A stretch of 64,000 nucleotides of DNA. Origin: Spartobacteria bacterium (GTDB lineage: Bacteria; Verrucomicrobiota; Verrucomicrobiia; Chthoniobacterales; UBA10450). Below the pieces are notes generated by a model. It was not told the DNA's origin and ran no database searches. It was given only the letters and a program-made list of their open reading frames with translations. Each line of letters opens with the position of its first letter. Within the stretch, counting starts at the first letter, position 1. Made by a program: the position numbers and the translations under genes. This document shows, piece by piece, positions 1 through 64,000 of this stretch. The stretch spans positions 1 to 64,000 of the forward strand of contig PNAA01000058.1 of the NCBI GenBank assembly GCA_003169975.1, in the 5' to 3' direction.

Positions 1-167
1 TGGCGCTGCGTGCGCGCGGCGCAAGCGCGCAAATAGTCGGCGTAGATCTCGTAGAAGCGGCTGCGACTGAGGCTCAGTTCAGAGGCTGCTTCGCTTGCTG
101 GCAAAGCTTGTCGTCGGAACCGTGCCAGGACATCACGAACGAAAGGAGCGGCGTGGCGACCGCTCAA
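1..167 (-). CDS. Partial transposase-like helix-turn-helix protein, cut by the window edge
   Basis: A minus-strand frame is open from a possible TTG start at 165-167 to the left edge, about 55 codons. It is basic and contains SELSLSRSRFYEIY followed by ADYLRACAA, which resembles the N-terminal HTH of IS transposases that bind the element ends. It sits head to head with the transporter at 190, whose N-terminus looks short, so an insertion event is plausible. Only the N-terminal helices are visible, so neither the IS family nor intactness can be judged. Confidence 0.4.
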   Translation of the reverse strand, partial: MSGRHAAPFVRDVLARFRRQALPASEAASELSLSRSRFYEIYADYLRACAARTQR

Positions 168-189
168 CTGCTGGTAGTTTTTTCAAGCC

Positions 190-1275
190 ATGAAGGTAGG
201 GGATGGGAGCGCGAGCGCATTTTTTACGGACATCCTCGTTAACCTGCTTTGCCTGCTGACCGGCTTCGCGCTGTTGTCGCGCCACTTTGAGAAGAGTCAC
301 GTGCCCGTCGTGCTGCCAAAATTTTTGCCGCACGAATGGAAGGGCGCCTTCGCTCTCCTTGTCCCGGTCTGGGTGCTCTCTTCTTTTCTCGATAATATTG
401 CGGCCGGGCTCATCGGCGGCGCGATGGCGCATCAACTCTTCCGCGCGAAAGTGCACAGCGGTTATCTCGCCGCGATCGTCGCCGCGTCCAGCGCGGGCGG
501 CGCTTGGAGCGTGGTCGGCGATACCACCACCACCATGATGTGGATCGACGGCGTTTCGCCGCTCGCGGTTTTCGAGGCGATCATCGCCTCCTCGATCGCG
601 CTGTTCATCTTCGGAATCCCGGCGGCGATGAAGCAACAGAAGTATTCGCCGCTTCTCCGCCACACTCACGAGCATACGCATGTCGATTGGGTGCGCGTCG
701 GAATCGTCGGGCTCATTCTTGTTCTCGCGATTGGGACCAACGTCACGATCAACGTCAGGTTCCCCGCGCTCGCGGATCATTTTCCTTTTATCGGGGTGGC
801 CGTCTGGGTAGCCATTTTGCTTTCTGTCGGAGTGCGCAGGCCGGATTGGGAAGTGCTGCCGGAGACCGTCAAAGGCTCCAGTTTCTTGCTTTCGCTCGTG
901 CTCTGCGCTTCGATGATGCCGGTCGAAAAATTGCCGGTCGCATCGTGGCAGTCAGCCTTCGGTCTCGGCATTTTGTCCTCCATCTTCGACAACATCCCGC
1001 TCACCGCGTTGGCCCTTAAACAAGGCGGGTACGACTGGGGCTTCCTGGCCTTCACCGTCGGGTTCGGCGGTTCCGTGGTCTGGTTCGGTTCCTCGTCGGG
1101 AGTCGCGCTGACCAATCTTTACCCCGAAGAACGAAGTGTCTGGCAATGGGTGCGGCACGGCTGGCCCGTCGCCCTCGCCTACGTCATTGCCTTTTTTGCC
1201 ATGCTCTCCGTTTGGGCGTGGCATCCCGACGCACCGCACAAGGAACGAGCCGTCGAAATCCATGCGCCCCGCTAG
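190..1275 (+). CDS. NhaD/citrate-transporter-like membrane ion transporter, possibly 5'-truncated
   Basis: Polytopic inner-membrane protein of 361 residues with about ten hydrophobic segments. Signatures are SSFLDNIAAGLIGG, the GGAWSVVGDTTTTMMWI block and a second DNIPLTALAL re-entrant motif. They match the ion-transporter superfamily that includes NhaD-type Na+/H+ antiporters and citrate transporters; the substrate cannot be read. Family members usually have 60-100 more residues before the first DN motif, which here lies near residue 68. The frame is open only back to about 178, right beside the transposase-like fragment, so loss of the original start is likely. The ATG at 190 has no convincing ribosome binding site. 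Confidence 0.7.
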   Translation: MKVGDGSASAFFTDILVNLLCLLTGFALLSRHFEKSHVPVVLPKFLPHEWKGAFALLVPVWVLSSFLDNIAAGLIGGAMAHQLFRAKVHSGYLAAIVAASSAGGAWSVVGDTTTTMMWIDGVSPLAVFEAIIASSIALFIFGIPAAMKQQKYSPLLRHTHEHTHVDWVRVGIVGLILVLAIGTNVTINVRFPALADHFPFIGVAVWVAILLSVGVRRPDWEVLPETVKGSSFLLSLVLCASMMPVEKLPVASWQSAFGLGILSSIFDNIPLTALALKQGGYDWGFLAFTVGFGGSVVWFGSSSGVALTNLYPEERSVWQWVRHGWPVALAYVIAFFAMLSVWAWHPDAPHKERAVEIHAPR

Positions 1276-1325
1276 CTGCCGCAACTGACTTCGCCTTCGC
1301 GGGGGGACGTGCTACCATCGGGCGC

Positions 1326-2327
1326 GTGAAGATTCTCGAGCTCCGGTTTAACACAGGAAAATCATGGATGACGCTGGCCGCGGCTCTCCCGGCCTTCGCG
1401 GTCCTGCTCGGCGCGGCTCCGGCTTTTGGCGCTGACCGGTCGCGACCGCAGCCCGCCCTGGAGAGGCCAGACTTCCAGGCTTTGCCTCTCGAGCGTTCAA
1501 GCCAAAATCATCTTCTGGTGCGGGCCGAGATCAATGGCAAGCCGGCCCTGCTCGGGGTGGATACCGGCGCGCCGGTGAGCGCGATCGCAGCCTCGCGTCG
1601 CACGCATTTCGGGATGTCGGCCATTCCCGGCACTTCCAAACTTCCGCTTCGTTTGAAGATCAACGGCGGCTTCAATCGCGTCACGATCGCGCATCGGCTT
1701 CGGCTGGGTGCGCTCACTCTCATCGACGAGCCGATGGTTGCGATCGACCTGAGCGGCCCGGCCCGCGCCGCGCATGATTTTCACGAGCAGGAACTCGACG
1801 GCATCCTCGGCGCCGACATCCTGTTCCCGACCCAGGCGGTGCTCGATTGCAAGCAGCAGGTCTTGTTCATGAAAGTCGATCCCGACGTGCCCGGCACCGT
1901 ACCGGGAGTCAATCACCGCGGCTGGAAAAACATGCCGATCCGCGTGACCAAAGGCTGGAATCTCTACGTCGACAGTAAACTAAACGGAAAAGCCGCCCAG
2001 CTGATGATCGATACCGGCGCTTTCACCACCCTGATCCATCGCCCGTTCGTCCGCGAGATGCGTCTTGCGGTGCGCGACACGCCTTACACTTCTGGTGCGG
2101 TCAATCTCGAAGAACGCGGCTTGCAACTGGCGACCATCCGACGCTTTTCGGTCGGCCCTTTTCTGGTCAAAGGAAAAGAGGTCGGCGTGATGGACCTGCA
2201 GGGATTGATTCACGGCGATTTGCTGAAGAGCGCACCGCCGGTAGCGGGATTGTTAGGCTCGGAGTTCCTGCGTCGCAATCACGCCATCATCGATTTCGGG
2301 ACACGCACGCTCTATTTGAAGCTGTAG
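1326..2327 (+). CDS. Secreted retropepsin-like aspartyl protease with two DTG motifs
   Basis: About 334 residues from GTG 1326, or 320 from ATG 1368, which has AGGAAA about 8 nt upstream. The N-terminus ends a hydrophobic run at AAPAFGA, a plausible signal peptidase site. Two catalytic-type motifs occur in one chain, LLGVDTGAPVS and LMIDTGAFTTLI, each followed by a hydrophobic-Gly element (ILGAD and LLGSEFL). Retropepsin-like domains normally have one DTG and dimerise; two in one chain would allow an intramolecular dimer. The preceding gene ends about 50 bp upstream. Function in the envelope is unknown. Confidence 0.7.
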   Translation: MKILELRFNTGKSWMTLAAALPAFAVLLGAAPAFGADRSRPQPALERPDFQALPLERSSQNHLLVRAEINGKPALLGVDTGAPVSAIAASRRTHFGMSAIPGTSKLPLRLKINGGFNRVTIAHRLRLGALTLIDEPMVAIDLSGPARAAHDFHEQELDGILGADILFPTQAVLDCKQQVLFMKVDPDVPGTVPGVNHRGWKNMPIRVTKGWNLYVDSKLNGKAAQLMIDTGAFTTLIHRPFVREMRLAVRDTPYTSGAVNLEERGLQLATIRRFSVGPFLVKGKEVGVMDLQGLIHGDLLKSAPPVAGLLGSEFLRRNHAIIDFGTRTLYLKL

Positions 2328-2465
2328 CCGTCGCCCTGTGGGCGATGCCAGCACCGACGTCCGATTGCCTCGGGCGGACATGCGTCACGCTTCGCACAGC
2401 GAAGCGACTACAGGCGTCGCGAAAAATCGAATGCGCGCGGGCGCCATCCATGCCACAGGTCTGAG
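2328..2465. repeat. Intergenic stretch with a partial copy of the GCTTCGC/GCGAAGC palindrome
   Basis: Right after the protease stop there is a short CGCCC-TGT-GGGCG hairpin. At about 2390-2413 lies CGCTTCGCACAGCGAAGCG followed by ACTAC. It closely resembles the palindromes at 7297-7319, 7371-7393 and 25161-25183. No gene is visible here. Confidence 0.6.
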
Positions 2466-3089
2466 ATGAAACTCACGTTGTTCTGCTGCCTGCTCGTCTG
2501 CTCTCTTGGCCTGGCGAATCTCCGCGGCCAGGACGCAACCAAACCCGAAGAAAAGAAACCCATGGATACAAATCAGAAGGAAGTGGCCGTGCTCAAGACG
2601 AGCGATGGCGAAATGGTCGTCGAATTTTGGCCCGAAGTGGCGCCGAAGACGGTCGAGAATTTCAAGAAACTGGCGCGCCAGGGCTTTTACGATGGGACCG
2701 CATTTCATCGCATCATGAAGGGATTCATGATCCAGGGCGGCGATCCGAACACCAAGGATCTGGCGAACGAAAGCAGCTACGGCACCGGCGGCCCGGGCTA
2801 CAAAATCCCGGCGGAATTCAACGATCGTCCGCATATCCGCGGCGTTCTTTCGATGGCGCGTTCTGCCGACCCGAACTCGGCCGGGAGCCAGTTTTTCATC
2901 TGCCTCGGCATCGCCAGCTCGCTCGACCATCAATACACCGCCTTCGGCAAAGTGATCAAAGGCCTCGACGTGCTCGATAAAATCGGGGCCACGCCCGTCA
3001 CCCGGAGCGCGATGGGCGAAGCGAGCAAGCCGACCACTCGTGTCGCGCTCGAGAGCGTGAAGATCGTGCCGGCGGATTCGGCGAAGTAA
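2466..3089 (+). CDS. Exported peptidyl-prolyl cis-trans isomerase, cyclophilin type
   Basis: A 207-residue cyclophilin. The first 20 residues form a signal peptide (MKLTLFCCLLVCSLGLANL), then a charged linker, then the domain from about residue 38. Family markers are FHRIMKGFMIQGGDP, NSAGSQFFI and LDHQYTAFGKV. It should catalyse X-Pro isomerisation in the periplasm. It ends 2 nt before the aguB start, so the two are probably co-transcribed. Active-site Arg and Phe residues appear intact. Confidence 0.9.
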   Translation: MKLTLFCCLLVCSLGLANLRGQDATKPEEKKPMDTNQKEVAVLKTSDGEMVVEFWPEVAPKTVENFKKLARQGFYDGTAFHRIMKGFMIQGGDPNTKDLANESSYGTGGPGYKIPAEFNDRPHIRGVLSMARSADPNSAGSQFFICLGIASSLDHQYTAFGKVIKGLDVLDKIGATPVTRSAMGEASKPTTRVALESVKIVPADSAK

Positions 3090-3091
3090 CC

Positions 3092-3976
3092 ATGCCTAAC
3101 GACAGCTCGCGCGTCGCACTGGTCCAGATGCAGTGCGGCCCCGAGCCGGAGACCAACTTCGCCAAAGCCGTCGCGCGGGTACGCGAAGCGGCGCAGCAGG
3201 GCGCGCAGATTATTTGTCTGCCGGAACTCTTCCGGTCGCAATATTTCTGCCAGTCGGAGGACCACGCCAACTTCGCGCTCGCCGAGGAAATCCCGGGGCC
3301 GTCCACCCAGTCGTTAGGCGAAGTCGCCCGCGAGACCGGCGCGATCATCATCGCGTCGCTCTTCGAGAAGCGCGCTGCGGGTCTCTACCACAACACCGCG
3401 GCGATCATCGGCACTGACGGCAAACTGCTCGGAAAATATCGCAAGATGCACATCCCGGATGACCCTTCTTATTACGAGAAGTTTTATTTCACGCCGGGCG
3501 ATCTCGGCTTCCAAGCCTGGCCGACCGCGCACGGCAAGATCGGCGTCTGCGTCTGCTGGGACCAATGGTATCCGGAAGCCGCCCGCCTAACGACGCTGCG
3601 CGGCGCCGAGATTCTCTTCTATCCGACCGCGATCGGCTGGCATCCATCCGAGAAAGCGAAATACGGCTACGCCCAGCATTCCGCCTGGGAAACGATGCAG
3701 CGCAGCCACGCCATCGCCAACGGCTGCTTCGTCGCCGCGGTCAATCGCGTCGGCCACGAAGGGCCCGCGGGCGGCGACGGGATCGAGTTCTGGGGCCAAA
3801 GCTTTATCGTCGCCCCGAGCGGCGAGATCCTCGCCAAGGCGAGCATCGATCGCGAAGAAATTATCTTCGCCGACGTGGAATGGAAGCGCGTGAACGAACA
3901 CCGCAACCATTGGCCGTTCCTCCGCGACCGCCGCATCGATGCCTATGCGGGGCTCGAGCAGCGGATGCTCGACTAG
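3092..3976 (+). CDS. aguB: Carbon-nitrogen hydrolase, N-carbamoylputrescine amidase type
   Basis: A 294-residue nitrilase-superfamily protein. The catalytic triad is visible as Glu in CLPELFRSQYF, Lys in KYRKMHIPDD and Cys in GVCVCWDQWYPEAAR. The last motif and the full length fit AguB, which converts N-carbamoylputrescine to putrescine, CO2 and ammonia. No agmatine deiminase (aguA) lies nearby, so the polyamine role rests on similarity only. A decayed second copy of its C-terminus lies at 5402-5567. Two copies of the dispersed word GCCTAACG occur inside (3312, 3585) and one over the start codon (3094). Confidence 0.85.
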   Translation: MPNDSSRVALVQMQCGPEPETNFAKAVARVREAAQQGAQIICLPELFRSQYFCQSEDHANFALAEEIPGPSTQSLGEVARETGAIIIASLFEKRAAGLYHNTAAIIGTDGKLLGKYRKMHIPDDPSYYEKFYFTPGDLGFQAWPTAHGKIGVCVCWDQWYPEAARLTTLRGAEILFYPTAIGWHPSEKAKYGYAQHSAWETMQRSHAIANGCFVAAVNRVGHEGPAGGDGIEFWGQSFIVAPSGEILAKASIDREEIIFADVEWKRVNEHRNHWPFLRDRRIDAYAGLEQRMLD

Positions 3977-4063
3977 CAATTCCGCAGCCTAGCTCGCGCT
4001 AAGGGAAAACCCTGGCCATTTCGCGCCGAGTTGTCATGCTTTCACCTTCCGGGAGAAAGGCAG

Positions 4064-5395
4064 ATGCAAATGAAAACCATTGCCGTGCTGGCGGCGCCGC
4101 TCATTAGCGGTCTGGCCGCATTTGCTCAACCGACACCGGCCGCATCACCCGCGCAAGGGATGGATCCAATCGCGGAGCGTTACGTAAAGCTTGTCCTGGC
4201 CATGGGACAGCATGATCCCGACTATGTCGATGCCTACTACGGACCCCCAGCCTGGAAATCGAAAGCCGAGGCCGCGAAAGCACCCCTGGCCACCATCGCA
4301 CAAAGCGCCGAGGATCTTCGCGGTCAGCTTTCGAAGGTCCCGCCGCCGAAGGAAGAGATCGAACGGTTGCGGCGCGAATACCTGGCGAAACAGCTCTCCG
4401 CGCTCGAAGCGCGGGTGCGCCTCTTACACGGGGAAAAGATGACTTTCGATCAGCAGTCGCAGGCGCTTTATGATGCCGTCGCGCCTACTTATTCCACCGA
4501 ACATTTTCAAAAACTCATTGATGAAATCGAAGCGACCGGCGCACTGAAACCAGCGGGCGCCTCGGATCATCGCTTGCTTGCCGAGCGCTACGCGGATTGG
4601 CGCAAAGCCTTTATCGTTCCCAAGGACAGGCTCGATGCCGTTTTCCAGCTCGCAATCAAGGAGTGCCGGGCCCGCACGCTCGCCCATCTGCACTTACCGC
4701 CTGACGAAAGCTTCACGGTCGAATATGTGACGAACAAACCTTGGGGCGGCTACAATTGGTATAAGGGCCACTTTCGGAGTGTGATTCAGGTGAACACCGA
4801 TCTGCCGACCTACATCGATCGCGCGGTCGATCTCGCCGCACATGAGGGTTATCCCGGTCACCACGTTTACAACACTCTCTTGGAGAAGAATCTCACCCGA
4901 GGTCGCGGCTGGGTCGAGTTTTCGGTTTATGCGCTCTTCTCGCCACAGTCGTTAGTCGCGGAAGGCACCGCGAATTTTGGGCGCGAGGTCGTCCTCACCA
5001 AACCGGAACGGCGGAAGTTCGAAAAGGAGCTCCTTTGGCCGGCGGCCGGACTCGATCCCGCGCGGGCGGATGAATATTATGCAGTGCAGGATTTGATGAT
5101 AAAACTCAGCTACGTTGGCAACGAAGCGGCGCGCCAGTTGATCGACGGCAAGATTGACGCGCACGCCGCGGCGGCATGGATGGAAAAGTACGGGCTGCAG
5201 GATCCCGACCGGGCGAAGAAATTCGTCCAGTTCGCTCAGCATTACGGGAGCTACGTCATCAACTACAACTACGGCGAAGATCTCGTCCGGCAGTACATCG
5301 AGAAACAGGACGGCACGCCGGATCATCCGGAAAAACGCTGGGAAGAGTTTGGGAAATTGCTCTCCTCGCCCCGGTTGCCGAGCGGATTGCGGTAG
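4064..5395 (+). CDS. Exported DUF885-like metalloprotease-type protein
   Basis: About 443 residues. I chose ATG 4064 because GGAGAAAGG lies 5 nt upstream; the frame is also open to a TTG at 4031. The start MQMKTIAVLAAPLISG... ending AAFAQ is a signal peptide. The centre holds AAHEGYPGHHVYN, the HExxPGHH zinc-type signature of DUF885 proteins, followed by VAEGTANFG, which could supply a further ligand. The family is thought to be peptidase-related, but substrates are not established. It is monocistronic by spacing. Confidence 0.7.
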   Translation: MQMKTIAVLAAPLISGLAAFAQPTPAASPAQGMDPIAERYVKLVLAMGQHDPDYVDAYYGPPAWKSKAEAAKAPLATIAQSAEDLRGQLSKVPPPKEEIERLRREYLAKQLSALEARVRLLHGEKMTFDQQSQALYDAVAPTYSTEHFQKLIDEIEATGALKPAGASDHRLLAERYADWRKAFIVPKDRLDAVFQLAIKECRARTLAHLHLPPDESFTVEYVTNKPWGGYNWYKGHFRSVIQVNTDLPTYIDRAVDLAAHEGYPGHHVYNTLLEKNLTRGRGWVEFSVYALFSPQSLVAEGTANFGREVVLTKPERRKFEKELLWPAAGLDPARADEYYAVQDLMIKLSYVGNEAARQLIDGKIDAHAAAAWMEKYGLQDPDRAKKFVQFAQHYGSYVINYNYGEDLVRQYIEKQDGTPDHPEKRWEEFGKLLSSPRLPSGLR

Positions 5396-5401
5396 CGCAA
5401 C

Positions 5402-5567
5402 GAGTCACCCCGCGCCTGGGAGGCGGCAAAGGACGCAATCGCGAAAGGTTGCCTCGTCGGAGCGAACAATCGCGTCGGCCATGAAGCACCGCACCTGTTG
5501 ACCTTCCTGCGCGACCGCCGGATCGACGCCGAGGCCGGAATCGAACGGCGGCTGCCGGATGAATGTT
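5402..5567 (+). pseudogene. Fragment of a carbon-nitrogen hydrolase (aguB-like) gene
   Basis: Translation gives AWEAAKDAIAKGCLVGANNR then VGHE, joined directly to FLRDRRIDAEAGIERRL. The intact gene at 3092 has AWETMQRSHAIANGCFVAAV then NRVGHE, followed about 50 residues later by FLRDRRIDAYAGLEQRM. The two blocks align well, but everything between them is missing, and there is no N-terminal two-thirds. It is a remnant of a paralogue or an old duplicate, with an internal deletion. The frame stays open into the next intergenic stretch. Confidence 0.75.
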
Positions 5568-5617
5568 ACCCCGGTCGCGCCGACTTTTATTTCGTCGCAG
5601 TCGTCGTAGTTTGGTCG

Positions 5618-6157
5618 ATGAAAACAAACCGACTACTTCGCGCAGCAATCTGCCTGCTCGCGGCGGGCTCGCTCGCTCTGATCACCGCGACCACCTCCGC
5701 CGGAGAGCCAACCAAAGCCATCGCCGTCTTGCACCCCACGAAAGGCAGCAACGTGGAAGGCATCGTCACGTTCACCAAATCGGGCGATGAAATAAAAATC
5801 GTCGCCGACATCACGGGACTCACGCCGGGCATGCACGGATTCCACATTCACGAATTCGGCGATTGCTCGTCGCCCGATGGCAAATCGGCCGGCGGACATT
5901 TCAATCCGACGAACAATCCGCACGCCGGACACGACGTCGCGCAACGTCACGAAGGCGACATGGGCAACCTCGAAGCCGACAGCGCGGGCAAAGCGCATCT
6001 CGAGCTGACCGACAAGATGATGACGATGAGCGGCGAGAGATCGATCATCGGCCGCGGCGTCATCGTGCATGAAAAAGCCGACGACCTGAAATCGCAGCCA
6101 GTCGGCAACGCCGGCGCCCGCGTCGCCTGCGGCGTGATCGGGATCGCCCAGCCCTAA
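5618..6157 (+). CDS. sodC: Superoxide dismutase [Cu-Zn], exported
   Basis: A 179-residue protein starting MKTNRLLRAAICLLAAGSLA, a signal peptide, so it acts in the periplasm on superoxide. Metal-binding motifs are visible: GFHIHEFGDCSS with two copper His and the disulfide Cys, GGHFNPTNNPHAGH with the zinc and bridging His, HEGDMGNL, then the C-terminal VIVHEKADDL and GNAGARVACGVIGIA. All expected ligands seem present. Its stop overlaps a CCTAACG word. It is flanked by the aguB remnant upstream and a palindromic repeat downstream. Confidence 0.93.
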   Translation: MKTNRLLRAAICLLAAGSLALITATTSAGEPTKAIAVLHPTKGSNVEGIVTFTKSGDEIKIVADITGLTPGMHGFHIHEFGDCSSPDGKSAGGHFNPTNNPHAGHDVAQRHEGDMGNLEADSAGKAHLELTDKMMTMSGERSIIGRGVIVHEKADDLKSQPVGNAGARVACGVIGIAQP

Positions 6158-6165
6158 CGACCAAT

Positions 6166-6216
6166 GTGGGAGCCGCCTTAGTGCGGCGAAGATCGGGGCG
6201 CCAAGGCCCCTCCCAC
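6166..6216. repeat. REP-like palindromic element
   Basis: GTGGGAG at 6166 and CTCCCAC ending at 6216 form a terminal inverted repeat. Inside is GCCGCCTTAGTGCGGC, a second hairpin, and GGGGCGCCAAGGCCCC, a third. It lies between the sodC stop and the next start. The architecture fits a REP or small MITE-like element; a terminator role is possible. Confidence 0.55.
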
Positions 6217-6242
6217 TTTCGACTGTTCCAAGTCACGGCCCG

Positions 6243-7298
6243 GTGCAAACAATGCCCACGATGCAATTGCTGACGCTCAAGGAAATCCGCCAGGCCGTCC
6301 CGCAAGGGCCGCTCGAAGCGCGCGTCCACGTGCAGCTCGAAACTGTTGCGGCGAAATTTACCCGCGAGCAGAAACCGTATTGCGAGCTCACGCTGGCCGA
6401 CGCGGCCGATCGCATGACGCTGCGCGTCTGGAGCGATAGTCCGAACTTCAAAGCCTGCGACTCGATGCAGAGCGGTGATTTCGTCGAGATCACGGGCGAG
6501 TTTTATCAGCATCAACAGTACGGGCTCGACGTTCGCCAGTGGAAATCGCGCCCGCTCACCGCCGAGGAACAAGCGCACCTTTTGCAAGGCCCGCCCGGGC
6601 TCCGCGCGAAGCAAGCCGCCGATTGGGAATTCATCGGCGCGACGACCGCCGCGATCCGCGATCCGCGGCTCTACGCGCTCTGCGCTGCATTCATCGCGGA
6701 TTACGGCGCGCGCTTTCGCAACACCGCCGGTGCCCGCACGTATCATCACGCGCGTCGCGGCGGTCTGGTCGAGCACACCGCTCAGATGATGCGGGTCGCG
6801 GCGCAAATCGCGCCGCTCTACCCAGATCTCAATCTCGATTTATTGGTCGCCGGCATTCTTTTTCACGATGCTGGCAAGCTTTGGGAGAATCATCTTCCTG
6901 AGACCGGCTTCAGCATGCCTTTCGACGAGCGCGGCGAGATGGTCGGGCACATCGGGATCGGGATGGAGCTGGTCAACTCGCTCTGGCGAAAAATCCAGAC
7001 CGACGAGCGCGCGGCGGAATGGCAAAAACTCTCGCCGCCGATGGAGGATTGCCGGCTGCACTTGCTCCACCTGATCGCCTCGCACCACGGCGAACCGCAG
7101 TTCGGCTCACCGGTTTATCCAAAGACGCCCGAAGCGCTCGCGCTCAACTACATCGATAATCTCGACGCGCGCCTCGAAATGATCTTCGCCGGTTATTCCG
7201 TGGCGAAACCGCTCGCCGCCCGCATTTTCGAACGGGTGCGCCCGCTGCCGGGTAATCTCGTCACACCGCTGGCGAAGTTCTCGGAAGACGCCTTGTAG
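6243..7298 (+). CDS. OB-fold plus HD-domain 3'-5' exoribonuclease, YhaM/CBF1-like
   Basis: A 351-residue cytoplasmic protein. Residues 20-115 form an OB-fold nucleic-acid-binding domain (ARVHVQLETVAAKF, SGDFVEITGEFYQ). An HD phosphohydrolase domain follows, with HHARRGGLVEHT, LFHDAGKLWE, the metal-binding SHHGEPQFGSPVYPKTPEA and NYIDNLDARLE. This order is typical of YhaM-type 3'-5' exoribonucleases. Starts at GTG 6243, ATG 6252 and ATG 6261 are all in frame and I cannot separate them. Its TAG stop lies inside the GTAGAC end of a repeat element. Confidence 0.8.
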   Translation: MQTMPTMQLLTLKEIRQAVPQGPLEARVHVQLETVAAKFTREQKPYCELTLADAADRMTLRVWSDSPNFKACDSMQSGDFVEITGEFYQHQQYGLDVRQWKSRPLTAEEQAHLLQGPPGLRAKQAADWEFIGATTAAIRDPRLYALCAAFIADYGARFRNTAGARTYHHARRGGLVEHTAQMMRVAAQIAPLYPDLNLDLLVAGILFHDAGKLWENHLPETGFSMPFDERGEMVGHIGIGMELVNSLWRKIQTDERAAEWQKLSPPMEDCRLHLLHLIASHHGEPQFGSPVYPKTPEALALNYIDNLDARLEMIFAGYSVAKPLAARIFERVRPLPGNLVTPLAKFSEDAL

Positions 7299-7393
7299 AC
7301 GCTTCGCAGAGCGAAGCGTGGGACTGGCGTCAGAATGGCAGAAAAAGCCTGCTCCGACGCCTTCTCCTGCGCTTCGCAGAGCGAAGCGTCTAC
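7295..7393. repeat. 99-bp inverted-repeat element that carries the stop codons of both neighbours
   Basis: The ends are GTAGAC (7295) and GTCTAC (7388-7393). Each end continues into a perfect palindrome, GCTTCGC-AGA-GCGAAGC. The TAG inside GTAGAC is the stop of the exonuclease on plus, and the mirror TAG is the stop of the methyltransferase on minus. A relative at 25088-25183 shares the same ends and also contains the stop of its upstream gene. Confidence 0.75.
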
Positions 7394-8181
7394 AACAAGC
7401 GCCGCCGAGCTTCGGCCATGTATTTCTCGTCGATCTCGAACCCGACGAAACTCGTTAGGCCAGCGCGTTGCGCCGCGACCGCGGAATTTCCAATCCCGAG
7501 AAACGGATCGAGCATCGACTGCGTTCTCGCTAGGCCGTGGAGCAGAATGCAATTCGTCGCCAGTTGCACCGGAAACGTCGCCGGATGCGGGCGTTCTTTT
7601 GCCCGACGCTGGATCGTTTCGTAGGGAATGAACCACGTGTTGCCGCGACAACGGCGATCGCGCCCCGCCGTGTGGCTCCAGCGCGCGATGTTCGATTTGT
7701 CGGCGTAGGGAACACCCAGCGCAAGGCGATCGAGCGGCGTCTTTCCATTCGGCGTGAGATGAAAGATGTATTCGTGGCAGTCGTTCAGGAAGCGCGGCGA
7801 ACTGATCGGCTTGAAATGGCCGCGCGAAATTTCTTCTCCGGCGTCGTTTGGAATCGTAATCGCCTTGATCCAATGGATCGTATTTTGCAGAACGAAAATT
7901 TTTCGCAGTCGCAAAATCAGCTCGTGTGGCAGCATCGGATTGGAGGGCGCTGAGCCGATGTTGAGGAAAAGCGATCCGTTAGGCTGGAGCAGCCGGCGGA
8001 TCTGCGCGGCCCATTGTTCGCACCAATCGAGGTACGAAGCGCGATCCGCGGTATCGGCGAAAGTCCCATAGCGAATCCCGAGATTGTAGGGCGGCGAAGT
8101 AACCACGAGATCGATCGAAGCAGTCTGCAGCCGCGCCATTCCCGCCACGCAATCGCTCAGCCGCAAATCCAACTGGGTCAC
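7390..8181 (-). CDS. Orphan site-specific DNA methyltransferase, TSPPY type
   Basis: A 263-residue beta-class amino-methyltransferase. The catalytic motif IV is VVTSPPYNLGI near residue 30, and the SAM-binding motif I, DPFLGIGNSAVAAQRAG, lies near the C-terminus, followed by FVGFEIDEKYMAEA. The TSPPY form is common in N4-cytosine and some N6-adenine enzymes. It should methylate a short DNA site, but no restriction endonuclease or specificity subunit lies nearby, so it is an orphan. It converges with the exonuclease gene, sharing a repeat element between them. Confidence 0.8.
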   Translation of the reverse strand: MTQLDLRLSDCVAGMARLQTASIDLVVTSPPYNLGIRYGTFADTADRASYLDWCEQWAAQIRRLLQPNGSLFLNIGSAPSNPMLPHELILRLRKIFVLQNTIHWIKAITIPNDAGEEISRGHFKPISSPRFLNDCHEYIFHLTPNGKTPLDRLALGVPYADKSNIARWSHTAGRDRRCRGNTWFIPYETIQRRAKERPHPATFPVQLATNCILLHGLARTQSMLDPFLGIGNSAVAAQRAGLTSFVGFEIDEKYMAEARRRLL

Positions 8182-8214
8182 CGCGTAATCTAAGAGATGT
8201 CAGGGCGAGTAAAA

Positions 8215-8320
8215 GTCATCCCGAGCGGAGCCGAGGGATCCCGCTGCGCCACCTGCAACACCGGCTTCCCCAAATACGCCACGGGATCCGTCAACTCCGC
8301 CGCGCTCCGCTCAGGATGAC
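8215..8320. repeat. Inverted-repeat element with GTCATCC...GGATGAC ends
   Basis: GTCATCCCGAGCGGAG at 8215 is mirrored by CTCCGCTCAGGATGAC ending at 8320. The interior contains GAGGGATCC and its near-complement GGGATCC. This is the pattern of a small non-autonomous, REP- or MITE-like element. It lies between the divergent methyltransferase and thiG genes, so it may also carry promoter elements. Confidence 0.6.
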
Positions 8321-8349
8321 AGGTAGATTGTGCGCTATAGATTAACCGG

Positions 8350-9162
8350 ATGTCGGACAAGCCTTCGAAACTCAAAATCGCCGATCGCGAATTCACTTCG
8401 CGCCTGCTCGTCGGCACCGGCAAGTTCGCTTCCAACGAACTGATGCGCGACGCGCTCGACGCGAGCGGCACCGAGTTGGTGACGGTCGCGTTGCGGCGCG
8501 CCGATCTCTCCGGCCACAGCGATCCTTTCGCGAACATTCTCGATTTCATCGACCCGAAACGTTACCTCCTCCTGCCGAACACGAGCGGCGCGCGCAACGC
8601 CGACGAAGCCGTTAGGCTGGCGCGTCTCGCGGTCACGGCGGGTCTGCCGTCGTGGATCAAGCTCGAGATTCATCCCGATCCGCGTTACCTGCTGCCCGAC
8701 CCGGTCGAGACACTCGCCGCGGCGACGATTCTCGTGAAGGAGGGCTTCACCGTTCTTCCCTACATCAACGCCGACCCGGTCCTCGCCAAGCGTCTGCAGG
8801 ATGTTGGGACCGCGACCGTCATGCCGCTCGGCTCACCGATCGGCAGCAACCGCGGAATCGAAACGCGCGCGCAGATCGAGATCATCATCGAGCAAGCGAC
8901 CGTGCCAGTGGTGGTCGACGCCGGCCTGGGCGCACCGAGCCAGGCGGCCGAAGCGCTCGAAATGGGCGCCGATGCCGTGCTCGTGAATACCGCGATCGCG
9001 ATCGCGTCCGATCCGGTCCGCATGGCACACGCCTTCCGCAAAGCGGTCGAAGCCGGCCGCGACGCCCGCGAGATCGGCCTTGCGGAAGCGCGCACGACCG
9101 CCTCGGCGACCAGCCCGCTGACTGCCTTTTTCTCCGAAGAAACGGCCGCGCAAAAACTGTAA
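8350..9162 (+). CDS. thiG: Thiazole synthase
   Basis: A 270-residue TIM-barrel enzyme that builds the thiazole phosphate moiety of thiamine from 1-deoxyxylulose 5-phosphate, dehydroglycine and ThiS thiocarboxylate. It begins with [14 protein letters not shown]. The active-site Lys is in [16 protein letters not shown], and the phosphate-binding region has [13 protein letters not shown] and [20 protein letters not shown]. No other thiamine gene is adjacent, so ThiS, ThiF and ThiH must be encoded elsewhere. The ATG at 8350 fits the family start. Confidence 0.95.
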
Positions 9163-9186
9163 CCGCGGTCGGCGGCCAAGCTGTCG

Positions 9187-9480
9187 AGTTCTACGCGCCG
9201 GCGCGCGTTTACGGCGCGCCTAACGACTTGCTACAGCCGCGATTATTTCAATCTGAAACACAAAACGCCCTGGGCAATGCTATCAATTTCGAGCTGCAAC
9301 CGGTCCGCGATTTTTTTCGACGAGAACACCTCTTATTGGCGGCATGAGTTTCACCTCGATGGATTCCGGATCGATGTCACCACGCCATCGTCGACTCATC
9401 CGAGTGCCACGTCGTGGCTGAAATCACGCAACGCGTCCACTCGTTAGGCGGATTCACGCAGCCCGAGGTAATGGTATTCC
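9187..9480 (+). pseudogene. Frameshifted remnant of a malto-oligosyltrehalose trehalohydrolase-like GH13 gene
   Basis: Pieces of one protein appear in different frames. They are DYFNLKHKTPW, then NAINFELQPVRDFFRRE, then YWRHEFHLDGFRID, then SSECHVVAEITQRV. In TreZ-type GH13 enzymes these follow each other in this order (DYFN.KHKTPWG.AINF, PVR.FF..N, YW..E.HLDG.R.D with the catalytic Asp, then HV.AEI..RV). At least three frameshifts separate them, so the gene is dead. It follows thiG after about 25 bp. Confidence 0.75.
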
Positions 9481-9523
9481 GCTCGTTGTAGACTCCACCG
9501 AAAAGCTTCCCGGGGTTTCGGCG

Positions 9524-9817
9524 TTACTTCCCGTCGTACGCCCGCTGCAGCGCTGCGACATCGAGCTTCTTCATTGGCATCACCGCATGCATGACTCGTT
9601 GGAAGCCGGCTGCGTCCCTGGCCCATTCGGCAAACTTGGTCGGCACGATCTGCCAGGAGAGACCGTATTTATCGGTAAGCCAGCCGCATTGAACTTCCTC
9701 CCCGCCGCCGGATGTGAGCCTCTCCCAGTAATAGTCGATCTCCGCCTGCGTCTCGCAGTTGACCACGAACGAAACCGCTTCGGTGAACTTGAAGCGCGGC
9801 CCGCCGTTCAAGGCGCC
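9524..9817 (-). pseudogene. C-terminal remnant of a PhnB-like (VOC fold) protein
   Basis: The last 97 or so residues of this frame read as a PhnB/3-demethylubiquinone methyltransferase-like VOC protein: [46 protein letters not shown] and [20 protein letters not shown]. The family's N-terminal half (start to the first Phe-rich strand) is replaced by sequence belonging to the neighbouring DUF4440 remnant on the other strand, so the gene is truncated at about 9817. Confidence 0.7.
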
Positions 9818-10214
9818 GCAGACAAGAACAACTCGGCCAGTGACAAGGCGACAATTACCCAAATGGAACGGGACGTCATCACGGCGATGGTCAAGAAAGA
9901 CAGCGCCAAACTGCTCAGCGTCGGCCATCCTGACGCCGGTTCATCGATTCCCCGGCGCGATCGGGACGCTCAAGAGTTTCGCCGCCGACATTAAATCGGG
10001 AGCCTATTCTATCGCGTCGATGCACCTCGATGATCTGAAAGTCCGCGTCTTCGGTGATGCCGGTGTGGCGGTCGGTTTGGAGACGGAGAAGAGCCGCTAC
10101 AAAGGCAAGGACACAAGTGGGCAATATCGCTTTACCGACACATGGTTGAAGCGCGACGGTCGCTGGCTCTGCGTGGCCTCAGCCGCCACTGTCGTCACGC
10201 CGACGAAGCACTAG
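9815..10214 (+). pseudogene. Broken DUF4440/SnoaL-like (NTF2 fold) gene
   Basis: The first part, [20 protein letters not shown], is in one frame (from about 9815). The second, FAADIKSGAYSIASMHLDDL to QYRFTDTWLKRDGRWLCVAS, is in another. This is the order of an NTF2-fold DUF4440 protein, but about 20 residues between the helix and the beta-sheet half are missing and the frame changes near 9940. It directly abuts the VOC remnant on the other strand, a second sign of rearrangement here. Confidence 0.7.
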
Positions 10215-10345
10215 GCTGGCGGTGGCGCGATCCCGCCCGGCTTCCTCCGCTGAGATGGCTGGCCAGCGGGAGGCATCGCCGGGTTAGCCCATGCTTCCCC
10301 GTCTTTGATTTAGGCGACGCGCTCTGCCATTCTTCGGACAGGCGT

Positions 10346-10825
10346 TTGAAAACAAAGATCCTTTCACTCTCGGAGCTGAGCCGGCGCGCGGACGAAATTC
10401 GTCAGGCCAGGCAACGGCTGGTCCTCACCAACGGCTGCTTCGACCTCCTGCACGTCGGGCATGTGCGCTATCTGAAACAGGCGCGAGAGCTCGGCGACTT
10501 CTTGGCTGTCGCGGTCAATGCCGATGAGTCGGTGCGGGAGTTGAAAGGCGCAGGACGTCCGCTGAATTCCGCGGAGGATCGGGCGGAAGTATTGGCGGCG
10601 TTGGAGTGCGTCGATTTTGTCACCATTTTTCCAGCCTTACGGGCGACGCAAGTAATCGAGGCGCTGCGGCCGGCGATTTACGTGAAAGGGGGCGATTATA
10701 CGTTGGAGAGTCTCGACCCGGAAGAAGTCGCGGCGCTCAAAGCTGCGGGCGCGGAAATCAAGACGCTGCCGCTCGTCCCGGGAAAATCCACCTCGAGTTT
10801 GCTCGGGCGGATGCAGCAGCTTTAG
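10346..10825 (+). CDS. rfaE2: D-glycero-beta-D-manno-heptose 1-phosphate adenylyltransferase
   Basis: A 159-residue nucleotidyltransferase, equal to the C-terminal domain of HldE and standing alone. It has TNGCFDLLHVGHVRYL with the catalytic HxGH, VNADESVRELKG and PAIYVKGGDYTLESLDPEE. It makes ADP-heptose for the lipopolysaccharide core. TTG 10346 is preferred because GGACAGG lies just upstream and because the longer frame adds non-conserved sequence. It is followed 3 nt later by purN. Confidence 0.88.
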   Translation: MKTKILSLSELSRRADEIRQARQRLVLTNGCFDLLHVGHVRYLKQARELGDFLAVAVNADESVRELKGAGRPLNSAEDRAEVLAALECVDFVTIFPALRATQVIEALRPAIYVKGGDYTLESLDPEEVAALKAAGAEIKTLPLVPGKSTSSLLGRMQQL

Positions 10826-10828
10826 CGC

Positions 10829-11425
10829 ATGAGTCGTCTCGCCCTCGGGATCCTTGGCTCCGGCAAAGGTTCGAACTGCCGCGCGATTCTGGCGAAAATT
10901 CGCCGCGGCGAACTGGCGGCTGATTGCCGGCTGGTCGTGTCGGACGTCGCCGATGCCGGCATCCTGGAGGTGGCGCGTGAATTCGGCGTCCCGGATGTTT
11001 TTCTTTCTCCCGGAAAATTCCGGGCCAAGCTCGAACCGGAGGTAGAGCAACAACTCGTTAGGCGCTTGCACGAAGCCGGGGTGGAGTTGGTGGTTCTCGC
11101 CGGGTTCATGCGCGTGCTCAAGTCGACCATCCTGCAGGCGTTTCCACGTCGCATTATCAATCTGCATCCTTCACTCCTCCCAAAATTTCCGGGGCGCGAA
11201 GCGTGGGCCCAGGCCCTGGCGGCAGGCGAAAAGGTCACGGGTTGCACCGTTCATTTCGTCGACGCCGGAGTGGACAGCGGCGAAATCATCGCGCAACGGG
11301 AAGTGCCGATCTTGCCTAACGACACGCCCGCGACTCTGCACGAGCGGATCCAACTCGCGGAGCGGGAACTTTTTCCCGCTGTGATCGCAGAACTGGCGGC
11401 GAAGATGGCGACCGCGAAAAGCTAG
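10829..11425 (+). CDS. purN: Phosphoribosylglycinamide formyltransferase
   Basis: A 198-residue enzyme of purine synthesis that transfers a formyl group from 10-formyl-THF to GAR. The GSGKGSNCRAIL loop binds phosphate. The active-site Asn and His are in RIINLHPSLLPKFPG and the Asp is in VHFVDAGVDSGEII. The usual length is about 200. It follows rfaE2 with a 3-nt gap, and its stop overlaps the gpsA stop on the other strand by 4 nt, a convergent arrangement. Confidence 0.95.
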   Translation: MSRLALGILGSGKGSNCRAILAKIRRGELAADCRLVVSDVADAGILEVAREFGVPDVFLSPGKFRAKLEPEVEQQLVRRLHEAGVELVVLAGFMRVLKSTILQAFPRRIINLHPSLLPKFPGREAWAQALAAGEKVTGCTVHFVDAGVDSGEIIAQREVPILPNDTPATLHERIQLAERELFPAVIAELAAKMATAKS

Positions 11426-12417
11426 CCGCGCTCGGATTTTTGATCCCGGCCTAACAACTCCTGCATCGCCTGTGCGGGCGACTTGCCCTCGTGCAGGACG
11501 GCATAGACCTGATCGATGATCGGAGTTTCGACGGCGAGTTTGCGCGCGCATTCAAAGGCGCTGCGGGCGGTGGGAATTCCTTCCGCCACGGTTTTCATCC
11601 CGCGCGTGATGTCTGCCAGGCTCTTGCCCCGTCCGAGCTGTTCGCCGAGTCCACGATTGCGACTGTGACGGCTGAAGCAGGTCGCAATCAAATCTCCCGC
11701 GCCGCTCAGCCCTTGGAAGGTGCGGGCATCGCCTCCCATCGCGACACCGAGGCGGAAAAGCTCCGCCAGTGAGCGGGTCACCAGAGCGGCCTTGGAATTG
11801 TCGCCGAAACCGAAGCCATCGCTCACTCCGGCCGGGATGGCGAAAATGTTTTTTAAGGCGCCGCCAAGCTCGATCCCGACGACTTCGTCGCTCGTGTAAA
11901 CGCGGAAACGAGAACTTCCCAGAGTCGCCTGAAGTTGTTCCGCGACCGCTTCGTCGCGACAGCCGAGAACCGTCGCGCTCGGTAATCCGCGCGCCACTTC
12001 GACGGCGAGGTTTGGTCCGGAGAGGACGGACACGGGATTGTTAGGGAACTTTTCCGACAGGATCTCGCTCATGCGCAGGCCGGTGCCGTGCTCGATCCCT
12101 TTGGTGCAGCTCATCAGGATCGCAGATTCCCTAGTCAATTCCAGGCGGAGTTTCGACGCGACCTCTCGCAGCGCGACCGAGGGCGTGACAAAGACGATCA
12201 AATCAGCCGCCGTGCAATCGGCGAGACTACTCGTTAGGCAAACGTTAGGCGGCAATTCCACCGCGGGCAAGTAATCCGGGTTCTGCCGGCTCCGAGAGAT
12301 CTCCTCCACGCGTTCCGGTGTATGACCCCAAAGAATGATGTCGTTGCCGTGCGAGGCCCAGAGGACGGCGAGCGCAGTGCCCCAACCGCCCGTTCCCAGA
12401 ATGGCTGTTCTTCGCAT
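11422..12417 (-). CDS. gpsA: NAD(P)+-dependent glycerol-3-phosphate dehydrogenase
   Basis: A 331-residue enzyme that reduces dihydroxyacetone phosphate to sn-glycerol 3-phosphate for phospholipid synthesis. The N-terminal Rossmann motif is ILGTGGWGTALAVLW. Further family blocks are MSCTKGIE, VLSGPNLAVEVARGLPSA, the catalytic Lys in GGALKNIFAIPAG and GAGDLIATCFSRHSRNRGLG. It lies 10 nt downstream of plsY, which uses its product. It is the last gene of a six-gene minus-strand operon. Confidence 0.95.
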   Translation of the reverse strand: MRRTAILGTGGWGTALAVLWASHGNDIILWGHTPERVEEISRSRQNPDYLPAVELPPNVCLTSSLADCTAADLIVFVTPSVALREVASKLRLELTRESAILMSCTKGIEHGTGLRMSEILSEKFPNNPVSVLSGPNLAVEVARGLPSATVLGCRDEAVAEQLQATLGSSRFRVYTSDEVVGIELGGALKNIFAIPAGVSDGFGFGDNSKAALVTRSLAELFRLGVAMGGDARTFQGLSGAGDLIATCFSRHSRNRGLGEQLGRGKSLADITRGMKTVAEGIPTARSAFECARKLAVETPIIDQVYAVLHEGKSPAQAMQELLGRDQKSERG

Positions 12418-12427
12418 CGCGTCAGTG

Positions 12428-13060
12428 TTAGCCGAAACGCTGCTCTTTTCCGTGAAAAAGACGTTGCATATTGGAACGATGTCGCCAAATGACGACGCCC
12501 GCGATCAGGATCGAAAATGGCAGCAGACTCGCGCCCGTCAGCAATTTGAGGCGCAGGTAAAGCATGACGAAGACCGGCAGCGCTGCGGCCGCAGTGATGG
12601 ATGCCACGGAAACGTAACGCGTGACTTGAAAAAGAATCAGCCAGACCGCAAACACAGAGACGACGGCAATTGGCATCAGCCCGAGCAGCACGCCGGCCGA
12701 GGTCGCAACGCCTTTCCCTCCTCGGAACCCAAGCCAGACCGGAAAGGTGTGGCCGAGAATGCAGGCAAGGCCACCCGCAATACCGATCAGCTCTCGCTGC
12801 GTCGTATGAGGGATAAGGGCTAGGGCGATTGCAAACGCAAGCCTAACAGCCACAAATCCTTTCAGGACGTCCAGAGCGAATACCAGGTAACCCCATTTCT
12901 TTCCCAAGACTCGCAGCACATTGGTCGCGCCAATGTTCCCGCTCCCCTGTTTTCTGATGTCGACTCCGCGGGCGCGGGAGACGAGATATCCGTTGGGGCA
13001 AGAGCCCAGAAGGTACCCAATGGCAGCTGCGATGAGATAGCTAAGAATCGGGTAATGCAC
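12428..13060 (-). CDS. plsY: Acyl-phosphate:glycerol-3-phosphate acyltransferase
   Basis: A 210-residue inner-membrane protein with about five transmembrane helices. The three cytoplasmic PlsY motifs are present: GSGNIGATNVLRVLGKKWG, FRGGKGVATSAGV and HRSNMQRLFHGKE. It acylates glycerol 3-phosphate with acyl phosphate as the first step of phosphatidic acid synthesis. It sits between mnmG (3 nt upstream) and gpsA, which supplies its acceptor. Confidence 0.95.
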   Translation of the reverse strand: MHYPILSYLIAAAIGYLLGSCPNGYLVSRARGVDIRKQGSGNIGATNVLRVLGKKWGYLVFALDVLKGFVAVRLAFAIALALIPHTTQRELIGIAGGLACILGHTFPVWLGFRGGKGVATSAGVLLGLMPIAVVSVFAVWLILFQVTRYVSVASITAAAALPVFVMLYLRLKLLTGASLLPFSILIAGVVIWRHRSNMQRLFHGKEQRFG

Positions 13061-13063
13061 CAG

Positions 13064-14950
13064 TTAAGATATTGATTGTACACATGTTCTGTTTTGCTTA
13101 CTGAGCCAGATTGTCAGAATTCCCAAGTCACTCGGCGTAACACCACTAATGCGCCCGGCTTGACCAATGTTTTCGGGACGAAGGCCCGCTAACTTTTGGC
13201 GGGCTTCATTTCGTAACCCAGGAACCGCCGAGTAATCGAGTTCGGCCGGGATCCGAACCGACTCCGCCAAGTGCATCGACTGCAATTGTTCGTTATGCCG
13301 GCGGATATAACCCTCGTACTTTAGTTCGGTCTCCAATAGTTCCCAAATTTCGGCGTCGATTTCGCGCAGAAGCGCTGGCGGCAGGGTTTGCACACGAAAT
13401 TCCGGGCGTTTCATGGCGTGCCCAAGGGTCTGTCCTTCCAATCGCGTATTCACAGCCATCTCGCGCGCTGTTTGCAGGAGTCGTGACTTCTTCTCGATTA
13501 TTTCCATTCGCCGAGGTCCGACGAGACCCAGGGAGGCGGCTTTCGCGGTCAATCTTTGGTCGGCATTGTCCTGTCGCAAGAGAAGGCGGTGTTCGGCTCG
13601 GCTGGTAAACATTCGATACGGCTCTTGCGTGCCTCGGGTGACCAGATCATCGATCAGGACGCCGATATAGGCTTCGTTTCTGTCGAGAACAAGAGTCGGT
13701 TGATCCGCAAGCTTTAGGGCTGCATTGGCACCGGCGATCAAGCCTTGGGCAGCGGCTTCTTCATAACCGGACGTTCCGTTTATTTGGCCGGCGAAATAAA
13801 GTCCGGAGACCAGTTTCGTCTCCAGCGTGGATTGGAGCTGGGTGGGAGGAAAAAAGTCATACTCAACGGCGTAACCGGGGCGCATGATCTGCGCGTTTTG
13901 AAGCCCAGGGATCGACCGGATAAATTCGATCTGCACCTCATAGGGGAGGCTGGTAGAAACCCCATTAATATAGAATTCCTCGGTTTGTCGGCCTTCGGGC
14001 TCCAGGAAGAGCTGATGCTGCGACTTGTCCGAGAATTTTACCACCTTGTCCTCGATGGAGGGACAATACCTGGGTCCGGTACCTTCGATGCGCCCGCTGT
14101 AGAGGGGTGAGCGATGTAAATTCCGCCGAATAATCTCGTGTGTTTCTGGAGTCGTTGCTGTGATCCAGCACGGCATTTGTTCCACGTGGAAACTTCCATC
14201 ATGGACTCTGTTCAGAGCCAAGAATTCGCCGTCGCCGAATTCTTCGTCGGCAGGAAGATAGCTAAATCGGCTGGGAGGCTCATCTCCCAACTGTTTGCTG
14301 CAAGCAGTGAAATCGATGGAGCGAGCGTTTATGCGGCATGGAGTTCCAGTCTTGAACCGGCCGGTAATGAAACCCAACTCACGCAGATTGTCGCTGAGCG
14401 GCGAGGAACTATCCGCCATTCGCCCTCCCGCCTGGCTGCGGTCGCCGACATGGAGCAAGCCCCGCAAAAACGTGCCTGCGGTAATGACCACGCTCCCCGC
14501 GTGCACGGACAGACCAAAATCAGATTGCACCCCAACGGCCCGCCCATTCTCCACGAGAATCTTTACCACGCCCCCTTGCTTCACATCGAGCCCCGCCTGG
14601 CGCTCGAGGAGGGCCTTCATCCGAAATTGATAGGCCTTTTTGTCGCATTGCACTCTGGGGGCGCGGACACTCGGTCCCTTCGTCCTGTTCAGCATCCGGA
14701 ACTGGATCCCCGTTGCATCGGCGTTGATCCCCATCGCGCCCCCGAGGGCGTCGATCTCCCGTACGATATGACCTTTCGCCAGACCGCCAATGGCAGGGTT
14801 GCAAGACATCTGGCCAATCGTGTCCAGATTTTGGCTGAAGAGGAGCGTTTCGGCGCCAAGACGTGCTGCCGCGAGGGCCGCCTCGATTCCCGCGTGACCC
14901 GCACCGACTACGACAACATCATACTTCTTCGTGAGAAAAAAATGTTCCAT
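13064..14950 (-). CDS. mnmG: tRNA uridine 5-carboxymethylaminomethyl modification enzyme
   Basis: A 628-residue FAD protein; with MnmE it installs the cmnm5 group at U34 of tRNAs. The dinucleotide-binding site is [20 protein letters not shown]. Further family blocks are [41 protein letters not shown] and [12 protein letters not shown], and the C-terminal helical domain ends with [15 protein letters not shown]. Length is normal. The body of the gene lacks the dispersed GCCTAACG word over several kb and looks slightly lower in GC than its neighbours. Confidence 0.96.
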
Positions 14951-14956
14951 ATGGAA

Positions 14957-15364
14957 TCACGAAGCGTTTACTATGCGATCGAACGGCGAGGGCAATAGCA
15001 CCGAGAGCGACCAAGTGTGGTGCACGCCGCCGCGACCCACGCAGGAAACAGCCAGCGCCGGGTTAAACTCCGCCAGGAATTGCCGGCACGCGCCACACGG
15101 TATTACCGGGACTTCCGTGTCGGCCACCACCGCGATGCCAGTGAACTGACGGCATCCCTCCTGGACGGCGGTCGAAACCGCAACTCGCTCGGCGCAGATG
15201 GTCAGGCCGAACGACACGTTCTCGACGTTGCAACCGGTGAAGATCTCGCCCGAATCGGCCAGCACCGCCGCGCCAACAGCGAATTTGGAGTACGGTGCAT
15301 AGGCACGTTCCCGAGCCGCCCAGGCATGCTCCTCCAGGGACTTCCAGTTTATTTGTGGGCCCAT
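14957..15364 (-). CDS. cdd: Cytidine deaminase
   Basis: A 135-residue homotetrameric-type enzyme that deaminates cytidine and deoxycytidine. It shows FAVGAAVLADSGEIFTGCNV with the substrate-binding NVEN, the catalytic CAERVA, and the zinc ligands in PCGACRQFL. Its start overlaps the end of the TVP38 gene by 16 bp and its stop lies 6 nt before mnmG, so it is translated from the operon mRNA. Confidence 0.94.
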   Translation of the reverse strand: MGPQINWKSLEEHAWAARERAYAPYSKFAVGAAVLADSGEIFTGCNVENVSFGLTICAERVAVSTAVQEGCRQFTGIAVVADTEVPVIPCGACRQFLAEFNPALAVSCVGRGGVHHTWSLSVLLPSPFDRIVNAS

Positions 15365-16131
15365 GCCTTGCTTTCCGTAACTATATTGTCATCCATTATT
15401 TGAATCCGTATTTTTTCATCCGCGGCAGCCTTTTCCTCGGCCTCCTGCATGAGGCGCAGCGAGATTCGCCCCAGCAAGGCCAACACGATGACTGCCAGCA
15501 ACAGTCCGCCGCCCCAAACCCAGTATTCGATTATTCGCGGGTGACTCTTTCCCCGCAGAAGGTTCAAGCCAAGCTGACCCAGCGTGCCGATGTAAGCGTA
15601 GAGAAACAACCCCGGGGCCTGCCCAATCGCCACCCACAGAATACAGGTGCGAAATCGGATGGTGGTCAACCCGTAAAGATAATTGAGCAGGCTGGTGGGA
15701 AAAAGAGGGTGTAACTGGCTGAGCAAGATGATCTTCCAACCCTCCCGCTCGACCGCGGGCTCCAACGCCTCCAAGGTCGCGTTCCGAAGTAATCTCCTCC
15801 GGAGCCACCGGCGTCCAATCCAGCGACTCAGGAAAAACGAAATAGCAGCACCGGTGACATTGCCGACAAGAATGATAAAGAACCCCCACCAGAGCCCGAA
15901 AAAGAATCCGCCGCCGATGCTCAGCAGCCCGCCCGGTAACAAGAGCACGTTGCAGCAGGCGTAAAGAACCGGATACCAGATCGCGCTCCAGGCACCAAGA
16001 TGCATCACCTTCTGCTGCACCTGCGCCAGCCAATCGGCGATCGGCAAGAAACGGCTGGCGACAAAAAGCAACGTCCCGAGCAGCACCAGCCCGCCGACTT
16101 GAATGTAGACTGCGCGCCGTACTTTCGACAT
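15349..16131 (-). CDS. TVP38/TMEM64 (SNARE-associated/DedA-like) membrane protein
   Basis: A 260-residue inner-membrane protein with about six hydrophobic helices. The central SNARE-associated domain shows LPGGLLSIGGGFFFGLWWGF, GNVTGAAISFFLSRWIGRRW and LHPLFPTSLLNYLYGLT, which matches the VTT family. Members are thought to act in membrane lipid handling; the exact activity here is unknown. It starts 18 nt after the upstream methyltransferase and overlaps cdd. Confidence 0.8.
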   Translation of the reverse strand: MSKVRRAVYIQVGGLVLLGTLLFVASRFLPIADWLAQVQQKVMHLGAWSAIWYPVLYACCNVLLLPGGLLSIGGGFFFGLWWGFFIILVGNVTGAAISFFLSRWIGRRWLRRRLLRNATLEALEPAVEREGWKIILLSQLHPLFPTSLLNYLYGLTTIRFRTCILWVAIGQAPGLFLYAYIGTLGQLGLNLLRGKSHPRIIEYWVWGGGLLLAVIVLALLGRISLRLMQEAEEKAAADEKIRIQIMDDNIVTESKAWAHK

Positions 16132-16149
16132 CAGCGCAACTTGCCTACA

Positions 16150-17973
16150 TCAGAGGCTGCGCGCAAACGCCGCCAGCTCGACCGTCGCCGAGTATCGCAA
16201 AAAAGGGGTAATCAAATAAACGCCGGGAAAGCGCTCCAACGCCGCCTTCGAAATCTCGCGCGCGATTTCCAAACCGCGCGCACTGCCTTCGTCGCCTTCC
16301 GTTCCGGACATCCGGCTTCGGACTTCGTCCGGCACCACGATGCCGGGCACTTCGTTGTGCAGAAATTCCGCCTGCCGCCCACTGAGCAATGGCCACACGC
16401 CCGTGAAAATGGGAATACCCAGGCCACTGGTGCGGCTCGTCATGGCATCGAGGATGCGCAGATCGAACACCGGTTGCGTCATCACGTATTGCGCTCCCGC
16501 GGCAACCTTTCTCTCCAGACGCGAGAGCTGGGCATCGAGATTTTTCGAGTTCGGGTTAAAGGTGCAACCGACGACAAATTGCGTCGCGGCGCTGATCGAT
16601 TTGCCGGCGTGATTGAAGCCCTCGTTCATCCGCTTCACGATCCCGATCAGCTGGACGGAGTTGACGTCATAAACCGACACCGCTCCGGGATGATCACCCA
16701 CCCGCGCGGGATCGCCCGTGAGCGGCAGCACGTGGCGCATTCCAAGCGCCGCCATGCCGAGTAACTCACTCTGCAATCCGAGAACATTGCGATCGCGACA
16801 GCTCATATGAAGCAGCGGCGTGATTCCAAATCGCTCCTTCAACATCGCGCCGATCGCCAGATTGCTGACCCGCAGGATGGCGAGCGAATTATCAGCCAGC
16901 GTGATCGCATCGCAACCGGCCTGCACGAGAGCCTGCGCTCCGGCAAAATACTTCTCCAAGGCGAGCGTCTTTGGAGGATCCAGCTCGCAGATGATCACAC
17001 GATGTCCGGCCGCGATTCGGTCGAGCAAACTTTCTTCGGTCGGCGCGATGGGCTTCGGAGTTATGGATCGCGTCGGTTCCACGATCGGACTGATGGATTT
17101 GCTCCGCGCCGGAGCCAGTTCCGCGAGCGTCGCCGCGATCGCCGCGATCGTGCGTGGTGTCGTCCCGCAACATCCGCCGATCAGGCGTGCTCCCTGCGCT
17201 ACCATCTCGCGGGCCATCTTCGCGAAGTAATCGGGCGACGTGTAGTAGATGAACCGTCCTTCGTGATACTTCGGGTAGCCCGCATTCGGGTACGCCGAGA
17301 GCAAAAACTCCAGCGGCACGCGCTCCAGGAGATGCAATGTCGCCTGCGGACCATTCAAGCAGTTCACACCCACCACATCAGCCCCAAGCTTTCTTAATTT
17401 AACAAAGGCTTCGACTAGCGTCAGGCCGGATGGCAGCCGCCCCTCCTGCTCGCAAGCCAGCGAACAGATGGTGGGGATTTTCGACAGTTTCATTTTCGCA
17501 CGCAGAGCGAGCTCCAACTCGTCGTAGTCGAGGAAGGTCTCGAAAAAGATCGCGTCTGTTCCGCCATCGAGCAGACCCGAAACCTGCTCGGCAAAGACCG
17601 CCGCACGGTCTATCCCTCGAGTCTCCGCTTCATCGGCGGTGATTCCCAGCGGACCGACGCTTCCGGCCACGCAAACGTTCTTTCCCCTTGCCGCATCTCG
17701 CGCCAGTCGAGCGGCACTCGCGTTAATTTCGCGGGTCTGCTCACCGAAACCGAACCGCTCGAGTCGCACGGCGTTGGCGCCAAACGTATTGGTTTCAATC
17801 ACCCGGGCCCCCACCGCGATATAAGCGTCGTGAATCTTGCGGACCCGCTCCGGCTCGCTCACGCAGAGTTCCTCGAAACAACGCTCGAGGGGAACGCCGT
17901 CGTCGAGAAGCATTGTGCCCATCGCGCCGTCGCCGCAGATCAAACGGCTCTGAAGTTCGTCAAGAAGATCCAA
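16150..17973 (-). CDS. Bifunctional homocysteine S-methyltransferase/methylenetetrahydrofolate reductase
   Basis: A 607-residue fusion like YitJ. Residues 1-290 are the zinc-dependent homocysteine methyltransferase domain (GDGAMGTMLLDDG, ETNTFGAN, the zinc Cys in GVNCLNGP and the CC pair in IGGCCGTTPRTI). Residues 325-605 are the MTHFR domain (ICELDPPKTLALEKYF, DAITLADNSLA, LPLTGDPAR, FVVGCTFNPN, YVMTQPVFD). Together they reduce methylene-THF and use a methyl donor to make methionine. It is the first gene of the minus-strand operon. Confidence 0.92.
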   Translation of the reverse strand: MDLLDELQSRLICGDGAMGTMLLDDGVPLERCFEELCVSEPERVRKIHDAYIAVGARVIETNTFGANAVRLERFGFGEQTREINASAARLARDAARGKNVCVAGSVGPLGITADEAETRGIDRAAVFAEQVSGLLDGGTDAIFFETFLDYDELELALRAKMKLSKIPTICSLACEQEGRLPSGLTLVEAFVKLRKLGADVVGVNCLNGPQATLHLLERVPLEFLLSAYPNAGYPKYHEGRFIYYTSPDYFAKMAREMVAQGARLIGGCCGTTPRTIAAIAATLAELAPARSKSISPIVEPTRSITPKPIAPTEESLLDRIAAGHRVIICELDPPKTLALEKYFAGAQALVQAGCDAITLADNSLAILRVSNLAIGAMLKERFGITPLLHMSCRDRNVLGLQSELLGMAALGMRHVLPLTGDPARVGDHPGAVSVYDVNSVQLIGIVKRMNEGFNHAGKSISAATQFVVGCTFNPNSKNLDAQLSRLERKVAAGAQYVMTQPVFDLRILDAMTSRTSGLGIPIFTGVWPLLSGRQAEFLHNEVPGIVVPDEVRSRMSGTEGDEGSARGLEIAREISKAALERFPGVYLITPFLRYSATVELAAFARSL

Positions 17974-18087
17974 CGGCTAAGCGCTTAGCGCCGGCCCGGA
18001 CGCAGGTCAATCGTCATTCCACGCCGCAGGACGAAACGGCCTCCTCCATTTGCCCCGCCGAAATCTTGCCTAACGAACGAATCCAGC

Positions 18088-18288
18088 CTAACGAGCGAGA
18101 ATAACCTGCTTCTTATCCCAGGCATGCTTGCCCCCGCAATGCGAGCAGGTCACCGTCCCGGGCTTGAGCTTAGTGGCGGCAAAAACATCTTCCTCAATCA
18201 CGACTCCGGTCACGTTGAGTTTTTTTGTTGTCGGACATCTCACCAGAATTCTCTTGATCACGGCGGAATATCTCACACGCGCCACCAA
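18088..18288 (-). CDS. Small zinc-ribbon-like protein
   Basis: At most 66 residues from TTG 18288; GTG starts at 18285 and 18261 are possible, the latter giving MIKRILVRCP. It has one Cys near the N-terminus (VRCPTTKKLNVTG) and TCSHCGGKHAWDKKQ near the C-terminus, a pattern seen in many short uncharacterised bacterial proteins. With three Cys and a His it could bind one zinc. Two GCCTAACG words lie at its 3' end (18068, 18086). Function unknown. Confidence 0.65.
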   Translation of the reverse strand: MVARVRYSAVIKRILVRCPTTKKLNVTGVVIEEDVFAATKLKPGTVTCSHCGGKHAWDKKQVILAR

Positions 18289-18686
18289 AATGCTCGCGCT
18301 ATCTTCCTTGGTGCTCCATCGCTGATTTCGTGTTAAAAGGATTGCTCAAGAAGAGCCAACAACTTCCAACAAACACCAACAACTGCGCCCAACTTGTGCG
18401 TCTCTTGTCTTGTCGGCCTTGGCGTTGCAAGGTTATCAACCGCCGCAGCTCAGTTTCTTGCCCGGGGGAATAGCTCGAAAGGGACGGTTATTAAGACGAT
18501 GAAGATTAAGGATTTAAATGGTTCCTACAAAGAATCCTCTTCTCCATTGTGAAGAACTCAGGATTTCATGTCTCCGTCGGCAGCTTCCGCCGCCATGAAA
18601 TAATCGCCGCCGGGTGACCTCTAAACGGTGCATGAAACGACTAGCGAACATCCGGCAATAGAGCCGCAACCGAAGCTTTTGCACCA
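18289..18686. other. Intergenic region with one clear hairpin
   Basis: About 400 bp between divergent genes. It is AT-richer around 18340-18390 and contains repeated CCAAC-type words (18357-18395). ATTTCATG at 18563-18570 and CATGAAAT at 18594-18601 form a perfect 8-bp stem around an inner GGC...GCC pairing. There is no T-run, so it is not a standard terminator; an operator or RNA leader element for the following operon is possible. No gene was seen. Confidence 0.5.
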
Positions 18687-19421
18687 ATGTCGAGGAAACT
18701 GGCCCTGGAACCGTCTATCGCAGCTCAGCCGGCCGGCCCGATCGTTTCAAAGATAAACGGCGCTCCACCGCGCGATCAAACCGAAAGTCTTTTCGAGCAG
18801 GTGGCGTGGCTCTACGTTTTCTGTCGCGAAAATTTGTTCCGGGACGATAGCGCTTGTATTAGCCAGGCCCTTTGGCCAGATAGCGTGCCGGCCCCCGGGA
18901 CCAGGATGATCGAGCTCGGTTGCGGTCCTGGATTTTATTCCTGCCGCTTTGCGCGTCATTACCCGCAGATTTCTGTTCTGGGCGTCGATCGATCGGATCG
19001 TCAACTGGCTTGGGCACGCACGCGTGCCCAGAAGCTTGGATTGCGCAACTGCCGCTTCGAACGAATTAACGTCCTCGATATTTCACGTGCCGAATCGCAA
19101 TTTGATGCGCTCATTGCCTCGCGGCTCTTCACTGTCTTATCCGAGCGTGAACAGGCGGTCTCCGAAATGCATCGCATCCTGCGCCCCGGGGGTCGCTGTT
19201 TGATCGCTGAACCGCGCGGGGCCTTCCGTGCTTCGATCCCATTGGTCGCGATGTGGATGTTAGCGCGAGTGACGCATTTTAATAATGGTTACCGCGAGCC
19301 CCGCAAAGCGGTCGTCTTCTCGCCAGCAGAATTTGCCCGGCTTTTCGCGACGCAACCTTGGAAACATTGCGTTTGTTGGCAGGACGCACGCTATCAGTAC
19401 GCGCTCTGCGAAAAGGCATGA
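18687..19421 (+). CDS. Class I SAM-dependent methyltransferase
   Basis: A 244-residue protein. Motif I is MIELGCGPGFYSCRFA at about residue 73, then VLGVDRSD, the motif II region FDALIASRLFTVL, and HRILRPGGRCLIAEPRGAF. Substrate unknown. It is the first gene of an operon in which each following gene starts inside the stop of the previous one (ATGA or GTGA overlaps): a DUF2064 transferase, an epimerase and a GT2. The context suggests modification of a small glycolipid or sugar intermediate. Confidence 0.82.
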   Translation: MSRKLALEPSIAAQPAGPIVSKINGAPPRDQTESLFEQVAWLYVFCRENLFRDDSACISQALWPDSVPAPGTRMIELGCGPGFYSCRFARHYPQISVLGVDRSDRQLAWARTRAQKLGLRNCRFERINVLDISRAESQFDALIASRLFTVLSEREQAVSEMHRILRPGGRCLIAEPRGAFRASIPLVAMWMLARVTHFNNGYREPRKAVVFSPAEFARLFATQPWKHCVCWQDARYQYALCEKA

Positions 19422-20209
19422 GCGTCACGCACCGCGTAATTTCCCCGCACGACAGCGATTCTGCGGCGGCAGGCTGCTGCGCGCTTGCGATCATGACGAA
19501 AGCCCCGCGGGCCGGCCAGGTGAAGACGCGCCTCACGCCGCCCCTCACGCCGGGGGAAGCGGCCGCGCTGAATATTTGCTTCCTGCGCGATATCTCCGCC
19601 GCGATCGCCCGGGTGGGTGCAAACGCGAGCGGGATTGGCTGCTACACGCCGGTCGGCGCCGAGGAAGCGTATCGCGAGATCTTTCCGGAGAATTTTCAGC
19701 TCATCGCGCAACGCGACGGTAATTTCGGTGAGCGGCTCATTTTTGCCGCGCAGGATTTGTTCGCCGTCGGCTTTGCTTCGGTCTGCCTGATCAACTCCGA
19801 CAGTCCGACTGTGCCCACGTCTGCTTTCGCGCAGGCTGCAAAGATTCTTTCCTCGCCTAAGGACTGCGTCGTGCTCGGCCCATCCGACGACGGTGGTTAC
19901 TATCTGATTGGCTTGAAACAGCAGCATCGGCAGCTCTTCGCAGGGATTGATTGGAGTACCGATCGTGTCTTCGCGCAGACGTTGCAGCGGGCTGCGGAGC
20001 TGCGCCTCAACGTTCGTCTTCTGCCGCCGGGTTACGACGTGGATGATTGCGCGGCACTGCGCCGGCTTTGCGACGATTTGTTAGGCCCTAACGCCAGCGA
20101 GAAGAAGAACACGGCGCCCGCGACGCGCGAATTTCTCGGGGAAATCATCGCGTGCGAGGGCCGCGCGCGGATCTGGCCCGTCGAGCCTGTCACCCTTTCC
20201 GCGCGATGA
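19418..20209 (+). CDS. DUF2064/TIGR04282-type glycosyltransferase-like protein
   Basis: About 263 residues from ATG 19418, which overlaps the previous stop as ATGA. It has the nucleotide-binding start LAIMTKAPRAGQVKTRLTPP, the central LINSDSPTVP metal motif and VLGPSDDGGYYLIGL. These are the marks of the TIGR04282 family, which is annotated as arsenosugar-type glycosyltransferase and found with SAM methyltransferases, as here. The real substrate in this organism is unknown. Residues after about 240 are poorly conserved. Confidence 0.8.
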   Translation: MSVTHRVISPHDSDSAAAGCCALAIMTKAPRAGQVKTRLTPPLTPGEAAALNICFLRDISAAIARVGANASGIGCYTPVGAEEAYREIFPENFQLIAQRDGNFGERLIFAAQDLFAVGFASVCLINSDSPTVPTSAFAQAAKILSSPKDCVVLGPSDDGGYYLIGLKQQHRQLFAGIDWSTDRVFAQTLQRAAELRLNVRLLPPGYDVDDCAALRRLCDDLLGPNASEKKNTAPATREFLGEIIACEGRARIWPVEPVTLSAR

Positions 20210-21327
20210 AACGTGCGCTCGTCACCGGCGGCGCCGGCTTGATCGGTTCCCATCTCGCCGACCTCCTCCGGCGCGAGGGGTGGCGCGTCCGCGTCCTCGA
20301 TAATCTCGAACCGCAAACCCACCGCCACGGACGGCCCGCCTGGGTGGCGGAGGACACCGATTTCGTCCAGGGCGATCTCTGCGATCGCGCGACGATCGCC
20401 GCGGCACTCGCCGGCGTCGATATCGTCTTTCATCAAGCGGCCTACGGCGGTTACATGCCGGAGATTACAAAGTACGTGCACGTCAACAGCCTCGGCACCG
20501 CGCAAATGCTCGAGGTGATCCGGGAACAGAACCTGCCGATCAAGAAAATCGTCGTCGCGTCATCGCAGGCGGTATACAGCGAGGGTGCCGGCCGCTGCCC
20601 GGAGCACGGCCTGGTCTTCCCGCCGGTGCGCCCGGTTGAACAACTGCGCATGGGCGATTGGCAGGTGCATTGTCCGGTTTGCGGGGCGGTCACAACCACC
20701 GCGCCAACGCCAGAGCACGCCCCGATTGGCGGCGAAACGGTTTACGGCCTGACGAAGGTGGACCAGGAAAAACTGGTGCTCCTCTGGGGCAAACAGGTCG
20801 GGATCCCCACCGTCGCGCTCCGCTATTCCTGCACCTACGGCCCGCGCCAATCCATCTTCAATCCCTATACCGGCGTGGTCGCGATTTTCTGCACCCGCTT
20901 GCTCAACGATCTGCCGCCCGTGCTTTACGAAGACGGCGAACAGACCCGTGATTTTTCCTTCGTCGAAGACGTCGCGCGTGCCAACTTGCTCGCCGCTGAA
21001 AGCGACGCGCTCGATGGCCTGCCGGTCAACGTCGGCAGCGGTCGCGGCGTCCCGATTCGGGAAGTGGCCGAACAAATTTCCCACGCGCTTGGCATTTCCA
21101 TCGCGCCGCAGGCGGAAGGCGAATTTCGACCCGGGGAAATGCGTCACCTCACGAGTGACACCGAGCGCATCCGCGCGGCCGGCTACCAGCCGCAGGTCGA
21201 TCTCGCCGCCGGTATTGGTCGCTATCTCGACTGGATTCGCGGGCAAAGAGACGTCCGCGATTATTTCAGCGAAGCGGCTGATGTTTTGCGCCGCAAGGGT
21301 ATCGTCCAGCGCGTTGCCCGGGCGTGA
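20206..21327 (+). CDS. NAD-dependent sugar epimerase/dehydratase with a zinc-ribbon-like insert
   Basis: About 373 residues from ATG 20206 (ATGA overlap). Extended SDR fold: LVTGGAGLIGSHLADLL, DNLEPQTHR, the catalytic Tyr and Lys in TVYGLTKVDQEKL, and YGPRQ. Between the SSQAVY strand and the catalytic Tyr there is an insert with CPEH and CPVCG, about 30 residues apart, which could hold a zinc. Sugar-nucleotide epimerases usually lack this. It probably converts an NDP-sugar for the neighbouring GT2 enzyme. Confidence 0.82.
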   Translation: MKRALVTGGAGLIGSHLADLLRREGWRVRVLDNLEPQTHRHGRPAWVAEDTDFVQGDLCDRATIAAALAGVDIVFHQAAYGGYMPEITKYVHVNSLGTAQMLEVIREQNLPIKKIVVASSQAVYSEGAGRCPEHGLVFPPVRPVEQLRMGDWQVHCPVCGAVTTTAPTPEHAPIGGETVYGLTKVDQEKLVLLWGKQVGIPTVALRYSCTYGPRQSIFNPYTGVVAIFCTRLLNDLPPVLYEDGEQTRDFSFVEDVARANLLAAESDALDGLPVNVGSGRGVPIREVAEQISHALGISIAPQAEGEFRPGEMRHLTSDTERIRAAGYQPQVDLAAGIGRYLDWIRGQRDVRDYFSEAADVLRRKGIVQRVARA

Positions 21328-22016
21328 AACCGCACATCTCCGTCATTATTCCCGCGCTCGACGAGGAAGTGCCGATCGGCGCGGTGGTGCGCGCTTGCCT
21401 AACGACGGGTTTGCCCGACGAGGTCATCGTGGTCGACAACGGCAGCACCGACGCCACGTGTGAGCGCGCCCAGGCGGCGGGCGCGCGGGTCGTGGCCGCG
21501 CCGCGCGGTTACGGACGCGCCTGCGCAGCGGGGGTCGCGGCGCTCGATTCACAAACCGAAATCGTCGTTTTTCTCGATGGCGATGGGAGCGATTGTCCCG
21601 AGTTGATGGATCGTCTCGTTAGGCCGATCGTCCGGGAGGAGGCTGACTTCGTGATTGGTTCCCGCGTGCGCGGCGAGCGCGAACCCGGGAGCATGAATTT
21701 TCAACAAATCCTTGCCGGTCGCGCCGCCGGTTTGCTCCTCAAACTTCTCTATCGCGTGCCCTACACCGACATGGGTCCCTTCCGCGCGATCCGCCGCGAC
21801 GCGCTCGCACGGCTTGGGATGCGCGAGGAAACCTACGGCTGGAATCTCGAGATGCAGATGCGTGCCGCGCGCGCCGGGCTGCAGATTCTCGAGGTGCCGG
21901 TGAATCATCGGTGTCGCACGGGCGGCGAATCGAAGGTGTCAGGAACCTGGCGCGGCACGTTGGTGGCCGGCGCGCGGATTGTCGCGACTTTGCTCCGCGT
22001 CGGAACCGAAAGGTAG
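21324..22016 (+). CDS. Family 2 glycosyltransferase, dolichyl-phosphate mannose synthase-like
   Basis: A 230-residue single-domain GT-A enzyme without membrane helices. GTG 21324 overlaps the previous stop as GTGA. Motifs are VIIPALDEEVPIGAVV, VDNGSTDAT, the metal-binding FLDGDGSD, and YTDMGPFRAIRRDAL followed by YGWNLEMQMRAA, which resembles polyprenyl-phosphate glycosyltransferases. It is the last gene of the four-gene operon and converges with a membrane-protein gene 23 bp away. Confidence 0.85.
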   Translation: MKPHISVIIPALDEEVPIGAVVRACLTTGLPDEVIVVDNGSTDATCERAQAAGARVVAAPRGYGRACAAGVAALDSQTEIVVFLDGDGSDCPELMDRLVRPIVREEADFVIGSRVRGEREPGSMNFQQILAGRAAGLLLKLLYRVPYTDMGPFRAIRRDALARLGMREETYGWNLEMQMRAARAGLQILEVPVNHRCRTGGESKVSGTWRGTLVAGARIVATLLRVGTER

Positions 22017-22039
22017 AATCCAGCGCGAGGCGAAGCCGT

Positions 22040-23275
22040 TTACGGATGGATGTCGTTCGTCCAGAGAAATTCGTAGACGGCGATGGCGTTAATCGCGACC
22101 GAAACAAGAAAAAGACCCAACTCCGTGGCCGACAGTTTTCGCGGACCGTTATGCAACAGCAATAAAAACATCCATGGCAACAGGACCATGGCGTAGCGGT
22201 AGGAGAACTGCCAGCCACCGGGATTGCCATGGCACCACAGGACCAGGGTCAAGAGTCCAATCACGCTCCAAGCCAAAGCCTTGAGGTTTCCGCCTTCTCG
22301 AAAAAGAAGAAAAAGGAATGGACTGCTCAGAAAAATAGAGCAGCCAAACGGGTAAGGTCGAAGGTACGGGAAGGTGGGGATATCCTGCATTCCCTCGAAC
22401 AACATCTTGAAAGCGTTCCACGGGATCGCATGGAGCGAAAATAGTCCGCTCCGGTACCACGGCTCCTGAGTTAGATTCGCGATGCGCGCGTAACCGAAAT
22501 CGAAAATCGAATCGAAGCGGGCGAAGTTGTAGGCCGCCGTGCAGATGGCGAGTGCGACCGGGATGGCCAGAAACCAGCCTAACGGTTTCCAGCCGCGAGG
22601 CAATCCCTTGGCGGCGCGGTTGCCCGATGGCAAGTGGGCATCAGGCCACGGGCTCCAAAAGTAAAGGTAAATGGGGAGAGTGAGAATCAGTTCCGTGCGA
22701 TTGCCAAAGGCCAAAGCGAAGCAGGCGCCAGCGAGAAACGGTCTTTGCCGCTGCAACGTAAGATAGAGCGCCCCAGCCTGACCGAGAAGCGCGAAGCCGA
22801 GGGCGATCTGCCAGGATCCACCGAGGCCAAGATTACACCACGACCAGGTTCCAAAGATCGGGAACAAGGCGAGGAGAATACGGCGCGGTTTCGAGTTCGG
22901 GTCGACACCGGCCAACTGGTAAAAAGAATAGACACATAAGCCGGCGATGAGTGCGGCCAGGAAGCCTCCCGAAAATCCTTTCATCAGGCCCACTTCACCC
23001 AGCAATGCGACTGGCAAAACGGCAAGAACTGCGCCCAGAGGAAAAACGGAGTAATATTCTTCGCGCACACGGACCATCTCGTTTAGCCAGGAAGGCGGCT
23101 GCGAGTTCAGGCCCAAATGGCCGTGCAGGAACGCGTCTGCGATCCGGAAGGTGTAATCGAAATGCTGCTGCGTTGGTCGGACCGACAACGAGAAAAGAGC
23201 GCCGGCCAGAACCGCCAGCGCGATGGGGAACAATTTCCACCCAACTCCCGCCGCCGAGCGCGTGGTTTTCGGCAT
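22040..23275 (-). CDS. Polytopic membrane protein, GT-C/family 39-like
   Basis: A 411-residue protein with roughly ten hydrophobic helices. The first loop contains FDYTFRIADAFLHGHLGL and a conserved-looking acidic stretch (MVRVREEYYSVFPLG), the place where GT-C glycosyltransferases keep catalytic acids. The rest is hydrophobic with short loops. Mannosyltransferase-like activity on a lipid-linked sugar is an inference from the fold pattern and the neighbouring sugar genes. It lies downstream of mutM on the same strand, about 55 bp away. Confidence 0.6.
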   Translation of the reverse strand: MPKTTRSAAGVGWKLFPIALAVLAGALFSLSVRPTQQHFDYTFRIADAFLHGHLGLNSQPPSWLNEMVRVREEYYSVFPLGAVLAVLPVALLGEVGLMKGFSGGFLAALIAGLCVYSFYQLAGVDPNSKPRRILLALFPIFGTWSWCNLGLGGSWQIALGFALLGQAGALYLTLQRQRPFLAGACFALAFGNRTELILTLPIYLYFWSPWPDAHLPSGNRAAKGLPRGWKPLGWFLAIPVALAICTAAYNFARFDSIFDFGYARIANLTQEPWYRSGLFSLHAIPWNAFKMLFEGMQDIPTFPYLRPYPFGCSIFLSSPFLFLLFREGGNLKALAWSVIGLLTLVLWCHGNPGGWQFSYRYAMVLLPWMFLLLLHNGPRKLSATELGLFLVSVAINAIAVYEFLWTNDIHP

Positions 23276-23331
23276 TCCGCGACCTTAAGAGGTGAAAAGC
23301 CCAAAGCCAAATACCGAGCTGAGACCGCGAG

Positions 23332-24126
23332 TTATTTTTGGCACGTCGGGCACCAGGCTGTCGTGCGGCCGCCGATCGTGGCGCGGCGCAACGGCTGGCC
23401 GTCGCGCGGGCACTTGCCGCCGGCCTTCCAGCGCTCGTGCAGGAGCCATGATTTCGGCGGATCGGAAAAATCCTGGCCGATCGTCTGGAGCGAAGCCTGC
23501 GCGACAAAGCGGGTCGCGCGCCAAATGGCGTCGAGTCTTTCGACGCTCAGTTTTCCCGCCCGCGTCCGTGGTGCGATCCTGGCCCGCCAAAGAATTTCAT
23601 CGGCCATCCAATTGCCCACGCCCGGAAATCCTTTTTGCAGAAGGAGCACGGCTTTGATCGGGGCGCGGGCGTGCCGCCGGACGAATTCCCGCAGCGAAGA
23701 TTTGGTGAATTCACGGGAGTGAATTTCCGGCACGCTCACTTCCCACCAGGAGGGCGTTTCCTTTCCGTGCTGGAAGCGGACGCGCCCAAATTGCCGGGCA
23801 TCGCTGAAGACCAGAGCCCGCTTCTTTTGCTGGAGGACAAGGTGGTCATGCCTGGCCGGGTGAAATTTCGGCGCCTCGAGACGGAGCTTCCCGCTCATTC
23901 CGAGGTGAATCCCGAGCCAGTTGTCGCACGAAAACTCGAAGAGCATCTGCTTGCCGCGCGCTCTGGAGCGCAGGAGCGTTTGCCTATCGAGACCGCGCTC
24001 AAGTGCCCGCACGTCGGTCCCGCGAAAGATCCGTTTTTCGCCATGCAATTGCACGGCCACGATCTTTTCCCCGAGGCCGGCGTCCCAGCGTTTCCGAAAA
24101 TATTCGACCTCCGCCAATTCCGGCAT
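23332..24126 (-). CDS. mutM: Formamidopyrimidine-DNA glycosylase
   Basis: A 264-residue Fpg/Nei family enzyme that excises 8-oxoguanine and formamidopyrimidines. The N-terminus is MPELAEVEYFRKR, with Pro as the catalytic nucleophile after Met removal and a Glu following. The H2TH region has FPGVGNWMADEILWRARI, and the C-terminal zinc finger has CPRDG and WCPTCQK. The second usual Pro of PELPEVE is Ala here. It is divergent from trxB with about 47 bp between starts, which must hold both promoters. Confidence 0.9.
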   Translation of the reverse strand: MPELAEVEYFRKRWDAGLGEKIVAVQLHGEKRIFRGTDVRALERGLDRQTLLRSRARGKQMLFEFSCDNWLGIHLGMSGKLRLEAPKFHPARHDHLVLQQKKRALVFSDARQFGRVRFQHGKETPSWWEVSVPEIHSREFTKSSLREFVRRHARAPIKAVLLLQKGFPGVGNWMADEILWRARIAPRTRAGKLSVERLDAIWRATRFVAQASLQTIGQDFSDPPKSWLLHERWKAGGKCPRDGQPLRRATIGGRTTAWCPTCQK

Positions 24127-24173
24127 CGGCGGAGATTAGATCGGCTGCGGCCTCCATGCTACCCTTGGCGCGC

Positions 24174-25091
24174 ATGGAAAAAGTGATCATTGTCGGGAGC
24201 GGCTGTGCGGGGTTAACGGCGGCGATTTACGCCGCGCGCGCGAACTTGAGCCCGCTCGTGCTCGAAGGGCGGCAGCCGGGCGGCCAGCTCTCGACGACCA
24301 CGATGGTGGAAAACTTTCCTGGTTTTCCCGAGGGGATTGACGGCCCGCAGCTGATCATGAACATGCATCGGCAGGCTGAAAAATTCGGCGCCCGTTTTTC
24401 CTACGCCGAAGCGACAGACTTGGAGATGATGGGCGACCGTCTTCGCCTGCAGGCCGACGACGAATGGCTGGAGACGCAGGCGCTAATCATCGCAAGCGGC
24501 GCCTCCGCGCGCTACCTCGGCCTGGAGAGCGAGGAGAAACTGATCGGCCACGGCCTAACGAGTTGTGCGACCTGCGACGGCGCCTTTTATCGCAACGTGC
24601 CGGTCTGCGTGGTCGGCGGCGGCGATTCCGCGGCGGAAGAGGCGCTCTTTCTCACCCGGTTTGCCTCCAAGGTTTATTTGATCCATCGGCGCGATCAATT
24701 GCGGGCCTCGAAGATCATGGCGGACCGTGTGCTGGCCTGCGACAAGATCGAGCCGATCTGGAACACCGTCGTGACGCGATACCTCCCGGACGACAAAGGC
24801 GAGATGACCGCGATCGAGCTGCGCAATGTTGCGACCAAAGAAGAGAAAATCTTGCCCGTGGCCTGCGTCTTCGTCGCGATCGGCCACGACCCGAACACGA
24901 AAGCTTTTGCCGGCAAACTGGAGACCGACCCGGACGGTTATCTGCTCGTTAGGCACCTGGCCGAGAGCAAGCATCCCGGAATCTTTATCGCGGGCGATGT
25001 CGCCGATCGCGTCTACAAGCAGGCGGTCACGGCAGCCGGGTCGGGCTGCGCGGCGGCGATCGAAGCGGAGAAGTATTTGAGCGGGTTGTAG
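24174..25091 (+). CDS. trxB: Thioredoxin reductase
   Basis: A 305-residue flavoprotein that passes electrons from NADPH to thioredoxin. The FAD-binding site is VIIVGSGCAGLTAAIYAARA, the redox disulfide is SCATCDGAFY, the NADPH site is VVGGGDSAAEEALFL, and the C-terminal FAD site is GIFIAGDVADRVYKQAVTAA. ATG 24174 matches the family start; the longer open frame upstream is not conserved. Its TAG stop lies in the GTAGAC end of a repeat element. Confidence 0.93.
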   Translation: MEKVIIVGSGCAGLTAAIYAARANLSPLVLEGRQPGGQLSTTTMVENFPGFPEGIDGPQLIMNMHRQAEKFGARFSYAEATDLEMMGDRLRLQADDEWLETQALIIASGASARYLGLESEEKLIGHGLTSCATCDGAFYRNVPVCVVGGGDSAAEEALFLTRFASKVYLIHRRDQLRASKIMADRVLACDKIEPIWNTVVTRYLPDDKGEMTAIELRNVATKEEKILPVACVFVAIGHDPNTKAFAGKLETDPDGYLLVRHLAESKHPGIFIAGDVADRVYKQAVTAAGSGCAAAIEAEKYLSGL

Positions 25092-25183
25092 ACGCTTTCC
25101 TCTGGGAAGCGAGAGATGTGAACTCCGGAGCAGAGTCGATGCCGCAGAGTCGATACCCGCGCTCCGCAGAGCGAAACGTCTAC
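25088..25183. repeat. 96-bp inverted-repeat element, relative of the one at 7295
   Basis: GTAGAC at 25088 and GTCTAC ending at 25183 bound the element. CGCTCCGCAGAGCGAAACG precedes the right end, a slightly decayed form of the palindrome at 7371. Internally CGCAGAGTCGATACC- and GCAGAGTCGATGCC-like words repeat. The trxB stop codon is supplied by the left end. The GT4 gene starts 12 bp after it. Confidence 0.7.
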
Positions 25184-25194
25184 AGGATTAGCGC

Positions 25195-26367
25195 TTGAAG
25201 CTTTGCGATCTCACGCAGTTTTACTCGCCGTTGAGCGGCGGGGTGAAGCGCTATGTGCACGAAAAGATCCGCTACATCCAGCGCGCGACGGACGATGAAC
25301 ATGTCCTGATCATTCCCGGGCCGAAGACGGAGATGATCGAGGCGGGGCGGTCGCGCATTTACTCGATCGGCTCACCTTTGCTCTCGCGAACGTCGCGTTA
25401 TCGCGCCCTCCTCAACTTGCGCGCGATCGAGGAGATTCTGGAACGCGAGCGGCCGAACTTGATCGAATCCGGCGATCCGTATCAGGTGGCGTGGAAGGCG
25501 ATCGCGTCCGGCGTCGGTCTGCGCATTCCGGTGGTTGGTTTTTATCATTCGCATTTCCCGGAAGCCTATCTCCGCAGCACGGCGCGGTATTTGGGGCGGA
25601 CTGCGACGGAGTTCGTGATGGACCTGGCGCGCCGCTACGTGCGCAAGATCTACAATCAATTCGAAGCGACGCTCGTGCCCTCGGCGCGTCTTGGGCAGCT
25701 CCTGACCGATTGGGGCGTGGAAAACGTGCGAGTCGTCGATCTCGGGGTGGACGTGGAGATTTTCCACCCGCAACCCGACGACACGGCAGTGACCCGTGAG
25801 TCGTTAGGCATCCCTTCCGGGCGGTGCCTGCTGCTTTACGTCGGTCGGCTGGCCCAGGAAAAAAACACGCAGACGTTGTTTGCCGCCTTCGAGTTGCTCG
25901 CCGAGCGCGAACCGCAGCGCTATCAACTTTTGATTGTCGGCGACGGATTGCAGCGCGCGGAGTTGCGCCGCTTGCAGGAGCGCACCGGGACGGTGACCTG
26001 GCGGCCGTATTGCACCGACTCCGAAGAGCTGGCGCGGCTTTATCGCGCGGCGGATTTGCTCGTGCACCCGGGTGTGCAGGAGACTTTTGGCCTAACGGCG
26101 CTGGAAAGTCAGGCCTGCGGCACGCCGGTCGTTGGCATTCGCGGCAGCTACATGGACCGGATTATTTTCGGCGGCCAGGAACATTGGGCGACGGAGAATT
26201 CCTGCACAGCTTTGGCTGAGGCGGTCGCGGCTGCGGCCGGCGGCGAGCTACGTAAAACCGGACTGGCGGCCGCGGAGAGTGTGCGCGAGCACTACGCCTG
26301 GCCGGTGGTTTTTGGAAAACTGTTTCAGATCTACCGCGAAGTGCGGGCCGGATATCACGCCGATTAG
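25195..26367 (+). CDS. Family 4 (group 1) glycosyltransferase
   Basis: A 390-residue GT-B enzyme from TTG 25195. The N-terminal domain opens with FYSPLSGGVKRYVHEKI, typical of the glycine-rich acceptor loop. The C-terminal donor domain has LLYVGRLAQEKNTQTLFAAF and the EX7E motif in GVQETFGLTALESQACGTPV. The donor is likely a UDP- or GDP-sugar and the acceptor is unknown. Two GCCTAACG words lie inside (25802, 26090). It is followed by a GNAT gene 73 bp downstream. Confidence 0.87.
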   Translation: MKLCDLTQFYSPLSGGVKRYVHEKIRYIQRATDDEHVLIIPGPKTEMIEAGRSRIYSIGSPLLSRTSRYRALLNLRAIEEILERERPNLIESGDPYQVAWKAIASGVGLRIPVVGFYHSHFPEAYLRSTARYLGRTATEFVMDLARRYVRKIYNQFEATLVPSARLGQLLTDWGVENVRVVDLGVDVEIFHPQPDDTAVTRESLGIPSGRCLLLYVGRLAQEKNTQTLFAAFELLAEREPQRYQLLIVGDGLQRAELRRLQERTGTVTWRPYCTDSEELARLYRAADLLVHPGVQETFGLTALESQACGTPVVGIRGSYMDRIIFGGQEHWATENSCTALAEAVAAAAGGELRKTGLAAAESVREHYAWPVVFGKLFQIYREVRAGYHAD

Positions 26368-26440
26368 GGCGCGGGGTGGCACGCCCAATGCGGATGCAGT
26401 TGCCTTGTGCGAAGCGATCGGCACATTAAGCAGCACCAAG

Positions 26441-27130
26441 ATGAAAACTGACCCGGCTTACACGATTCGCAGCTACCGCGCGGCGGACCGCGCCGCGGTG
26501 CGACGGTTGTGTTGCCTAACGGGATTCCTGGGTTCACCGATCGATCCGGTCTACGAAGATCGCGAGTTGTTTGCCGATTTTCTCACTACTTACTACACGG
26601 ATCACGAACCGGAGTCATCGTTCGTGCTCGAGGTCGATGGAGAGTTGAAAGGTTATCTGCTGGGATCGCGCAAGCCGTTCCTCAACCAGCTTTACTCCTT
26701 CCAGCAAAACATCGTTCTTTTCCTGCGCTCGCTCCTGCGTTATCCGCGCTACAATCCGCGCTCGCGGCGCTTCATCCGCTGGATGATGGTGAATGGCTGG
26801 CGCGAAGTGCCCGCCGCCCCGCGTCGCACCCCGCACTTCCATATCAACCTGCTCCCGGAGGCGAGAAAAATTTCCACTACCCGCGCGTTGATGAGCGCCT
26901 ACCTCAGCTATCTCTATCGCCGCGGCGAGAAACGCGTTTACGGCCAAATCGTCACCTTCGAAAGCCGGCGGGGCGAGAAGATGTTCGAGCGTTACGGGTT
27001 CCGGGTGATGAACCGGTCGGAGATCACCAAATACCGGGCGTTCTATCCCGAATCGGTTTACCTCAGCACGGTGATCAAGAATCTCGAAACCGCCGAACCA
27101 CTTTCCGCCTACTCGAATTCGGCGACTTAA
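26441..27130 (+). CDS. GNAT-family N-acetyltransferase
   Basis: A 229-residue protein with an N-terminal YTIRSYRAADRAAVRRLCCL typical of the first GNAT strand and helix. The C-terminal half has HFHINLLPEARK, then RRGEKRVYGQIVTFESRRGE and KMFERYGFRVM, where acetyl-CoA is usually bound. The RRGEK pair is a short internal repeat. A decayed second copy of this C-terminal part lies at 38230-38361. Substrate unknown. ATG 26441 is chosen because upstream residues in frame belong to GT4 shadow sequence. Confidence 0.75.
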   Translation: MKTDPAYTIRSYRAADRAAVRRLCCLTGFLGSPIDPVYEDRELFADFLTTYYTDHEPESSFVLEVDGELKGYLLGSRKPFLNQLYSFQQNIVLFLRSLLRYPRYNPRSRRFIRWMMVNGWREVPAAPRRTPHFHINLLPEARKISTTRALMSAYLSYLYRRGEKRVYGQIVTFESRRGEKMFERYGFRVMNRSEITKYRAFYPESVYLSTVIKNLETAEPLSAYSNSAT

Positions 27131-27176
27131 CACGACCGGTCTGCGGGTGCGGGTGGCGCATTTTCGAGCGCTGAAA

Positions 27177-30100
27177 TTATTTTTGCGAAACGGAATGGGC
27201 AGCGCCCATTTGCAAACAACTTTTTATCTTCTCCGCGAGAATGTCGACGTGCGTGGTGATGCATTCCAGATGACTGCCTCGCAAAGGATGGATCACGATA
27301 TTCGGCGCCAGATGTTGCCAATCGCTCGCGAGCATGTTTTCCGGCAATACGTCTTCGGAAAGAAGCAGGGCCACTGGAGCATGATAAGGTTGCGGGCGAT
27401 AGCCGGCTGACGCCCACAGAAACGTAGCCCTCACGTCGCGCTCGCGCGGCGGCTGATCATTCGCGCCGGTCCCTCGCTTCACGCGCGGCAACAGGGTGCT
27501 GCAAAGCAGAATGAGTCGATTGTAAATTCGTCGCAGCGCGATGCTTATTAGCCAGACCACCGTTCCAGGCGCGCGCGCCAGCCCGCCCATGCGCGCGTGC
27601 CAGCCCGCCCATTTCCCGAAATGCGCGAGCTTTGCCGCATCGTCCCAATGAAATAGCGCGCCGAGTTTTTCGGTGACAGAACGCAAGACACGCAAGCTTT
27701 TGTCCTGCGCGATGGCGTCGAGAATCAAGAGCATCTCGACTTTATCTCCGCCTGCTTCAAGCTGCCGTGCGAGTTCGTAGGCGACGACTCCGCCGATGCA
27801 AAACCCGCCGATGATGTAAGGCCCTTTCGGTCGCACCGCGCGCAAAGCCGCCGCATGCGCGCTGGCCATTTCTTCGATGCTCGGAGCGGCTGTCGCCGAA
27901 CGAATATCGTAGGGCGGCAAGACGTAGAACGGCTGCTCGGGGCCGAGCGCACGCGAGAGTTTCAAGCTGTAAAAACCGCCGCCGAGAAAATCGCCATGCA
28001 GGTAAAAAAAAGGCGTGAGGTTCCCAGCGTCCTTGACATGAACCAGCGCCGGCGAATCGCGCATGACGTCGTGTGCGATCTCATCCGCGAGATGCTCGAT
28101 CGTGGCGTGGTGAAAAAGCGAGGTTGGCAAAATTTCCCGGCCGCACGCGACTTCGGCGCGCTGCAACATGCGTATCGCCAGCAGTGAATTGCCGCCGAGA
28201 TCGAAGAAGTCATCGCGAATCCCAAGCTCGCTCAGGCCGAGAATGTCTTTCCAAATGGCGATTAACTGTAATTGCAGCCCCAGATAAGGGCGCACCGATT
28301 CCGCCGTCGTCGTTGGTTCGCTAGGCCGCTCAGGCAGCGCGCTCAAATCAAGGCGTCCATCCGAGGCGCGCACCGGTATTTCTTTCAGCCTAACGAATGC
28401 GACGGGGATCAATTCATCGGGTAAACCTTTTTCGCGCAAAGACTGGCGCAACGCGGCGGCGCTGGGAAGCGCAGCGGCCGCGGGCTGCGGCGTGATATAC
28501 GCCACCAGCGCCGTTTCTTTTTCTTGCCCGAAAGCGCGCACCAGAGCGTGTCGGATGCCGGGCATTGCGCCCAGGGCCGTCTCGCTCTGACGCAAATCAA
28601 GGCGAAAACCACGCGCGTAAACTTGCTCGGTAACATTGCCGAGTCGCTCGAGGACACCAGCACGGGACCAGCGCGCGAGCTCAGCCGTTGCCTGCAAATT
28701 CTTTCCGTCGTTGATCACCAGCTGGCCCGGCACACCGATCGGCAGCGGCTCGCCCGAATGCGGATCGACCACCTGGAGCTGTCCGGCCGGGAGCAATGGC
28801 TTTCCATCGAACGCCACGGTCCCGATTTTTGCCAGAACGCGACGACTGCAAACGCGAATGCTGACCGATGCGTCTTCCTGGGCGGAGACGCGAGCAAAGC
28901 TGCCCTCACGCGGTGCGCCTTCGGTTGCGATCACGCATCGCAGTTTCGCCGGCTTCGTCGCTTTGCCGGGGAAGGCGGTGGCAAGTCGATGCCAGGTGGC
29001 GGCCGGCAGGAATGCGACGGCAATCTCTTCGCGCTCCAACCAGTCCACGAGAACGGCCGGCGCAGCGCGAAGTAATTCCGGCGGCGGAGCAACCGAGACT
29101 GCGCGTGCGAGACGGACGGCGCCAAGTTCTTCTTCAACGGCAACACCCGGCGGAGAAAAGGAAACGACGCGTTCCCCGGGGTCGAGGTGGGCCCATTCGC
29201 ACAGCGCAACGGACGCTGGCGACGACAAAGGGGCTTGAATGGGATGATCGTCGAGTCCGAGCTGGTGCCGTTCCGCTTTCGTCAATAACGGCAGCGTGGA
29301 AATCGATTTTGCCGGATCGGCCAGAGCGCCGCCGAGGAGCGTCTCATAATGACCGAGCATGCGCTCGATCGTCTCGGCATCGAAGAGGCCGGTATCGTAC
29401 TCCAACTCCAGGCGGACACCGTTCGAATCGTCGAGAATTGCGGCGCTCAGCTCATAGATGGTTCCCACGCTTGGAGAACTCAGCGGTTCGACGAGGAGCC
29501 CGCTGGACAACGTGCTCTCGAAAGATGCGGACTGGTAGAGGAAATTCACTTGCAGCCGCGAGGAATGAAATTCATCGAGCAGCAATTCGAGTGGGACGTC
29601 CTGATTTTCCAACGCGTCCATCGCCACGCTGCGCACCCGTCCGAGAAGCTCGCGGAATGATGGATCGGCGCGCAGATCGGCACGGAGCAGCAGCGGATTA
29701 ACAAAAGGCCCGATCAGCGATTCGAATTCTTCACGCTGACGATTCGCGCTCGGCGAAGTGATGAGGAAATCCGTCTGGCCGGTGTAGCGATGCAGCAGCG
29801 CTTGGAAGAGCGCGAGAAAAAACATGAACGAACTTGCGCCTTCGCGCGCCGCGAAAGTCTTCGCCGAGCGCACCAATTCCGGCGCGAGTCTTCGAGCGCG
29901 CACGTCGCTCGCGCCGGTCTGCGTGCGGGCGCGCGGGCGATCCGTGGGCAGATCGAGGACCGGAAGATCACCGGCTAGTTGCCGCCGCCAATATTCGCGC
30001 TGCACTACGAAATCATTTGCCGCCAGGCGCTCTTGCTGCCAGTGCGCGTAATCGGCAAATTGAAGGCGCAATGGCGGAAGAGGCGGGGCCTGTTTGACGG

Positions 30101-30698
30101 CGAACGCCTCGTAAAACGTCCACAATTCGCGGGCGAGAAGACCGTTGCTCCAGCCATCGGAAATGATGTGGTGCAAAACCAGAAGCAAGAGATGCTCGGC
30201 TTTATCGAAACGAATAAGTCGCGCGCGCACGAGCGGGCCGGTGGCCAGATCAAAAGGCCTTTGGGCCTCGGCGCGAATGATGCAATCGACAAAGCGAGCG
30301 TCATTTTCTGCTGGTGGCCTGCTCTTTTCGACCATCGCGAGATCGAGATTGATCGCCGGCGCAATCGCCTGGCGCAGCTCCCCTCGCGCGGAAACGAATG
30401 TCGTGCGCAACGCTTCGTGCCGCGCTCCAAGTTCCTGCAACGCGCGCCGTAGTGCGCCGAGATCGAGCGGGCCGCGCAGACGCATCGGCAGCGACATGTG
30501 GAGCGCGGGATTGCCGCCGGGCTTGAGTTTGTCGAGCAACCAAAACCGTCGCTGGGCGAGCGTGGCCGGCAAAACAAGAGTCGTTTCCGAATCCTTGGGA
30601 CGCGGAGTTTCGGCGCGAGCCACCTTCGTCGAAATCGCGGGATGCGAATCGCTCGGAGGTTGAAAGCTCCCATTCGATTTGAGGCGCGGCGAAATCAT
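27177..30698 (-). CDS. NRPS termination protein: C, degenerate A, T and thioesterase domains
   Basis: A 1173-residue protein. Condensation domain at about 40-475 with an intact LHHIISDGWS. Residues 485-790 look like a shrunken adenylation domain: it lacks the TSGSTGxPKG core, the YGPTE core and the usual A8, and has ASDGRLD where NGKxDR with the catalytic Lys belongs, so it should not activate an amino acid. Carrier domain with Ser838 in DLGGNSLL. Thioesterase at 893-1165 with Cys967 in GGFCIGG, Asp near 994 and His near 1143. It should condense and release the peptide, with its own carrier loaded in trans or unused. Confidence 0.88.
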   Translation of the reverse strand: MISPRLKSNGSFQPPSDSHPAISTKVARAETPRPKDSETTLVLPATLAQRRFWLLDKLKPGGNPALHMSLPMRLRGPLDLGALRRALQELGARHEALRTTFVSARGELRQAIAPAINLDLAMVEKSRPPAENDARFVDCIIRAEAQRPFDLATGPLVRARLIRFDKAEHLLLLVLHHIISDGWSNGLLARELWTFYEAFAVKQAPPLPPLRLQFADYAHWQQERLAANDFVVQREYWRRQLAGDLPVLDLPTDRPRARTQTGASDVRARRLAPELVRSAKTFAAREGASSFMFFLALFQALLHRYTGQTDFLITSPSANRQREEFESLIGPFVNPLLLRADLRADPSFRELLGRVRSVAMDALENQDVPLELLLDEFHSSRLQVNFLYQSASFESTLSSGLLVEPLSSPSVGTIYELSAAILDDSNGVRLELEYDTGLFDAETIERMLGHYETLLGGALADPAKSISTLPLLTKAERHQLGLDDHPIQAPLSSPASVALCEWAHLDPGERVVSFSPPGVAVEEELGAVRLARAVSVAPPPELLRAAPAVLVDWLEREEIAVAFLPAATWHRLATAFPGKATKPAKLRCVIATEGAPREGSFARVSAQEDASVSIRVCSRRVLAKIGTVAFDGKPLLPAGQLQVVDPHSGEPLPIGVPGQLVINDGKNLQATAELARWSRAGVLERLGNVTEQVYARGFRLDLRQSETALGAMPGIRHALVRAFGQEKETALVAYITPQPAAAALPSAAALRQSLREKGLPDELIPVAFVRLKEIPVRASDGRLDLSALPERPSEPTTTAESVRPYLGLQLQLIAIWKDILGLSELGIRDDFFDLGGNSLLAIRMLQRAEVACGREILPTSLFHHATIEHLADEIAHDVMRDSPALVHVKDAGNLTPFFYLHGDFLGGGFYSLKLSRALGPEQPFYVLPPYDIRSATAAPSIEEMASAHAAALRAVRPKGPYIIGGFCIGGVVAYELARQLEAGGDKVEMLLILDAIAQDKSLRVLRSVTEKLGALFHWDDAAKLAHFGKWAGWHARMGGLARAPGTVVWLISIALRRIYNRLILLCSTLLPRVKRGTGANDQPPRERDVRATFLWASAGYRPQPYHAPVALLLSEDVLPENMLASDWQHLAPNIVIHPLRGSHLECITTHVDILAEKIKSCLQMGAAHSVSQK

Positions 30699-30705
30699 AA
30701 CGCTT

Positions 30706-33700
30706 CTATTTACCGCGGCCGCGGGCGCGACGCGATCCTCGATCGACCGGCACCACGGACTGTGATGGCCGGCGCGCGGCGGTCTCTTCCTCGGCCTCCT
30801 GCATCCAGCGCGCGACCGCGGGGGCGAATTTTGTTTCCAGTAACTTCGCCATCGCCGCGACGGTGGGCGCTTCGAAAACCATGACGGGCGATAGATGTTC
30901 GCCCAGCGCCTCGCGCAACTGATTCACCAGCCGCAGCCCGAGAAGTGAATGGCCGCCAAGCTCGAAAAAATTATCGCGCGTCCCAATCTGCTCGACTTTC
31001 AGCAACGCCGACCAAATGCGCGCGAGTCTTTCTTCCAGCGGCGTCCCTGGCCTGACGAATATATCTTCAATCGCCGTCGGCTGCGCAACGGGCAGCGCGG
31101 CGCGGTCGAGCTTGCCGTTGGGGGTACGCGGCAACGTCGACAACGTGACAATCGCCGAAGGCACCATGTAATCGGGCAGAGAATTTTTTAGCGCGGCGAG
31201 CAGCGCCGCTTGCGATGCTGTCCCGACGACATACGCGACGAGTCGCTTTTCTCCGGCTGTGTCTTCGCGCACGATGACCGCGCTGTCGATTACGCCGGGT
31301 TGCTGTTTCAGGACGTTTTCGATTTCCGCCGGCTCAATGCGGAATCCGCGCAGTTTTACCTGCGTGTCGCCGCGCCCAAGAAATTCAATCGTGCCGTCGT
31401 CGCGCCAGCGCGCGAGGTCGCCCGTTTTGTAAAGTCGTGCGTCCGGTTCGGCGCTGAATGGATCAGCGATAAACTTTTCCGCGGTCAGCTCGGGCCTTCG
31501 CCAATAACCGCGCGCCAGGCCATCGCCGCCGAGAAATAACTCACCCGCTTGACCAATTGCGAGCGGTTGAAACTGGGCATCCAAAATATATGCGGTCGTA
31601 TTGGCGATTGGTTTGCCGATAGGAATGGATTCGTCGCGCGGCGCGTTCGGATCGATCGTGTGACAACAGGCAAAGGTCGTGCTTTCCGTCGGCCCATAGC
31701 CATTGATGAGGCGCGTGTGCGGCAGCGCGCGCAATGCTTTACTCACATGCGCGACCGAGAGAACGTCGCCGCCCGCGAGCAATTGATGCAACGGCTGCAG
31801 GTCGGCCAGGCGCGAGTCCACCATCGCGTTGAACAAACCTGCGGTCAGCCAGAGTGTGGTGACGCCGTGGATGCGAATGGCGCTGCCAATTTCTTCGAGC
31901 GTGGGCGGCGCTGGCGGCATGACGACGAGTTTCGCGCCGTTGAGCAGCGCGCCCCAAATTTCGAAAGTCGATGCGTCGAACGAAATCGGCGCAAGCAGGA
32001 GAAATGTCTCGTTAGGCGAAAACGACGCATAGGTCGTCTCTTTCACCAGACGAACGACGGCACGATGCGGCACGGCGACGCCTTTCGGTATCCCGGTCGA
32101 ACCGGAAGTGTAGATCATGTAAGCCAAATCTTCGGCGCCCGCGCCGGGTGCGAGATTCGTGTCGTCTTCAGCGGCGAAAGCGTTTGCCTCAACGCCAAGA
32201 ATTTTTCTCGTCGAAAAAGTCTCAGCGCCAGGTTGCGTGAGGATCACCGGCGTCTGGGCGTCGTCGATCATGAACGCGATCCGTGCGGCGGGGTACGATG
32301 GATTGAGCGGAAGGTAGGCGCCGCCGGCTTTGAGAATTGCGAGCAATGCGATCACCAATTCGCACGAACGCTCCAGCAAGACGCCCACCGGAACCTCGCG
32401 CTCGACGCCGAGTTTTTTCAGGTGGCGCGCCAGTTGATTGGCGCGCCGGTTCAACTGGTCATAGGTCAGTTGCTCGTCGCGGAAGGCGAGCGCGACAGCG
32501 GATGGCGTGCGGCGCGCTTGCTCTTCGAAGATGGAATGGATGGTCGCATCCCGCGGATACGGCGTGCGGGCGCCGTGCCAGTGCGATGGCACTTTTCTTT
32601 CTGTCTCGCGCCAAACTGCGGCGAGCAGATCGGAGATGCGCTCGGTCGGCGCGGCGGCGATACGCTCCAGCAATTTCAGCCAGCGCGATTTTAGCAGCTC
32701 GATCGTTGGCCGTTCAAAAAGAGCGGTGTTGTAGATGAAGCGACCGAAGAGACCGTCCGGGCGATCGTCCAAGCCGAGCTGCAAATCGAACTTCGCCGTG
32801 CCCGGATCGACATCCATGTGCGTGAAGGCCCAACCTTCGGCGAGTGGCGGGAGCGGTGGTTCGACCACCAGCAACACTTGCAGCAATGGCGCACGACCTG
32901 GATCGCGCTGGCCGGCGAATTTCTGCACGAGCAGCTCAAACGGAATCGAATCGTGCGAGACCGCACCGAGCGTCGCCGCCTTCACGCGCGCCAGATGTTC
33001 CGTAAACGGAAGCTCCTTGGAGAAAGCGCATCGGATCACGACGGTATTCAAAAAGCAGCCGAGCAGATTCTGCGTTTCCGTATGGTTTCGCCCGCTGCTG
33101 ATTCCTCCGATGACGATGTCTTCCTGGCCCGTGTAACCATGCAACAGCGCGGTGAGCGCAGCGACCATCGTCATGAAAGGAGTCGCGGCCTGTTCCTGAC
33201 TGAGCTCTTTCAACGCGGCGCTGACCGCGGGCGCGACCTGCAGCGTCAGAGCTTCGCCGGCGAATGTTGGCAGCGCCGGCCGCGGATGATCGGTCAAGAA
33301 ATCGAGCACCGGCAGATCGCGCAAAATACTTTCCCAATACGAAAATTGTTCCTCCGGGATGTGGGCAGCCCGCTGCCAGACGGCGTAATCGGGATATTGA
33401 ATGGGCAGTTCGCGAAGCGCCGGCCGCTGGTTTTTCGCGAACGCCTCGTAACCCGCGATGAGTTCCGGCAACAACACGCGATAGAGCGAGACGCCGTCGA
33501 AAATAAGGTGATGCAAGGTGAGGAACAGACGGTGATCCGCGTCTTGCAGACGGACAAGGCGCAGCCGGTACAACGGTCCGCGGGCAAGATCGAATGGCCG
33601 GCGCGCTTCATCGGTTGCGAGGCGAATCGCTTCCGCTTCCGGGTCTGGATGGGAGCGCAAATCGGTGAATGGAATTGCTATCTGCGCAGGTGGTGGTTGC

Positions 33701-34038
33701 ACCATTTGCGCGGGCTCATCACCGTCCCAATGAAACGTCGTTCGCCAGGCTTCGTGCCGGCGCACGATCTCGGTGAAGCTGCGCTCCAAGGCGGAACGAT
33801 CGAGCGCGCCGCGGCGACGAATCGTGATCGGCTCGTTGTAAATCAAGCACTCGCCCGCCAGTTGCGCGTGCGACCAAATTTGTTGTTGCGGATACGAGAG
33901 CGGCACCGGGCCCGATCCACTTCGTTTTGGAATCGTGGCGTGCTCCGCGCCCGCGGGCGCAATCTCGCCGCGCAGATATTTTTGCAACAGCGCACGCCGC
34001 TTTTCGGAAAGCTCAACCTTGCGTCCCGGCTCCATCAC
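30706..34038 (-). CDS. NRPS module C-A-T, predicted valine-specific
   Basis: An 1110-residue protein. Condensation domain at 44-470 with HHLIFDG at 176-182; adenylation domain at about 500-985 with TSGSTGIPKG at 644, YGPTES and Lys976; carrier domain with Ser1031 in ELGGHSLL. Reading the ten specificity positions against GrsA gives D-A-F-W-L-G-G-T-F-K, one residue from the DAFWIGGTFK valine code. The tail is basic (SRRARGRGK). It overlaps the P450 stop by 4 nt and is followed 7 nt later by the terminal NRPS gene. Confidence 0.93.
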   Translation of the reverse strand: MMEPGRKVELSEKRRALLQKYLRGEIAPAGAEHATIPKRSGSGPVPLSYPQQQIWSHAQLAGECLIYNEPITIRRRGALDRSALERSFTEIVRRHEAWRTTFHWDGDEPAQMVQPPPAQIAIPFTDLRSHPDPEAEAIRLATDEARRPFDLARGPLYRLRLVRLQDADHRLFLTLHHLIFDGVSLYRVLLPELIAGYEAFAKNQRPALRELPIQYPDYAVWQRAAHIPEEQFSYWESILRDLPVLDFLTDHPRPALPTFAGEALTLQVAPAVSAALKELSQEQAATPFMTMVAALTALLHGYTGQEDIVIGGISSGRNHTETQNLLGCFLNTVVIRCAFSKELPFTEHLARVKAATLGAVSHDSIPFELLVQKFAGQRDPGRAPLLQVLLVVEPPLPPLAEGWAFTHMDVDPGTAKFDLQLGLDDRPDGLFGRFIYNTALFERPTIELLKSRWLKLLERIAAAPTERISDLLAAVWRETERKVPSHWHGARTPYPRDATIHSIFEEQARRTPSAVALAFRDEQLTYDQLNRRANQLARHLKKLGVEREVPVGVLLERSCELVIALLAILKAGGAYLPLNPSYPAARIAFMIDDAQTPVILTQPGAETFSTRKILGVEANAFAAEDDTNLAPGAGAEDLAYMIYTSGSTGIPKGVAVPHRAVVRLVKETTYASFSPNETFLLLAPISFDASTFEIWGALLNGAKLVVMPPAPPTLEEIGSAIRIHGVTTLWLTAGLFNAMVDSRLADLQPLHQLLAGGDVLSVAHVSKALRALPHTRLINGYGPTESTTFACCHTIDPNAPRDESIPIGKPIANTTAYILDAQFQPLAIGQAGELFLGGDGLARGYWRRPELTAEKFIADPFSAEPDARLYKTGDLARWRDDGTIEFLGRGDTQVKLRGFRIEPAEIENVLKQQPGVIDSAVIVREDTAGEKRLVAYVVGTASQAALLAALKNSLPDYMVPSAIVTLSTLPRTPNGKLDRAALPVAQPTAIEDIFVRPGTPLEERLARIWSALLKVEQIGTRDNFFELGGHSLLGLRLVNQLREALGEHLSPVMVFEAPTVAAMAKLLETKFAPAVARWMQEAEEETAARRPSQSVVPVDRGSRRARGRGK

Positions 34039-35261
34039 GTTGGATCGAAAGTTACCGGTAGCGCCGTTAATCCGCGCAGTCCGGAGTTTGATCGCCAGGT
34101 GAGCGGACCGGGCGCCAGCTGCAAACCCGCGAGGCGCCGCAACAGAGTTTCAAACGCGATCTGACCCTCCATTCGGGCCAGCGGTGCGCCGAAACAGAAA
34201 TGGTTCGACCAGCCGAAGGCGAGATGTTTGTTGTCGGCGCGCTCGAGCATGAGCGCATCGGGATCGGGAAACCGATCGGGATCGCGATTGGCCGCGGCCA
34301 TGATCGCCATCACGGCCTGTCCCTTGCGGATTTGTCGACCGTCGATTTCCACATCTTCCTTCGCGATGCGCCCGGTGTGCTGGCTCGGGCTTTCGAAACG
34401 CAAAAGTTCCTCGACGGCGGAAGGAATCAGGCGCGAATCGTGGCGCAGTTGATCCAGCTGCGCGGGATTTCGCAGCAGCGTGAGCAGGCCGTTGCCAATC
34501 AAGTTCGTGGTCGTCTCCTGCCCGCCCACCAGCGTGACGATGCAGTTCGCGACGATCTCTTCTTCCGTCAGGCGATCGCCGTCGATCTCGGCCGTCATGA
34601 ACGAATGGATCAATCCTTCGCGCGGACATTCGCGGATTTCCGCGATCGCATTTTGAAAATAGCTGACGAGATGGTTGGTGCTCTGGAGTACGCGCGGAAT
34701 CCGATCGGGGTTGTGCTGAAAATTTCCGAGCATCTCGGCGAAGTCCGCCGACCAACCTTTTAATTTCACGTGGTCCGCTGTCGGCACGCCGAGCATTTCC
34801 GCCGTCACAATCGCCGGCATCGGCGCCGCGAAATCCGCTATCACATCCATTTTTCCCTGCGCTCGCACCTTGCCTAACAAGTCATCGGCGATGCTCTGAA
34901 TGTGCTCGCGCAAGACCGTCACGCGCGCGGGAGTGAAGGCCACCGACGCCAGCCCGCGCAGGCGCGTATGCGCCGGCGCGTCCATGAACAGCATCTGTTT
35001 CACCATCACTTTCGCGATTGGATTCAGAGCCGAGAGGCCCATCGCCGTTAATTGCGCCGGCGTCGGGGTGCGATCGGCCGAAAAGGAATGGAGCACGCGC
35101 AGCACATCGGGATAGCGCGTGACCACCCAGGTGTGCAGAAAACGGTCCCAATGCACCGGGTCTTCCGTGCGCAGCCGGCGATACAGGGGATAGGGATCCG
35201 CCAAGACTTCCGGCTCGAGCAGGCGAACCAGACTCAGCCGGGCGTCCGAATGCTTATCCAT
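34035..35261 (-). CDS. Cytochrome P450, probably acting on a carrier-bound amino acid
   Basis: A 408-residue soluble bacterial P450. The heme Cys356 is in AFGWSNHFCFGAPLAR, the I-helix has TLVGGQETTTN, and the K-helix ExxR is EELLR. It overlaps the A-T didomain gene by 8 nt and the C-A-T gene by 4 nt, so translation of all three is coupled. A P450 next to a stand-alone A-T didomain is the arrangement known for beta-hydroxylation of aminoacyl-carrier substrates (NovH/NovI type). Beta-hydroxylation of leucine is therefore the working idea; the site is not shown by sequence. Confidence 0.9.
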   Translation of the reverse strand: MDKHSDARLSLVRLLEPEVLADPYPLYRRLRTEDPVHWDRFLHTWVVTRYPDVLRVLHSFSADRTPTPAQLTAMGLSALNPIAKVMVKQMLFMDAPAHTRLRGLASVAFTPARVTVLREHIQSIADDLLGKVRAQGKMDVIADFAAPMPAIVTAEMLGVPTADHVKLKGWSADFAEMLGNFQHNPDRIPRVLQSTNHLVSYFQNAIAEIRECPREGLIHSFMTAEIDGDRLTEEEIVANCIVTLVGGQETTTNLIGNGLLTLLRNPAQLDQLRHDSRLIPSAVEELLRFESPSQHTGRIAKEDVEIDGRQIRKGQAVMAIMAAANRDPDRFPDPDALMLERADNKHLAFGWSNHFCFGAPLARMEGQIAFETLLRRLAGLQLAPGPLTWRSNSGLRGLTALPVTFDPT

Positions 35262-37062
35262 TGCCGACCGTGGCGAGCGTCGCTTCGACTTCTGCCTCGC
35301 TCATTGACGCGAGCTGACGAGTGAGCGCTTCCTCGATTTTCAGCGAAAGCTCGGCGACCGTCGGCGCGTCGAAGACATCGAGCAATCGCAATTCCACTCC
35401 GAATTGATCACGCACGCGCGCGACCACCTGTGCGCCGAGAAGGGAGTGCCCACCGAGATTGAAAAAATCATCGTGCACACCTACGCGCGGTAGTTTCAAA
35501 ACTTCGCTGATGATGCGCGCGAGCGTTTCTTCCAGCGGCGTGCGCGGCGCGACGAATTCGCCCTCGCGCGCGTTGTTCTCCGCACCAGGCGGCGGCAATG
35601 CGGCGCGATCGATTTTTCCGTTCGCGGTCAACGGCAACGATTCCATCCAAACGAAAGCGGACGGCTCCATGTAATCCGGCAGGCGCCGCCGTACCGCTTC
35701 GCGCAGCGCTTTCTCGTTTCGCTCCGCGCCGGCGATCGGAACGACGTAAGCGACCAGTCGTTTCGCGCCGGGAGCATCTTCGCGCGCGATCACAATGCTG
35801 GCCTGGATGAACGGATGATCCTTCAGAACCGAGTTGATTTCATCGAGCTCGATGCGCTGACCGCGAATTTTTATCTGATCGTCCGCGCGACCGAGAAAGG
35901 CAATTTCGCCGTTGGAAAGACGCCGCCCGAAATCCCCGGTTCGATATACCCGCCCGGCGGACGGTCGAAATGGATTGCTAATAAACTGCTCGGCGTTGAG
36001 CGCGGGACGATTCCTGTAGCCGCGCGCCACTCCCGCGCCACCGATATAGATTTCGCCAGCAATTCCATCGGGAACTTCGCGCAGTTGTTCGTCCGCAAGG
36101 TAAATCTCCACGTTGTCAACGGGTCGCCCGATGGAAGGCAAACCATCGCGATTATGGCCCGCCGAAATCACCGCCGATGTCGCGACGACGGTGCACTCCG
36201 TCGGTCCGTAATTATTCACGAGCGCGAACGGCAAACCCGTGGGCGGATAACGATGCAAAGTTTCCGCGCCGGTCAGAAGAAAACGCAAAGCGGTTTCCGG
36301 CGGCCAGGTCAGGGCAAGCAATTGCTCGGCGATCGCGGTGGGAATAAAAGTGATCGTGATCTTGTTTGCAACGAGCCAATCACGCATAGCTTCAGGCGAC
36401 AAGCGCGTAATTTCATCGGGCAAATAAAGCGCCGCGCCCACCGTCAACGCCGGCCAGATTTCCCAGACGGCGGCATCGAAACCAACGCCCGCCTGGAACG
36501 TCGCGCGATCGGATGAATCGAGCTCGAAAGCGCGCAGATGCCAGGCGATAAGATTCGACAGGTTGCGGTGCGTGATTTCGACGCCCTTTGGTTGTCCGGT
36601 CGAGCCGGAGGTGTAGATGACATACGCGAGCTGATCGGGATCCGATCCAATCGCGGCAAATTGAGTCGGCTGTTGCGCGATCACATCCTTTTCGCCGTCG
36701 AGGGTGACGACACGCGCGCCAGAATTCGTGAAGTGCCCGGCGAATTTTTCCTGGGTGAGCACGAGAAGCGCGCCGGCGTCTTGTACGATGAAGCGCAATC
36801 TTTCGGCGGGATGCGCTGAATCCATCGGCAGGTAAGCGGCGCCGCATTTCATGACGGCCAGCGCCGCGATGACGAATTGCGGCGATCGCTCGAGACAAAC
36901 AGCCGCGACACCTTCCGGCCCCGCGCCTAAAGAGTGTAAGTATTGTGCGAGCTGTGACGCGCGCCGATCCAGCTCGGCATTGGTCAGCACGTCCGCACCC
37001 ATCGCGACCGCGATGCGTTGCGGATTTTGCTGCGCTTGGGTGGCAATGGCTTCCGTTAACAT
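35254..37062 (-). CDS. Stand-alone NRPS A-T didomain, predicted leucine-specific
   Basis: A 602-residue protein with no condensation domain. Adenylation domain with TSGSTGQPKG at 151, FDAAVWEIW, NNYGPTE, RTGDFGRR, IKIRGQRIEL and the catalytic Lys483; carrier domain with Ser540 in NLGGHSLL. The specificity positions read D-A-W-F-L-G-N-V-V-K, the Leu(1) code. As first gene of the operon it should load the first residue and present it to the P450. The promoter should lie in the 137-bp divergent gap before the protease gene at 37212. Confidence 0.93.
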   Translation of the reverse strand: MLTEAIATQAQQNPQRIAVAMGADVLTNAELDRRASQLAQYLHSLGAGPEGVAAVCLERSPQFVIAALAVMKCGAAYLPMDSAHPAERLRFIVQDAGALLVLTQEKFAGHFTNSGARVVTLDGEKDVIAQQPTQFAAIGSDPDQLAYVIYTSGSTGQPKGVEITHRNLSNLIAWHLRAFELDSSDRATFQAGVGFDAAVWEIWPALTVGAALYLPDEITRLSPEAMRDWLVANKITITFIPTAIAEQLLALTWPPETALRFLLTGAETLHRYPPTGLPFALVNNYGPTECTVVATSAVISAGHNRDGLPSIGRPVDNVEIYLADEQLREVPDGIAGEIYIGGAGVARGYRNRPALNAEQFISNPFRPSAGRVYRTGDFGRRLSNGEIAFLGRADDQIKIRGQRIELDEINSVLKDHPFIQASIVIAREDAPGAKRLVAYVVPIAGAERNEKALREAVRRRLPDYMEPSAFVWMESLPLTANGKIDRAALPPPGAENNAREGEFVAPRTPLEETLARIISEVLKLPRVGVHDDFFNLGGHSLLGAQVVARVRDQFGVELRLLDVFDAPTVAELSLKIEEALTRQLASMSEAEVEATLATVGNG

Positions 37063-37211
37063 CCGCGTTTCAGGTGGGGTCGATGGTTGTACATAGTCGC
37101 AGACTTCCGCAGAAGGAAAATTAGAACCTCAGAAAGCCTTATTCATGCCGCGCAGCCCGGGCAAAGCTGTGATATTCTTCGCCTCGTCTGCCCACACCCT
37201 TGGCTGCAGTA

Positions 37212-38184
37212 ATGGCGCCCTTACGTGAGTTTGTTTGGCACGTGAAAGCCGGCGCACTGCTGGTGGCGGCGATTTGGGTGTTCCACGCCGCGCTGGCCCG
37301 CAGTATCATTCTTTACTGCACCGCCGATCCGACTGCGAACACGACCGCGCCCACCGGTTCTCTGGCCAATAGTGGCTGGCAATACGAAGGAACCTACGGC
37401 AGTTTTCTTGGCACCCCGATCGCGCCGCATTTTTTCATCACCGCGCAGCACTTTGGCGTTGTTTCAAACAACTTCACGTTTCAAGGGGCGAATTACACCA
37501 TCGTCAATTCATACGACGATCCATCCAGCGACCTGCGCATTTTTGAAGTAGCGGAGACATTTCCCAGTTACGCGCCGTTCTATACCGGCAGCGACGAAGT
37601 CCGCCAGCATCTGATCGTGATCGGGCGGGGGACGCAACGCGGCAGCGCCATCACGACCAACGGCGTGGCGCGCGGCTGGCAATGGCGAGGAACGGATGAA
37701 GTGCAGCGCTGGGGCGAGAACACGGTGGCCGCGATCAGGTCGACCTCATCCGCCGGCGACATGCTTTACGCCCTCTTCGATGCGAATGGTTTGCCTAACG
37801 AATGTCAGCTTTCCAGCGGCGATTCGGGCGGCGGCGTTTTCATCGATGACAATGGAGTGTGGAGGCTGGCCGGCATCAATTACGATGTGGACTATGTCTG
37901 CACTGGACCCAATGGCAGCGGGATTCTCTACGCCGCGTTGTTCGATGAGCGCAGTTTTCTATGGTGAGGACCAGGCGCCGATCACTGGCGGCACGCCTGT
38001 GCCTTCGTGCTTTTATGCTTCGCGCATTTCGGCGCACCTCGCCTGGATCGACAGCATTATCGAGCCGCGGCTGGTCAACATTTCGGCGCGCGCCGCGGTT
38101 GGCACTGGCGATGACGTTGCGATTGCGGGCTTTATTATTGGAGGAAATGCCGGCCAGACTGAACGCGTTATTACCGCGCGGTAG
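37212..38184 (+). pseudogene. Secreted S1-type serine protease with C-terminal GGF-type domain, frameshifted and truncated
   Basis: From ATG 37212 a signal sequence is followed by a trypsin-like domain: His in FFITAQHFG, Asp in SSDLRIFEV, Ser in SSGDSGGGVF. At about 37946 the frame breaks (LFDERSFLW then stop at 37967), while the +1 frame continues as MSAVFYGEDQAPITGG and reaches the start of a GGF domain, VNISARAAVGTGDDVAIAGF. That domain stops at 38184 after about 35 of its usual 120 residues. One lost base plus a 3' truncation explain this; a sequencing error could explain the first but not the second. Confidence 0.7.
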
Positions 38185-38211
38185 AGTAGAACGCCCTGAA
38201 TGCCATCAGCG

Positions 38212-38236
38212 CCAGCTTTCTTAGCTGGAATTTTTT
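38212..38236 (+). terminator. Rho-independent terminator-like hairpin
   Basis: CCAGCT (38212) and AGCTGG (38223) form a 6-bp stem with a 5-nt loop, followed by AATTTTTT. It sits just after the broken protease gene on the plus strand. Confidence 0.6.
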
Positions 38237-38361
38237 GTTGATTGGAGGCGCGAAAAATTTCGATTACCCGATCGCTCATCGGCGCCTGCCTCGGCAATCT
38301 CTATCGCCGCGGCAAGAAGATGTTCGAGCGATTTGGTTTCGCCCGCACGCGCAGCACGTAA
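38230..38361 (+). pseudogene. Decayed copy of the GNAT acetyltransferase C-terminus
   Basis: Translation from 38245 gives EARKISITRSLIGACLGNLY then RRGKKMFERFGF. The intact gene at 26441 has EARKISTTRALMSAYLSYLY and RRGEK...RRGEKMFERYGF. The fragment has one RRGKK where the parent has two RRGEK, so a 45-bp deletion between the direct repeats fits. An in-frame stop lies just upstream, where the parent reads INLLP. It lies on the opposite side of the NRPS operon from the intact gene. Confidence 0.75.
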
Positions 38362-38370
38362 ATTCGCCGG

Positions 38371-39495
38371 ATGTCGCAGGAGCGAATAGGCCGGAAGCGG
38401 AGCGCGGACTCGAAACAGGGTCCGCGCGTTCTCCGTTACATCGTCATGATCGATCAGGAGCCGTTGCGGCGGTCGGCGGCCGGCGATTGCACGGAAGCGA
38501 TGGCCCGGCTGGAGGACGCGCGCGCCGGCTGGCACCGCTTCGAGCGCAAAGACAAGCCGGCTTTCGCCCGCTGGCGGGCGCGGGAGTTCGGCGCGCTGCT
38601 CAGTGAAGCGCGTGACATCGAGGTGCAAATCGGCGCCTGCCAGGCGCTCGTCTACGAAGTTGAAATGGAGATGCGGCGTGTGTTTCAGGACGCGTATAGT
38701 GCCTATCAACGGGTCATGTTTCGCCGCGAAAATCCGGCCGCGGCGCGCGCCGAAGAAGGCGATGTCCGGCCCTGGGAACCCGGCGCGGCCCGCCGCCTGA
38801 GCGACTTCGAAAAAGAAGCGCTCTTCCAGGCATGGGTGCAGAAATCTCTCGGCACAAATCCGGACAAGATGGATGACGAGGCCTACGCGAAGACGTTCGA
38901 CGCCTTTAAGACGCACATGTTCCGGAGCCCGCGCGAAGAGCCGCCGCCGTCGCTGAACACACGCCGGCCGCGCGCGCCGAAACGGACAATCGAGGACGAG
39001 AAGGAAGCCGCCGTCGCGGTGGATGCACGCGTCAAAGAACTCTACCGCACGCTCGTCCGGCGTTTGCACCCCGATCTGCGCGCGGATGGGAACCCCGCCG
39101 TCTCCGCACTTTGGCATGAAGTGCAGGAAGCCTATGCGGCGAGTGATGTCGCGCGGATGGAGATTTTGCTCGCGCTCAGCGACATCGAAGCGAATCACAT
39201 GAGCGACGGGACCAGTCTCTCGCAGATACGTTCGGTCCTGGTGGAATTGGAGCGCGCTTCATCTGCGCTGGAAAAGAGCCTGCTCGAAGCGCAGGGGGAA
39301 GACGCATGGAACTTCGCCCGAACCGGACCAGATGCAGATTTGCGGCTGAGAGTTGAGCGGCAGCTCAAATCGGATTTGGCCGCGCGCACCCTCCGGCTCG
39401 ACCTTCTCAGGAGAACGATCGCCGATTGGGCGCGAGGCCCCGATCCGAAGGCCCCGAAGCGTCGAGCCCGTATGAGTCACGTTGCCAAGGGTTGA
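38371..39495 (+). CDS. J-domain-like protein of unknown function
   Basis: Up to 374 residues; an internal start at Met26 is possible. Long charged helices occupy residues 30-180. A J-domain-like stretch starts at about 221: KELYRTLVRRLHPDLRADGN with the HPD tripeptide at 234-236, followed by LWHEVQEAYAASD. The HPD signature suggests interaction with a DnaK-type chaperone, but the flanking helices are only partly typical. The C-terminus (290-374) is another helical, basic region. It overlaps no neighbour and its partner is unknown. Confidence 0.65.
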   Translation: MSQERIGRKRSADSKQGPRVLRYIVMIDQEPLRRSAAGDCTEAMARLEDARAGWHRFERKDKPAFARWRAREFGALLSEARDIEVQIGACQALVYEVEMEMRRVFQDAYSAYQRVMFRRENPAAARAEEGDVRPWEPGAARRLSDFEKEALFQAWVQKSLGTNPDKMDDEAYAKTFDAFKTHMFRSPREEPPPSLNTRRPRAPKRTIEDEKEAAVAVDARVKELYRTLVRRLHPDLRADGNPAVSALWHEVQEAYAASDVARMEILLALSDIEANHMSDGTSLSQIRSVLVELERASSALEKSLLEAQGEDAWNFARTGPDADLRLRVERQLKSDLAARTLRLDLLRRTIADWARGPDPKAPKRRARMSHVAKG

Positions 39496-39656
39496 GAGAG
39501 TCACATCGGTGAAGATGGCCTTGGGCCTGACCGGCTTGTCCGGTCCGTCCCGGCAGCAGGAGACCGACATAGGTAGCAGGGGAGTGCATTAAAGTAGCCC
39601 TTGATTTAAGATACTTGTTCAAACCCGTCGAAATGCGCAGACCGCGCTTGTGCAGC

Positions 39657-40490
39657 TTACTTTAAGAGATCCGCCCTGGATATGGCCGCCAGCTGCGTGC
39701 CCTCCGCTGCTTTTCCCAGCGGCACGATGTGCGTAATGCGCAATGTCAAAGGAGCGCCGCTGGTCTTCACCGCGACGGCGATGATGTGGTGCGGGGAAGC
39801 GTCGAGGAGCGCGAAGCGCCAACTGGTCGCATCTTCGGCCAGGGATGGATCGAGGACGATATGGATCGCGTCCTCTTCGAAGTGAAACGAAGACCCATCG
39901 AGCGGCAGACTTAAGCCCTCGCCGCGAGCTTTGGCGAAACTTTCCTTAAGTGTCCAGTAGGCTAGGAAGAGCCGCGGTCGTTTGGGTGTTGGACAGGCCC
40001 GGAGTTTTCCTCTCTCGGATAACGAGAGATACCTTTCTGCATCGCGAAAGATATCCCTTCCACCTTCGATCATCTCGGCATCGACCCCAATGAGTTCGTG
40101 CGCGGCGCTTACCACACAAACAACCAGACCCTGGGTATGCGCCAGGTTGAATTGAAGACGCGGTCTGAGGATCGGCGACGCGATGAATGGTTTGCCATGC
40201 TCCGCGTTGGAGAAACGCCAATCACCCGGTGCCACCGGGAAATAGCTGGATAGAACTGTGCGAGCCAGCGCCCGGGTGGCGATGAATAACCGGCGCTCGC
40301 GCTCGAAATGGAATCGCCCGCATCTTTCATGCTCGTCGGGGGTCATGAGTGCCGCCTGTGCCGAGAGTAGCTCCGGGTCATGACTCGATTCGGGAAAGTA
40401 GCACCAAAGATCGACCATCCCCGGTTCGCGTGGAGGGATTTCGTCTCCGGTGGGCGAAGGGAATCGTAGAGCAACTGCGTCCTCGCTCAT
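39657..40490 (-). CDS. 4'-Phosphopantetheinyl transferase, Sfp type
   Basis: About 277 residues from ATG 40490; the longer frame to 40568 is not conserved and runs toward the tRNA remnant. Motifs are FNLAHTQGLVV, IGVDAEMIEGGRD with the Mg-binding Asp and Glu, and YWTLKESFAKARGEGLSLP with the catalytic WxxKE. It moves phosphopantetheine from CoA to the Ser of carrier domains. It lies 2.6 kb from the NRPS operon, so it probably activates Ser540, Ser1031 and Ser838 of those proteins. Confidence 0.88.
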   Translation of the reverse strand: MSEDAVALRFPSPTGDEIPPREPGMVDLWCYFPESSHDPELLSAQAALMTPDEHERCGRFHFERERRLFIATRALARTVLSSYFPVAPGDWRFSNAEHGKPFIASPILRPRLQFNLAHTQGLVVCVVSAAHELIGVDAEMIEGGRDIFRDAERYLSLSERGKLRACPTPKRPRLFLAYWTLKESFAKARGEGLSLPLDGSSFHFEEDAIHIVLDPSLAEDATSWRFALLDASPHHIIAVAVKTSGAPLTLRITHIVPLGKAAEGTQLAAISRADLLK

Positions 40491-40593
40491 CGCTGGGAGA
40501 TTAGACAGAGGCGCGCGATCTGCAAGGCTTGGTCTCTCGACTCCGGCGGATCGGCTTGCCGAGCGCATGGAAGCGTGCGAACTACCGAGCAGG

Positions 40594-40633
40594 TGCCGGC
40601 ATAGCTCAGTTGGTAGAGCAGCTGATTTGTAAT
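40594..40633 (+). repeat. attL: 40-bp copy of the 5' half of tRNA-Thr
   Basis: This 40-bp stretch is identical to 55068-55107, the 5' half of the complete tRNA-Thr through the anticodon loop. After 40633 the sequence diverges from the tRNA, so this copy cannot fold into a tRNA. It marks the left boundary of the integrated element. Confidence 0.93.
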
Positions 40634-40748
40634 TGAGCCTAACGATTTATCGCTGTTTTGCACGCCGTTGCAAAATCGCATTTCACGAGGGAAGAATGGC
40701 GCGGAATCGTTGCGCAGCTTTGCAACGTTTTGCAGCAAAAAATCGTCT

Positions 40749-40758
40749 GACCGTAGAA
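40749..40758 (+). promoter_or_regulatory. Possible integrase arm-type site, left end
   Basis: GACCGTAGAA occurs here and again at 55000 and 55013, close to both ends of the element and nowhere else noticed. CGACCGTGAA follows 12 bp later as a weaker copy. Such repeats near both att sites fit integrase arm-binding sites. Confidence 0.45.
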
Positions 40759-40818
40759 AACGACCGTGAATTTTCTCTGCCTTGGGCGAATCGGCGGCGG
40801 CTGTGACGCCCGGGCTTT

Positions 40819-41430
40819 TTACCGGGGTGGTTTGGGACTGGTCAAATCCATCCCAGACCCAACCGGTGTTGGATCCATCCCAGGGGCAGGATCAGGACCA
40901 GAAGCAAGAGCAGGGGCATCTGGCAGCCTGGTAAACTCAGCATCAGTGCAGGTACTGAGCCTGAAGCTGTTCGTGATGTCGGCATGGATGGTCCTCAGCT
41001 CGGAGTAAATATCCTGAGCGTTGATCGTGACCTGGAGATTCTGGGTTGGTTCCCCCGCCAACAGCAGACCCTTCTCGGTGAAAATACCAAAGACAACGGC
41101 AGCCTGGGAACAGCCAGCTTCGTGAATGGTCTCCTCGACACGATCTGAGGCTTTATTTGCGATCTGGAACGCCTTGGCCATGAGGCGTACTTTTCGCTCC
41201 GCTATTGAAATCGATTGCGACTTCTCGATTGCCTTGACGCTGTGCTCGCTCACGTGGAGCAACCGGCAAATGTGATCGTACGGGACCTGCGCACGCGGTT
41301 CCGCTAGTAGATCCACGACGCGCCAGTAAACTTCGGGGCGCAGAACTTTCAGGCGTTCACCCGTGAATCGGCCCTTCGGTTTCGGGTGCGCCAGCTCAGA
41401 TGATGTTTGGCTCTTCGTACCCACGGTCAT
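40819..41430 (-). CDS. HTH-containing protein of the element, unknown function
   Basis: About 203 residues from ATG 41430 (MTVGTKSQTSSEL); the open frame continues to 41490. Residues 30-90 carry a helix-turn-helix-like region, VPYDHICRLLHVSEHSVKAI, followed by a helical stretch. The C-terminus is Pro/Asp-rich (PALASGPDPAPGMDPTPVGS), probably disordered. It is the leftmost gene of the element. Phage-type DNA-binding proteins have similar N-termini, but I do not recognise a family. Confidence 0.55.
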   Translation of the reverse strand: MTVGTKSQTSSELAHPKPKGRFTGERLKVLRPEVYWRVVDLLAEPRAQVPYDHICRLLHVSEHSVKAIEKSQSISIAERKVRLMAKAFQIANKASDRVEETIHEAGCSQAAVVFGIFTEKGLLLAGEPTQNLQVTINAQDIYSELRTIHADITNSFRLSTCTDAEFTRLPDAPALASGPDPAPGMDPTPVGSGMDLTSPKPPR

Positions 41431-41477
41431 GTTCAATCGCACATGTATCCGGTTTCGCAAAGGAAAGCAACAGCGAC

Positions 41478-41711
41478 CGGGATTATGCACTTTGACGTTT
41501 GGCGAACTGCCGTCCCTGACCTGTGGCGTGCCAAAATTACTGCGGGAAGATCAGTGCTTCAGGCCCACAAGGATCGAAACGGGACTATGCACTTCACAAA
41601 GGTTTGTCGAATTTTGAACTTAAGGTCAAACTTTCCTAGGAAAAATCGTAGGCGTCGCAGTCTGGTTTGATCCCAAAAATATTACTGCGGCGCGCCAAAA
41701 TTACTGTGGGA
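41478..41711. repeat. Two families of direct repeats upstream of the left HTH gene
   Basis: CGGGAYTATGCACTT occurs at 41478 and 41580, 102 bp apart. GCCAAAATTACTGYGGGA occurs at 41530 and 41694, with a partial copy, AATATTACTGCGGC, at 41679. The rest of 41491-41822 holds no gene. Repeated words in front of a DNA-binding gene fit operator or iteron sites. Confidence 0.65.
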
Positions 41712-41822
41712 AATTTTAAATAGTTCGTGACTTGGCACATTTTCTGTGCAATACCCGGCGAATACCAGACGGCAGGCTTGTCACCTGCTCTCTTCGTTAA
41801 TGCCTGGAACGACCAATGAAAA

Positions 41823-42005
41823 ATGAGTACTGCAGAAATCGCGAAGGAATGTAAAGCTGACGCTCTGGAAATCATAGAGCAAACAAAGCAAGTCCGCGCT
41901 GAGATTCGGAAGGCGAGACCAAACTCTTCTGAAGAATCAACTGCGCTGGGTGCTTTGGAGGCTCTTGAAATGATGCTAGCTGCGGCTCCGGACGAAATTC
42001 CTTAA
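41823..42005 (+). CDS. Small helical protein of unknown function
   Basis: Sixty residues, mostly charged and helix-forming: MSTAEIAKECKADALEIIEQ, then TKQVRAEIRKARPNSSEEST, then a short Ala/Leu helix. The ATG at 41823 follows an AT-rich stretch, with GAAAA about 6 nt upstream. No family recognised. It is followed 87 bp later by another plus-strand unknown gene. Confidence 0.45.
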   Translation: MSTAEIAKECKADALEIIEQTKQVRAEIRKARPNSSEESTALGALEALEMMLAAAPDEIP

Positions 42006-42092
42006 ACGCGGTTCGACACTATCAGTTGCTTTTGTTTGGGTCGTAATTGACCCAACGGGGAAAAACGCACTGCACTTCTTTTAATCGAGGTA

Positions 42093-42632
42093 ATGTCTCT
42101 CCCGAGTGAACAAGAAATTCTGGCCCGCGAAGAACAGATCCGGATAACACGCTTGACGATGTTGTTGGGTTCTTGGCAACTTGTCTCTAATAAGTACACG
42201 GACCTACCGGAAGGGGCTCGGCTTAATAAAGTGCTGGCAGCGGCAGTTGTAGAGCGGTACCTCGCGGATCGCCAAGCTGTAATGGCTCGCCACGTTATTA
42301 CTGGCAGAATCCAACGCCATAAAATTGCGGGGCTGATGGCGGCATCAATAGTTAAGGTCCGCCCTATTCAGCTTTTGGATGACATGGGAACTGCGGCACG
42401 CGTTTCGAAGGACAACGAAATTTTAGCGGTGTGGCACGGGTTAGCGATCTGCGCCGAGGGCGATAAGACCGAAGGTGCACAGCGGCTCGTGGATCAACCT
42501 AAATTCGGACATTGGCTATCCGACTTCGTTTATTTGCTAAGCCGAAGGCAGGACTGCGCCGAACAGTGCTCGTTTATTTTCGAAACGCTTAGCTTGACCT
42601 ATTTCCCCGATAATTTTGACCGTCGGAAATAG
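42093..42632 (+). CDS. Protein of unknown function
   Basis: A 179-residue soluble protein with GAGGTA about 4 nt before ATG 42093. It begins MSLPSEQEILAREEQIRITR, predicted helix, and includes WHGLAICAEGDKTEGAQRLV and several His and Cys residues (HWLSDFVYLLSRRQDCAEQC). No motif is recognised. The base composition matches the element and differs from the flanking chromosome. Confidence 0.55.
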   Translation: MSLPSEQEILAREEQIRITRLTMLLGSWQLVSNKYTDLPEGARLNKVLAAAVVERYLADRQAVMARHVITGRIQRHKIAGLMAASIVKVRPIQLLDDMGTAARVSKDNEILAVWHGLAICAEGDKTEGAQRLVDQPKFGHWLSDFVYLLSRRQDCAEQCSFIFETLSLTYFPDNFDRRK

Positions 42633-42863
42633 TTAATTTCCTTCGACTCCTGCTTCGGTCGCTCCGCTTTTTTTGCCTTCTTCCCGCTTGGCGGCGGCCA
42701 GAACAGGACAATGGCCCGCACGGGCGAGCCGCACTGGCTAGCAGTCTGAGTTTTTACTGGGAAATAATCGAGGCTTCTATTCCGCGTGTGGTCGCTAAGA
42801 ATTGATCTTTTGTCCGCCGAACAATACTGGTTCGAGCCGGCCAGCGGTTGGCTGCATCGCTGG

Positions 42864-43451
42864 TTAGGCCTCTCGTTCAAATCTCACCGGCTTCTCTTTC
42901 TGTGCGTAACTCTGCCGCCACCAGAGATCCTCCATCTGTGCATCGCAGAGCAGCGTGTCTCGGAACGACTCTGTAATCCGCCTAGAGTTCGCTGCGGGAA
43001 AATCGACATCTACGTGGTCGAAGAGATCTGGCGGCGGGGAGCTTCGCTCCTCGCGTGTGTCTTGGAACTGCGGATGAACCAACCGACGACGCATCTGAAA
43101 CAACTCGATGACCTGCTGCATCACTCCTGACCCGAAATCTACTGGCTTCTTCAGGAGCGAGTAAATGCGCCGGATACGATCGCTGACCGAACTTCGCTCC
43201 TTCGTGAACTCCTCCCACTTCGGATCAACATGGTGGCCGACGTAGTTGATGTATCCCTCAATCGCGCAACTCGCGATGATGACACCGAGCGGGTTGCGAG
43301 CATAAGCTGCGAACACATGATTGAATTTTTCGGGCGGAGCTTCCTCAAGCCAACCTATGAAGCGAACAAAGTCATAGCCCGGGTTACATCGGAGATGGAA
43401 CTCGGCATACTCCGGATAATCGAACTGTGAGTCGCCATGTCGCGCAGGCAT
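42864..43451 (-). CDS. Cassette-like gene C: HEPN-like protein of unknown function
   Basis: A 195-residue protein. The middle has SCAIEGYINYVGHHVDP and then ELFQMRRRLVHPQFQ, a helix ending in Arg-x4-His-Pro. HEPN-type RNA-binding or RNase proteins often carry an R-x4-6-H motif at that place, so a toxin- or defence-like role is possible but not shown. It starts 7 nt after one attC-like site, and its TAA stop lies inside GCCTAAC, as in integron cassettes. Confidence 0.6.
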   Translation of the reverse strand: MPARHGDSQFDYPEYAEFHLRCNPGYDFVRFIGWLEEAPPEKFNHVFAAYARNPLGVIIASCAIEGYINYVGHHVDPKWEEFTKERSSVSDRIRRIYSLLKKPVDFGSGVMQQVIELFQMRRRLVHPQFQDTREERSSPPPDLFDHVDVDFPAANSRRITESFRDTLLCDAQMEDLWWRQSYAQKEKPVRFEREA

Positions 43452-43458
43452 GTTTAAG

Positions 43459-43581
43459 GTCTAACGAGACCAGTATGAGCCGCAGCGAGCGGGAGCGCGA
43501 GTAGCTGCTGATGGACGGGTTAAATTCATGTGAATCCGGTTAGTACGACGGCTCGCGGTCAGCTCCATCGCTTGGTTAGGT
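43459..43581 (-). repeat. attC-like recombination site between cassette-like genes B and C
   Basis: On the minus strand it starts ACCTAAC and ends GTTAGAC, the R-box forms RYYYAAC and GTTRRRY. The flanks are imperfect inverted repeats (GAGCTGACCGCGAGC against GAGCCGCAGCGAGC on the opposite strand). Length is 123 bp. The stop of gene B lies in the first box, and the next gene starts 7 nt after the last. Confidence 0.6.
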
Positions 43582-43947
43582 GCGGCGCGTTGCGTCCTCT
43601 CTCCGCTGTTTAACGCTGCGGACGGAAAGGACAATCGCGTAAATGCCCGCGAGAAGGAGCAGAATCGCTGCAGCATAACCCTGCTCGGGCGTCATCCAGC
43701 CGCTTCTTATCGTTGGCGAGATAAATCCACCGCGTCGATGCGCATCCAAAGCGACCCCTGATAACAGGCTCGCGAGCACGATGAGACAGACGCCCAAAAC
43801 GAACGAAGCGGTGAAAGAACGGAAACGCCGTGTCTTGCCCGACTGCTTCGCCGCTCGATCGCCTCCGACCATATAAACGACCACGAGCAAACAGAGAGCG
43901 CCGATCGCAACGCTGGCAGGAAGAAGAATTCGAGGGAGCTCGGTCAC
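43576..43947 (-). CDS. Cassette-like gene B: small membrane protein
   Basis: A 123-residue protein from GTG 43947 with three hydrophobic helices at about 7-29, 48-68 and 92-111, separated by basic loops (KQSGKTRRFR, KQRREDATRRT). Positive charges place the loop between helices 1 and 2 and the C-terminus in the cytoplasm. No family recognised. The start lies 3 nt after an attC-like site and the stop is embedded in the next one. Confidence 0.6.
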   Translation of the reverse strand: MTELPRILLPASVAIGALCLLVVVYMVGGDRAAKQSGKTRRFRSFTASFVLGVCLIVLASLLSGVALDAHRRGGFISPTIRSGWMTPEQGYAAAILLLLAGIYAIVLSVRSVKQRREDATRRT

Positions 43948-43950
43948 AAC

Positions 43951-44017
43951 ACCTAACTAGAACAAGATGAGCTGCCGCGACCGGGGGCGCGCTGTGCAGC
44001 GGATTGACGGGTTGGAC
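43951..44017 (-). repeat. attC-like recombination site between cassette-like genes A and B
   Basis: On the plus strand ACCTAAC (43951) and GTTGGAC (44011) bound a 67-bp element with an inner GCTGC...GCAGC stem. The boxes fit the RYYYAAC/GTTRRRY pair. Gene B starts 3 nt beyond it; gene A stops 15 bp before it. Confidence 0.55.
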
Positions 44018-44032
44018 TCATGCGAGGCTGGA

Positions 44033-44713
44033 TTACGCGTTGACGGAACTCGGGAGATCTAGTTGCGGAGCTTCGTATGGTACGCGGATGAGGAAAATGC
44101 GACGCCAAAACTCATGGTCTCCTGCGGCGCCTACAAAGGTTACCATGGCGGCATATGCACCAGCTCGCAGAATGATCGCAACGCCTGAATGGCTGCACTC
44201 CCCGGGCTCCATCCAAAAGTCGGTTTCACCCGTCAGCTCGCAGTCGTCGAGTAAATCGGCTTCGATGTCGGTCTGACGCGGGCTGCGGTCTGAGGCGGTC
44301 GCGAACCAGCGCACCTGCGCTCCGACAGGAGCGGTATCCGGCAATTCTCGGATGACGAGGCTCCCGCTGAAGTTCAGCGACTCTGAGTCGTCATCGTAAG
44401 CTGGATATCGCTTGCGCCTCGCCGTAACACGAACAGCTCCACGATTTGTGAACATAACGTCAAGAAAAACTAGGAAGGATCCGTCGGCTCGCGGAACACT
44501 CTGCTGGCTGAGTGCGATATCCAAAGCTGTGTCACGCTCTCGGCGAAGACAAAAACGCCACACCGCCCACACGCCACCGACTAAGATCGCCAATACCTCG
44601 GCGTAATTCTTGATTGCCTCGGGCGAGAACCATACTACTTCGGAAATAGCGTTCATAGCGAGGCCCAATGAAAGCAAGATGAGCAGATACATGCTTGCGC
44701 AAAATGGCATCAC
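44033..44713 (-). CDS. Cassette-like gene A: membrane-anchored protein of unknown function
   Basis: Up to 226 residues. Two hydrophobic helices (8-22 and 38-55) are followed by RRERDTALDIALSQQ, and then a soluble beta-rich domain with FLVFLDVMFTNRGAVRV and MVTFVGAAGDHEFWRRIF. That is a common cassette architecture: a short membrane anchor plus an Ig-like domain. An internal Met8 start is possible. It converges with the region at 44714-45071, where I see no convincing gene. Confidence 0.55.
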   Translation of the reverse strand: MMPFCASMYLLILLSLGLAMNAISEVVWFSPEAIKNYAEVLAILVGGVWAVWRFCLRRERDTALDIALSQQSVPRADGSFLVFLDVMFTNRGAVRVTARRKRYPAYDDDSESLNFSGSLVIRELPDTAPVGAQVRWFATASDRSPRQTDIEADLLDDCELTGETDFWMEPGECSHSGVAIILRAGAYAAMVTFVGAAGDHEFWRRIFLIRVPYEAPQLDLPSSVNA

Positions 44714-45071
44714 TAGAAGGCGACGGCTGGGTTTGCGGATTCGGAGGACATCAACACCACGGGAATAAGGTCAGCTAGCGGGTAAATAAGAACCAGCACA
44801 AAATCGGCCTTGGTTTCCGCCATTTTCCGCGAGGGAATCCGGCGGAAAATTTTCCTTCCGTCCGCGAGCCTTACGGAATTTGGCGGACGGAAAGGGGAAT
44901 CTCAAGGTTTCCTCGTTAGAATAACCCGCGTTGCGGCAGGCTGGGCGGGAAAGATTCACCGGCATGAGAATCATCGAAGTCCGGCCATTGAAGAAATTCA
45001 AGAGCGCCTGGGTTGCGTTTGGCTGTCGAGCATCGAATAGTCGAACGCAGCGGATCGCGCCACCCCCAGCG

Positions 45072-45332
45072 TCAACTCGGCCCTGGCAGGCCGCCCACGG
45101 CACCCTCCAGAGGGATGACGCCCTCGAAATGTCGTTCCCTGACCAGGCTACCTTCAGCGTTAAGAATGCGAAGGGCGCTTCCGTTTTTTTGCGAGAGATA
45201 CCCGACAAATTGAATTGCTCGCACCTGTGCGTCCCGTTCCCTGAAGGCCATCGGCTGTTCTAATTTCCCACCGCTGAGTTCAAATCCCTTTTCCACAGGT
45301 CGCAACGCAAATTCGTCCATGTCCGCTTTCAA
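45072..45332 (-). CDS. DUF2188-like small protein
   Basis: An 86-residue frame with KGFELSGGKLEQPMAFRERD, then AQVRAIQFVGYLSQKNGSAL and RILNAEGSLVRERHF. This follows the strand-helix-strand-strand plan of DUF2188-type proteins (W.V...G......F.tk.eAi..A..la...g.....V....G.i..). The last ten residues look non-conserved. It lies between unassigned stretches at 44714-45071 and 45333-45477. Function unknown; a chance frame is not excluded. Confidence 0.45.
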   Translation of the reverse strand: MKADMDEFALRPVEKGFELSGGKLEQPMAFRERDAQVRAIQFVGYLSQKNGSALRILNAEGSLVRERHFEGVIPLEGAVGGLPGPS

Positions 45333-45477
45333 TAAATTGGAACGCTGAGATTGTCGAAAAAAAGTCTTGCCACCGTTCGTGGTCTTCCGGTAATGTCACC
45401 ACGTCGCTGCTTGAACAGCGACCGCCAAACTCAAACGCCGGGCCATCAACCCGGGGCGCTAAACGAAGAGGAAAACA

Positions 45478-45557
45478 GCCTACGTAAGGGGTAGCCGAGA
45501 CCGGGTGATGCCGATCGGTGACAAGGTTCAAGCCTTCCTTTACGTAGGCTTTTTTTA
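45478..45557 (+). terminator. Long-loop terminator or attenuator with structured leader
   Basis: GCCTACGTAA (45478) pairs perfectly with TTACGTAGGC (45540-45549), followed by eight T. The 52-nt loop can fold further (GATGCCGATCGG). Upstream, CCGGG-CCATCAA-CCCGG makes another hairpin at about 45439-45455. The T-run ends 7 nt before the next start codon, so this may be an attenuator of that gene or the end of a small RNA. Confidence 0.55.
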
Positions 45558-45564
45558 TTCCAAA

Positions 45565-45882
45565 ATGAATCGATTAAAATTAATGGTGAGTATCAATGCG
45601 GGAGAGGAAAAACTAATCATTCTCCGTCCCGTAGTTCAGCGGCAGTTGTTTGCCTTTGCAGCCTACAACGAAATGAGTGTGCGCGACTTCATCGAACGCT
45701 GCATGACGTTTGCAGTGAACGATAGCGATAGCGTTGAGGTCCCGGAAGAGGAGATGACCTACAACGTCCCAAGTGACTGGTGTGAAACTTATAGTTCGAT
45801 GCGAACAGAGGCGGACTACAAGCGCTTCATGTCCGCACTATCCAACGACGGGAATCATCCTGGAAAGGAAAAACAACCTTGA
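45565..45882 (+). CDS. Ribbon-helix-helix-like small protein
   Basis: A 105-residue protein from ATG 45565. After MNRLKLMVSINAGEEKLIIL comes VQRQLFAFAAYNEMSVRDFI, a helix-turn pattern like ribbon-helix-helix proteins, then an acidic tail. The next gene begins at a TTG overlapping its stop. The second half of that neighbour resembles this domain, suggesting paralogy. A role as an element regulator is an inference. Confidence 0.5.
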   Translation: MNRLKLMVSINAGEEKLIILRPVVQRQLFAFAAYNEMSVRDFIERCMTFAVNDSDSVEVPEEEMTYNVPSDWCETYSSMRTEADYKRFMSALSNDGNHPGKEKQP

Positions 45883-46310
45883 AGGCGAAGGCACCAGTGA
45901 AACTAACAGTTCATTTTCCAACTTGCGTGCACATCTGGAAAGTGAATGCGAAGTGCAGACGAATTGCAGAACCGATCGCCGCCGAATTCGGCATGACGGT
46001 TGAGCAATTCCTAACGCGTTGGAGTCAAAATCGATTGCCGGGCCAACTGGAAAGACCGAGCCCGGACGTGGAATCTGGAGTCGAACCGCCCGCTGAATTC
46101 AAGATCCGTTGTACGGACTCGAAACTGCGCGCCAAGATCCAACGAGCCGCAGGGGCCTGCGGGGAGACGTTCGAGTCCTTCATCTTCTATGCCGTGATGG
46201 ACTCGGTGCGGTGTTCGGAAGACGACATGATTCTGAGCCCCACTACCGGTCGCGTCATTGGGGACGAGGCCGACTTGTGGGATTTCGGGGAGTCCGTTAC
46301 AAAGCCGTGA
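45879..46310 (+). CDS. Protein with a ribbon-helix-helix-like C-terminal half
   Basis: A 143-residue protein from TTG 45879, overlapping the upstream stop (TTGA). Residues 75-115, FKIRCTDSKLRAKIQRAAGA then CGETFESFIFYAVMDSV, have the same strand-helix-helix pattern as the upstream gene. The N-terminal half (WKVNAKCRRIAEPIAAEFGM then TVEQFLTRW) may be a divergent first copy. Function unknown. Confidence 0.5.
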   Translation: MKAKAPVKLTVHFPTCVHIWKVNAKCRRIAEPIAAEFGMTVEQFLTRWSQNRLPGQLERPSPDVESGVEPPAEFKIRCTDSKLRAKIQRAAGACGETFESFIFYAVMDSVRCSEDDMILSPTTGRVIGDEADLWDFGESVTKP

Positions 46311-46392
46311 ATGATGGCTCCCGCGCAGGCGTGAATCAGCTTGCGCGGGAGTTGCCGCCAACAAGTAAAAGGAAAGAGAAGGAAAACAAACT

Positions 46393-46656
46393 ATGAGTCT
46401 GTTAAACTCGAAAGAGCTAGCTAAAGAACTGCGTGTAGCCCAGGGCTACATCTGCGCCATGAAAGCCTGGAATCCACCCTACGTCATGAAATACGCAGGC
46501 CGGGACACCCTGGCTGGTGCTATGGAGTGGCTGGAGGCGCACCCGGACTTTCGCTCGACTGGGTATCATCGCCGTCGTCCTCTGCAACGGCGGAAACGTC
46601 AGAGGGAGAGCAAGAAAATTCAGCTTGCTGACGGGCATCCCATCGGGAAGGAATGA
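46393..46656 (+). CDS. Small DNA-binding-like protein
   Basis: An 87-residue protein. NSKELAKELRVAQGYICAMK resembles the winged-HTH of excisionase and AlpA-type proteins, followed by WNPPYVMKYAGRDTLAGAME and a strongly basic stretch (YHRRRPLQRRKRQRESKKIQ). GAAGGAAAAC lies upstream of ATG 46393. It may act as a regulator or directionality factor of the element. Confidence 0.5.
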   Translation: MSLLNSKELAKELRVAQGYICAMKAWNPPYVMKYAGRDTLAGAMEWLEAHPDFRSTGYHRRRPLQRRKRQRESKKIQLADGHPIGKE

Positions 46657-46785
46657 TTGACCGCCTCAATTAGTTGCCTTTGGCACTAGAACGAGTCGTT
46701 CGAATCACCGAGGAATACCTGGCGCCGAAAAGAGGACGCGAAATTTGAGGCTGCTTTTACGGCGCTGTTGAAATAGAACGCTCTG

Positions 46786-47190
46786 GTGGAATTGAAGGAA
46801 TTCGTGCATCAAGTCGCTTCTGGAGCCCGAGCACTACTTGACGAATACAACGATCATCCGCTGGCTCAATCGCATTATCCGCCAAAGGATTTGCGACGCA
46901 CACTATCCAACGGGCGACGCGTTGCAGAGGAGATAATCCTTCTGACCGACGTAGATGAGGCCAGATCCCACCTGCAACAGGATCCAGAAGCATTACGAGA
47001 CGTCTTGCTGCTGACCAGTGATTTCCCGTTTGAGGATCAAAAGTTAGCAGTAGACAGCGCATACGAAGCAATGCGCCACGAACCGACGATCCTGCCGTTT
47101 TTCGCTTATTGTTCCTACCTGATCGAGCTATGCAACGCGTTAGAGCGCGGATTGCAGCCACCCGAATCCGGTGAATCCAAATTACAATGA
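46786..47190 (+). CDS. Protein of unknown function
   Basis: A 134-residue, mostly helical, acidic protein from GTG 46786: FVHQVASGARALLDEYNDHP, later DPEALRDVLLLTSDFPFEDQ and FFAYCSYLIELCNALERGL. No motif is recognised. It is the last gene of the plus-strand group that starts at 45565. It ends near 47190, in front of a region with no long plus-strand gene. Confidence 0.5.
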   Translation: MELKEFVHQVASGARALLDEYNDHPLAQSHYPPKDLRRTLSNGRRVAEEIILLTDVDEARSHLQQDPEALRDVLLLTSDFPFEDQKLAVDSAYEAMRHEPTILPFFAYCSYLIELCNALERGLQPPESGESKLQ

Positions 47191-47274
47191 GCATGGGCGG
47201 AGCAGGAAATGGATGGAGTTGGTGGCAGGCAATCGCCCTTTCAGAGGTGTTGGGTTTGACTCGTTATTGGAAAA

Positions 47275-47286
47275 TGGAAGCTTCCA
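47275..47286. promoter_or_regulatory. Perfect 12-bp palindrome TGGAAGCTTCCA, possible operator
   Basis: TGGAAG-CTTCCA sits in an AT-rich stretch 31 bp before the start of the short membrane ORF at 47317. A TTGACT lies at 47256. Such a palindrome could bind a dimeric regulator of the element. Confidence 0.3.
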
Positions 47287-47316
47287 ATTTGAAAAATAAT
47301 GATCTATGGTTCGCGC

Positions 47317-47439
47317 ATGGACGTGGATTCCGTTTGCTCGATTGCCGTGACGATCGCAAAGGTCGCAGCGGTGCTTTTGCCGCTGGTCATTCTTAAAAAA
47401 ATCCACTTCCAGCCCGGGCGGAGATTTTCGACTCTCTAA
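47317..47439 (+). CDS. Possible 40-residue membrane peptide
   Basis: The frame encodes MDVDSVCSIAVTIAKVAAVL then LPLVILKKIHFQPGRRFSTL. Residues 8-26 make one hydrophobic helix followed by basic residues, a common layout for small phage or element membrane proteins. No clear ribosome binding site is visible. The reverse strand and other frames here give nothing better. Confidence 0.35.
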   Translation: MDVDSVCSIAVTIAKVAAVLLPLVILKKIHFQPGRRFSTL

Positions 47440-47558
47440 GTGCTTCAAAATCAGGGTGATTTTTTGGCAAATTCACCCGGGATCAATTTCAGCTCGCCCA
47501 TTGGTTGGCGCTAGGGTTATATCCAAAGCTCGTTCTGCCAGGTCAAGACGGTGCCGCC

Positions 47559-47861
47559 TTAAATGAAAAAGCGCCGCCGGCGTCGGACGAAAAGGTGCTG
47601 CCAGACAATCCGCCCTGCCACGGGGATCCAGTGCGGCAGACGCTCCTGGAGCTTCCTCATAACCTCGTCGCAGTGTTGGTTAACCGCGGCGATGTAGGCT
47701 GCGTGTTGTTCCCACGTCCACTTCTCTGGCTGTCCCCACTCGGCCACACATCTGCGACGAATTTGCTCATACGCATAGGCGGATCGTTGAAGTTTCGTTA
47801 TTCGGGGATAACGCCACCGGTCGGCAGCAGCGCGCAGGACGGCGACGATTATGGATTTCAT
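47559..47861 (-). CDS. Small basic protein of unknown function
   Basis: About 100 residues from ATG 47861, directly downstream of the virion-like gene on the same strand (10 bp gap). The start MKSIIVAVLRAAADRWRYPR is amphipathic and the middle is aromatic (CVAEWGQPEKWTWEQHAAYI). The end is extremely basic (VRRRRRFFI). The gap 47440-47558 holds no gene. Confidence 0.45.
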   Translation of the reverse strand: MKSIIVAVLRAAADRWRYPRITKLQRSAYAYEQIRRRCVAEWGQPEKWTWEQHAAYIAAVNQHCDEVMRKLQERLPHWIPVAGRIVWQHLFVRRRRRFFI

Positions 47862-47871
47862 CGGCCATGTC

Positions 47872-49035
47872 TCATTGCTGTTTATAACCGCTGGCCAGCG
47901 CGGCTTGGACCTTGCTTTGTGGAATAAAGCCCGGAACACCACTTGGCGAGATCACGGAAACCATCGGCTCACTCTGTCCAGCAGAACGCATCATTGGCTT
48001 TGGCGGCATGGACTGGTAACGATTGGTCGCATTCATCAAGTCCGTGAACGGCATATTGAAATCTTTTCCATTCACGTTGCCTGTGGCACGAACTGATCCA
48101 GGGCCGTAGGTTTGCATTATCGCTCCGGCAGTTGCGGTGTCCAGCGGTTCACCTGGCTTTACTTGAACCTGTTGTTTGCCCCATTGCTGATTTGTGGCTG
48201 GATCAGTATTTTGTCGCATGATTGGCTGTTTAGGAGTAGTCTTAGTGGCAGGCGCCGTATCAGTAGCGACAACGTAAGACACGCTGCTCGGGTTTTGAAC
48301 GATCTGCCCAACATCGTTCAGGTTCAATCCATTCGGAGCAGCATGAGCCAAGACAGCCTGTTCAGCCTGTGAACGCTGATCCGACAATGCTTTGAAATCA
48401 CCTTGGTTCATGGCCAGCGGGTGCGGCTCGCCATTTGGTCCATAGGCAATCCACTGACCGTTTGGCCCGAGGATTTGCTTGTTTGCATTGGCTGGAACAG
48501 GCGTGCTGTTTACAACTTGGAACTGGCCTTGGCTCGTCATCACTCCGCCAATCGGAGCACCTGACGGGTTGTTGGCCGGAGGAGGAACCATGACCTGAGT
48601 CGGCTGAAACGGAGGCTGCACAACTGAGCCCGGACCAGTCCGAACTGTCTGCGGCGGTACGTTACTTCCCGGAGGGGGCTGTAGCACTTGCAATGCTGGC
48701 GTCGCCCGCTGCATGGCCATGTCGGTCACCATATTCTTAGATATACCGTCTGCGATTGCCCCTTTGTCTTTGGCATTGGCTGCTTGATACTGAGCATACA
48801 CATCGGGCGCAACGTACGGGTTCCCGTTCGGGTCTTTGAGTGTCAGCGCATGTTGCATGACCACATCGTTTGTCTTGTTATTATAAGCCAAAAGATCAGC
48901 CTGGTGCTGGGCCTGTTGCTGTTTCTGGGAGTATTCCTGAATAGCAGCACCAATGCCTTGGCCTAGCCCGGCTAGACCCTGATAGATGAATTGCCCGGAC
49001 TGGTCCTGGACTTGGGGATTATAGGTAATAGGCAT
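47872..49035 (-). CDS. Gln/Pro/Asn-rich protein, possible virion-associated protein
   Basis: A 387-residue protein. The N-terminus, MPITYNPQVQDQSGQFIYQG then LAGLGQGIGAAIQEYSQKQQ, and the following helix resemble internal or tail-associated virion proteins of podovirus-type phages. Then comes a low-complexity Pro/Asn/Val stretch (VQPPFQPTQVMVPPPANNPS), and a C-terminal part with GPGSVRATGNVNGKDFNMPF. No signal peptide. If it is structural, the element may be a satellite or defective phage; the family is not identified. Confidence 0.5.
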   Translation of the reverse strand: MPITYNPQVQDQSGQFIYQGLAGLGQGIGAAIQEYSQKQQQAQHQADLLAYNNKTNDVVMQHALTLKDPNGNPYVAPDVYAQYQAANAKDKGAIADGISKNMVTDMAMQRATPALQVLQPPPGSNVPPQTVRTGPGSVVQPPFQPTQVMVPPPANNPSGAPIGGVMTSQGQFQVVNSTPVPANANKQILGPNGQWIAYGPNGEPHPLAMNQGDFKALSDQRSQAEQAVLAHAAPNGLNLNDVGQIVQNPSSVSYVVATDTAPATKTTPKQPIMRQNTDPATNQQWGKQQVQVKPGEPLDTATAGAIMQTYGPGSVRATGNVNGKDFNMPFTDLMNATNRYQSMPPKPMMRSAGQSEPMVSVISPSGVPGFIPQSKVQAALASGYKQQ

Positions 49036-49198
49036 TAATTTAGCCCTCTCTTTCTATTTGTTGCCTGAACTAGCAATCCGCGCCCGTCCAGATGTATTAT
49101 CTGCCGTTTTTCATTCATTTGCTTTGGAGGTTTTCGATGAATTTTCGATGACCGCAAAGCCGCCATTATGCCGCCGGCCAAAGCCGTCCACAGCAGCT

Positions 49199-49368
49199 TC
49201 GTTTCTCGTTTCCCGGGTATAGGGTGGGAAACGAGAAACGAAGGGAAACGAGCAGGAAACGAGTGGGAAACGAAGCAGGCCCATCCCTGTGCAAACAGGG
49301 AAACGAGAGGGAAACGAAGCAGTCCCCCGATGGAAACGAAGGGTGCCAAAATCATAGGCCTTCGTTTC
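49199..49368. repeat. Iteron array, probable replication origin
   Basis: The word GAAACGA occurs eight times on plus (49228, 49235, 49245, 49256, 49267, 49300, 49311, 49333) and three times on minus (49199, 49206, 49362), mostly within GGGAAACGAG or GGGAAACGAA. Spacing is often 10-11 bp, one helical turn. It lies immediately downstream of the RepA-like gene and overlaps its last codons. This is the layout of an iteron-type origin. Confidence 0.75.
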
Positions 49369-50416
49369 CATCAATAATCTCGTATTCACGGCCTTTCTTT
49401 CTGAGCCAACCGTCGTCGATTGCTTTCTTAGCCCACTTCGCGACCGTGCCTTTCGAGACTTTCAGTTCCTCCGCCAGATGAGTGCACTCGGTGACCCCGT
49501 CCTCGATCAGCCTGCGGAACACGTCCAATGACTGCGCCAGTTTGCACGTAACATGGACGGCACCGCCGTCGGCGGCCGTCGTGATGTGCCATTCGTAAGC
49601 GGGAACCTCTTCCTGCATGTTCCGGCTCGGCTTGGTGAAGCGGGAAATGAATCTTGCGCCGGTCTTGTCGTCAGTGTGCTTTTTCGCATCATCGAGCGCG
49701 ATGACCCAAAAGGCCGCATCCTCGCGCTTGCTCGTGCCTCTCGCTTCGCCGTTACGGCCTGCGTGATGGACGACAATGACGGCAATCTTGTGGCGGCGGA
49801 ACTGGAGCAGCCAGTTGTTGACCTGCTCCCAGGCGAACGAGTCGTTTTCCTTCATTCCGCTCGCCAACGTCGACAGGTTGTCCAGGACCACGACCTTAAT
49901 GCCTCGGTCCAGGCAGTAGCCTGTGATCGCCTGTTGGACCCCGGGGTCAGTTATGTTTAGGACTTTCTCCGTCCGATCGAAGAGGATCTCGTGATTCAGG
50001 AACTCTACTTCACCCCCTCCCGACGCCAGTCCCTGGTCACGCGCTCGCATCAAGTCGGCCGGCATCTCTCCGTCGATATAGAGTACCTTGGCTACCTGGT
50101 GCGCTTGCCAAGGGCCAATGCTGCCGCCCTCTGCTAGCGCCCGTGCCATCCCCAGGGCCAGCCAGGTCTTCCCAACGCCTCGGAAGGCATAGATGAAACC
50201 GAGATCGCCTTCGCAGAAGAAATCGCCCAATAGTTTGCGCCGCGGGGTTAAGGAGAGCGAAGCCAGCGCACTCGATGACATCACAGCCTTGGATAGAGCA
50301 TCGACCCACGAATTGGCAGGCACAGATTCGATCGGAACGATGTTGTGCTTGAGCGTCTCCAGCAACCCCCCGGGGCCAACCTCGGCGTGGATGTCGCTTA
50401 GGTCCTTAGCTTGCAT
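49352..50416 (-). CDS. RepA-like P-loop ATPase with C-terminal winged helix
   Basis: A 354-residue protein. The P-loop is a variant, FRGVGKTWLALGMA, with Walker B VVVLDNLSTLASG and HHAGRNGEARGTSKREDA, as in RSF1010 RepA-type hexameric helicases (AAA_25 group). The C-terminus has CTHLAEELKVSKGTVAKWAK, a winged helix-turn-helix that may bind the adjacent iterons. It overlaps the primase gene by 11 bp, so both are made together. Its likely job is origin unwinding and replication of the element. Confidence 0.8.
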   Translation of the reverse strand: MQAKDLSDIHAEVGPGGLLETLKHNIVPIESVPANSWVDALSKAVMSSSALASLSLTPRRKLLGDFFCEGDLGFIYAFRGVGKTWLALGMARALAEGGSIGPWQAHQVAKVLYIDGEMPADLMRARDQGLASGGGEVEFLNHEILFDRTEKVLNITDPGVQQAITGYCLDRGIKVVVLDNLSTLASGMKENDSFAWEQVNNWLLQFRRHKIAVIVVHHAGRNGEARGTSKREDAAFWVIALDDAKKHTDDKTGARFISRFTKPSRNMQEEVPAYEWHITTAADGGAVHVTCKLAQSLDVFRRLIEDGVTECTHLAEELKVSKGTVAKWAKKAIDDGWLRKKGREYEIIDGNEGL

Positions 50417-51308
50417 GTTGCAGCCCTCCCCAGTTGAGTTGCTTCAGGCTCTTTACAACCGGCTGCAGAAGCCCGGAGATGCGAGCAGTGGCGTCCTGCC
50501 CGGCTTTGTCCCCATCCAGGGCAAGTACGACATCCTTGCCTTTGAAGAGCTGCGCCCATTCCTGGTCGAACGTGCTGGCGGATGGCAGTCCCACAGCCAG
50601 AGAGTGGCCGTCGCCCTCAATTCCCGCGTCGATTAGCGAGATCGCGTCTGTCTCACCCTCGCAGACGTAGATCGTGCTCCGATTCCAAAGGAAGCCACCC
50701 CGCCATAGCCACGGCTTGCCAAAGGCCCAGCGGATCACTCGTTCACCATCTTCGCGCCAGCGCCACTTGACTCCACTTTCATAAAGGAACGCGAGCCTGC
50801 CGGAATCCCAGCCCAGACTCGGCTCGTGCGCCAGATCGAGTATCGTCTCCGCACGCCAGTTGCGCGCTCGTGCGATGCGCTCACACAGGGCGACATCATC
50901 CCGCAACGTTGACGCCATCGCCAAGGCGCGCTCGTTGTCTGACGGCGACATAGGAGTGGGAAGGGGGCTTGGCCGCACAGGAGGCGTCGTAGAAGGCGTC
51001 GCGACCGCCTCATGCGCGCTTAGCGGCACTCCGAGCCAATCAGCGCACGCCCGCAGCGCCTGCTTGAATTCGACCCGCCTGGTTTGCGCGAACAGCTCGA
51101 CCAAGTTGTCGCCGGCCTCATCGGTCGCGAAGGCTTTGAAGACACCGGCCTTTGAGCCTCGGACATGAATGCAACAGGATTTCCCTGTTTCGCCATTCAG
51201 CGAGCCTACCTGCCACTCGCTGCCGCTCAGTTTGCCAGCCGGGAAGAGCCAGCGCGTAAATTCTTCGGCGCGATCGTTCAAGGCCGCTTTGACTTCGAGC
51301 GCGATCAT
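50406..51308 (-). CDS. TOPRIM-domain primase-like protein
   Basis: A 300-residue protein. The N-terminal 85 residues carry WQVGSLNGETGKSCCIHVRG, a likely primase zinc-type or binding domain without the full CHC2 set. The TOPRIM domain has IYVCEGETDAISLIDAG with the catalytic Glu and VVLALDGDKAGQDATAR with the DxD. It should prime DNA synthesis with the RepA-like helicase, with which it overlaps. Its start overlaps the stop of the next upstream gene by 4 nt. Confidence 0.8.
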   Translation of the reverse strand: MIALEVKAALNDRAEEFTRWLFPAGKLSGSEWQVGSLNGETGKSCCIHVRGSKAGVFKAFATDEAGDNLVELFAQTRRVEFKQALRACADWLGVPLSAHEAVATPSTTPPVRPSPLPTPMSPSDNERALAMASTLRDDVALCERIARARNWRAETILDLAHEPSLGWDSGRLAFLYESGVKWRWREDGERVIRWAFGKPWLWRGGFLWNRSTIYVCEGETDAISLIDAGIEGDGHSLAVGLPSASTFDQEWAQLFKGKDVVLALDGDKAGQDATARISGLLQPVVKSLKQLNWGGLQHAS

Positions 51309-51565
51309 ACTGAGGCCTCCATGCCCCAGGACCGCATCCGAACGGCTATCCCTGCCCGATGGAGATGGAGCGCCTTCAGGTGAGCAGGATTGCGGGTGCG
51401 CCGGTACTCAGCCTCCAGGCGGTGGGCTTGCCGTCGCCAATGAATTACACAGCTCGCTTGCAATGCCAGGCGCTTACGATATTGTTGGAGGTCATCAGAA
51501 GAGTCGGTTTGGATCTGCCCACTTTGCACAGTGGGCTTTTCCTTTTCGAGTGGGGGCTCTTTCAT
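51305..51565 (-). CDS. Small basic helical protein of unknown function
   Basis: An 86-residue protein with a Ser/Gln-rich N-terminus and a basic helix, CVIHWRRQAHRLEAEYRRTR. It is coupled by 4-nt overlaps to the primase downstream and to the excisionase-like gene upstream, which supports it being real. Function unknown. Confidence 0.55.
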   Translation of the reverse strand: MKEPPLEKEKPTVQSGQIQTDSSDDLQQYRKRLALQASCVIHWRRQAHRLEAEYRRTRNPAHLKALHLHRAGIAVRMRSWGMEASV

Positions 51566-51807
51566 GCCGCCACCGCCTCTCTGGTCAGATCCTGAGCATT
51601 GTGCTTCTTCGGCTGCGGGTTGTAGGGCTTAGCGGTGCCCAGGACACGTTTGAGTTCACTAACGGGCACCAACATTTTCCCGAAGCCAGATATTACGGCT
51701 ATGTCGCCTTTCCAGGCGCGGCGATAGGCCCACGTCGGATGCTTTCCAAGTGCGGCGGCAAATTCCGCCAGCGAATAAGCCGCACGTTCCGGTATTTGTT
51801 TCTGCAT
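51562..51807 (-). CDS. Excisionase/MerR-like DNA-binding protein
   Basis: An 81-residue protein. AAYSLAEFAAALGKHPTWAY then RRAWKGDIAVISGFGKMLVP is the winged-HTH pattern of excisionase-type DNA-binding proteins, and VSELKRVLG completes the wing. It is the first gene of the replication operon. It may act as the excision directionality factor or as a repressor. GTGCTAAG-type AT-rich sequence upstream at 51808-51879 should hold the promoter. Confidence 0.65.
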   Translation of the reverse strand: MQKQIPERAAYSLAEFAAALGKHPTWAYRRAWKGDIAVISGFGKMLVPVSELKRVLGTAKPYNPQPKKHNAQDLTREAVAA

Positions 51808-51879
51808 GATGACTAGCGTATGTCATGCAGTGCTAAGGTTGGCTAACGTGTTCCGCAACGATTTCCAGTTGGGGAAATG

Positions 51880-52623
51880 CTAATAGCTAATGTAGTACGT
51901 ACTCGGAACGGTCGCTATTCGCGCAACCGTATCTCGTATCTGATCTTCCAACTTGGAAAGCCGGAGTGCGCCTTTCGGATCCCTTGCTTTTGCTAGATCG
52001 GTAATTTTCTTACTAACTTTCCCGTCTGCTACCATCTGCTCAAAGCGGGGAAAAACGACCTCATCCATCCAGAGATCCACGTTTGCCTTACTGAAGGCAG
52101 GCATATTCTTCAGCTTTTCGTCGGTGTCACTAAATTGGACCGGGATTTCCTGCTTCACTGCCAAGGCCTTCTTTACCAACACCGCTCCCAATTTCAGGAA
52201 GTGCCTTTCTTGTTGAGCGTCGAAAAGAATTTCCTGAATGAGCGGTCGTAACGGTCCCGAACGAACGGTCGTCAGTACTGCACGTCCAATCTTTCCTGCG
52301 GTCTGCCGGAAAGTGGGGTTGCTCTCCTCCAATTTGTTGCGGTTCTTCAATAAAACACCCAATACCTCACCAAGAAAGTAGCCGCACTCCTCGTCCCCGT
52401 TGAGGACTTGCCGACGAACGATTCTCAGCAGCCTCCCAACGTCCAAAAGCGCTTGTGCTTTCAAAGCATCGCGGCCTTGCTGCTCACGTTCCAAACAGGA
52501 GCGGATATAGTCTATCGACTGAGAGACACCTCCCGGCTTTAGCTTTGGACCTCGGACGGACGCCTTCCTACATTTCGTTGCCGGTCGCGGCGGCCGCAGC
52601 GCTTCGTTCAGTTGTCTCGCCAT
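51880..52623 (-). CDS. Helical protein of unknown function
   Basis: About 247 residues from ATG 52623 (MARQLNEALRPPRPATKCRK); the frame extends to 52713, but that part overlaps the upstream secreted-protein gene. The start is basic and the rest is helical and charged (SIDYIRSCLEREQQGRDALK, then VFPRFEQMVADGKVSKKITD). No family recognised. It lies 13 bp after the GGF-protein gene on the same strand. Confidence 0.55.
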   Translation of the reverse strand: MARQLNEALRPPRPATKCRKASVRGPKLKPGGVSQSIDYIRSCLEREQQGRDALKAQALLDVGRLLRIVRRQVLNGDEECGYFLGEVLGVLLKNRNKLEESNPTFRQTAGKIGRAVLTTVRSGPLRPLIQEILFDAQQERHFLKLGAVLVKKALAVKQEIPVQFSDTDEKLKNMPAFSKANVDLWMDEVVFPRFEQMVADGKVSKKITDLAKARDPKGALRLSKLEDQIRDTVARIATVPSTYYISY

Positions 52624-52636
52624 AGGTGCTACCCAA

Positions 52637-53674
52637 CTACGGCCCCAGTGTGTCTCCCACGCCAAACACCTCGACCAGGCCGATCCCGGTCGAGCCGTCT
52701 CCACTCGAAACAATCACCGTGTAAGTCCCGGGCTCCAATGCGACTTGCAATGCTGACTCCCGATCATCTGTCGGCGCGAGTCCAGACGCGGTAATCTCGC
52801 CAGCGTTCGCATTGTTTCGCCAACCGTTATTCGATGCGATCAACTGGTTGCCAAAATACAGGCTGATTTGTGTCGCCTGAACTGGATTGCTGACTCCCTG
52901 GGCAGCAAGTGAAGGCCCCTTGGCGTCCATTAGCACGGTCTTACCACCGTCAGTGACGATAAAACCACCAATCAGAACCTGCTCGCCTATTCCTACCAAT
53001 CCCCGAGTGGATATGTTAGCCAATCGAGATGGAACGGCTCGGATTAACCCCGCCGAATCCATCTGGCCGTTCGACAGACTAAACGATCCCTGGACGTTCC
53101 CAAACGAAGGGAAAGCGTTGCCACTAATCGTGACGCCACTTAGAAGCGGGACTGAAAAATTTCCGCTCGCATCAACTGTTCCCACGCCGATATCTAGGCT
53201 AAACTGCTGAGACGCGAAGGCGATGATCTGCCCTTGAGAAGTAACGTACGTCCCACCGAAGCCGATTCCTATTGTCGGGTTGAAAAAGAATCCGGCCCAC
53301 TCACCGGCTAAGGCTCGCGTCAGGCCGTAAGCGGACAGCTTAGTCCCAGAAACACCTGTGCCGTTGTACGTGATAGAGATCGTCGCTTCTGATATTTGAC
53401 CGCTCAGACTTCGGCCAAGAGATGAAACCGCAGAAAAGCTGCCGCTCTCTGACACGACTGGAGTGGCGGAGTCGTACTCGCCTGTTGCGTAGTCAATGTA
53501 GATGAAACGTGTGCTGTGCGCGAAAATACCCTCGGACCTGAAAAAATAATACCGACTTGAATCGGGGTGAATCAAGACATCGCCGGCAGGGGCGAGCTGT
53601 CCAACCGCAAAGCGAGTGGTGAAGGTGAGAAAGGCACAGATTAACGAAACACAGGAGAGGATTTTTGCAGGCAT
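52637..53674 (-). CDS. Secreted protein with a C-terminal GGF-type domain
   Basis: About 345 residues from ATG 53674, with a signal peptide MPAKILSCVSLICAFLTFTT ending near GQLAPAG. The middle is beta-rich. The last 120 residues are a GGF domain: LANISTRGLVGIGEQVLIGG, DAKGPSLAAQGV, NNGWRNNANAGEITASGLAP, and TDDRESALQVALEPGTYTVI. Two copies of the same domain are in the gene at 62493 and a truncated one is at 38060. Being inside the element suggests host-type cargo. Function unknown, probably surface-related. Confidence 0.7.
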   Translation of the reverse strand: MPAKILSCVSLICAFLTFTTRFAVGQLAPAGDVLIHPDSSRYYFFRSEGIFAHSTRFIYIDYATGEYDSATPVVSESGSFSAVSSLGRSLSGQISEATISITYNGTGVSGTKLSAYGLTRALAGEWAGFFFNPTIGIGFGGTYVTSQGQIIAFASQQFSLDIGVGTVDASGNFSVPLLSGVTISGNAFPSFGNVQGSFSLSNGQMDSAGLIRAVPSRLANISTRGLVGIGEQVLIGGFIVTDGGKTVLMDAKGPSLAAQGVSNPVQATQISLYFGNQLIASNNGWRNNANAGEITASGLAPTDDRESALQVALEPGTYTVIVSSGDGSTGIGLVEVFGVGDTLGP

Positions 53675-53842
53675 AAGTGCCCGATCGTATTTGGTTTTCC
53701 GGTCGTTGCCGAGCTTTTTGTTATTAATAATTTTAGGAGCCAGGACGCATGACGGTTCGACAGGCGATGACAAAAGCCGGGCCCCCGCCCCCATGGGGTG
53801 CTGGCTGCTTGTGGTAATCTCGACTGAGATCATGGCAGGCTT

Positions 53843-54994
53843 TTAGGCGCTAGCCTGGAATGGAATCACGACGCTGTGCTCCGTCGCCGTCACTGGCGCG
53901 AAGCTCACCTTCAATGCCTGTGCAACGCTGTGCTCCAGTCGCAGATGACCGTAAGTTTTCATCGCCAGCGCGCCGCCGTCTTTATGCCCGAGCCACCTTG
54001 AAACGGTCGGAATATCGACTCCGCTCTCGATGCAGATCGTGGCGAACAAGTGTCGCAGATCGTGGTGCGTGATTCGCGCCATGCCGACCCGCGCTGCCGC
54101 ACGATCCATCGACTTCTGGCACTCGCGCACCAGAAACACCTTCGCATCTTTCGGCTCATCTGAGCGGCTGTCTCTCATGCGATTGAACAAAGCGCGTGCT
54201 TCAGCGATCAACGGCACCCGGCGCACTTCGCTGTTCTTCGTTGCCTCCTGCGGATCCCCACGCACTACGATCATTCCGGATTCAAAGTCCAGATCGCGCC
54301 ACTCGATGTGTCCTGCCTCCCCAATACGGCAGCCCGTGAAGGCCAACCCTTGTGCAAGATCAGCGCAGTTCCGCGAGTCACGGCTGCGACCCGTCTCAAT
54401 AGTGTGAATGAATGCGGCCAACTGCGCCCGGGTTGGCAGCGTCAACTCCTTTTGACGGGTCGGCTTGCGCTTTAGCGACGCTGCGGGGTTGGAGTAAATC
54501 ACCCCGCTCTCAATCGCGATATCCAGGACGTGCCGCAGGATGGCCACGGTATGGTTAAAGCGCGTCGGGCTGCTCCCTTTGGCGAATCGCGCCGCCCAAT
54601 CGCGGCATTGCGTTGGCATGAGACAGCGCACTTCCATTTCAACGAGGGCCGGCCAGCTCTTCTTCAAGGCGGCGAGAGTCTCAGCATAACACTCGCGGGT
54701 GCGGCGCTTGATAGAGACGTTCCCGCTGAGCCGCTGAAGGTAAATCTCGGCGGCCGCCCCGAAGGTTAATTTCGCGCTGGATGCATCCGCGTGCGCGTTG
54801 CGTCTCTGGCGGTGTTCCTTCAGGAACTCCGCGAGCCTTGCCTCAGCAACGCTGAAGTGCGTTGTCTTGAGCGACCGCCAAACCTCTTTGCCGTTGGCAT
54901 AAGCTCTGGCATAGTAGCCGCCAGAACGTTTATGCCGCACCAGATTCGAGAGCCGCGTTTTCTCCCACCTTTGCCCTGTTTTGCACTGTTTCAC
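53843..54994 (-). CDS. int: Tyrosine recombinase, integrase of the element
   Basis: A 383-residue phage-type integrase. The N-terminal region binds arm sites (RSGGYYARAYANGKEVWRSL). The central core-binding domain (VEMEVRCLMPTQCRDWAARF) is followed by the catalytic domain with Arg in LAFTGCRIGEAGHIEWRDL, ITHHDLRHLFATICIESGVD, the second His in SRWLGHKD and Tyr in MKTYGHLR. It lies 75 bp from the tRNA-Thr that the element occupies, with arm-type repeats between, so it almost certainly integrated the element. Confidence 0.92.
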   Translation of the reverse strand: MKQCKTGQRWEKTRLSNLVRHKRSGGYYARAYANGKEVWRSLKTTHFSVAEARLAEFLKEHRQRRNAHADASSAKLTFGAAAEIYLQRLSGNVSIKRRTRECYAETLAALKKSWPALVEMEVRCLMPTQCRDWAARFAKGSSPTRFNHTVAILRHVLDIAIESGVIYSNPAASLKRKPTRQKELTLPTRAQLAAFIHTIETGRSRDSRNCADLAQGLAFTGCRIGEAGHIEWRDLDFESGMIVVRGDPQEATKNSEVRRVPLIAEARALFNRMRDSRSDEPKDAKVFLVRECQKSMDRAAARVGMARITHHDLRHLFATICIESGVDIPTVSRWLGHKDGGALAMKTYGHLRLEHSVAQALKVSFAPVTATEHSVVIPFQASA

Positions 54995-54999
54995 ACCCC

Positions 55000-55022
55000 G
55001 ACCGTAGAACTTGACCGTAGAA
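55000..55022 (+). promoter_or_regulatory. Two possible integrase arm-type sites, right end
   Basis: GACCGTAGAA occurs at 55000-55009 and 55013-55022, 13 bp apart. A matching copy is at 40749 near the left end. They lie between the integrase start and attR and may also overlap the integrase promoter. Confidence 0.5.
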
Positions 55023-55068
55023 CACGCAACAAGAATCTTCTGGCGGTAGACGTTTTCACGATGGAAAT

Positions 55069-55144
55069 GCCGGCATAGCTCAGTTGGTAGAGCAGCTGAT
55101 TTGTAATCAGCAGGTCGTCGGTTCGAATCCGTCTGCCGGCTCCA
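55069..55144 (+). tRNA. tRNA-Thr(UGU)
   Basis: A 76-nt tRNA with encoded CCA. The acceptor stem GCCGGCA pairs with TGCCGGC, the D arm is GCTCAGTTGGTAGAGC, the anticodon stem GCTGA-TTTGTAA-TCAGC shows anticodon TGT at 34-36, and the T arm is GTCGG-TTCGAAT-CCGTC. Its 5' 39 nt belong to the 40-bp attR repeat supplied by the element, and the 3' part is chromosomal, so the gene was rebuilt on integration. Confidence 0.97.
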
Positions 55145-55881
55145 TAGTTAAGTAGCTTATAATAAGATCGTTATTCGCTTCGCCTGCCGTCGAGTATCGA
55201 AAGCAGACTTTTTTGTTGCGCCACTTCTGAGCCACTTATTGGCAGTATCCCGGCGAACCACCAACAATCATTTCGTCCCAGGGTCGGTTGCGGAAAACGC
55301 ATCCGCAAATTGTCAATCTTTTCCCACGTAGCGCGCGCTCATGACGCCAATCCGTCGTCGGCGAGAGACCGCTTCCGGACGCCGGGCACGTCGCGGGCGC
55401 GCAGAAAGTTGCCGTTCGCTGACGTTTGTTAGGTCCGTCTGGTGCGTTTCGGTGGCGCAAATGGCACGCCACGTCCACCATGTTGGCGGGATCTGTCAAC
55501 TTGGCTGTCTCCATTTTGGCGGCGCCCCGTCTACGATTGCTATCGTTTTGCGTAATTCGAGGCAGTAAAAAGCGTGCTGCCCAGCGGATCGACAAACGCA
55601 CCTTTTGCTGCGTTTGGCGTCGGATCGAGCAAGCAGGTTGCTAAAGAAATGACAGGCCCGAACCGACTTGATCTTGACATCCGTTAGCAAATTGTGGAAT
55701 CCGCGGATGCGGAAGGCGTCATGATTTCCTTTCTCGCCCTGACGCCCGCGTCCATTTGGAAGCCACCGGGCGGAAACAAGTTGCCTTGCGGCGGTTGCTG
55801 GTGGCGTTTGCTCGTGAATTCGCGCCACCTTGCTGCAATGCGCTCGCCCGCTCTATCCGCTCTGCCGGCCTTCGATCACGC
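55145..55881. other. Non-coding stretch without a recognised gene
   Basis: About 740 bp. Several short frames exist on both strands (for example 55236-55601 minus), but none shows a recognisable motif and their codon patterns differ. AT-rich sequence follows the tRNA to about 55240. Decayed coding sequence is possible. Confidence 0.5.
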
Positions 55882-55983
55882 GTCCTGCGACGCGGTGGCG
55901 AGCGGAAGCGCTCTATTGGCGGCCGCTGAATACCCGCTCGAAAGGCCGGTCGTTAGGCTCCGAAAGGTCGCTCCCCCGTCACC
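55882..55983. repeat. Dispersed 100-bp repeat, copy 1
   Basis: Starts GTCCTGCGACGCGGTGGCG and ends GGTCGCTCCCCCGTCACC. Copy 2 at 57302-57402 is about 90% alike. Copy 1 contains TCGTTAGGC where copy 2 has TCGGGTCACGC. Each copy lies at the 3' end of a minus-strand gene. Confidence 0.8.
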
Positions 55984-55987
55984 TGCG

Positions 55988-57061
55988 TCACCGATTCGCT
56001 GTGGAAAAGGCCCGCGCCACCGCTCGCAGGGCAAACGCAAATTCCTTATCATAACTCAAAGATAGTGCGAGCTCACGCCCACGCCGCGCGATGCTCTCGG
56101 CGAGGCGCGGGTGTTCACGGTAATAACTCACGGTCTCGACCAGGTCGCTCAGATCGGAACGGACCGACACGAAATTCACTCCGGGCACCAGGTGGTCGTA
56201 ATACCATTGCCGACAGCCCTCAGGCGATTGCACCTTCAGCACCAGTCCGCCCGAGAGCAGCTTCCGGAACAATCCGCTGTAAGAAGAGGCATGCCCATCG
56301 ATGTCGATGTGGAAGCGATAATTGTTCAGCTCCCTCCACTTCACCTTCCCCTTCACCAGCTGTCGGCGCCGCAGCTCATTCGCGTCCGCCTCCGAGATAT
56401 GGAAAAGCGCGCATAGCCCGATGTCGCCCCATTCTTCGCCCATCGTCTGCCCGAGCAGGCAAAGACGCGCGCGCGGCATTTCCAAGATCGGATGATGCTT
56501 CTGCCCGATCGAGCTGCCCCGCCAAAAGACCCGCGGCGATCGCTCCTCCCACTTTGGCTGGTTGCGAGCAAAATGCAGCCGCGCGTCGCGGTAGCCGTGC
56601 GATTTCAGGAAGGCAAAATCGGGCAGCAGGGTGTGCTCAGGAGCGTTCCCGGAAAAGGCAAGGCCGGGCTCAGCCGCGAGGTCGTTGAAGTTGATCACGG
56701 TCGAGCCGTCGTCCGCGCCTTGCTCTGTCGCGGAGAAAAAGAGCTCAAAGAGCGAGAGCCAGCGTTCCACCACCACCTCAAGCAACTGCCCGGGTTGCAG
56801 GATCGGAAAGATGAAATGAGAACCGCGCTCCTTGGTCAGCGACCAGACACAACTCATCGGATGTCGTACCGCTCCCGCCTCGAAGGAAACCATCACACAG
56901 ATGCCGTCCGGCAGATACGCCGTCAGAGCGCGCGAAATCGCCACCCCATTCTGCGCGCAAAAATACTCGCAGAGCGATTGTCGAAAGTCGGTCGCCAGCA
57001 GCGGATTCGGCTCCAGCCTCGGCGGCGGTCGGCGCAATCTGCTGAGAATTCGAGTTAGCAC
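55988..57061 (-). CDS. Glycosyltransferase family 90 (CAP10/LpsA-like)
   Basis: A 357-residue protein. Markers are RVFWRGSSIGQKHHPILEMP, the long ELNNYRFHIDIDGHASSYSG block with SGLFRKLLSGGLVLKVQSPE, and WYYDHLVPGVNFVSVRSDLS, all typical of GT90 enzymes that add glucose or xylose to lipopolysaccharide or capsule. No membrane segment, so it should act in the cytoplasm on a lipid-linked acceptor. It is flanked by two copies of a 100-bp repeat, so horizontal gain or duplication is possible. Confidence 0.85.
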   Translation of the reverse strand: MLTRILSRLRRPPPRLEPNPLLATDFRQSLCEYFCAQNGVAISRALTAYLPDGICVMVSFEAGAVRHPMSCVWSLTKERGSHFIFPILQPGQLLEVVVERWLSLFELFFSATEQGADDGSTVINFNDLAAEPGLAFSGNAPEHTLLPDFAFLKSHGYRDARLHFARNQPKWEERSPRVFWRGSSIGQKHHPILEMPRARLCLLGQTMGEEWGDIGLCALFHISEADANELRRRQLVKGKVKWRELNNYRFHIDIDGHASSYSGLFRKLLSGGLVLKVQSPEGCRQWYYDHLVPGVNFVSVRSDLSDLVETVSYYREHPRLAESIARRGRELALSLSYDKEFAFALRAVARAFSTANR

Positions 57062-57301
57062 AGATTGGCCGTTCTTACGCTGCGCTCACCTCAAAGTCTA
57101 ACTTGACGGCAAATCGAAGAAAAAACCACCGAGAGTCAGAGGGACTTTGCTAAGAATTTGCTTTCGCAGCCCGCCGGAACGTTGACGGTGCGAGCGCGGA
57201 TCGGCCTCGGGGGAGTGAGGCGGTCCCGGGCCCGCTTGTTGCTTTTTTGCTCGTTAAACGCGCCACCCTTGCGGGAACGTGCTCCCGCGCTTCTGTCGAG
57301 A

Positions 57302-57402
57302 GTCCTGCGACGCGGTGGCGCGCGGAAACGCTCTATTGGCGGGCCGCTGAATACCCGCTCGAAAGGTCGGGTCACGCTCCGAAAGGTCGCTCCCCAGTCA
57401 CC
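57302..57402. repeat. Dispersed 100-bp repeat, copy 2
   Basis: Partner of the copy at 55882. Shared blocks include CCTGCGACGCGGTGGCG, CGCTCTATTGGCGG and CTGAATACCCGCTCGAAAGG. It covers the last ten codons of the small gene at 57372. Confidence 0.8.
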
Positions 57403-57605
57403 CTGATTGTTTCGGCGATGGTTTCGCCGGTTTCATCGCAAACGCGAATCTCTCCCGTGCTTCCGCCGAAACGGTTTTGTTGCGCGTACTCGATTGCGCT
57501 CTGCTTTCCGTTAGGGCCGGGGAAGCAAGGTGCGACGCCCGACGCTTCTTCGGCACACCATGAGCCGCCGAATTTCTTGCTCGGAATGATTTTGATGATC
57601 TTCAC
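57372..57605 (-). CDS. Small protein of unknown function, DUF2188-like plan
   Basis: A 77-residue protein from GTG 57605: MKIIKIIPSKKFGGSWCAEE, then a helix (KQSAIEYAQQNRFGG) and strands (STGEIRVCDETGETIAETIR). The plan resembles DUF2188-type proteins, as with 45072. Its C-terminal codons come from repeat copy 2, so the original end may be lost. A GCCTAACG word lies 1 nt before the start. Confidence 0.5.
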   Translation of the reverse strand: MKIIKIIPSKKFGGSWCAEEASGVAPCFPGPNGKQSAIEYAQQNRFGGSTGEIRVCDETGETIAETIRVTGERPFGA

Positions 57606-57614
57606 GGCCTAACG

Positions 57615-57990
57615 ATTCCCCAACCGATCAGCGGGATCTACGATCTTCCATCGAGGGATGCAGTTCTAAACGATGCGAAACTCCGACGCGACGCACGGAC
57701 GAAGCCGCGATCCCTGGCGCTAAGCGTCACCCCAGCCCACAACCGCCTCAATTACATCACTGCTCGATGCTGATCGCTGACGAAGATCGGCAGGAACCGG
57801 GCCGCCGTGCTGCCGCGCCCCGATCCGCCGCCCGCATATCCAGCGCGGTGGAGCGGCAGGATGGTGAGACGACGGCCGCAGTCCAGCATCGTCGTGAAGA
57901 GAGGCAGAGCGGCGGAATGAGGCGTTGAACGGCTGTGCCAACATTGGCGATGGTGCTGCCGCGCAAAGCGAGCAGCATGGGATGGCGAAA
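57615..57990. other. Intergenic stretch, no recognised gene
   Basis: About 380 bp between two minus-strand genes. The minus frame 57757-57978 starts LALRGSTIANVGTAVQR, which may be a fragment of a larger protein, but no family is recognised and the frame is broken soon after. It may be decayed. Confidence 0.4.
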
Positions 57991-57995
57991 GCTTT

Positions 57996-58823
57996 CTAAG
58001 GAGTTTTCCCTACTGAAGCTAAAACATGCCGGCTAATCGATTTGGTGACCTCCCAGAACATCCGGGCATCCTCTTCGAGGATCACAACGCCATCCGTGTA
58101 TTCTTTGTGAGGGTGAATGTAGTTCCGGAAATCTCGGAGCACATTGCCAACATCTTTCGCTGACTTTGTGATCCATGCGAGTTCATGAGCTACATCTACC
58201 ATCTTCACGAGCTTCCATTCGGACAATGCCAAAGTCTTTCCAGTTCTATCACGCGGCGCGGCTGGCGTGGTGAAAACGCCAGGTTTATCCGGGCTTCCGT
58301 TGATCCTGGCAAGCAGGAGCGATTCTAGCAGTCCGCCCATCATTACCGTTGCTGCAAGATTCGCGCTGCTCGATAGGCAGCGCTGCACTTCAGCCCATCG
58401 CCGTTGAAGTATCGCCTGCATGTTCGGGTCGGAAACCAGCGGTGAAAAATTGGGCGGAGCGTCTGACGTGTGGCTCTGAATCGCGGACGAAGTCGCGTGC
58501 AAATTGCTCGCAATAAAACTGCGAACCTCCACGAGCGAATGTCTGGCACGCAGTAATGCGTCTGAATATTTCCCCCGGGTGGTATGTCGGCCCGTCGCGT
58601 CCATGATCGCTCGATACGAAGAATCAGGTCCACCCAGATCCGGGTTTGACCCGTGCGAAGCCACGTGAGGGCGGTGTGTCTGGAACCACGTGAAAGAGAC
58701 CGCCTTGAGCAGGTCGATTTCATCGACAGAGGTAACTTGCTTTGTCGTCTTTTTCCGAATTGAGATACGGGCTTTCGTAACCTCGGTAATCGCAGCCTCC
58801 ACTGCGGTTAGCGCGGGTGTCAT
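57996..58823 (-). CDS. HEPN-like protein of unknown function
   Basis: A 275-residue, largely helical protein. Near residue 235 it has VLRDFRNYIHPHKEY, with the R-N-x-x-H form seen at the active site of HEPN ribonucleases and in abortive infection proteins. The central MGGLLESLLLARINGS is a typical preceding helix. The gene 58833 ends 9 nt upstream, so both form an operon. A defence or toxin role is an inference from the motif alone. Confidence 0.6.
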   Translation of the reverse strand: MTPALTAVEAAITEVTKARISIRKKTTKQVTSVDEIDLLKAVSFTWFQTHRPHVASHGSNPDLGGPDSSYRAIMDATGRHTTRGKYSDALLRARHSLVEVRSFIASNLHATSSAIQSHTSDAPPNFSPLVSDPNMQAILQRRWAEVQRCLSSSANLAATVMMGGLLESLLLARINGSPDKPGVFTTPAAPRDRTGKTLALSEWKLVKMVDVAHELAWITKSAKDVGNVLRDFRNYIHPHKEYTDGVVILEEDARMFWEVTKSISRHVLASVGKTP

Positions 58824-58832
58824 GGCCGGGTT

Positions 58833-59435
58833 TTAGGCTTTCTTCGGCTTCGCTTTTGATTTTGGAGCCGTTTTCGGCTTTTTCCTCTTCGGCTTGGCGA
58901 CGTTCCCTGCGGCCGGACTCGTACCAGGAAGCGCCATCGCGACCAAATTCTCGCCAACAGCGTTGAGCTTGAATTCCCCTCGGCCAGCGCGGTCGAAATA
59001 TCCGAGCGTTACCGCGTTCGCTAAAGTCTGTTGGGCATTCTTAAACCCGAATCCGCGCGCCTGACGTCCGGCATCTTGCAGATCGTTAGGAACGATGACT
59101 TCCTTTCGCTGTTCGGGAGAAGCTTCAAATCCATAGAAATAGGCCGCGACCGCAGCAAACTGTACATCGCTCTTTGGCGACTTCTCATTAACGAAGGATT
59201 TTATGTCCTTGCGTCGGCTAGATGGGTCTGCAGGGTGTGTCGTTTGCGAAGCAGGTGCACTAGCAGGAAGCGACGCCGTTTGCTGACCAACGTTCGACGT
59301 TTGTAGTGCCTGCGACGGAGCTATCCCGACGCTTTCGCTTACCCAACGTATGATCCGTTCCTGCTCAGTTTTATCTCGGCCATCGAGAATGGCCTTGATT
59401 TCCTCGGCCGCCATGAAATCAGATTTAGGAGCCAT
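58833..59435 (-). CDS. Winged-helix-like protein with Lys/Ala-rich tail
   Basis: A 200-residue protein: an N-terminal charged helix (MAAEEIKAILDGRDKTEQER), a low-complexity Ser/Ala/Gln linker at 45-75, and a domain at 90-165 (KSDVQFAAVAAYFYGFEASP, then GFKNAQQTLANAVTLGYFDR) that reads as a winged helix. The tail is histone-like (AKPKRKKPKTAPKSKAKPKK), suggesting nucleic-acid binding. It is upstream of, and coupled to, the HEPN-like gene, so it may be its partner or regulator. Confidence 0.55.
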   Translation of the reverse strand: MAPKSDFMAAEEIKAILDGRDKTEQERIIRWVSESVGIAPSQALQTSNVGQQTASLPASAPASQTTHPADPSSRRKDIKSFVNEKSPKSDVQFAAVAAYFYGFEASPEQRKEVIVPNDLQDAGRQARGFGFKNAQQTLANAVTLGYFDRAGRGEFKLNAVGENLVAMALPGTSPAAGNVAKPKRKKPKTAPKSKAKPKKA

Positions 59436-59569
59436 GGAGCAAGCGGAGCGCTTTCTGGATAGGTTGGCAATCTAAAAAGCAAGGACCTCTTGTCCTCGCT
59501 CAGACTCCGCCCGATCTTTTCGCGAATTCGATCTCTCCTCCATTGCTTCGCTAGAAAGAGGTTTCGAGT

Positions 59570-60301
59570 CTAGCGTCGTGCTCTCCGGGCGCGTTGTGCC
59601 GCGCCGATCTCGAGCGAGAATTTATGAAGAAAGTCGATGTCTCGGAGTTCTTGGATCGGAACGACGAGCGTGCCGCCTTCTTGGAGGAAAAGCGGATTCA
59701 AGGCTCCGGGCGGGGAGCCTTTTCCCACGAAGAATGACATCAGGAATCCCGCCACGACGAGATTCCAAACGTGTTGCCGGTTGACGCGTGTGGTCATTGG
59801 AGGGACAATCAGGTCGCTAACGTGCTTCCGGTCGTGAACAACTGCTGTGATCATGCAGGGATACACGAGCTGCCCGCCGGGATCTTCATCAATAAGCATC
59901 TGTCGTATGCGCTCTGCGTGTGGCCCGAGCTGCGCACCTTTCAGGTGCTCCAACTTGGTCACGCTGAATCGCCAAAGCAGAGACAGTAGGAAAAGTTTAA
60001 GCCGCGGGTAGTCTAAACCAGACAACAACATGCCGATCTCTACCGGCTGAACCTGAACCTCTTCACCGTAGAACACGCGGCTAGCATAATGTTCGTAATG
60101 GCTGAATTGTTGCTCGCAGTCATCGCAAAGCAATTGTTCCCTGAGACCCTTCTGGAAGAAGCGCACCGGCCGTTCTGGAGTACTGCTGAGACCAAAAAAC
60201 CGATGTTTATCGTCGTACATCCCGACATGCATGAACTCCGGCACGATGTGCGAGCGGCAAAGGGGCTTTGGCTGAAGGCACAACGCGCAGGGATTCATCA
60301 T
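59570..60301 (-). CDS. HNH-like zinc protein of unknown function
   Basis: A 243-residue protein. It starts MMNPCALCLQPKPLCRSHIVPEF and has LLCDDCEQQFSHYEHYASRV, the CxxC...SH.VP and CxxCE arrangement of a family related to HNH nucleases, with a zinc-binding knuckle. The remainder is alpha/beta with hydrophobic helices (MTTRVNRQHVWNLVVAGFLM). Nuclease activity is not shown. It is 12 bp downstream of the gene at 60314 on the same strand. Confidence 0.6.
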   Translation of the reverse strand: MMNPCALCLQPKPLCRSHIVPEFMHVGMYDDKHRFFGLSSTPERPVRFFQKGLREQLLCDDCEQQFSHYEHYASRVFYGEEVQVQPVEIGMLLSGLDYPRLKLFLLSLLWRFSVTKLEHLKGAQLGPHAERIRQMLIDEDPGGQLVYPCMITAVVHDRKHVSDLIVPPMTTRVNRQHVWNLVVAGFLMSFFVGKGSPPGALNPLFLQEGGTLVVPIQELRDIDFLHKFSLEIGAAQRARRARR

Positions 60302-60313
60302 GCTGCTTTGGTC

Positions 60314-61399
60314 TCACAATAGAGCTTTGATGTCGTAGTCCAGCGTCGTAGAAATGCTGAAAACTTTCTCCTTCGTAGAGGCTGGCCTGAAGCAAATCCG
60401 ATCCAGCAAATTTAGTCCGAAGCTCGCACCGGCGATCGACCACGCCCATTCTTGCGAGAGCCCTTGGTACGCGCCGACAACCGGCAACAATCCCCCCAAA
60501 GAAAACGGCGTCCATTTCGCGATGGATCGTGCGAAGCGAGTTTTGCGGAAGTCGTCGAATTCCACTCGCAAACTCGACGCTGCCTCCGCCAGGCGCTGCT
60601 CAAGAAGATGTGGATCTTCAATCCGGTCGAGTCGACACCACTCGTTAGACTGTTGAACAAATCTTGCGACCGAGGCGCGAAGACCAGCGTACGATTCGCG
60701 CAGAATGCGATAATCGTTCAGCCGCAAATTTACCACCTCAGCTGGGATGAGAACGGTCGCGAATGCTGCTGTGAGTAAACCTTCGGAAACGTTGGCTGGA
60801 GCTACAACGTTCAGACCATTGAGAGCATTCAATGCGTAATCGAGCGGCCGATCGGTGACAGTGGTGAAGCCTTGCCGACGCGCCATATGATCGGCGACGA
60901 GAGACAAAATTAAGTAACATGCCTCCAGTCTCACAACGGTTGAGTTTGCTGGGAGGTGCTCAACATAAACACGCCGTTGCCGCGTCCCAATCATACCGGT
61001 GCGGTGCAAGGCGTCCCGCACAGTGTCTGAGATCTTGCGGTCTGCCATGAATGTGAAACCAGGAAAGGACCATTCTCCACGCGGTCCAATAGCTAAAGTG
61101 AATCCGCTGGCGTCTGAACCAGCAGCCGGGTGTTTCGATAGGTGATGGAATGCGCGCTCAAGCCGTTCGAGCTCGTCCCATAATGGAGTTATCTCAACGT
61201 CCGAAGGTGGAACAGAAGCTAGACAGCCTTCGACCTCATCAATCATTTCCTTCAAAGGTTCAGGATCGTCTGTTGGGAACTCGGCGGGCACGATCCGCTT
61301 CACCTCATCCGTCACGAGCAAAATGGATCGAAGCCATTCTAGTCCCGGGTGGAAATCCGGGTAGTACAGCAAAGCCGGTCGCGCAACACCTTGCAGCAT
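60314..61399 (-). CDS. DUF6236-like protein of unknown function
   Basis: A 361-residue protein. The N-terminus, RPALLYYPDFHPGLEWLRSI then LLVTDEVKRIVPAEFPTDD, fits the start of DUF6236-type proteins (a-LYYP...WL...LL..D.v..I.P). The rest is helical with no catalytic motif, ending near FGLNLLDRICFRPASTKEK. With the downstream HNH-like gene it forms a pair that could be a defence module; no toxin motif was found in it. Confidence 0.55.
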   Translation of the reverse strand: MLQGVARPALLYYPDFHPGLEWLRSILLVTDEVKRIVPAEFPTDDPEPLKEMIDEVEGCLASVPPSDVEITPLWDELERLERAFHHLSKHPAAGSDASGFTLAIGPRGEWSFPGFTFMADRKISDTVRDALHRTGMIGTRQRRVYVEHLPANSTVVRLEACYLILSLVADHMARRQGFTTVTDRPLDYALNALNGLNVVAPANVSEGLLTAAFATVLIPAEVVNLRLNDYRILRESYAGLRASVARFVQQSNEWCRLDRIEDPHLLEQRLAEAASSLRVEFDDFRKTRFARSIAKWTPFSLGGLLPVVGAYQGLSQEWAWSIAGASFGLNLLDRICFRPASTKEKVFSISTTLDYDIKALL

Positions 61400-61688
61400 A
61401 TGAGTGAGCTCGGCTATGTTTTCGAGTACCGCTCGGCGCCACTCCGGGTGAACTCGCGAGACTTTTGTTCCATGCCTGCTTTCAATGCGTCGTCTTCAGA
61501 GGGTCTCTTGTTCCGCCGCGTTACTTCCGACGTCCTCAGTGATTTTCACGGAACAAAATGCGAACCGCACATGGAACATCCTCCTACGCCAAGGCTACGG
61601 CGGGAGAGGGAATTGCGCGAAGAAAAGTCATGGCATCAACGGTAAGCCTGACCATGATGACGGATTCGCTGCACTCGCACAACTCGAA
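61400..61688. other. Short intergenic stretch with a palindromic fragment
   Basis: No gene was seen. CGCCAAGGCTACGGCGG at 61588-61604 is a near-perfect palindrome of a type often repeated in such genomes, probably a REP-like remnant. Confidence 0.4.
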
Positions 61689-61916
61689 TCACGACGCGTG
61701 CTCGCGTTCTGCGTCCGGCTCAAACCGGAGAATGTCGCCGGGCTGGCACGAGAGCGCCCCGCAGATCGCACTGAGCGTCGAAAAGCGGATCGCGCGCGCC
61801 TTGCCGGTCTTGAGGATCGAGAGGTTGGCCAGCGTCATTCCGATCCGATCCGCGAGTTCGGTCAGCGTCATCCGCCGATCGTGAAGTAGGTCATCAAGCT
61901 TGATGGCGATCGCCAT
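61689..61916 (-). CDS. XRE-family helix-turn-helix regulator
   Basis: A 75-residue protein: MAIAIKLDDLLHDRRMTLTE, then LADRIGMTLANLSILKTGKA and STLSAICGALSCQPGDILRF. This is the short YozG-type XRE regulator that is usually encoded right after a DUF2975 membrane protein, exactly as here. Its ATG lies 1 nt before (in minus sense, after) the stop of the broken DUF2975 gene, so they were co-translated. It probably represses its own operon. Confidence 0.85.
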   Translation of the reverse strand: MAIAIKLDDLLHDRRMTLTELADRIGMTLANLSILKTGKARAIRFSTLSAICGALSCQPGDILRFEPDAEREHAS

Positions 61917-61917
61917 G

Positions 61918-62181
61918 TCACACGGGTCCCTTCGAGGTCTTCGCGCATGAGCGTGCCTTCCGCGAACACGCGGGCCAGCAGGAACGTGAGGAGGACGGCG
62001 AGCCAGCCGTTGATCGAAAAGCCGGCAACGAGACGGACCGGGTGCGCCGGAGTCGAAACGGCCTTCCCGATCGCGCCAATGACGAGGCTGAAAAGCTGCA
62101 GCGCGAGCAGCGATCAGGCGATCGTCTGCAAACGGGACGCGTTGGCGGCGACGAACGGGTCGCCCTCACGAACTGAATCCT
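61918..62181 (-). pseudogene. DUF2975 membrane protein, truncated and with a nonsense codon
   Basis: The frame reads EGDPFVAANASRLQTIA, then TGA (62114-62116), then SLLALQLFSLVIGAIGKAV, AHPVRLVAGFSINGWLAVLL and TFLLARVFAEGTLMREDLEG. This is the C-terminal half of a DUF2975 protein; the stop falls where the family has Trp (TIAWSLLAL), so TGG became TGA. The N-terminal helices are missing. It looks dead unless TGA is read through. Confidence 0.75.
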
Positions 62182-62492
62182 GTTTCCCCAAGATTCCGAG
62201 GCAGAATGCGACTTTCACCCTCGGGCAGGATCGCTTTGAGCATTCGCCGCATGATTTTTGGGGCACCTTGATCCTCGGCGCATTTAGCTGAGACGGGTAC
62301 CGCCCCTCAAGTCCTTAGGAAATATGCCGAGCCTTTCCGGGAAAAGGCGTCGCTCCCGCTTGCCTGGAATGAGTCGTCTCACGCCAGCATTAGATTCTGT
62401 CAGGACAGACTGCAATCCCATCACCGACCCAATTCAGCCGCAATTCCTGCGAACTGGGCGAGCGCTACGTGAGTTTCACTTGGGGCTCTCGA

Positions 62493-64000
62493 TTACTGGA
62501 TATTATAGACTTCGACCAGGGCGACGCCGGTGCCGCCGTTCTTGCCGGAGACGATGGCGGTGTAGGCCCCGGGCGGCAGCGTGGCGAGGATCGCCGATTC
62601 CCTGGGATCGGACGGCGGAATGCCGGTCGCGGTAATCTCGGCTTCCTGCGTGTTGATCCAGTCGTCGTTCATAATGACCGCGCCGTTGGCATCGTGTAAC
62701 TCTAGCACCGGATCTTCCAAAGCCCCGGTCACTCCCGCCGCGGTCAGCGAGGGACCGAGCGCGCGGACCAGAACCGTGGCCGGTTCCGCGCCTTGCAAAA
62801 TAAAGCCGCCGATCAGAACCTGGTCGCCGAGTTGCACAGAACAGCGAGTGGAGATGTTCGCGAGCAACGCCGCGGAAGTCGGCGCCAGATCGTACACTTC
62901 GACGAGGCCCACGCCGGTGGTGTTGTTGGTGCCGCTCAGCACGGCGGTATAAGCACCCGGCGCGAGTGTGGCGACGATCGCCGATTCGAGGTCATCGGTC
63001 GGAGCGACGCCGGTCGCTTCCACGGCCGCCTCGTTTTCCTTCCAGTTATCATTTGATGAAAGCAACGAGCTGCCACTGTAGAGCTGGAGATAAGGATCGC
63101 CCAAAGCGCCGGACACGCCCTCGGCTGTGAGCGAAGGCCCAATCCCGCGAAGGATGACCTGTTTGGTGGAACCTGCAGGACCGGTGACAAAGAACCCTCC
63201 GATGACTACGTTATCTCCCGTCTGGACGAAGGCCCGGGTGGAAATGTTGCGCGTAGCGGCGGCGGTCGGTCCTGCGACTGCGGGATTGACGGTCGCATTC
63301 GCTCCGTTGGACGTAAGTATCACTGTGGCGTTGGAGCTGACGGAGGCGAATTTACCGCTCAGCGTGGTGTAACCGAGCGGAGAAAACGTGTCGGCGGCGC
63401 TCGGGCTGTATCCATTGATCAACTGCAGGTCAAGAGTGCCGTCGAGGGAGGCAGTGCCGCCGACTACCAACTGATCGAAGGCGTCGGATGCGGCGCCGCC
63501 ATCCTCGATCACCATGGTTCCTCCGCTCCCCTGGGTAAAGGAGCCAGTCACTCCAATTACACCGGCTGAGTGTCCGGGGGAGATATAGCCGCTGTTATTG
63601 ATCAGGTCGCCGTCGATCACGCCTGAGCCCGACAGGACCCCGCCATTCAGAGTGACCGGCCCGGTAATAGTCAGACCATCAAGATCGGTCTCGCCACCGC
63701 TCTGCATGTAACCGGATGGCGTGGGTGTGGCCGCCGCATTCGTGTTGCCCTCCGGGCTCGGTCCGTTTCCGGCGCCTTGGGAGACAATGTTCCCTGCGCC
63801 CTGAGACACGATATTGCCGGCACCTTGGGAGACGATATTTCCGGCGCCCTGGGAGACGATGTTGCCGGCGCCTTGAGACACAATATTGCTACCGTTGGTG
63901 TTGACGATACTGCTGCCATCGTTGCCGATTAACTTTGAAGTGAGGCCAGCGCGCACCAGACCGAATTGGGCGAACGCGTTGGATTGGAGCAGGCGGGTGT
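62493..64000 (-). CDS. Secreted repeat protein with two GGF-type domains, partial
   Basis: The frame is open from the right edge; at least 500 residues are visible. From the N-terminal side: five IVSQGAGN repeats, a beta-helix-like passenger (GPVTLNGGVLSGSGVIDGDL then GSFTQGSGGTMVIEDGGAAS), and two tandem GGF domains starting RNISTRAFVQTGDNVVIGGF and LANISTRCSVQLGDQVLIGG, each ending in an ALVEVY or GLVEVYDL strand. The passenger resembles autotransporter-associated repeats. It is probably cell-surface or matrix protein. The start lies outside the window. Confidence 0.75.
   Translation of the reverse strand, partial: TRLLQSNAFAQFGLVRAGLTSKLIGNDGSSIVNTNGSNIVSQGAGNIVSQGAGNIVSQGAGNIVSQGAGNIVSQGAGNGPSPEGNTNAAATPTPSGYMQSGGETDLDGLTITGPVTLNGGVLSGSGVIDGDLINNSGYISPGHSAGVIGVTGSFTQGSGGTMVIEDGGAASDAFDQLVVGGTASLDGTLDLQLINGYSPSAADTFSPLGYTTLSGKFASVSSNATVILTSNGANATVNPAVAGPTAAATRNISTRAFVQTGDNVVIGGFFVTGPAGSTKQVILRGIGPSLTAEGVSGALGDPYLQLYSGSSLLSSNDNWKENEAAVEATGVAPTDDLESAIVATLAPGAYTAVLSGTNNTTGVGLVEVYDLAPTSAALLANISTRCSVQLGDQVLIGGFILQGAEPATVLVRALGPSLTAAGVTGALEDPVLELHDANGAVIMNDDWINTQEAEITATGIPPSDPRESAILATLPPGAYTAIVSGKNGGTGVALVEVYNIQ
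63769..63888. repeat. Five tandem 24-bp repeats
   Basis: Unit starts are 63769, 63793, 63817, 63841 and 63865, each close to CCGGCGCCTTGGGAGACAAT plus four bases. They encode IVSQGAGN five times in the protein at 62493. Units differ at a few third positions. This is a coding minisatellite, so copy number is likely to vary. Confidence 0.9.

Follow-up and report, generated by a model that had tools for sequence, protein, structure and literature searches.

A predicted leucine-specific A-T/cytochrome P450 pair, recurrent across bacterial phyla, heads a non-canonical peptide synthetase operon of a Spartobacteria bacterium

A compact operon in a 64,000-nucleotide stretch of Spartobacteria DNA (the window) encodes a stand-alone adenylation-carrier (A-T) protein with a leucine code, a cytochrome P450 and two further peptide synthetase proteins. 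Judged by sequence comparison, the Leu A-T/P450 pair is a conserved, swappable cassette found in at least seven phyla, mostly in uncultured soil bacteria. In the pathway we propose, leucine would be loaded, oxidised and joined to valine, the last carrier T3 would be loaded in trans and a peptide would be released, the cassette itself being horizontally exchanged; taken as a whole, we give this proposal an even chance of being right. A full-text literature search found no described cluster matching this architecture.

The four genes, read from 37062 to 27177, are tightly coupled: two neighbouring pairs overlap, by 8 and 4 nt, and the third is separated by 7 nt. They are listed here with their domains and a neighbouring phosphopantetheinyl transferase (PPTase) gene:

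35254..37062, (-): stand-alone A-T didomain protein, 602 aa, A code DAWFLGNVVK (Leu), T with GGHS
35596..37044, (-): A1, adenylation domain (Leu), from domain search, code by alignment
35344..35526, (-): T1, carrier domain, from domain search, presumed site of P450 action
34035..35261, (-): cytochrome P450, 408 aa, heme Cys motif FGWSNHFCFG, I-helix GGQETT
30706..34038, (-): C-A-T module, 1110 aa, GTG start, A code DAFWLGGTFK (Val)
32623..33906, (-): C1, condensation domain, HHLIFDG intact
31111..32529, (-): A2, adenylation domain (Val), from domain search, code by alignment
30838..31032, (-): T2, carrier domain, GGHS
27177..30698, (-): C-A*-T-TE, terminal module, 1173 aa, with a dead adenylation domain
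29259..30572, (-): C2, condensation domain, HHIISDG intact
28284..29243, (-): A*, truncated degenerate adenylation domain, core motifs lost
28080..28268, (-): T3, carrier domain, GGNS, Ser intact
27204..28043, (-): thioesterase (TE), Cys nucleophile, GFCIG
39657..40568, (-): Sfp/HetI-like PPTase, from Pfam and NCBIfam

Profile searches with Pfam and NCBIfam confirm the domain assignments of the four genes, and their open reading frames, strands, order and close coupling are as the first-pass annotation of this DNA had described them. The cluster contains two active-looking A domains, two C domains with HHxxxDG and three T domains with their serine. Re-extracted by alignment, the code of A1 is DAWFLGNVVK, the commonest reported Leu code (PMC12283262), and that of A2 is DAFWLGGTFK, interpreted as Val in a malacidin-type synthetase (PMC9113097); the two substrates first read by eye are thus upheld by both the alignment and the published meanings. 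No MbtH gene occurs in the window's genome, so the A domains presumably function without MbtH. Dozens of genomes share this gene order, which excludes a chance arrangement.

Scanning genome contigs with the P450 yielded 67 loci, of which 64 form its family (P450 61-84% identical to that of the window) and three are outgroups at 31-46% identity. The hosts belong to Verrucomicrobiota, Acidobacteriota, Rokubacteria, Chloroflexota (among them two named species, Dictyobacter aurantiacus and D. kobayashii), Eremiobacterota/Vulcanimicrobiota, Dormibacterota and Planctomycetota. Almost all of these genomes are metagenome bins and may be misnamed. In 56 of the 64 family loci, counted by eye, the P450 is immediately preceded on its strand by an A-T gene, or by the T end of one at a contig edge; the remaining eight are contig edges, divergent pairs or genuinely separate. 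The A domains that can be read there all have a Leu-type code, mostly exactly DAWFLGNVV; the A1 code list was pre-filtered on LGNV, and this near-invariance rests on the unfiltered alignments, which hold no other code there. The pair combines stand-alone loading of one amino acid with an adjacent P450. The cluster is not an isolated case, its A-T/P450 half being a member of a cross-phylum family. In two loci, L038 and L041, a divergent Leu A-T faces two family P450s in tandem.

The heme and I-helix motifs of the P450 are intact and conserved among its relatives. Its AlphaFold2 model has a pLDDT of 79. The nearest solved structure, at 39% identity, is P450BioI complexed with acyl-ACP, and the 60 top-ranking PDB sequence matches and the 50 top-ranking fold matches comprise P450BioI, CYP109, PksS, CYP142 and similar enzymes. 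The resemblance to the P450BioI-ACP complex is consistent with a carrier-bound substrate, short of proof. Most likely, the enzyme oxidises carrier-bound leucine, probably by beta-hydroxylation. Hydroxylation of PCP-bound Leu has been proposed for the P450 PlyR in polyoxypeptin, and by analogy with PlyR and NikQ, 3-hydroxylation would be the most economical reaction (PMC3943440). The P450 is not evidently nearest to the amino acid beta-hydroxylating P450s, and no NCBIfam equivalog family scores above its cut-off. Together with the P450BioI, CYP109 and PksS types among its nearest solved structures, this leaves some room for oxidation of a different carbon, desaturation, N-oxidation or a late tailoring step on the peptide. 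We consider such a reaction unlikely, about one chance in four, as a Leu A-T partner that stays constant against changing downstream genes argues for action at the Leu-S-T stage.

The P450 is also the best conserved part of the system, which fits the expectation for a fixed chemical step: median pairwise identity among the relatives is 0.67-0.69 for the P450, 0.52 for A1, 0.45 for C1 and 0.42 for A2. Pairwise identities correlate modestly with those of the P450 (A1 0.44, C1 0.41, A2 0.20). A specific co-evolution of the P450 with A1 is therefore not strongly supported.

A textbook modular synthetase has one functional A domain in each module; the last module of the window has none. We read the cluster as a modular assembly line, but a non-canonical one, with an A* domain devoid of core motifs. 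A* scores 23.5 bits against the Pfam AMP-binding profile (cut-off 29.9) and matches only profile positions 199-375. Aligned to A1 and A2, it is without most of the N-terminal half, YTSGSTG and YGPTE, and its NGK is changed to SDGR. The inactivity that had been claimed for this third A domain is borne out by the sub-threshold match and the missing motifs. One degenerate domain could be a sign that the whole cluster is non-functional and undergoing degradation; we find this very improbable, given the four open frames, the other motifs intact, and the same dead A* in locus L002 at 50% identity.

Three relatives group with the window in a quick tree of the P450 (L001-L003, support 99), and they differ in this region. 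L002 has the same C-A*-T-TE architecture, again with intact C2, T3 and TE motifs, at 54-66% identity to the window. L003 is C-A(Val)-T-T-TE; its second T reads GGNA (Ser to Ala), and the C and A of a third module are absent. L001 has C-A(Gly-type)-T and C-A(Val)-T, then a PKS. These differences show that the third module is evolutionarily unstable within the window clade.

The first-pass annotation predicted Leu-Val plus one more condensation, whose donor it found unclear. The donor would be the dipeptide on T2; since A* is dead and C, T and TE are intact, the uncertain partner is the third amino acid, the acceptor of module 3. The extra condensation itself agrees with the intact C2, T3 and TE, although a plain dipeptide is also conceivable in view of the decayed third module of L003. 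Given the loss of Ser there, and with A* dead, the third module of the window may be a relic as well. T2 would then pass its chain to TE, and the product would be an (oxidised) Leu-Val dipeptide or a cyclised form; we hold this to be improbable but worth keeping in mind, at roughly a one-in-four chance, since the HHIISDG, GGNS and TE motifs kept by both the window and L002 make the module look maintained. The intact C and T of these two loci favour an amino acid supplied in trans over a pure relic.

The window cluster indeed pairs a dead A domain, whose C and T are intact, with a stand-alone A-T. In syringomycin, albicidin and ramoplanin, a dead or missing A domain is complemented by a stand-alone A-T (PMC8949500). 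In L051 and L078, A1 is the sole A domain seen in the cluster, yet a C-T-TE is present, which makes A1 the simplest supplier of T3. The C domain of this C-T-TE has lost its catalytic second His in both, and these two relatives may carry out no condensation at all. Alternative loaders of T3 could be three further stand-alone A domains on contig C2 of the window's genome (L083, L084). One of these is 48% identical to the A domain of L018 that is of the DLFYLALVCK type. On contig C53 of the same genome (L082), a lone C domain has a large KS-bearing gene nearby.

From these data we infer the P450 reaction, the trans loading and the product as follows. The stand-alone A-T would load leucine onto its own carrier T1, where the P450 would oxidise it, most likely to 3-hydroxyleucine. 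C1-A2-T2 would couple the oxidised leucine to valine. The final C-A*-T-TE would be unable to activate an amino acid of its own; as its C, T and TE keep their motifs, T3 most likely receives its residue in trans, with the stand-alone A1 (Leu) as the simplest candidate. The Cys thioesterase would then release a tripeptide, or else a dipeptide. The A-T/P450 half would be a horizontally exchanged 'oxidised-leucine' cassette, joined elsewhere to different downstream acceptors.

What follows the cassette is indeed varied. In C-A-T-TE loci, the codes of the second A domain are Val, DSALIAEVWK, DIEDIGTVIK, those that we take to be of Gly and Ser type, and others. DSALIAEVWK is a His-type code (PMC12283262). 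Two elongation modules follow in L046 and L001, the latter running on into its PKS. An A-less C-T-TE follows in L051, in L078 and, together with an extra free C, in L079/L080; in L027 the C-T-TE is elsewhere on the contig. Several C domains of the family are without the second His of HHxxxDG; C1 and C2 of the window keep the motif. In L019, L034, L040, L050 and L054, a protein of about 380 aa lies just after the P450. It has no Pfam or NCBIfam match, and AlphaFold2 and Foldseek reveal an acyltransferase with a tandem GNAT fold, resembling Eis and N-myristoyltransferase.

The distribution of the cassette is patchy. The P450 occurs in 7 of 83 genomes of the window's family and in none of four congeners; sampled Acidobacteriota have it in 9 of 297 genomes, sampled Verrucomicrobiota in 1 of 288. 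L001 and L002 are Chthoniobacterales/Spartobacteria bins of the same family as the window's genome. L078-L080, also from that family, group in the quick tree with L051 and an acidobacterial row (support 100), nested in a largely acidobacterial clade (support 98). Two P450 lineages in one family, along with the patchy occurrence, fit horizontal transfer best and suggest it for the cassette; loss and binning errors are possible too.

The PPTase does lie 2.6 kb from the cluster, as first noted, and its link to the cluster is stronger than was claimed: in 17 other loci a PPTase of the same family adjoins the cluster, and in several of these it comes directly after the TE gene. In the window, a DnaJ-like ORF on the opposite strand intervenes, so the PPTase is probably outside the cluster transcript. 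Beyond it, a lower-GC stretch at 40594-55107, ending 26 bp from the PPTase start, has the features of an integrated element: it is bounded by two copies of a 40-bp direct repeat corresponding to the tRNA-Thr 5' part (55068-55107 and 40594-40633) and contains an integrase (53843-54994) and primase/helicase-like genes (49352-51308). That the cluster is itself part of this element was rejected: the outer repeat at 40594-40633 lies beyond both the PPTase and the NRPS genes. On the other side, at 18687-22016, genes for a methyltransferase, DUF2064, an epimerase and GT2 stand in a row that we take to be reminiscent of arsenosugar-type clusters.

In 20 of 72 loci, at least two exopolysaccharide-type gene families occur in the flank, a count for this sample without a background control. 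These families are WbaP-type sugar transferase, chain-length, tyrosine-kinase, XrtA-system ATPase, flippase, GT4, deacetylase, sulfotransferase and export protein, and the loci are spread over several separate P450 clades. In seven acidobacterial loci (L004, L006, L010, L026, L036, L037, L063), the cassette is accompanied by a stand-alone A domain with the code DLFYLALVCK, presumably proline-like, and a prolyl-carrier dehydrogenase-like gene of the PigA/RedW type; these two genes suggest a pyrrole unit in an exopolysaccharide-type locus. The window cluster is not read as an exopolysaccharide locus, such genes being absent from the examined flanks of its clade.

The cassette is similar to the NikQ, PlyR (polyoxypeptin) and NovH/NovI systems, the last a further case of beta-hydroxylation of a carrier-bound amino acid by a P450: each has a dedicated carrier loading of one amino acid and a P450 in the same cluster. 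Here, in contrast, the amino acid is leucine and its A and T are fused in one protein, the closest structures to the P450 are of the P450BioI type, there is no free-standing TE for the building block, and hydroxylation is putative. A stand-alone A-T beside an assembly line ending in C-T-TE is known from syringomycin (SyrB1/SyrE), and one beside a line containing a dead A from albicidin (Alb04). The window's stand-alone A-T differs in having the expected role of starter as well, its trans loading being putative; no SyrC-like shuttle enzyme was identified for the window cluster. DAWFLGNVVK is also the code of Leu-activating domains in the laxaphycin/scytocyclamide line, whose products contain 3-hydroxyleucine (PMC7524897); these are large cyanobacterial cyclic lipopeptides of unrelated architecture.

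More speculatively, the cassette may act as a mobile plug-in that provides a range of unrelated acceptors with oxidised leucine, and in the exopolysaccharide loci of Acidobacteria and Planctomycetes the tandem-GNAT protein might move the oxidised leucine from its carrier onto a sugar. We regard this as doubtful, with perhaps one chance in five; if true, it would be an NRPS-derived amino acid decoration of polysaccharide. With the step placed in exopolysaccharide-type loci, it is possible that sugars of the cell surface are decorated by peptide-synthetase chemistry. The small molecules of soil Acidobacteria, Verrucomicrobia and neighbouring groups are almost unknown, although these bacteria are abundant. 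A cross-phylum two-gene step with a predictable substrate offers an in vitro handle, of three small proteins, that would open dozens of clusters.
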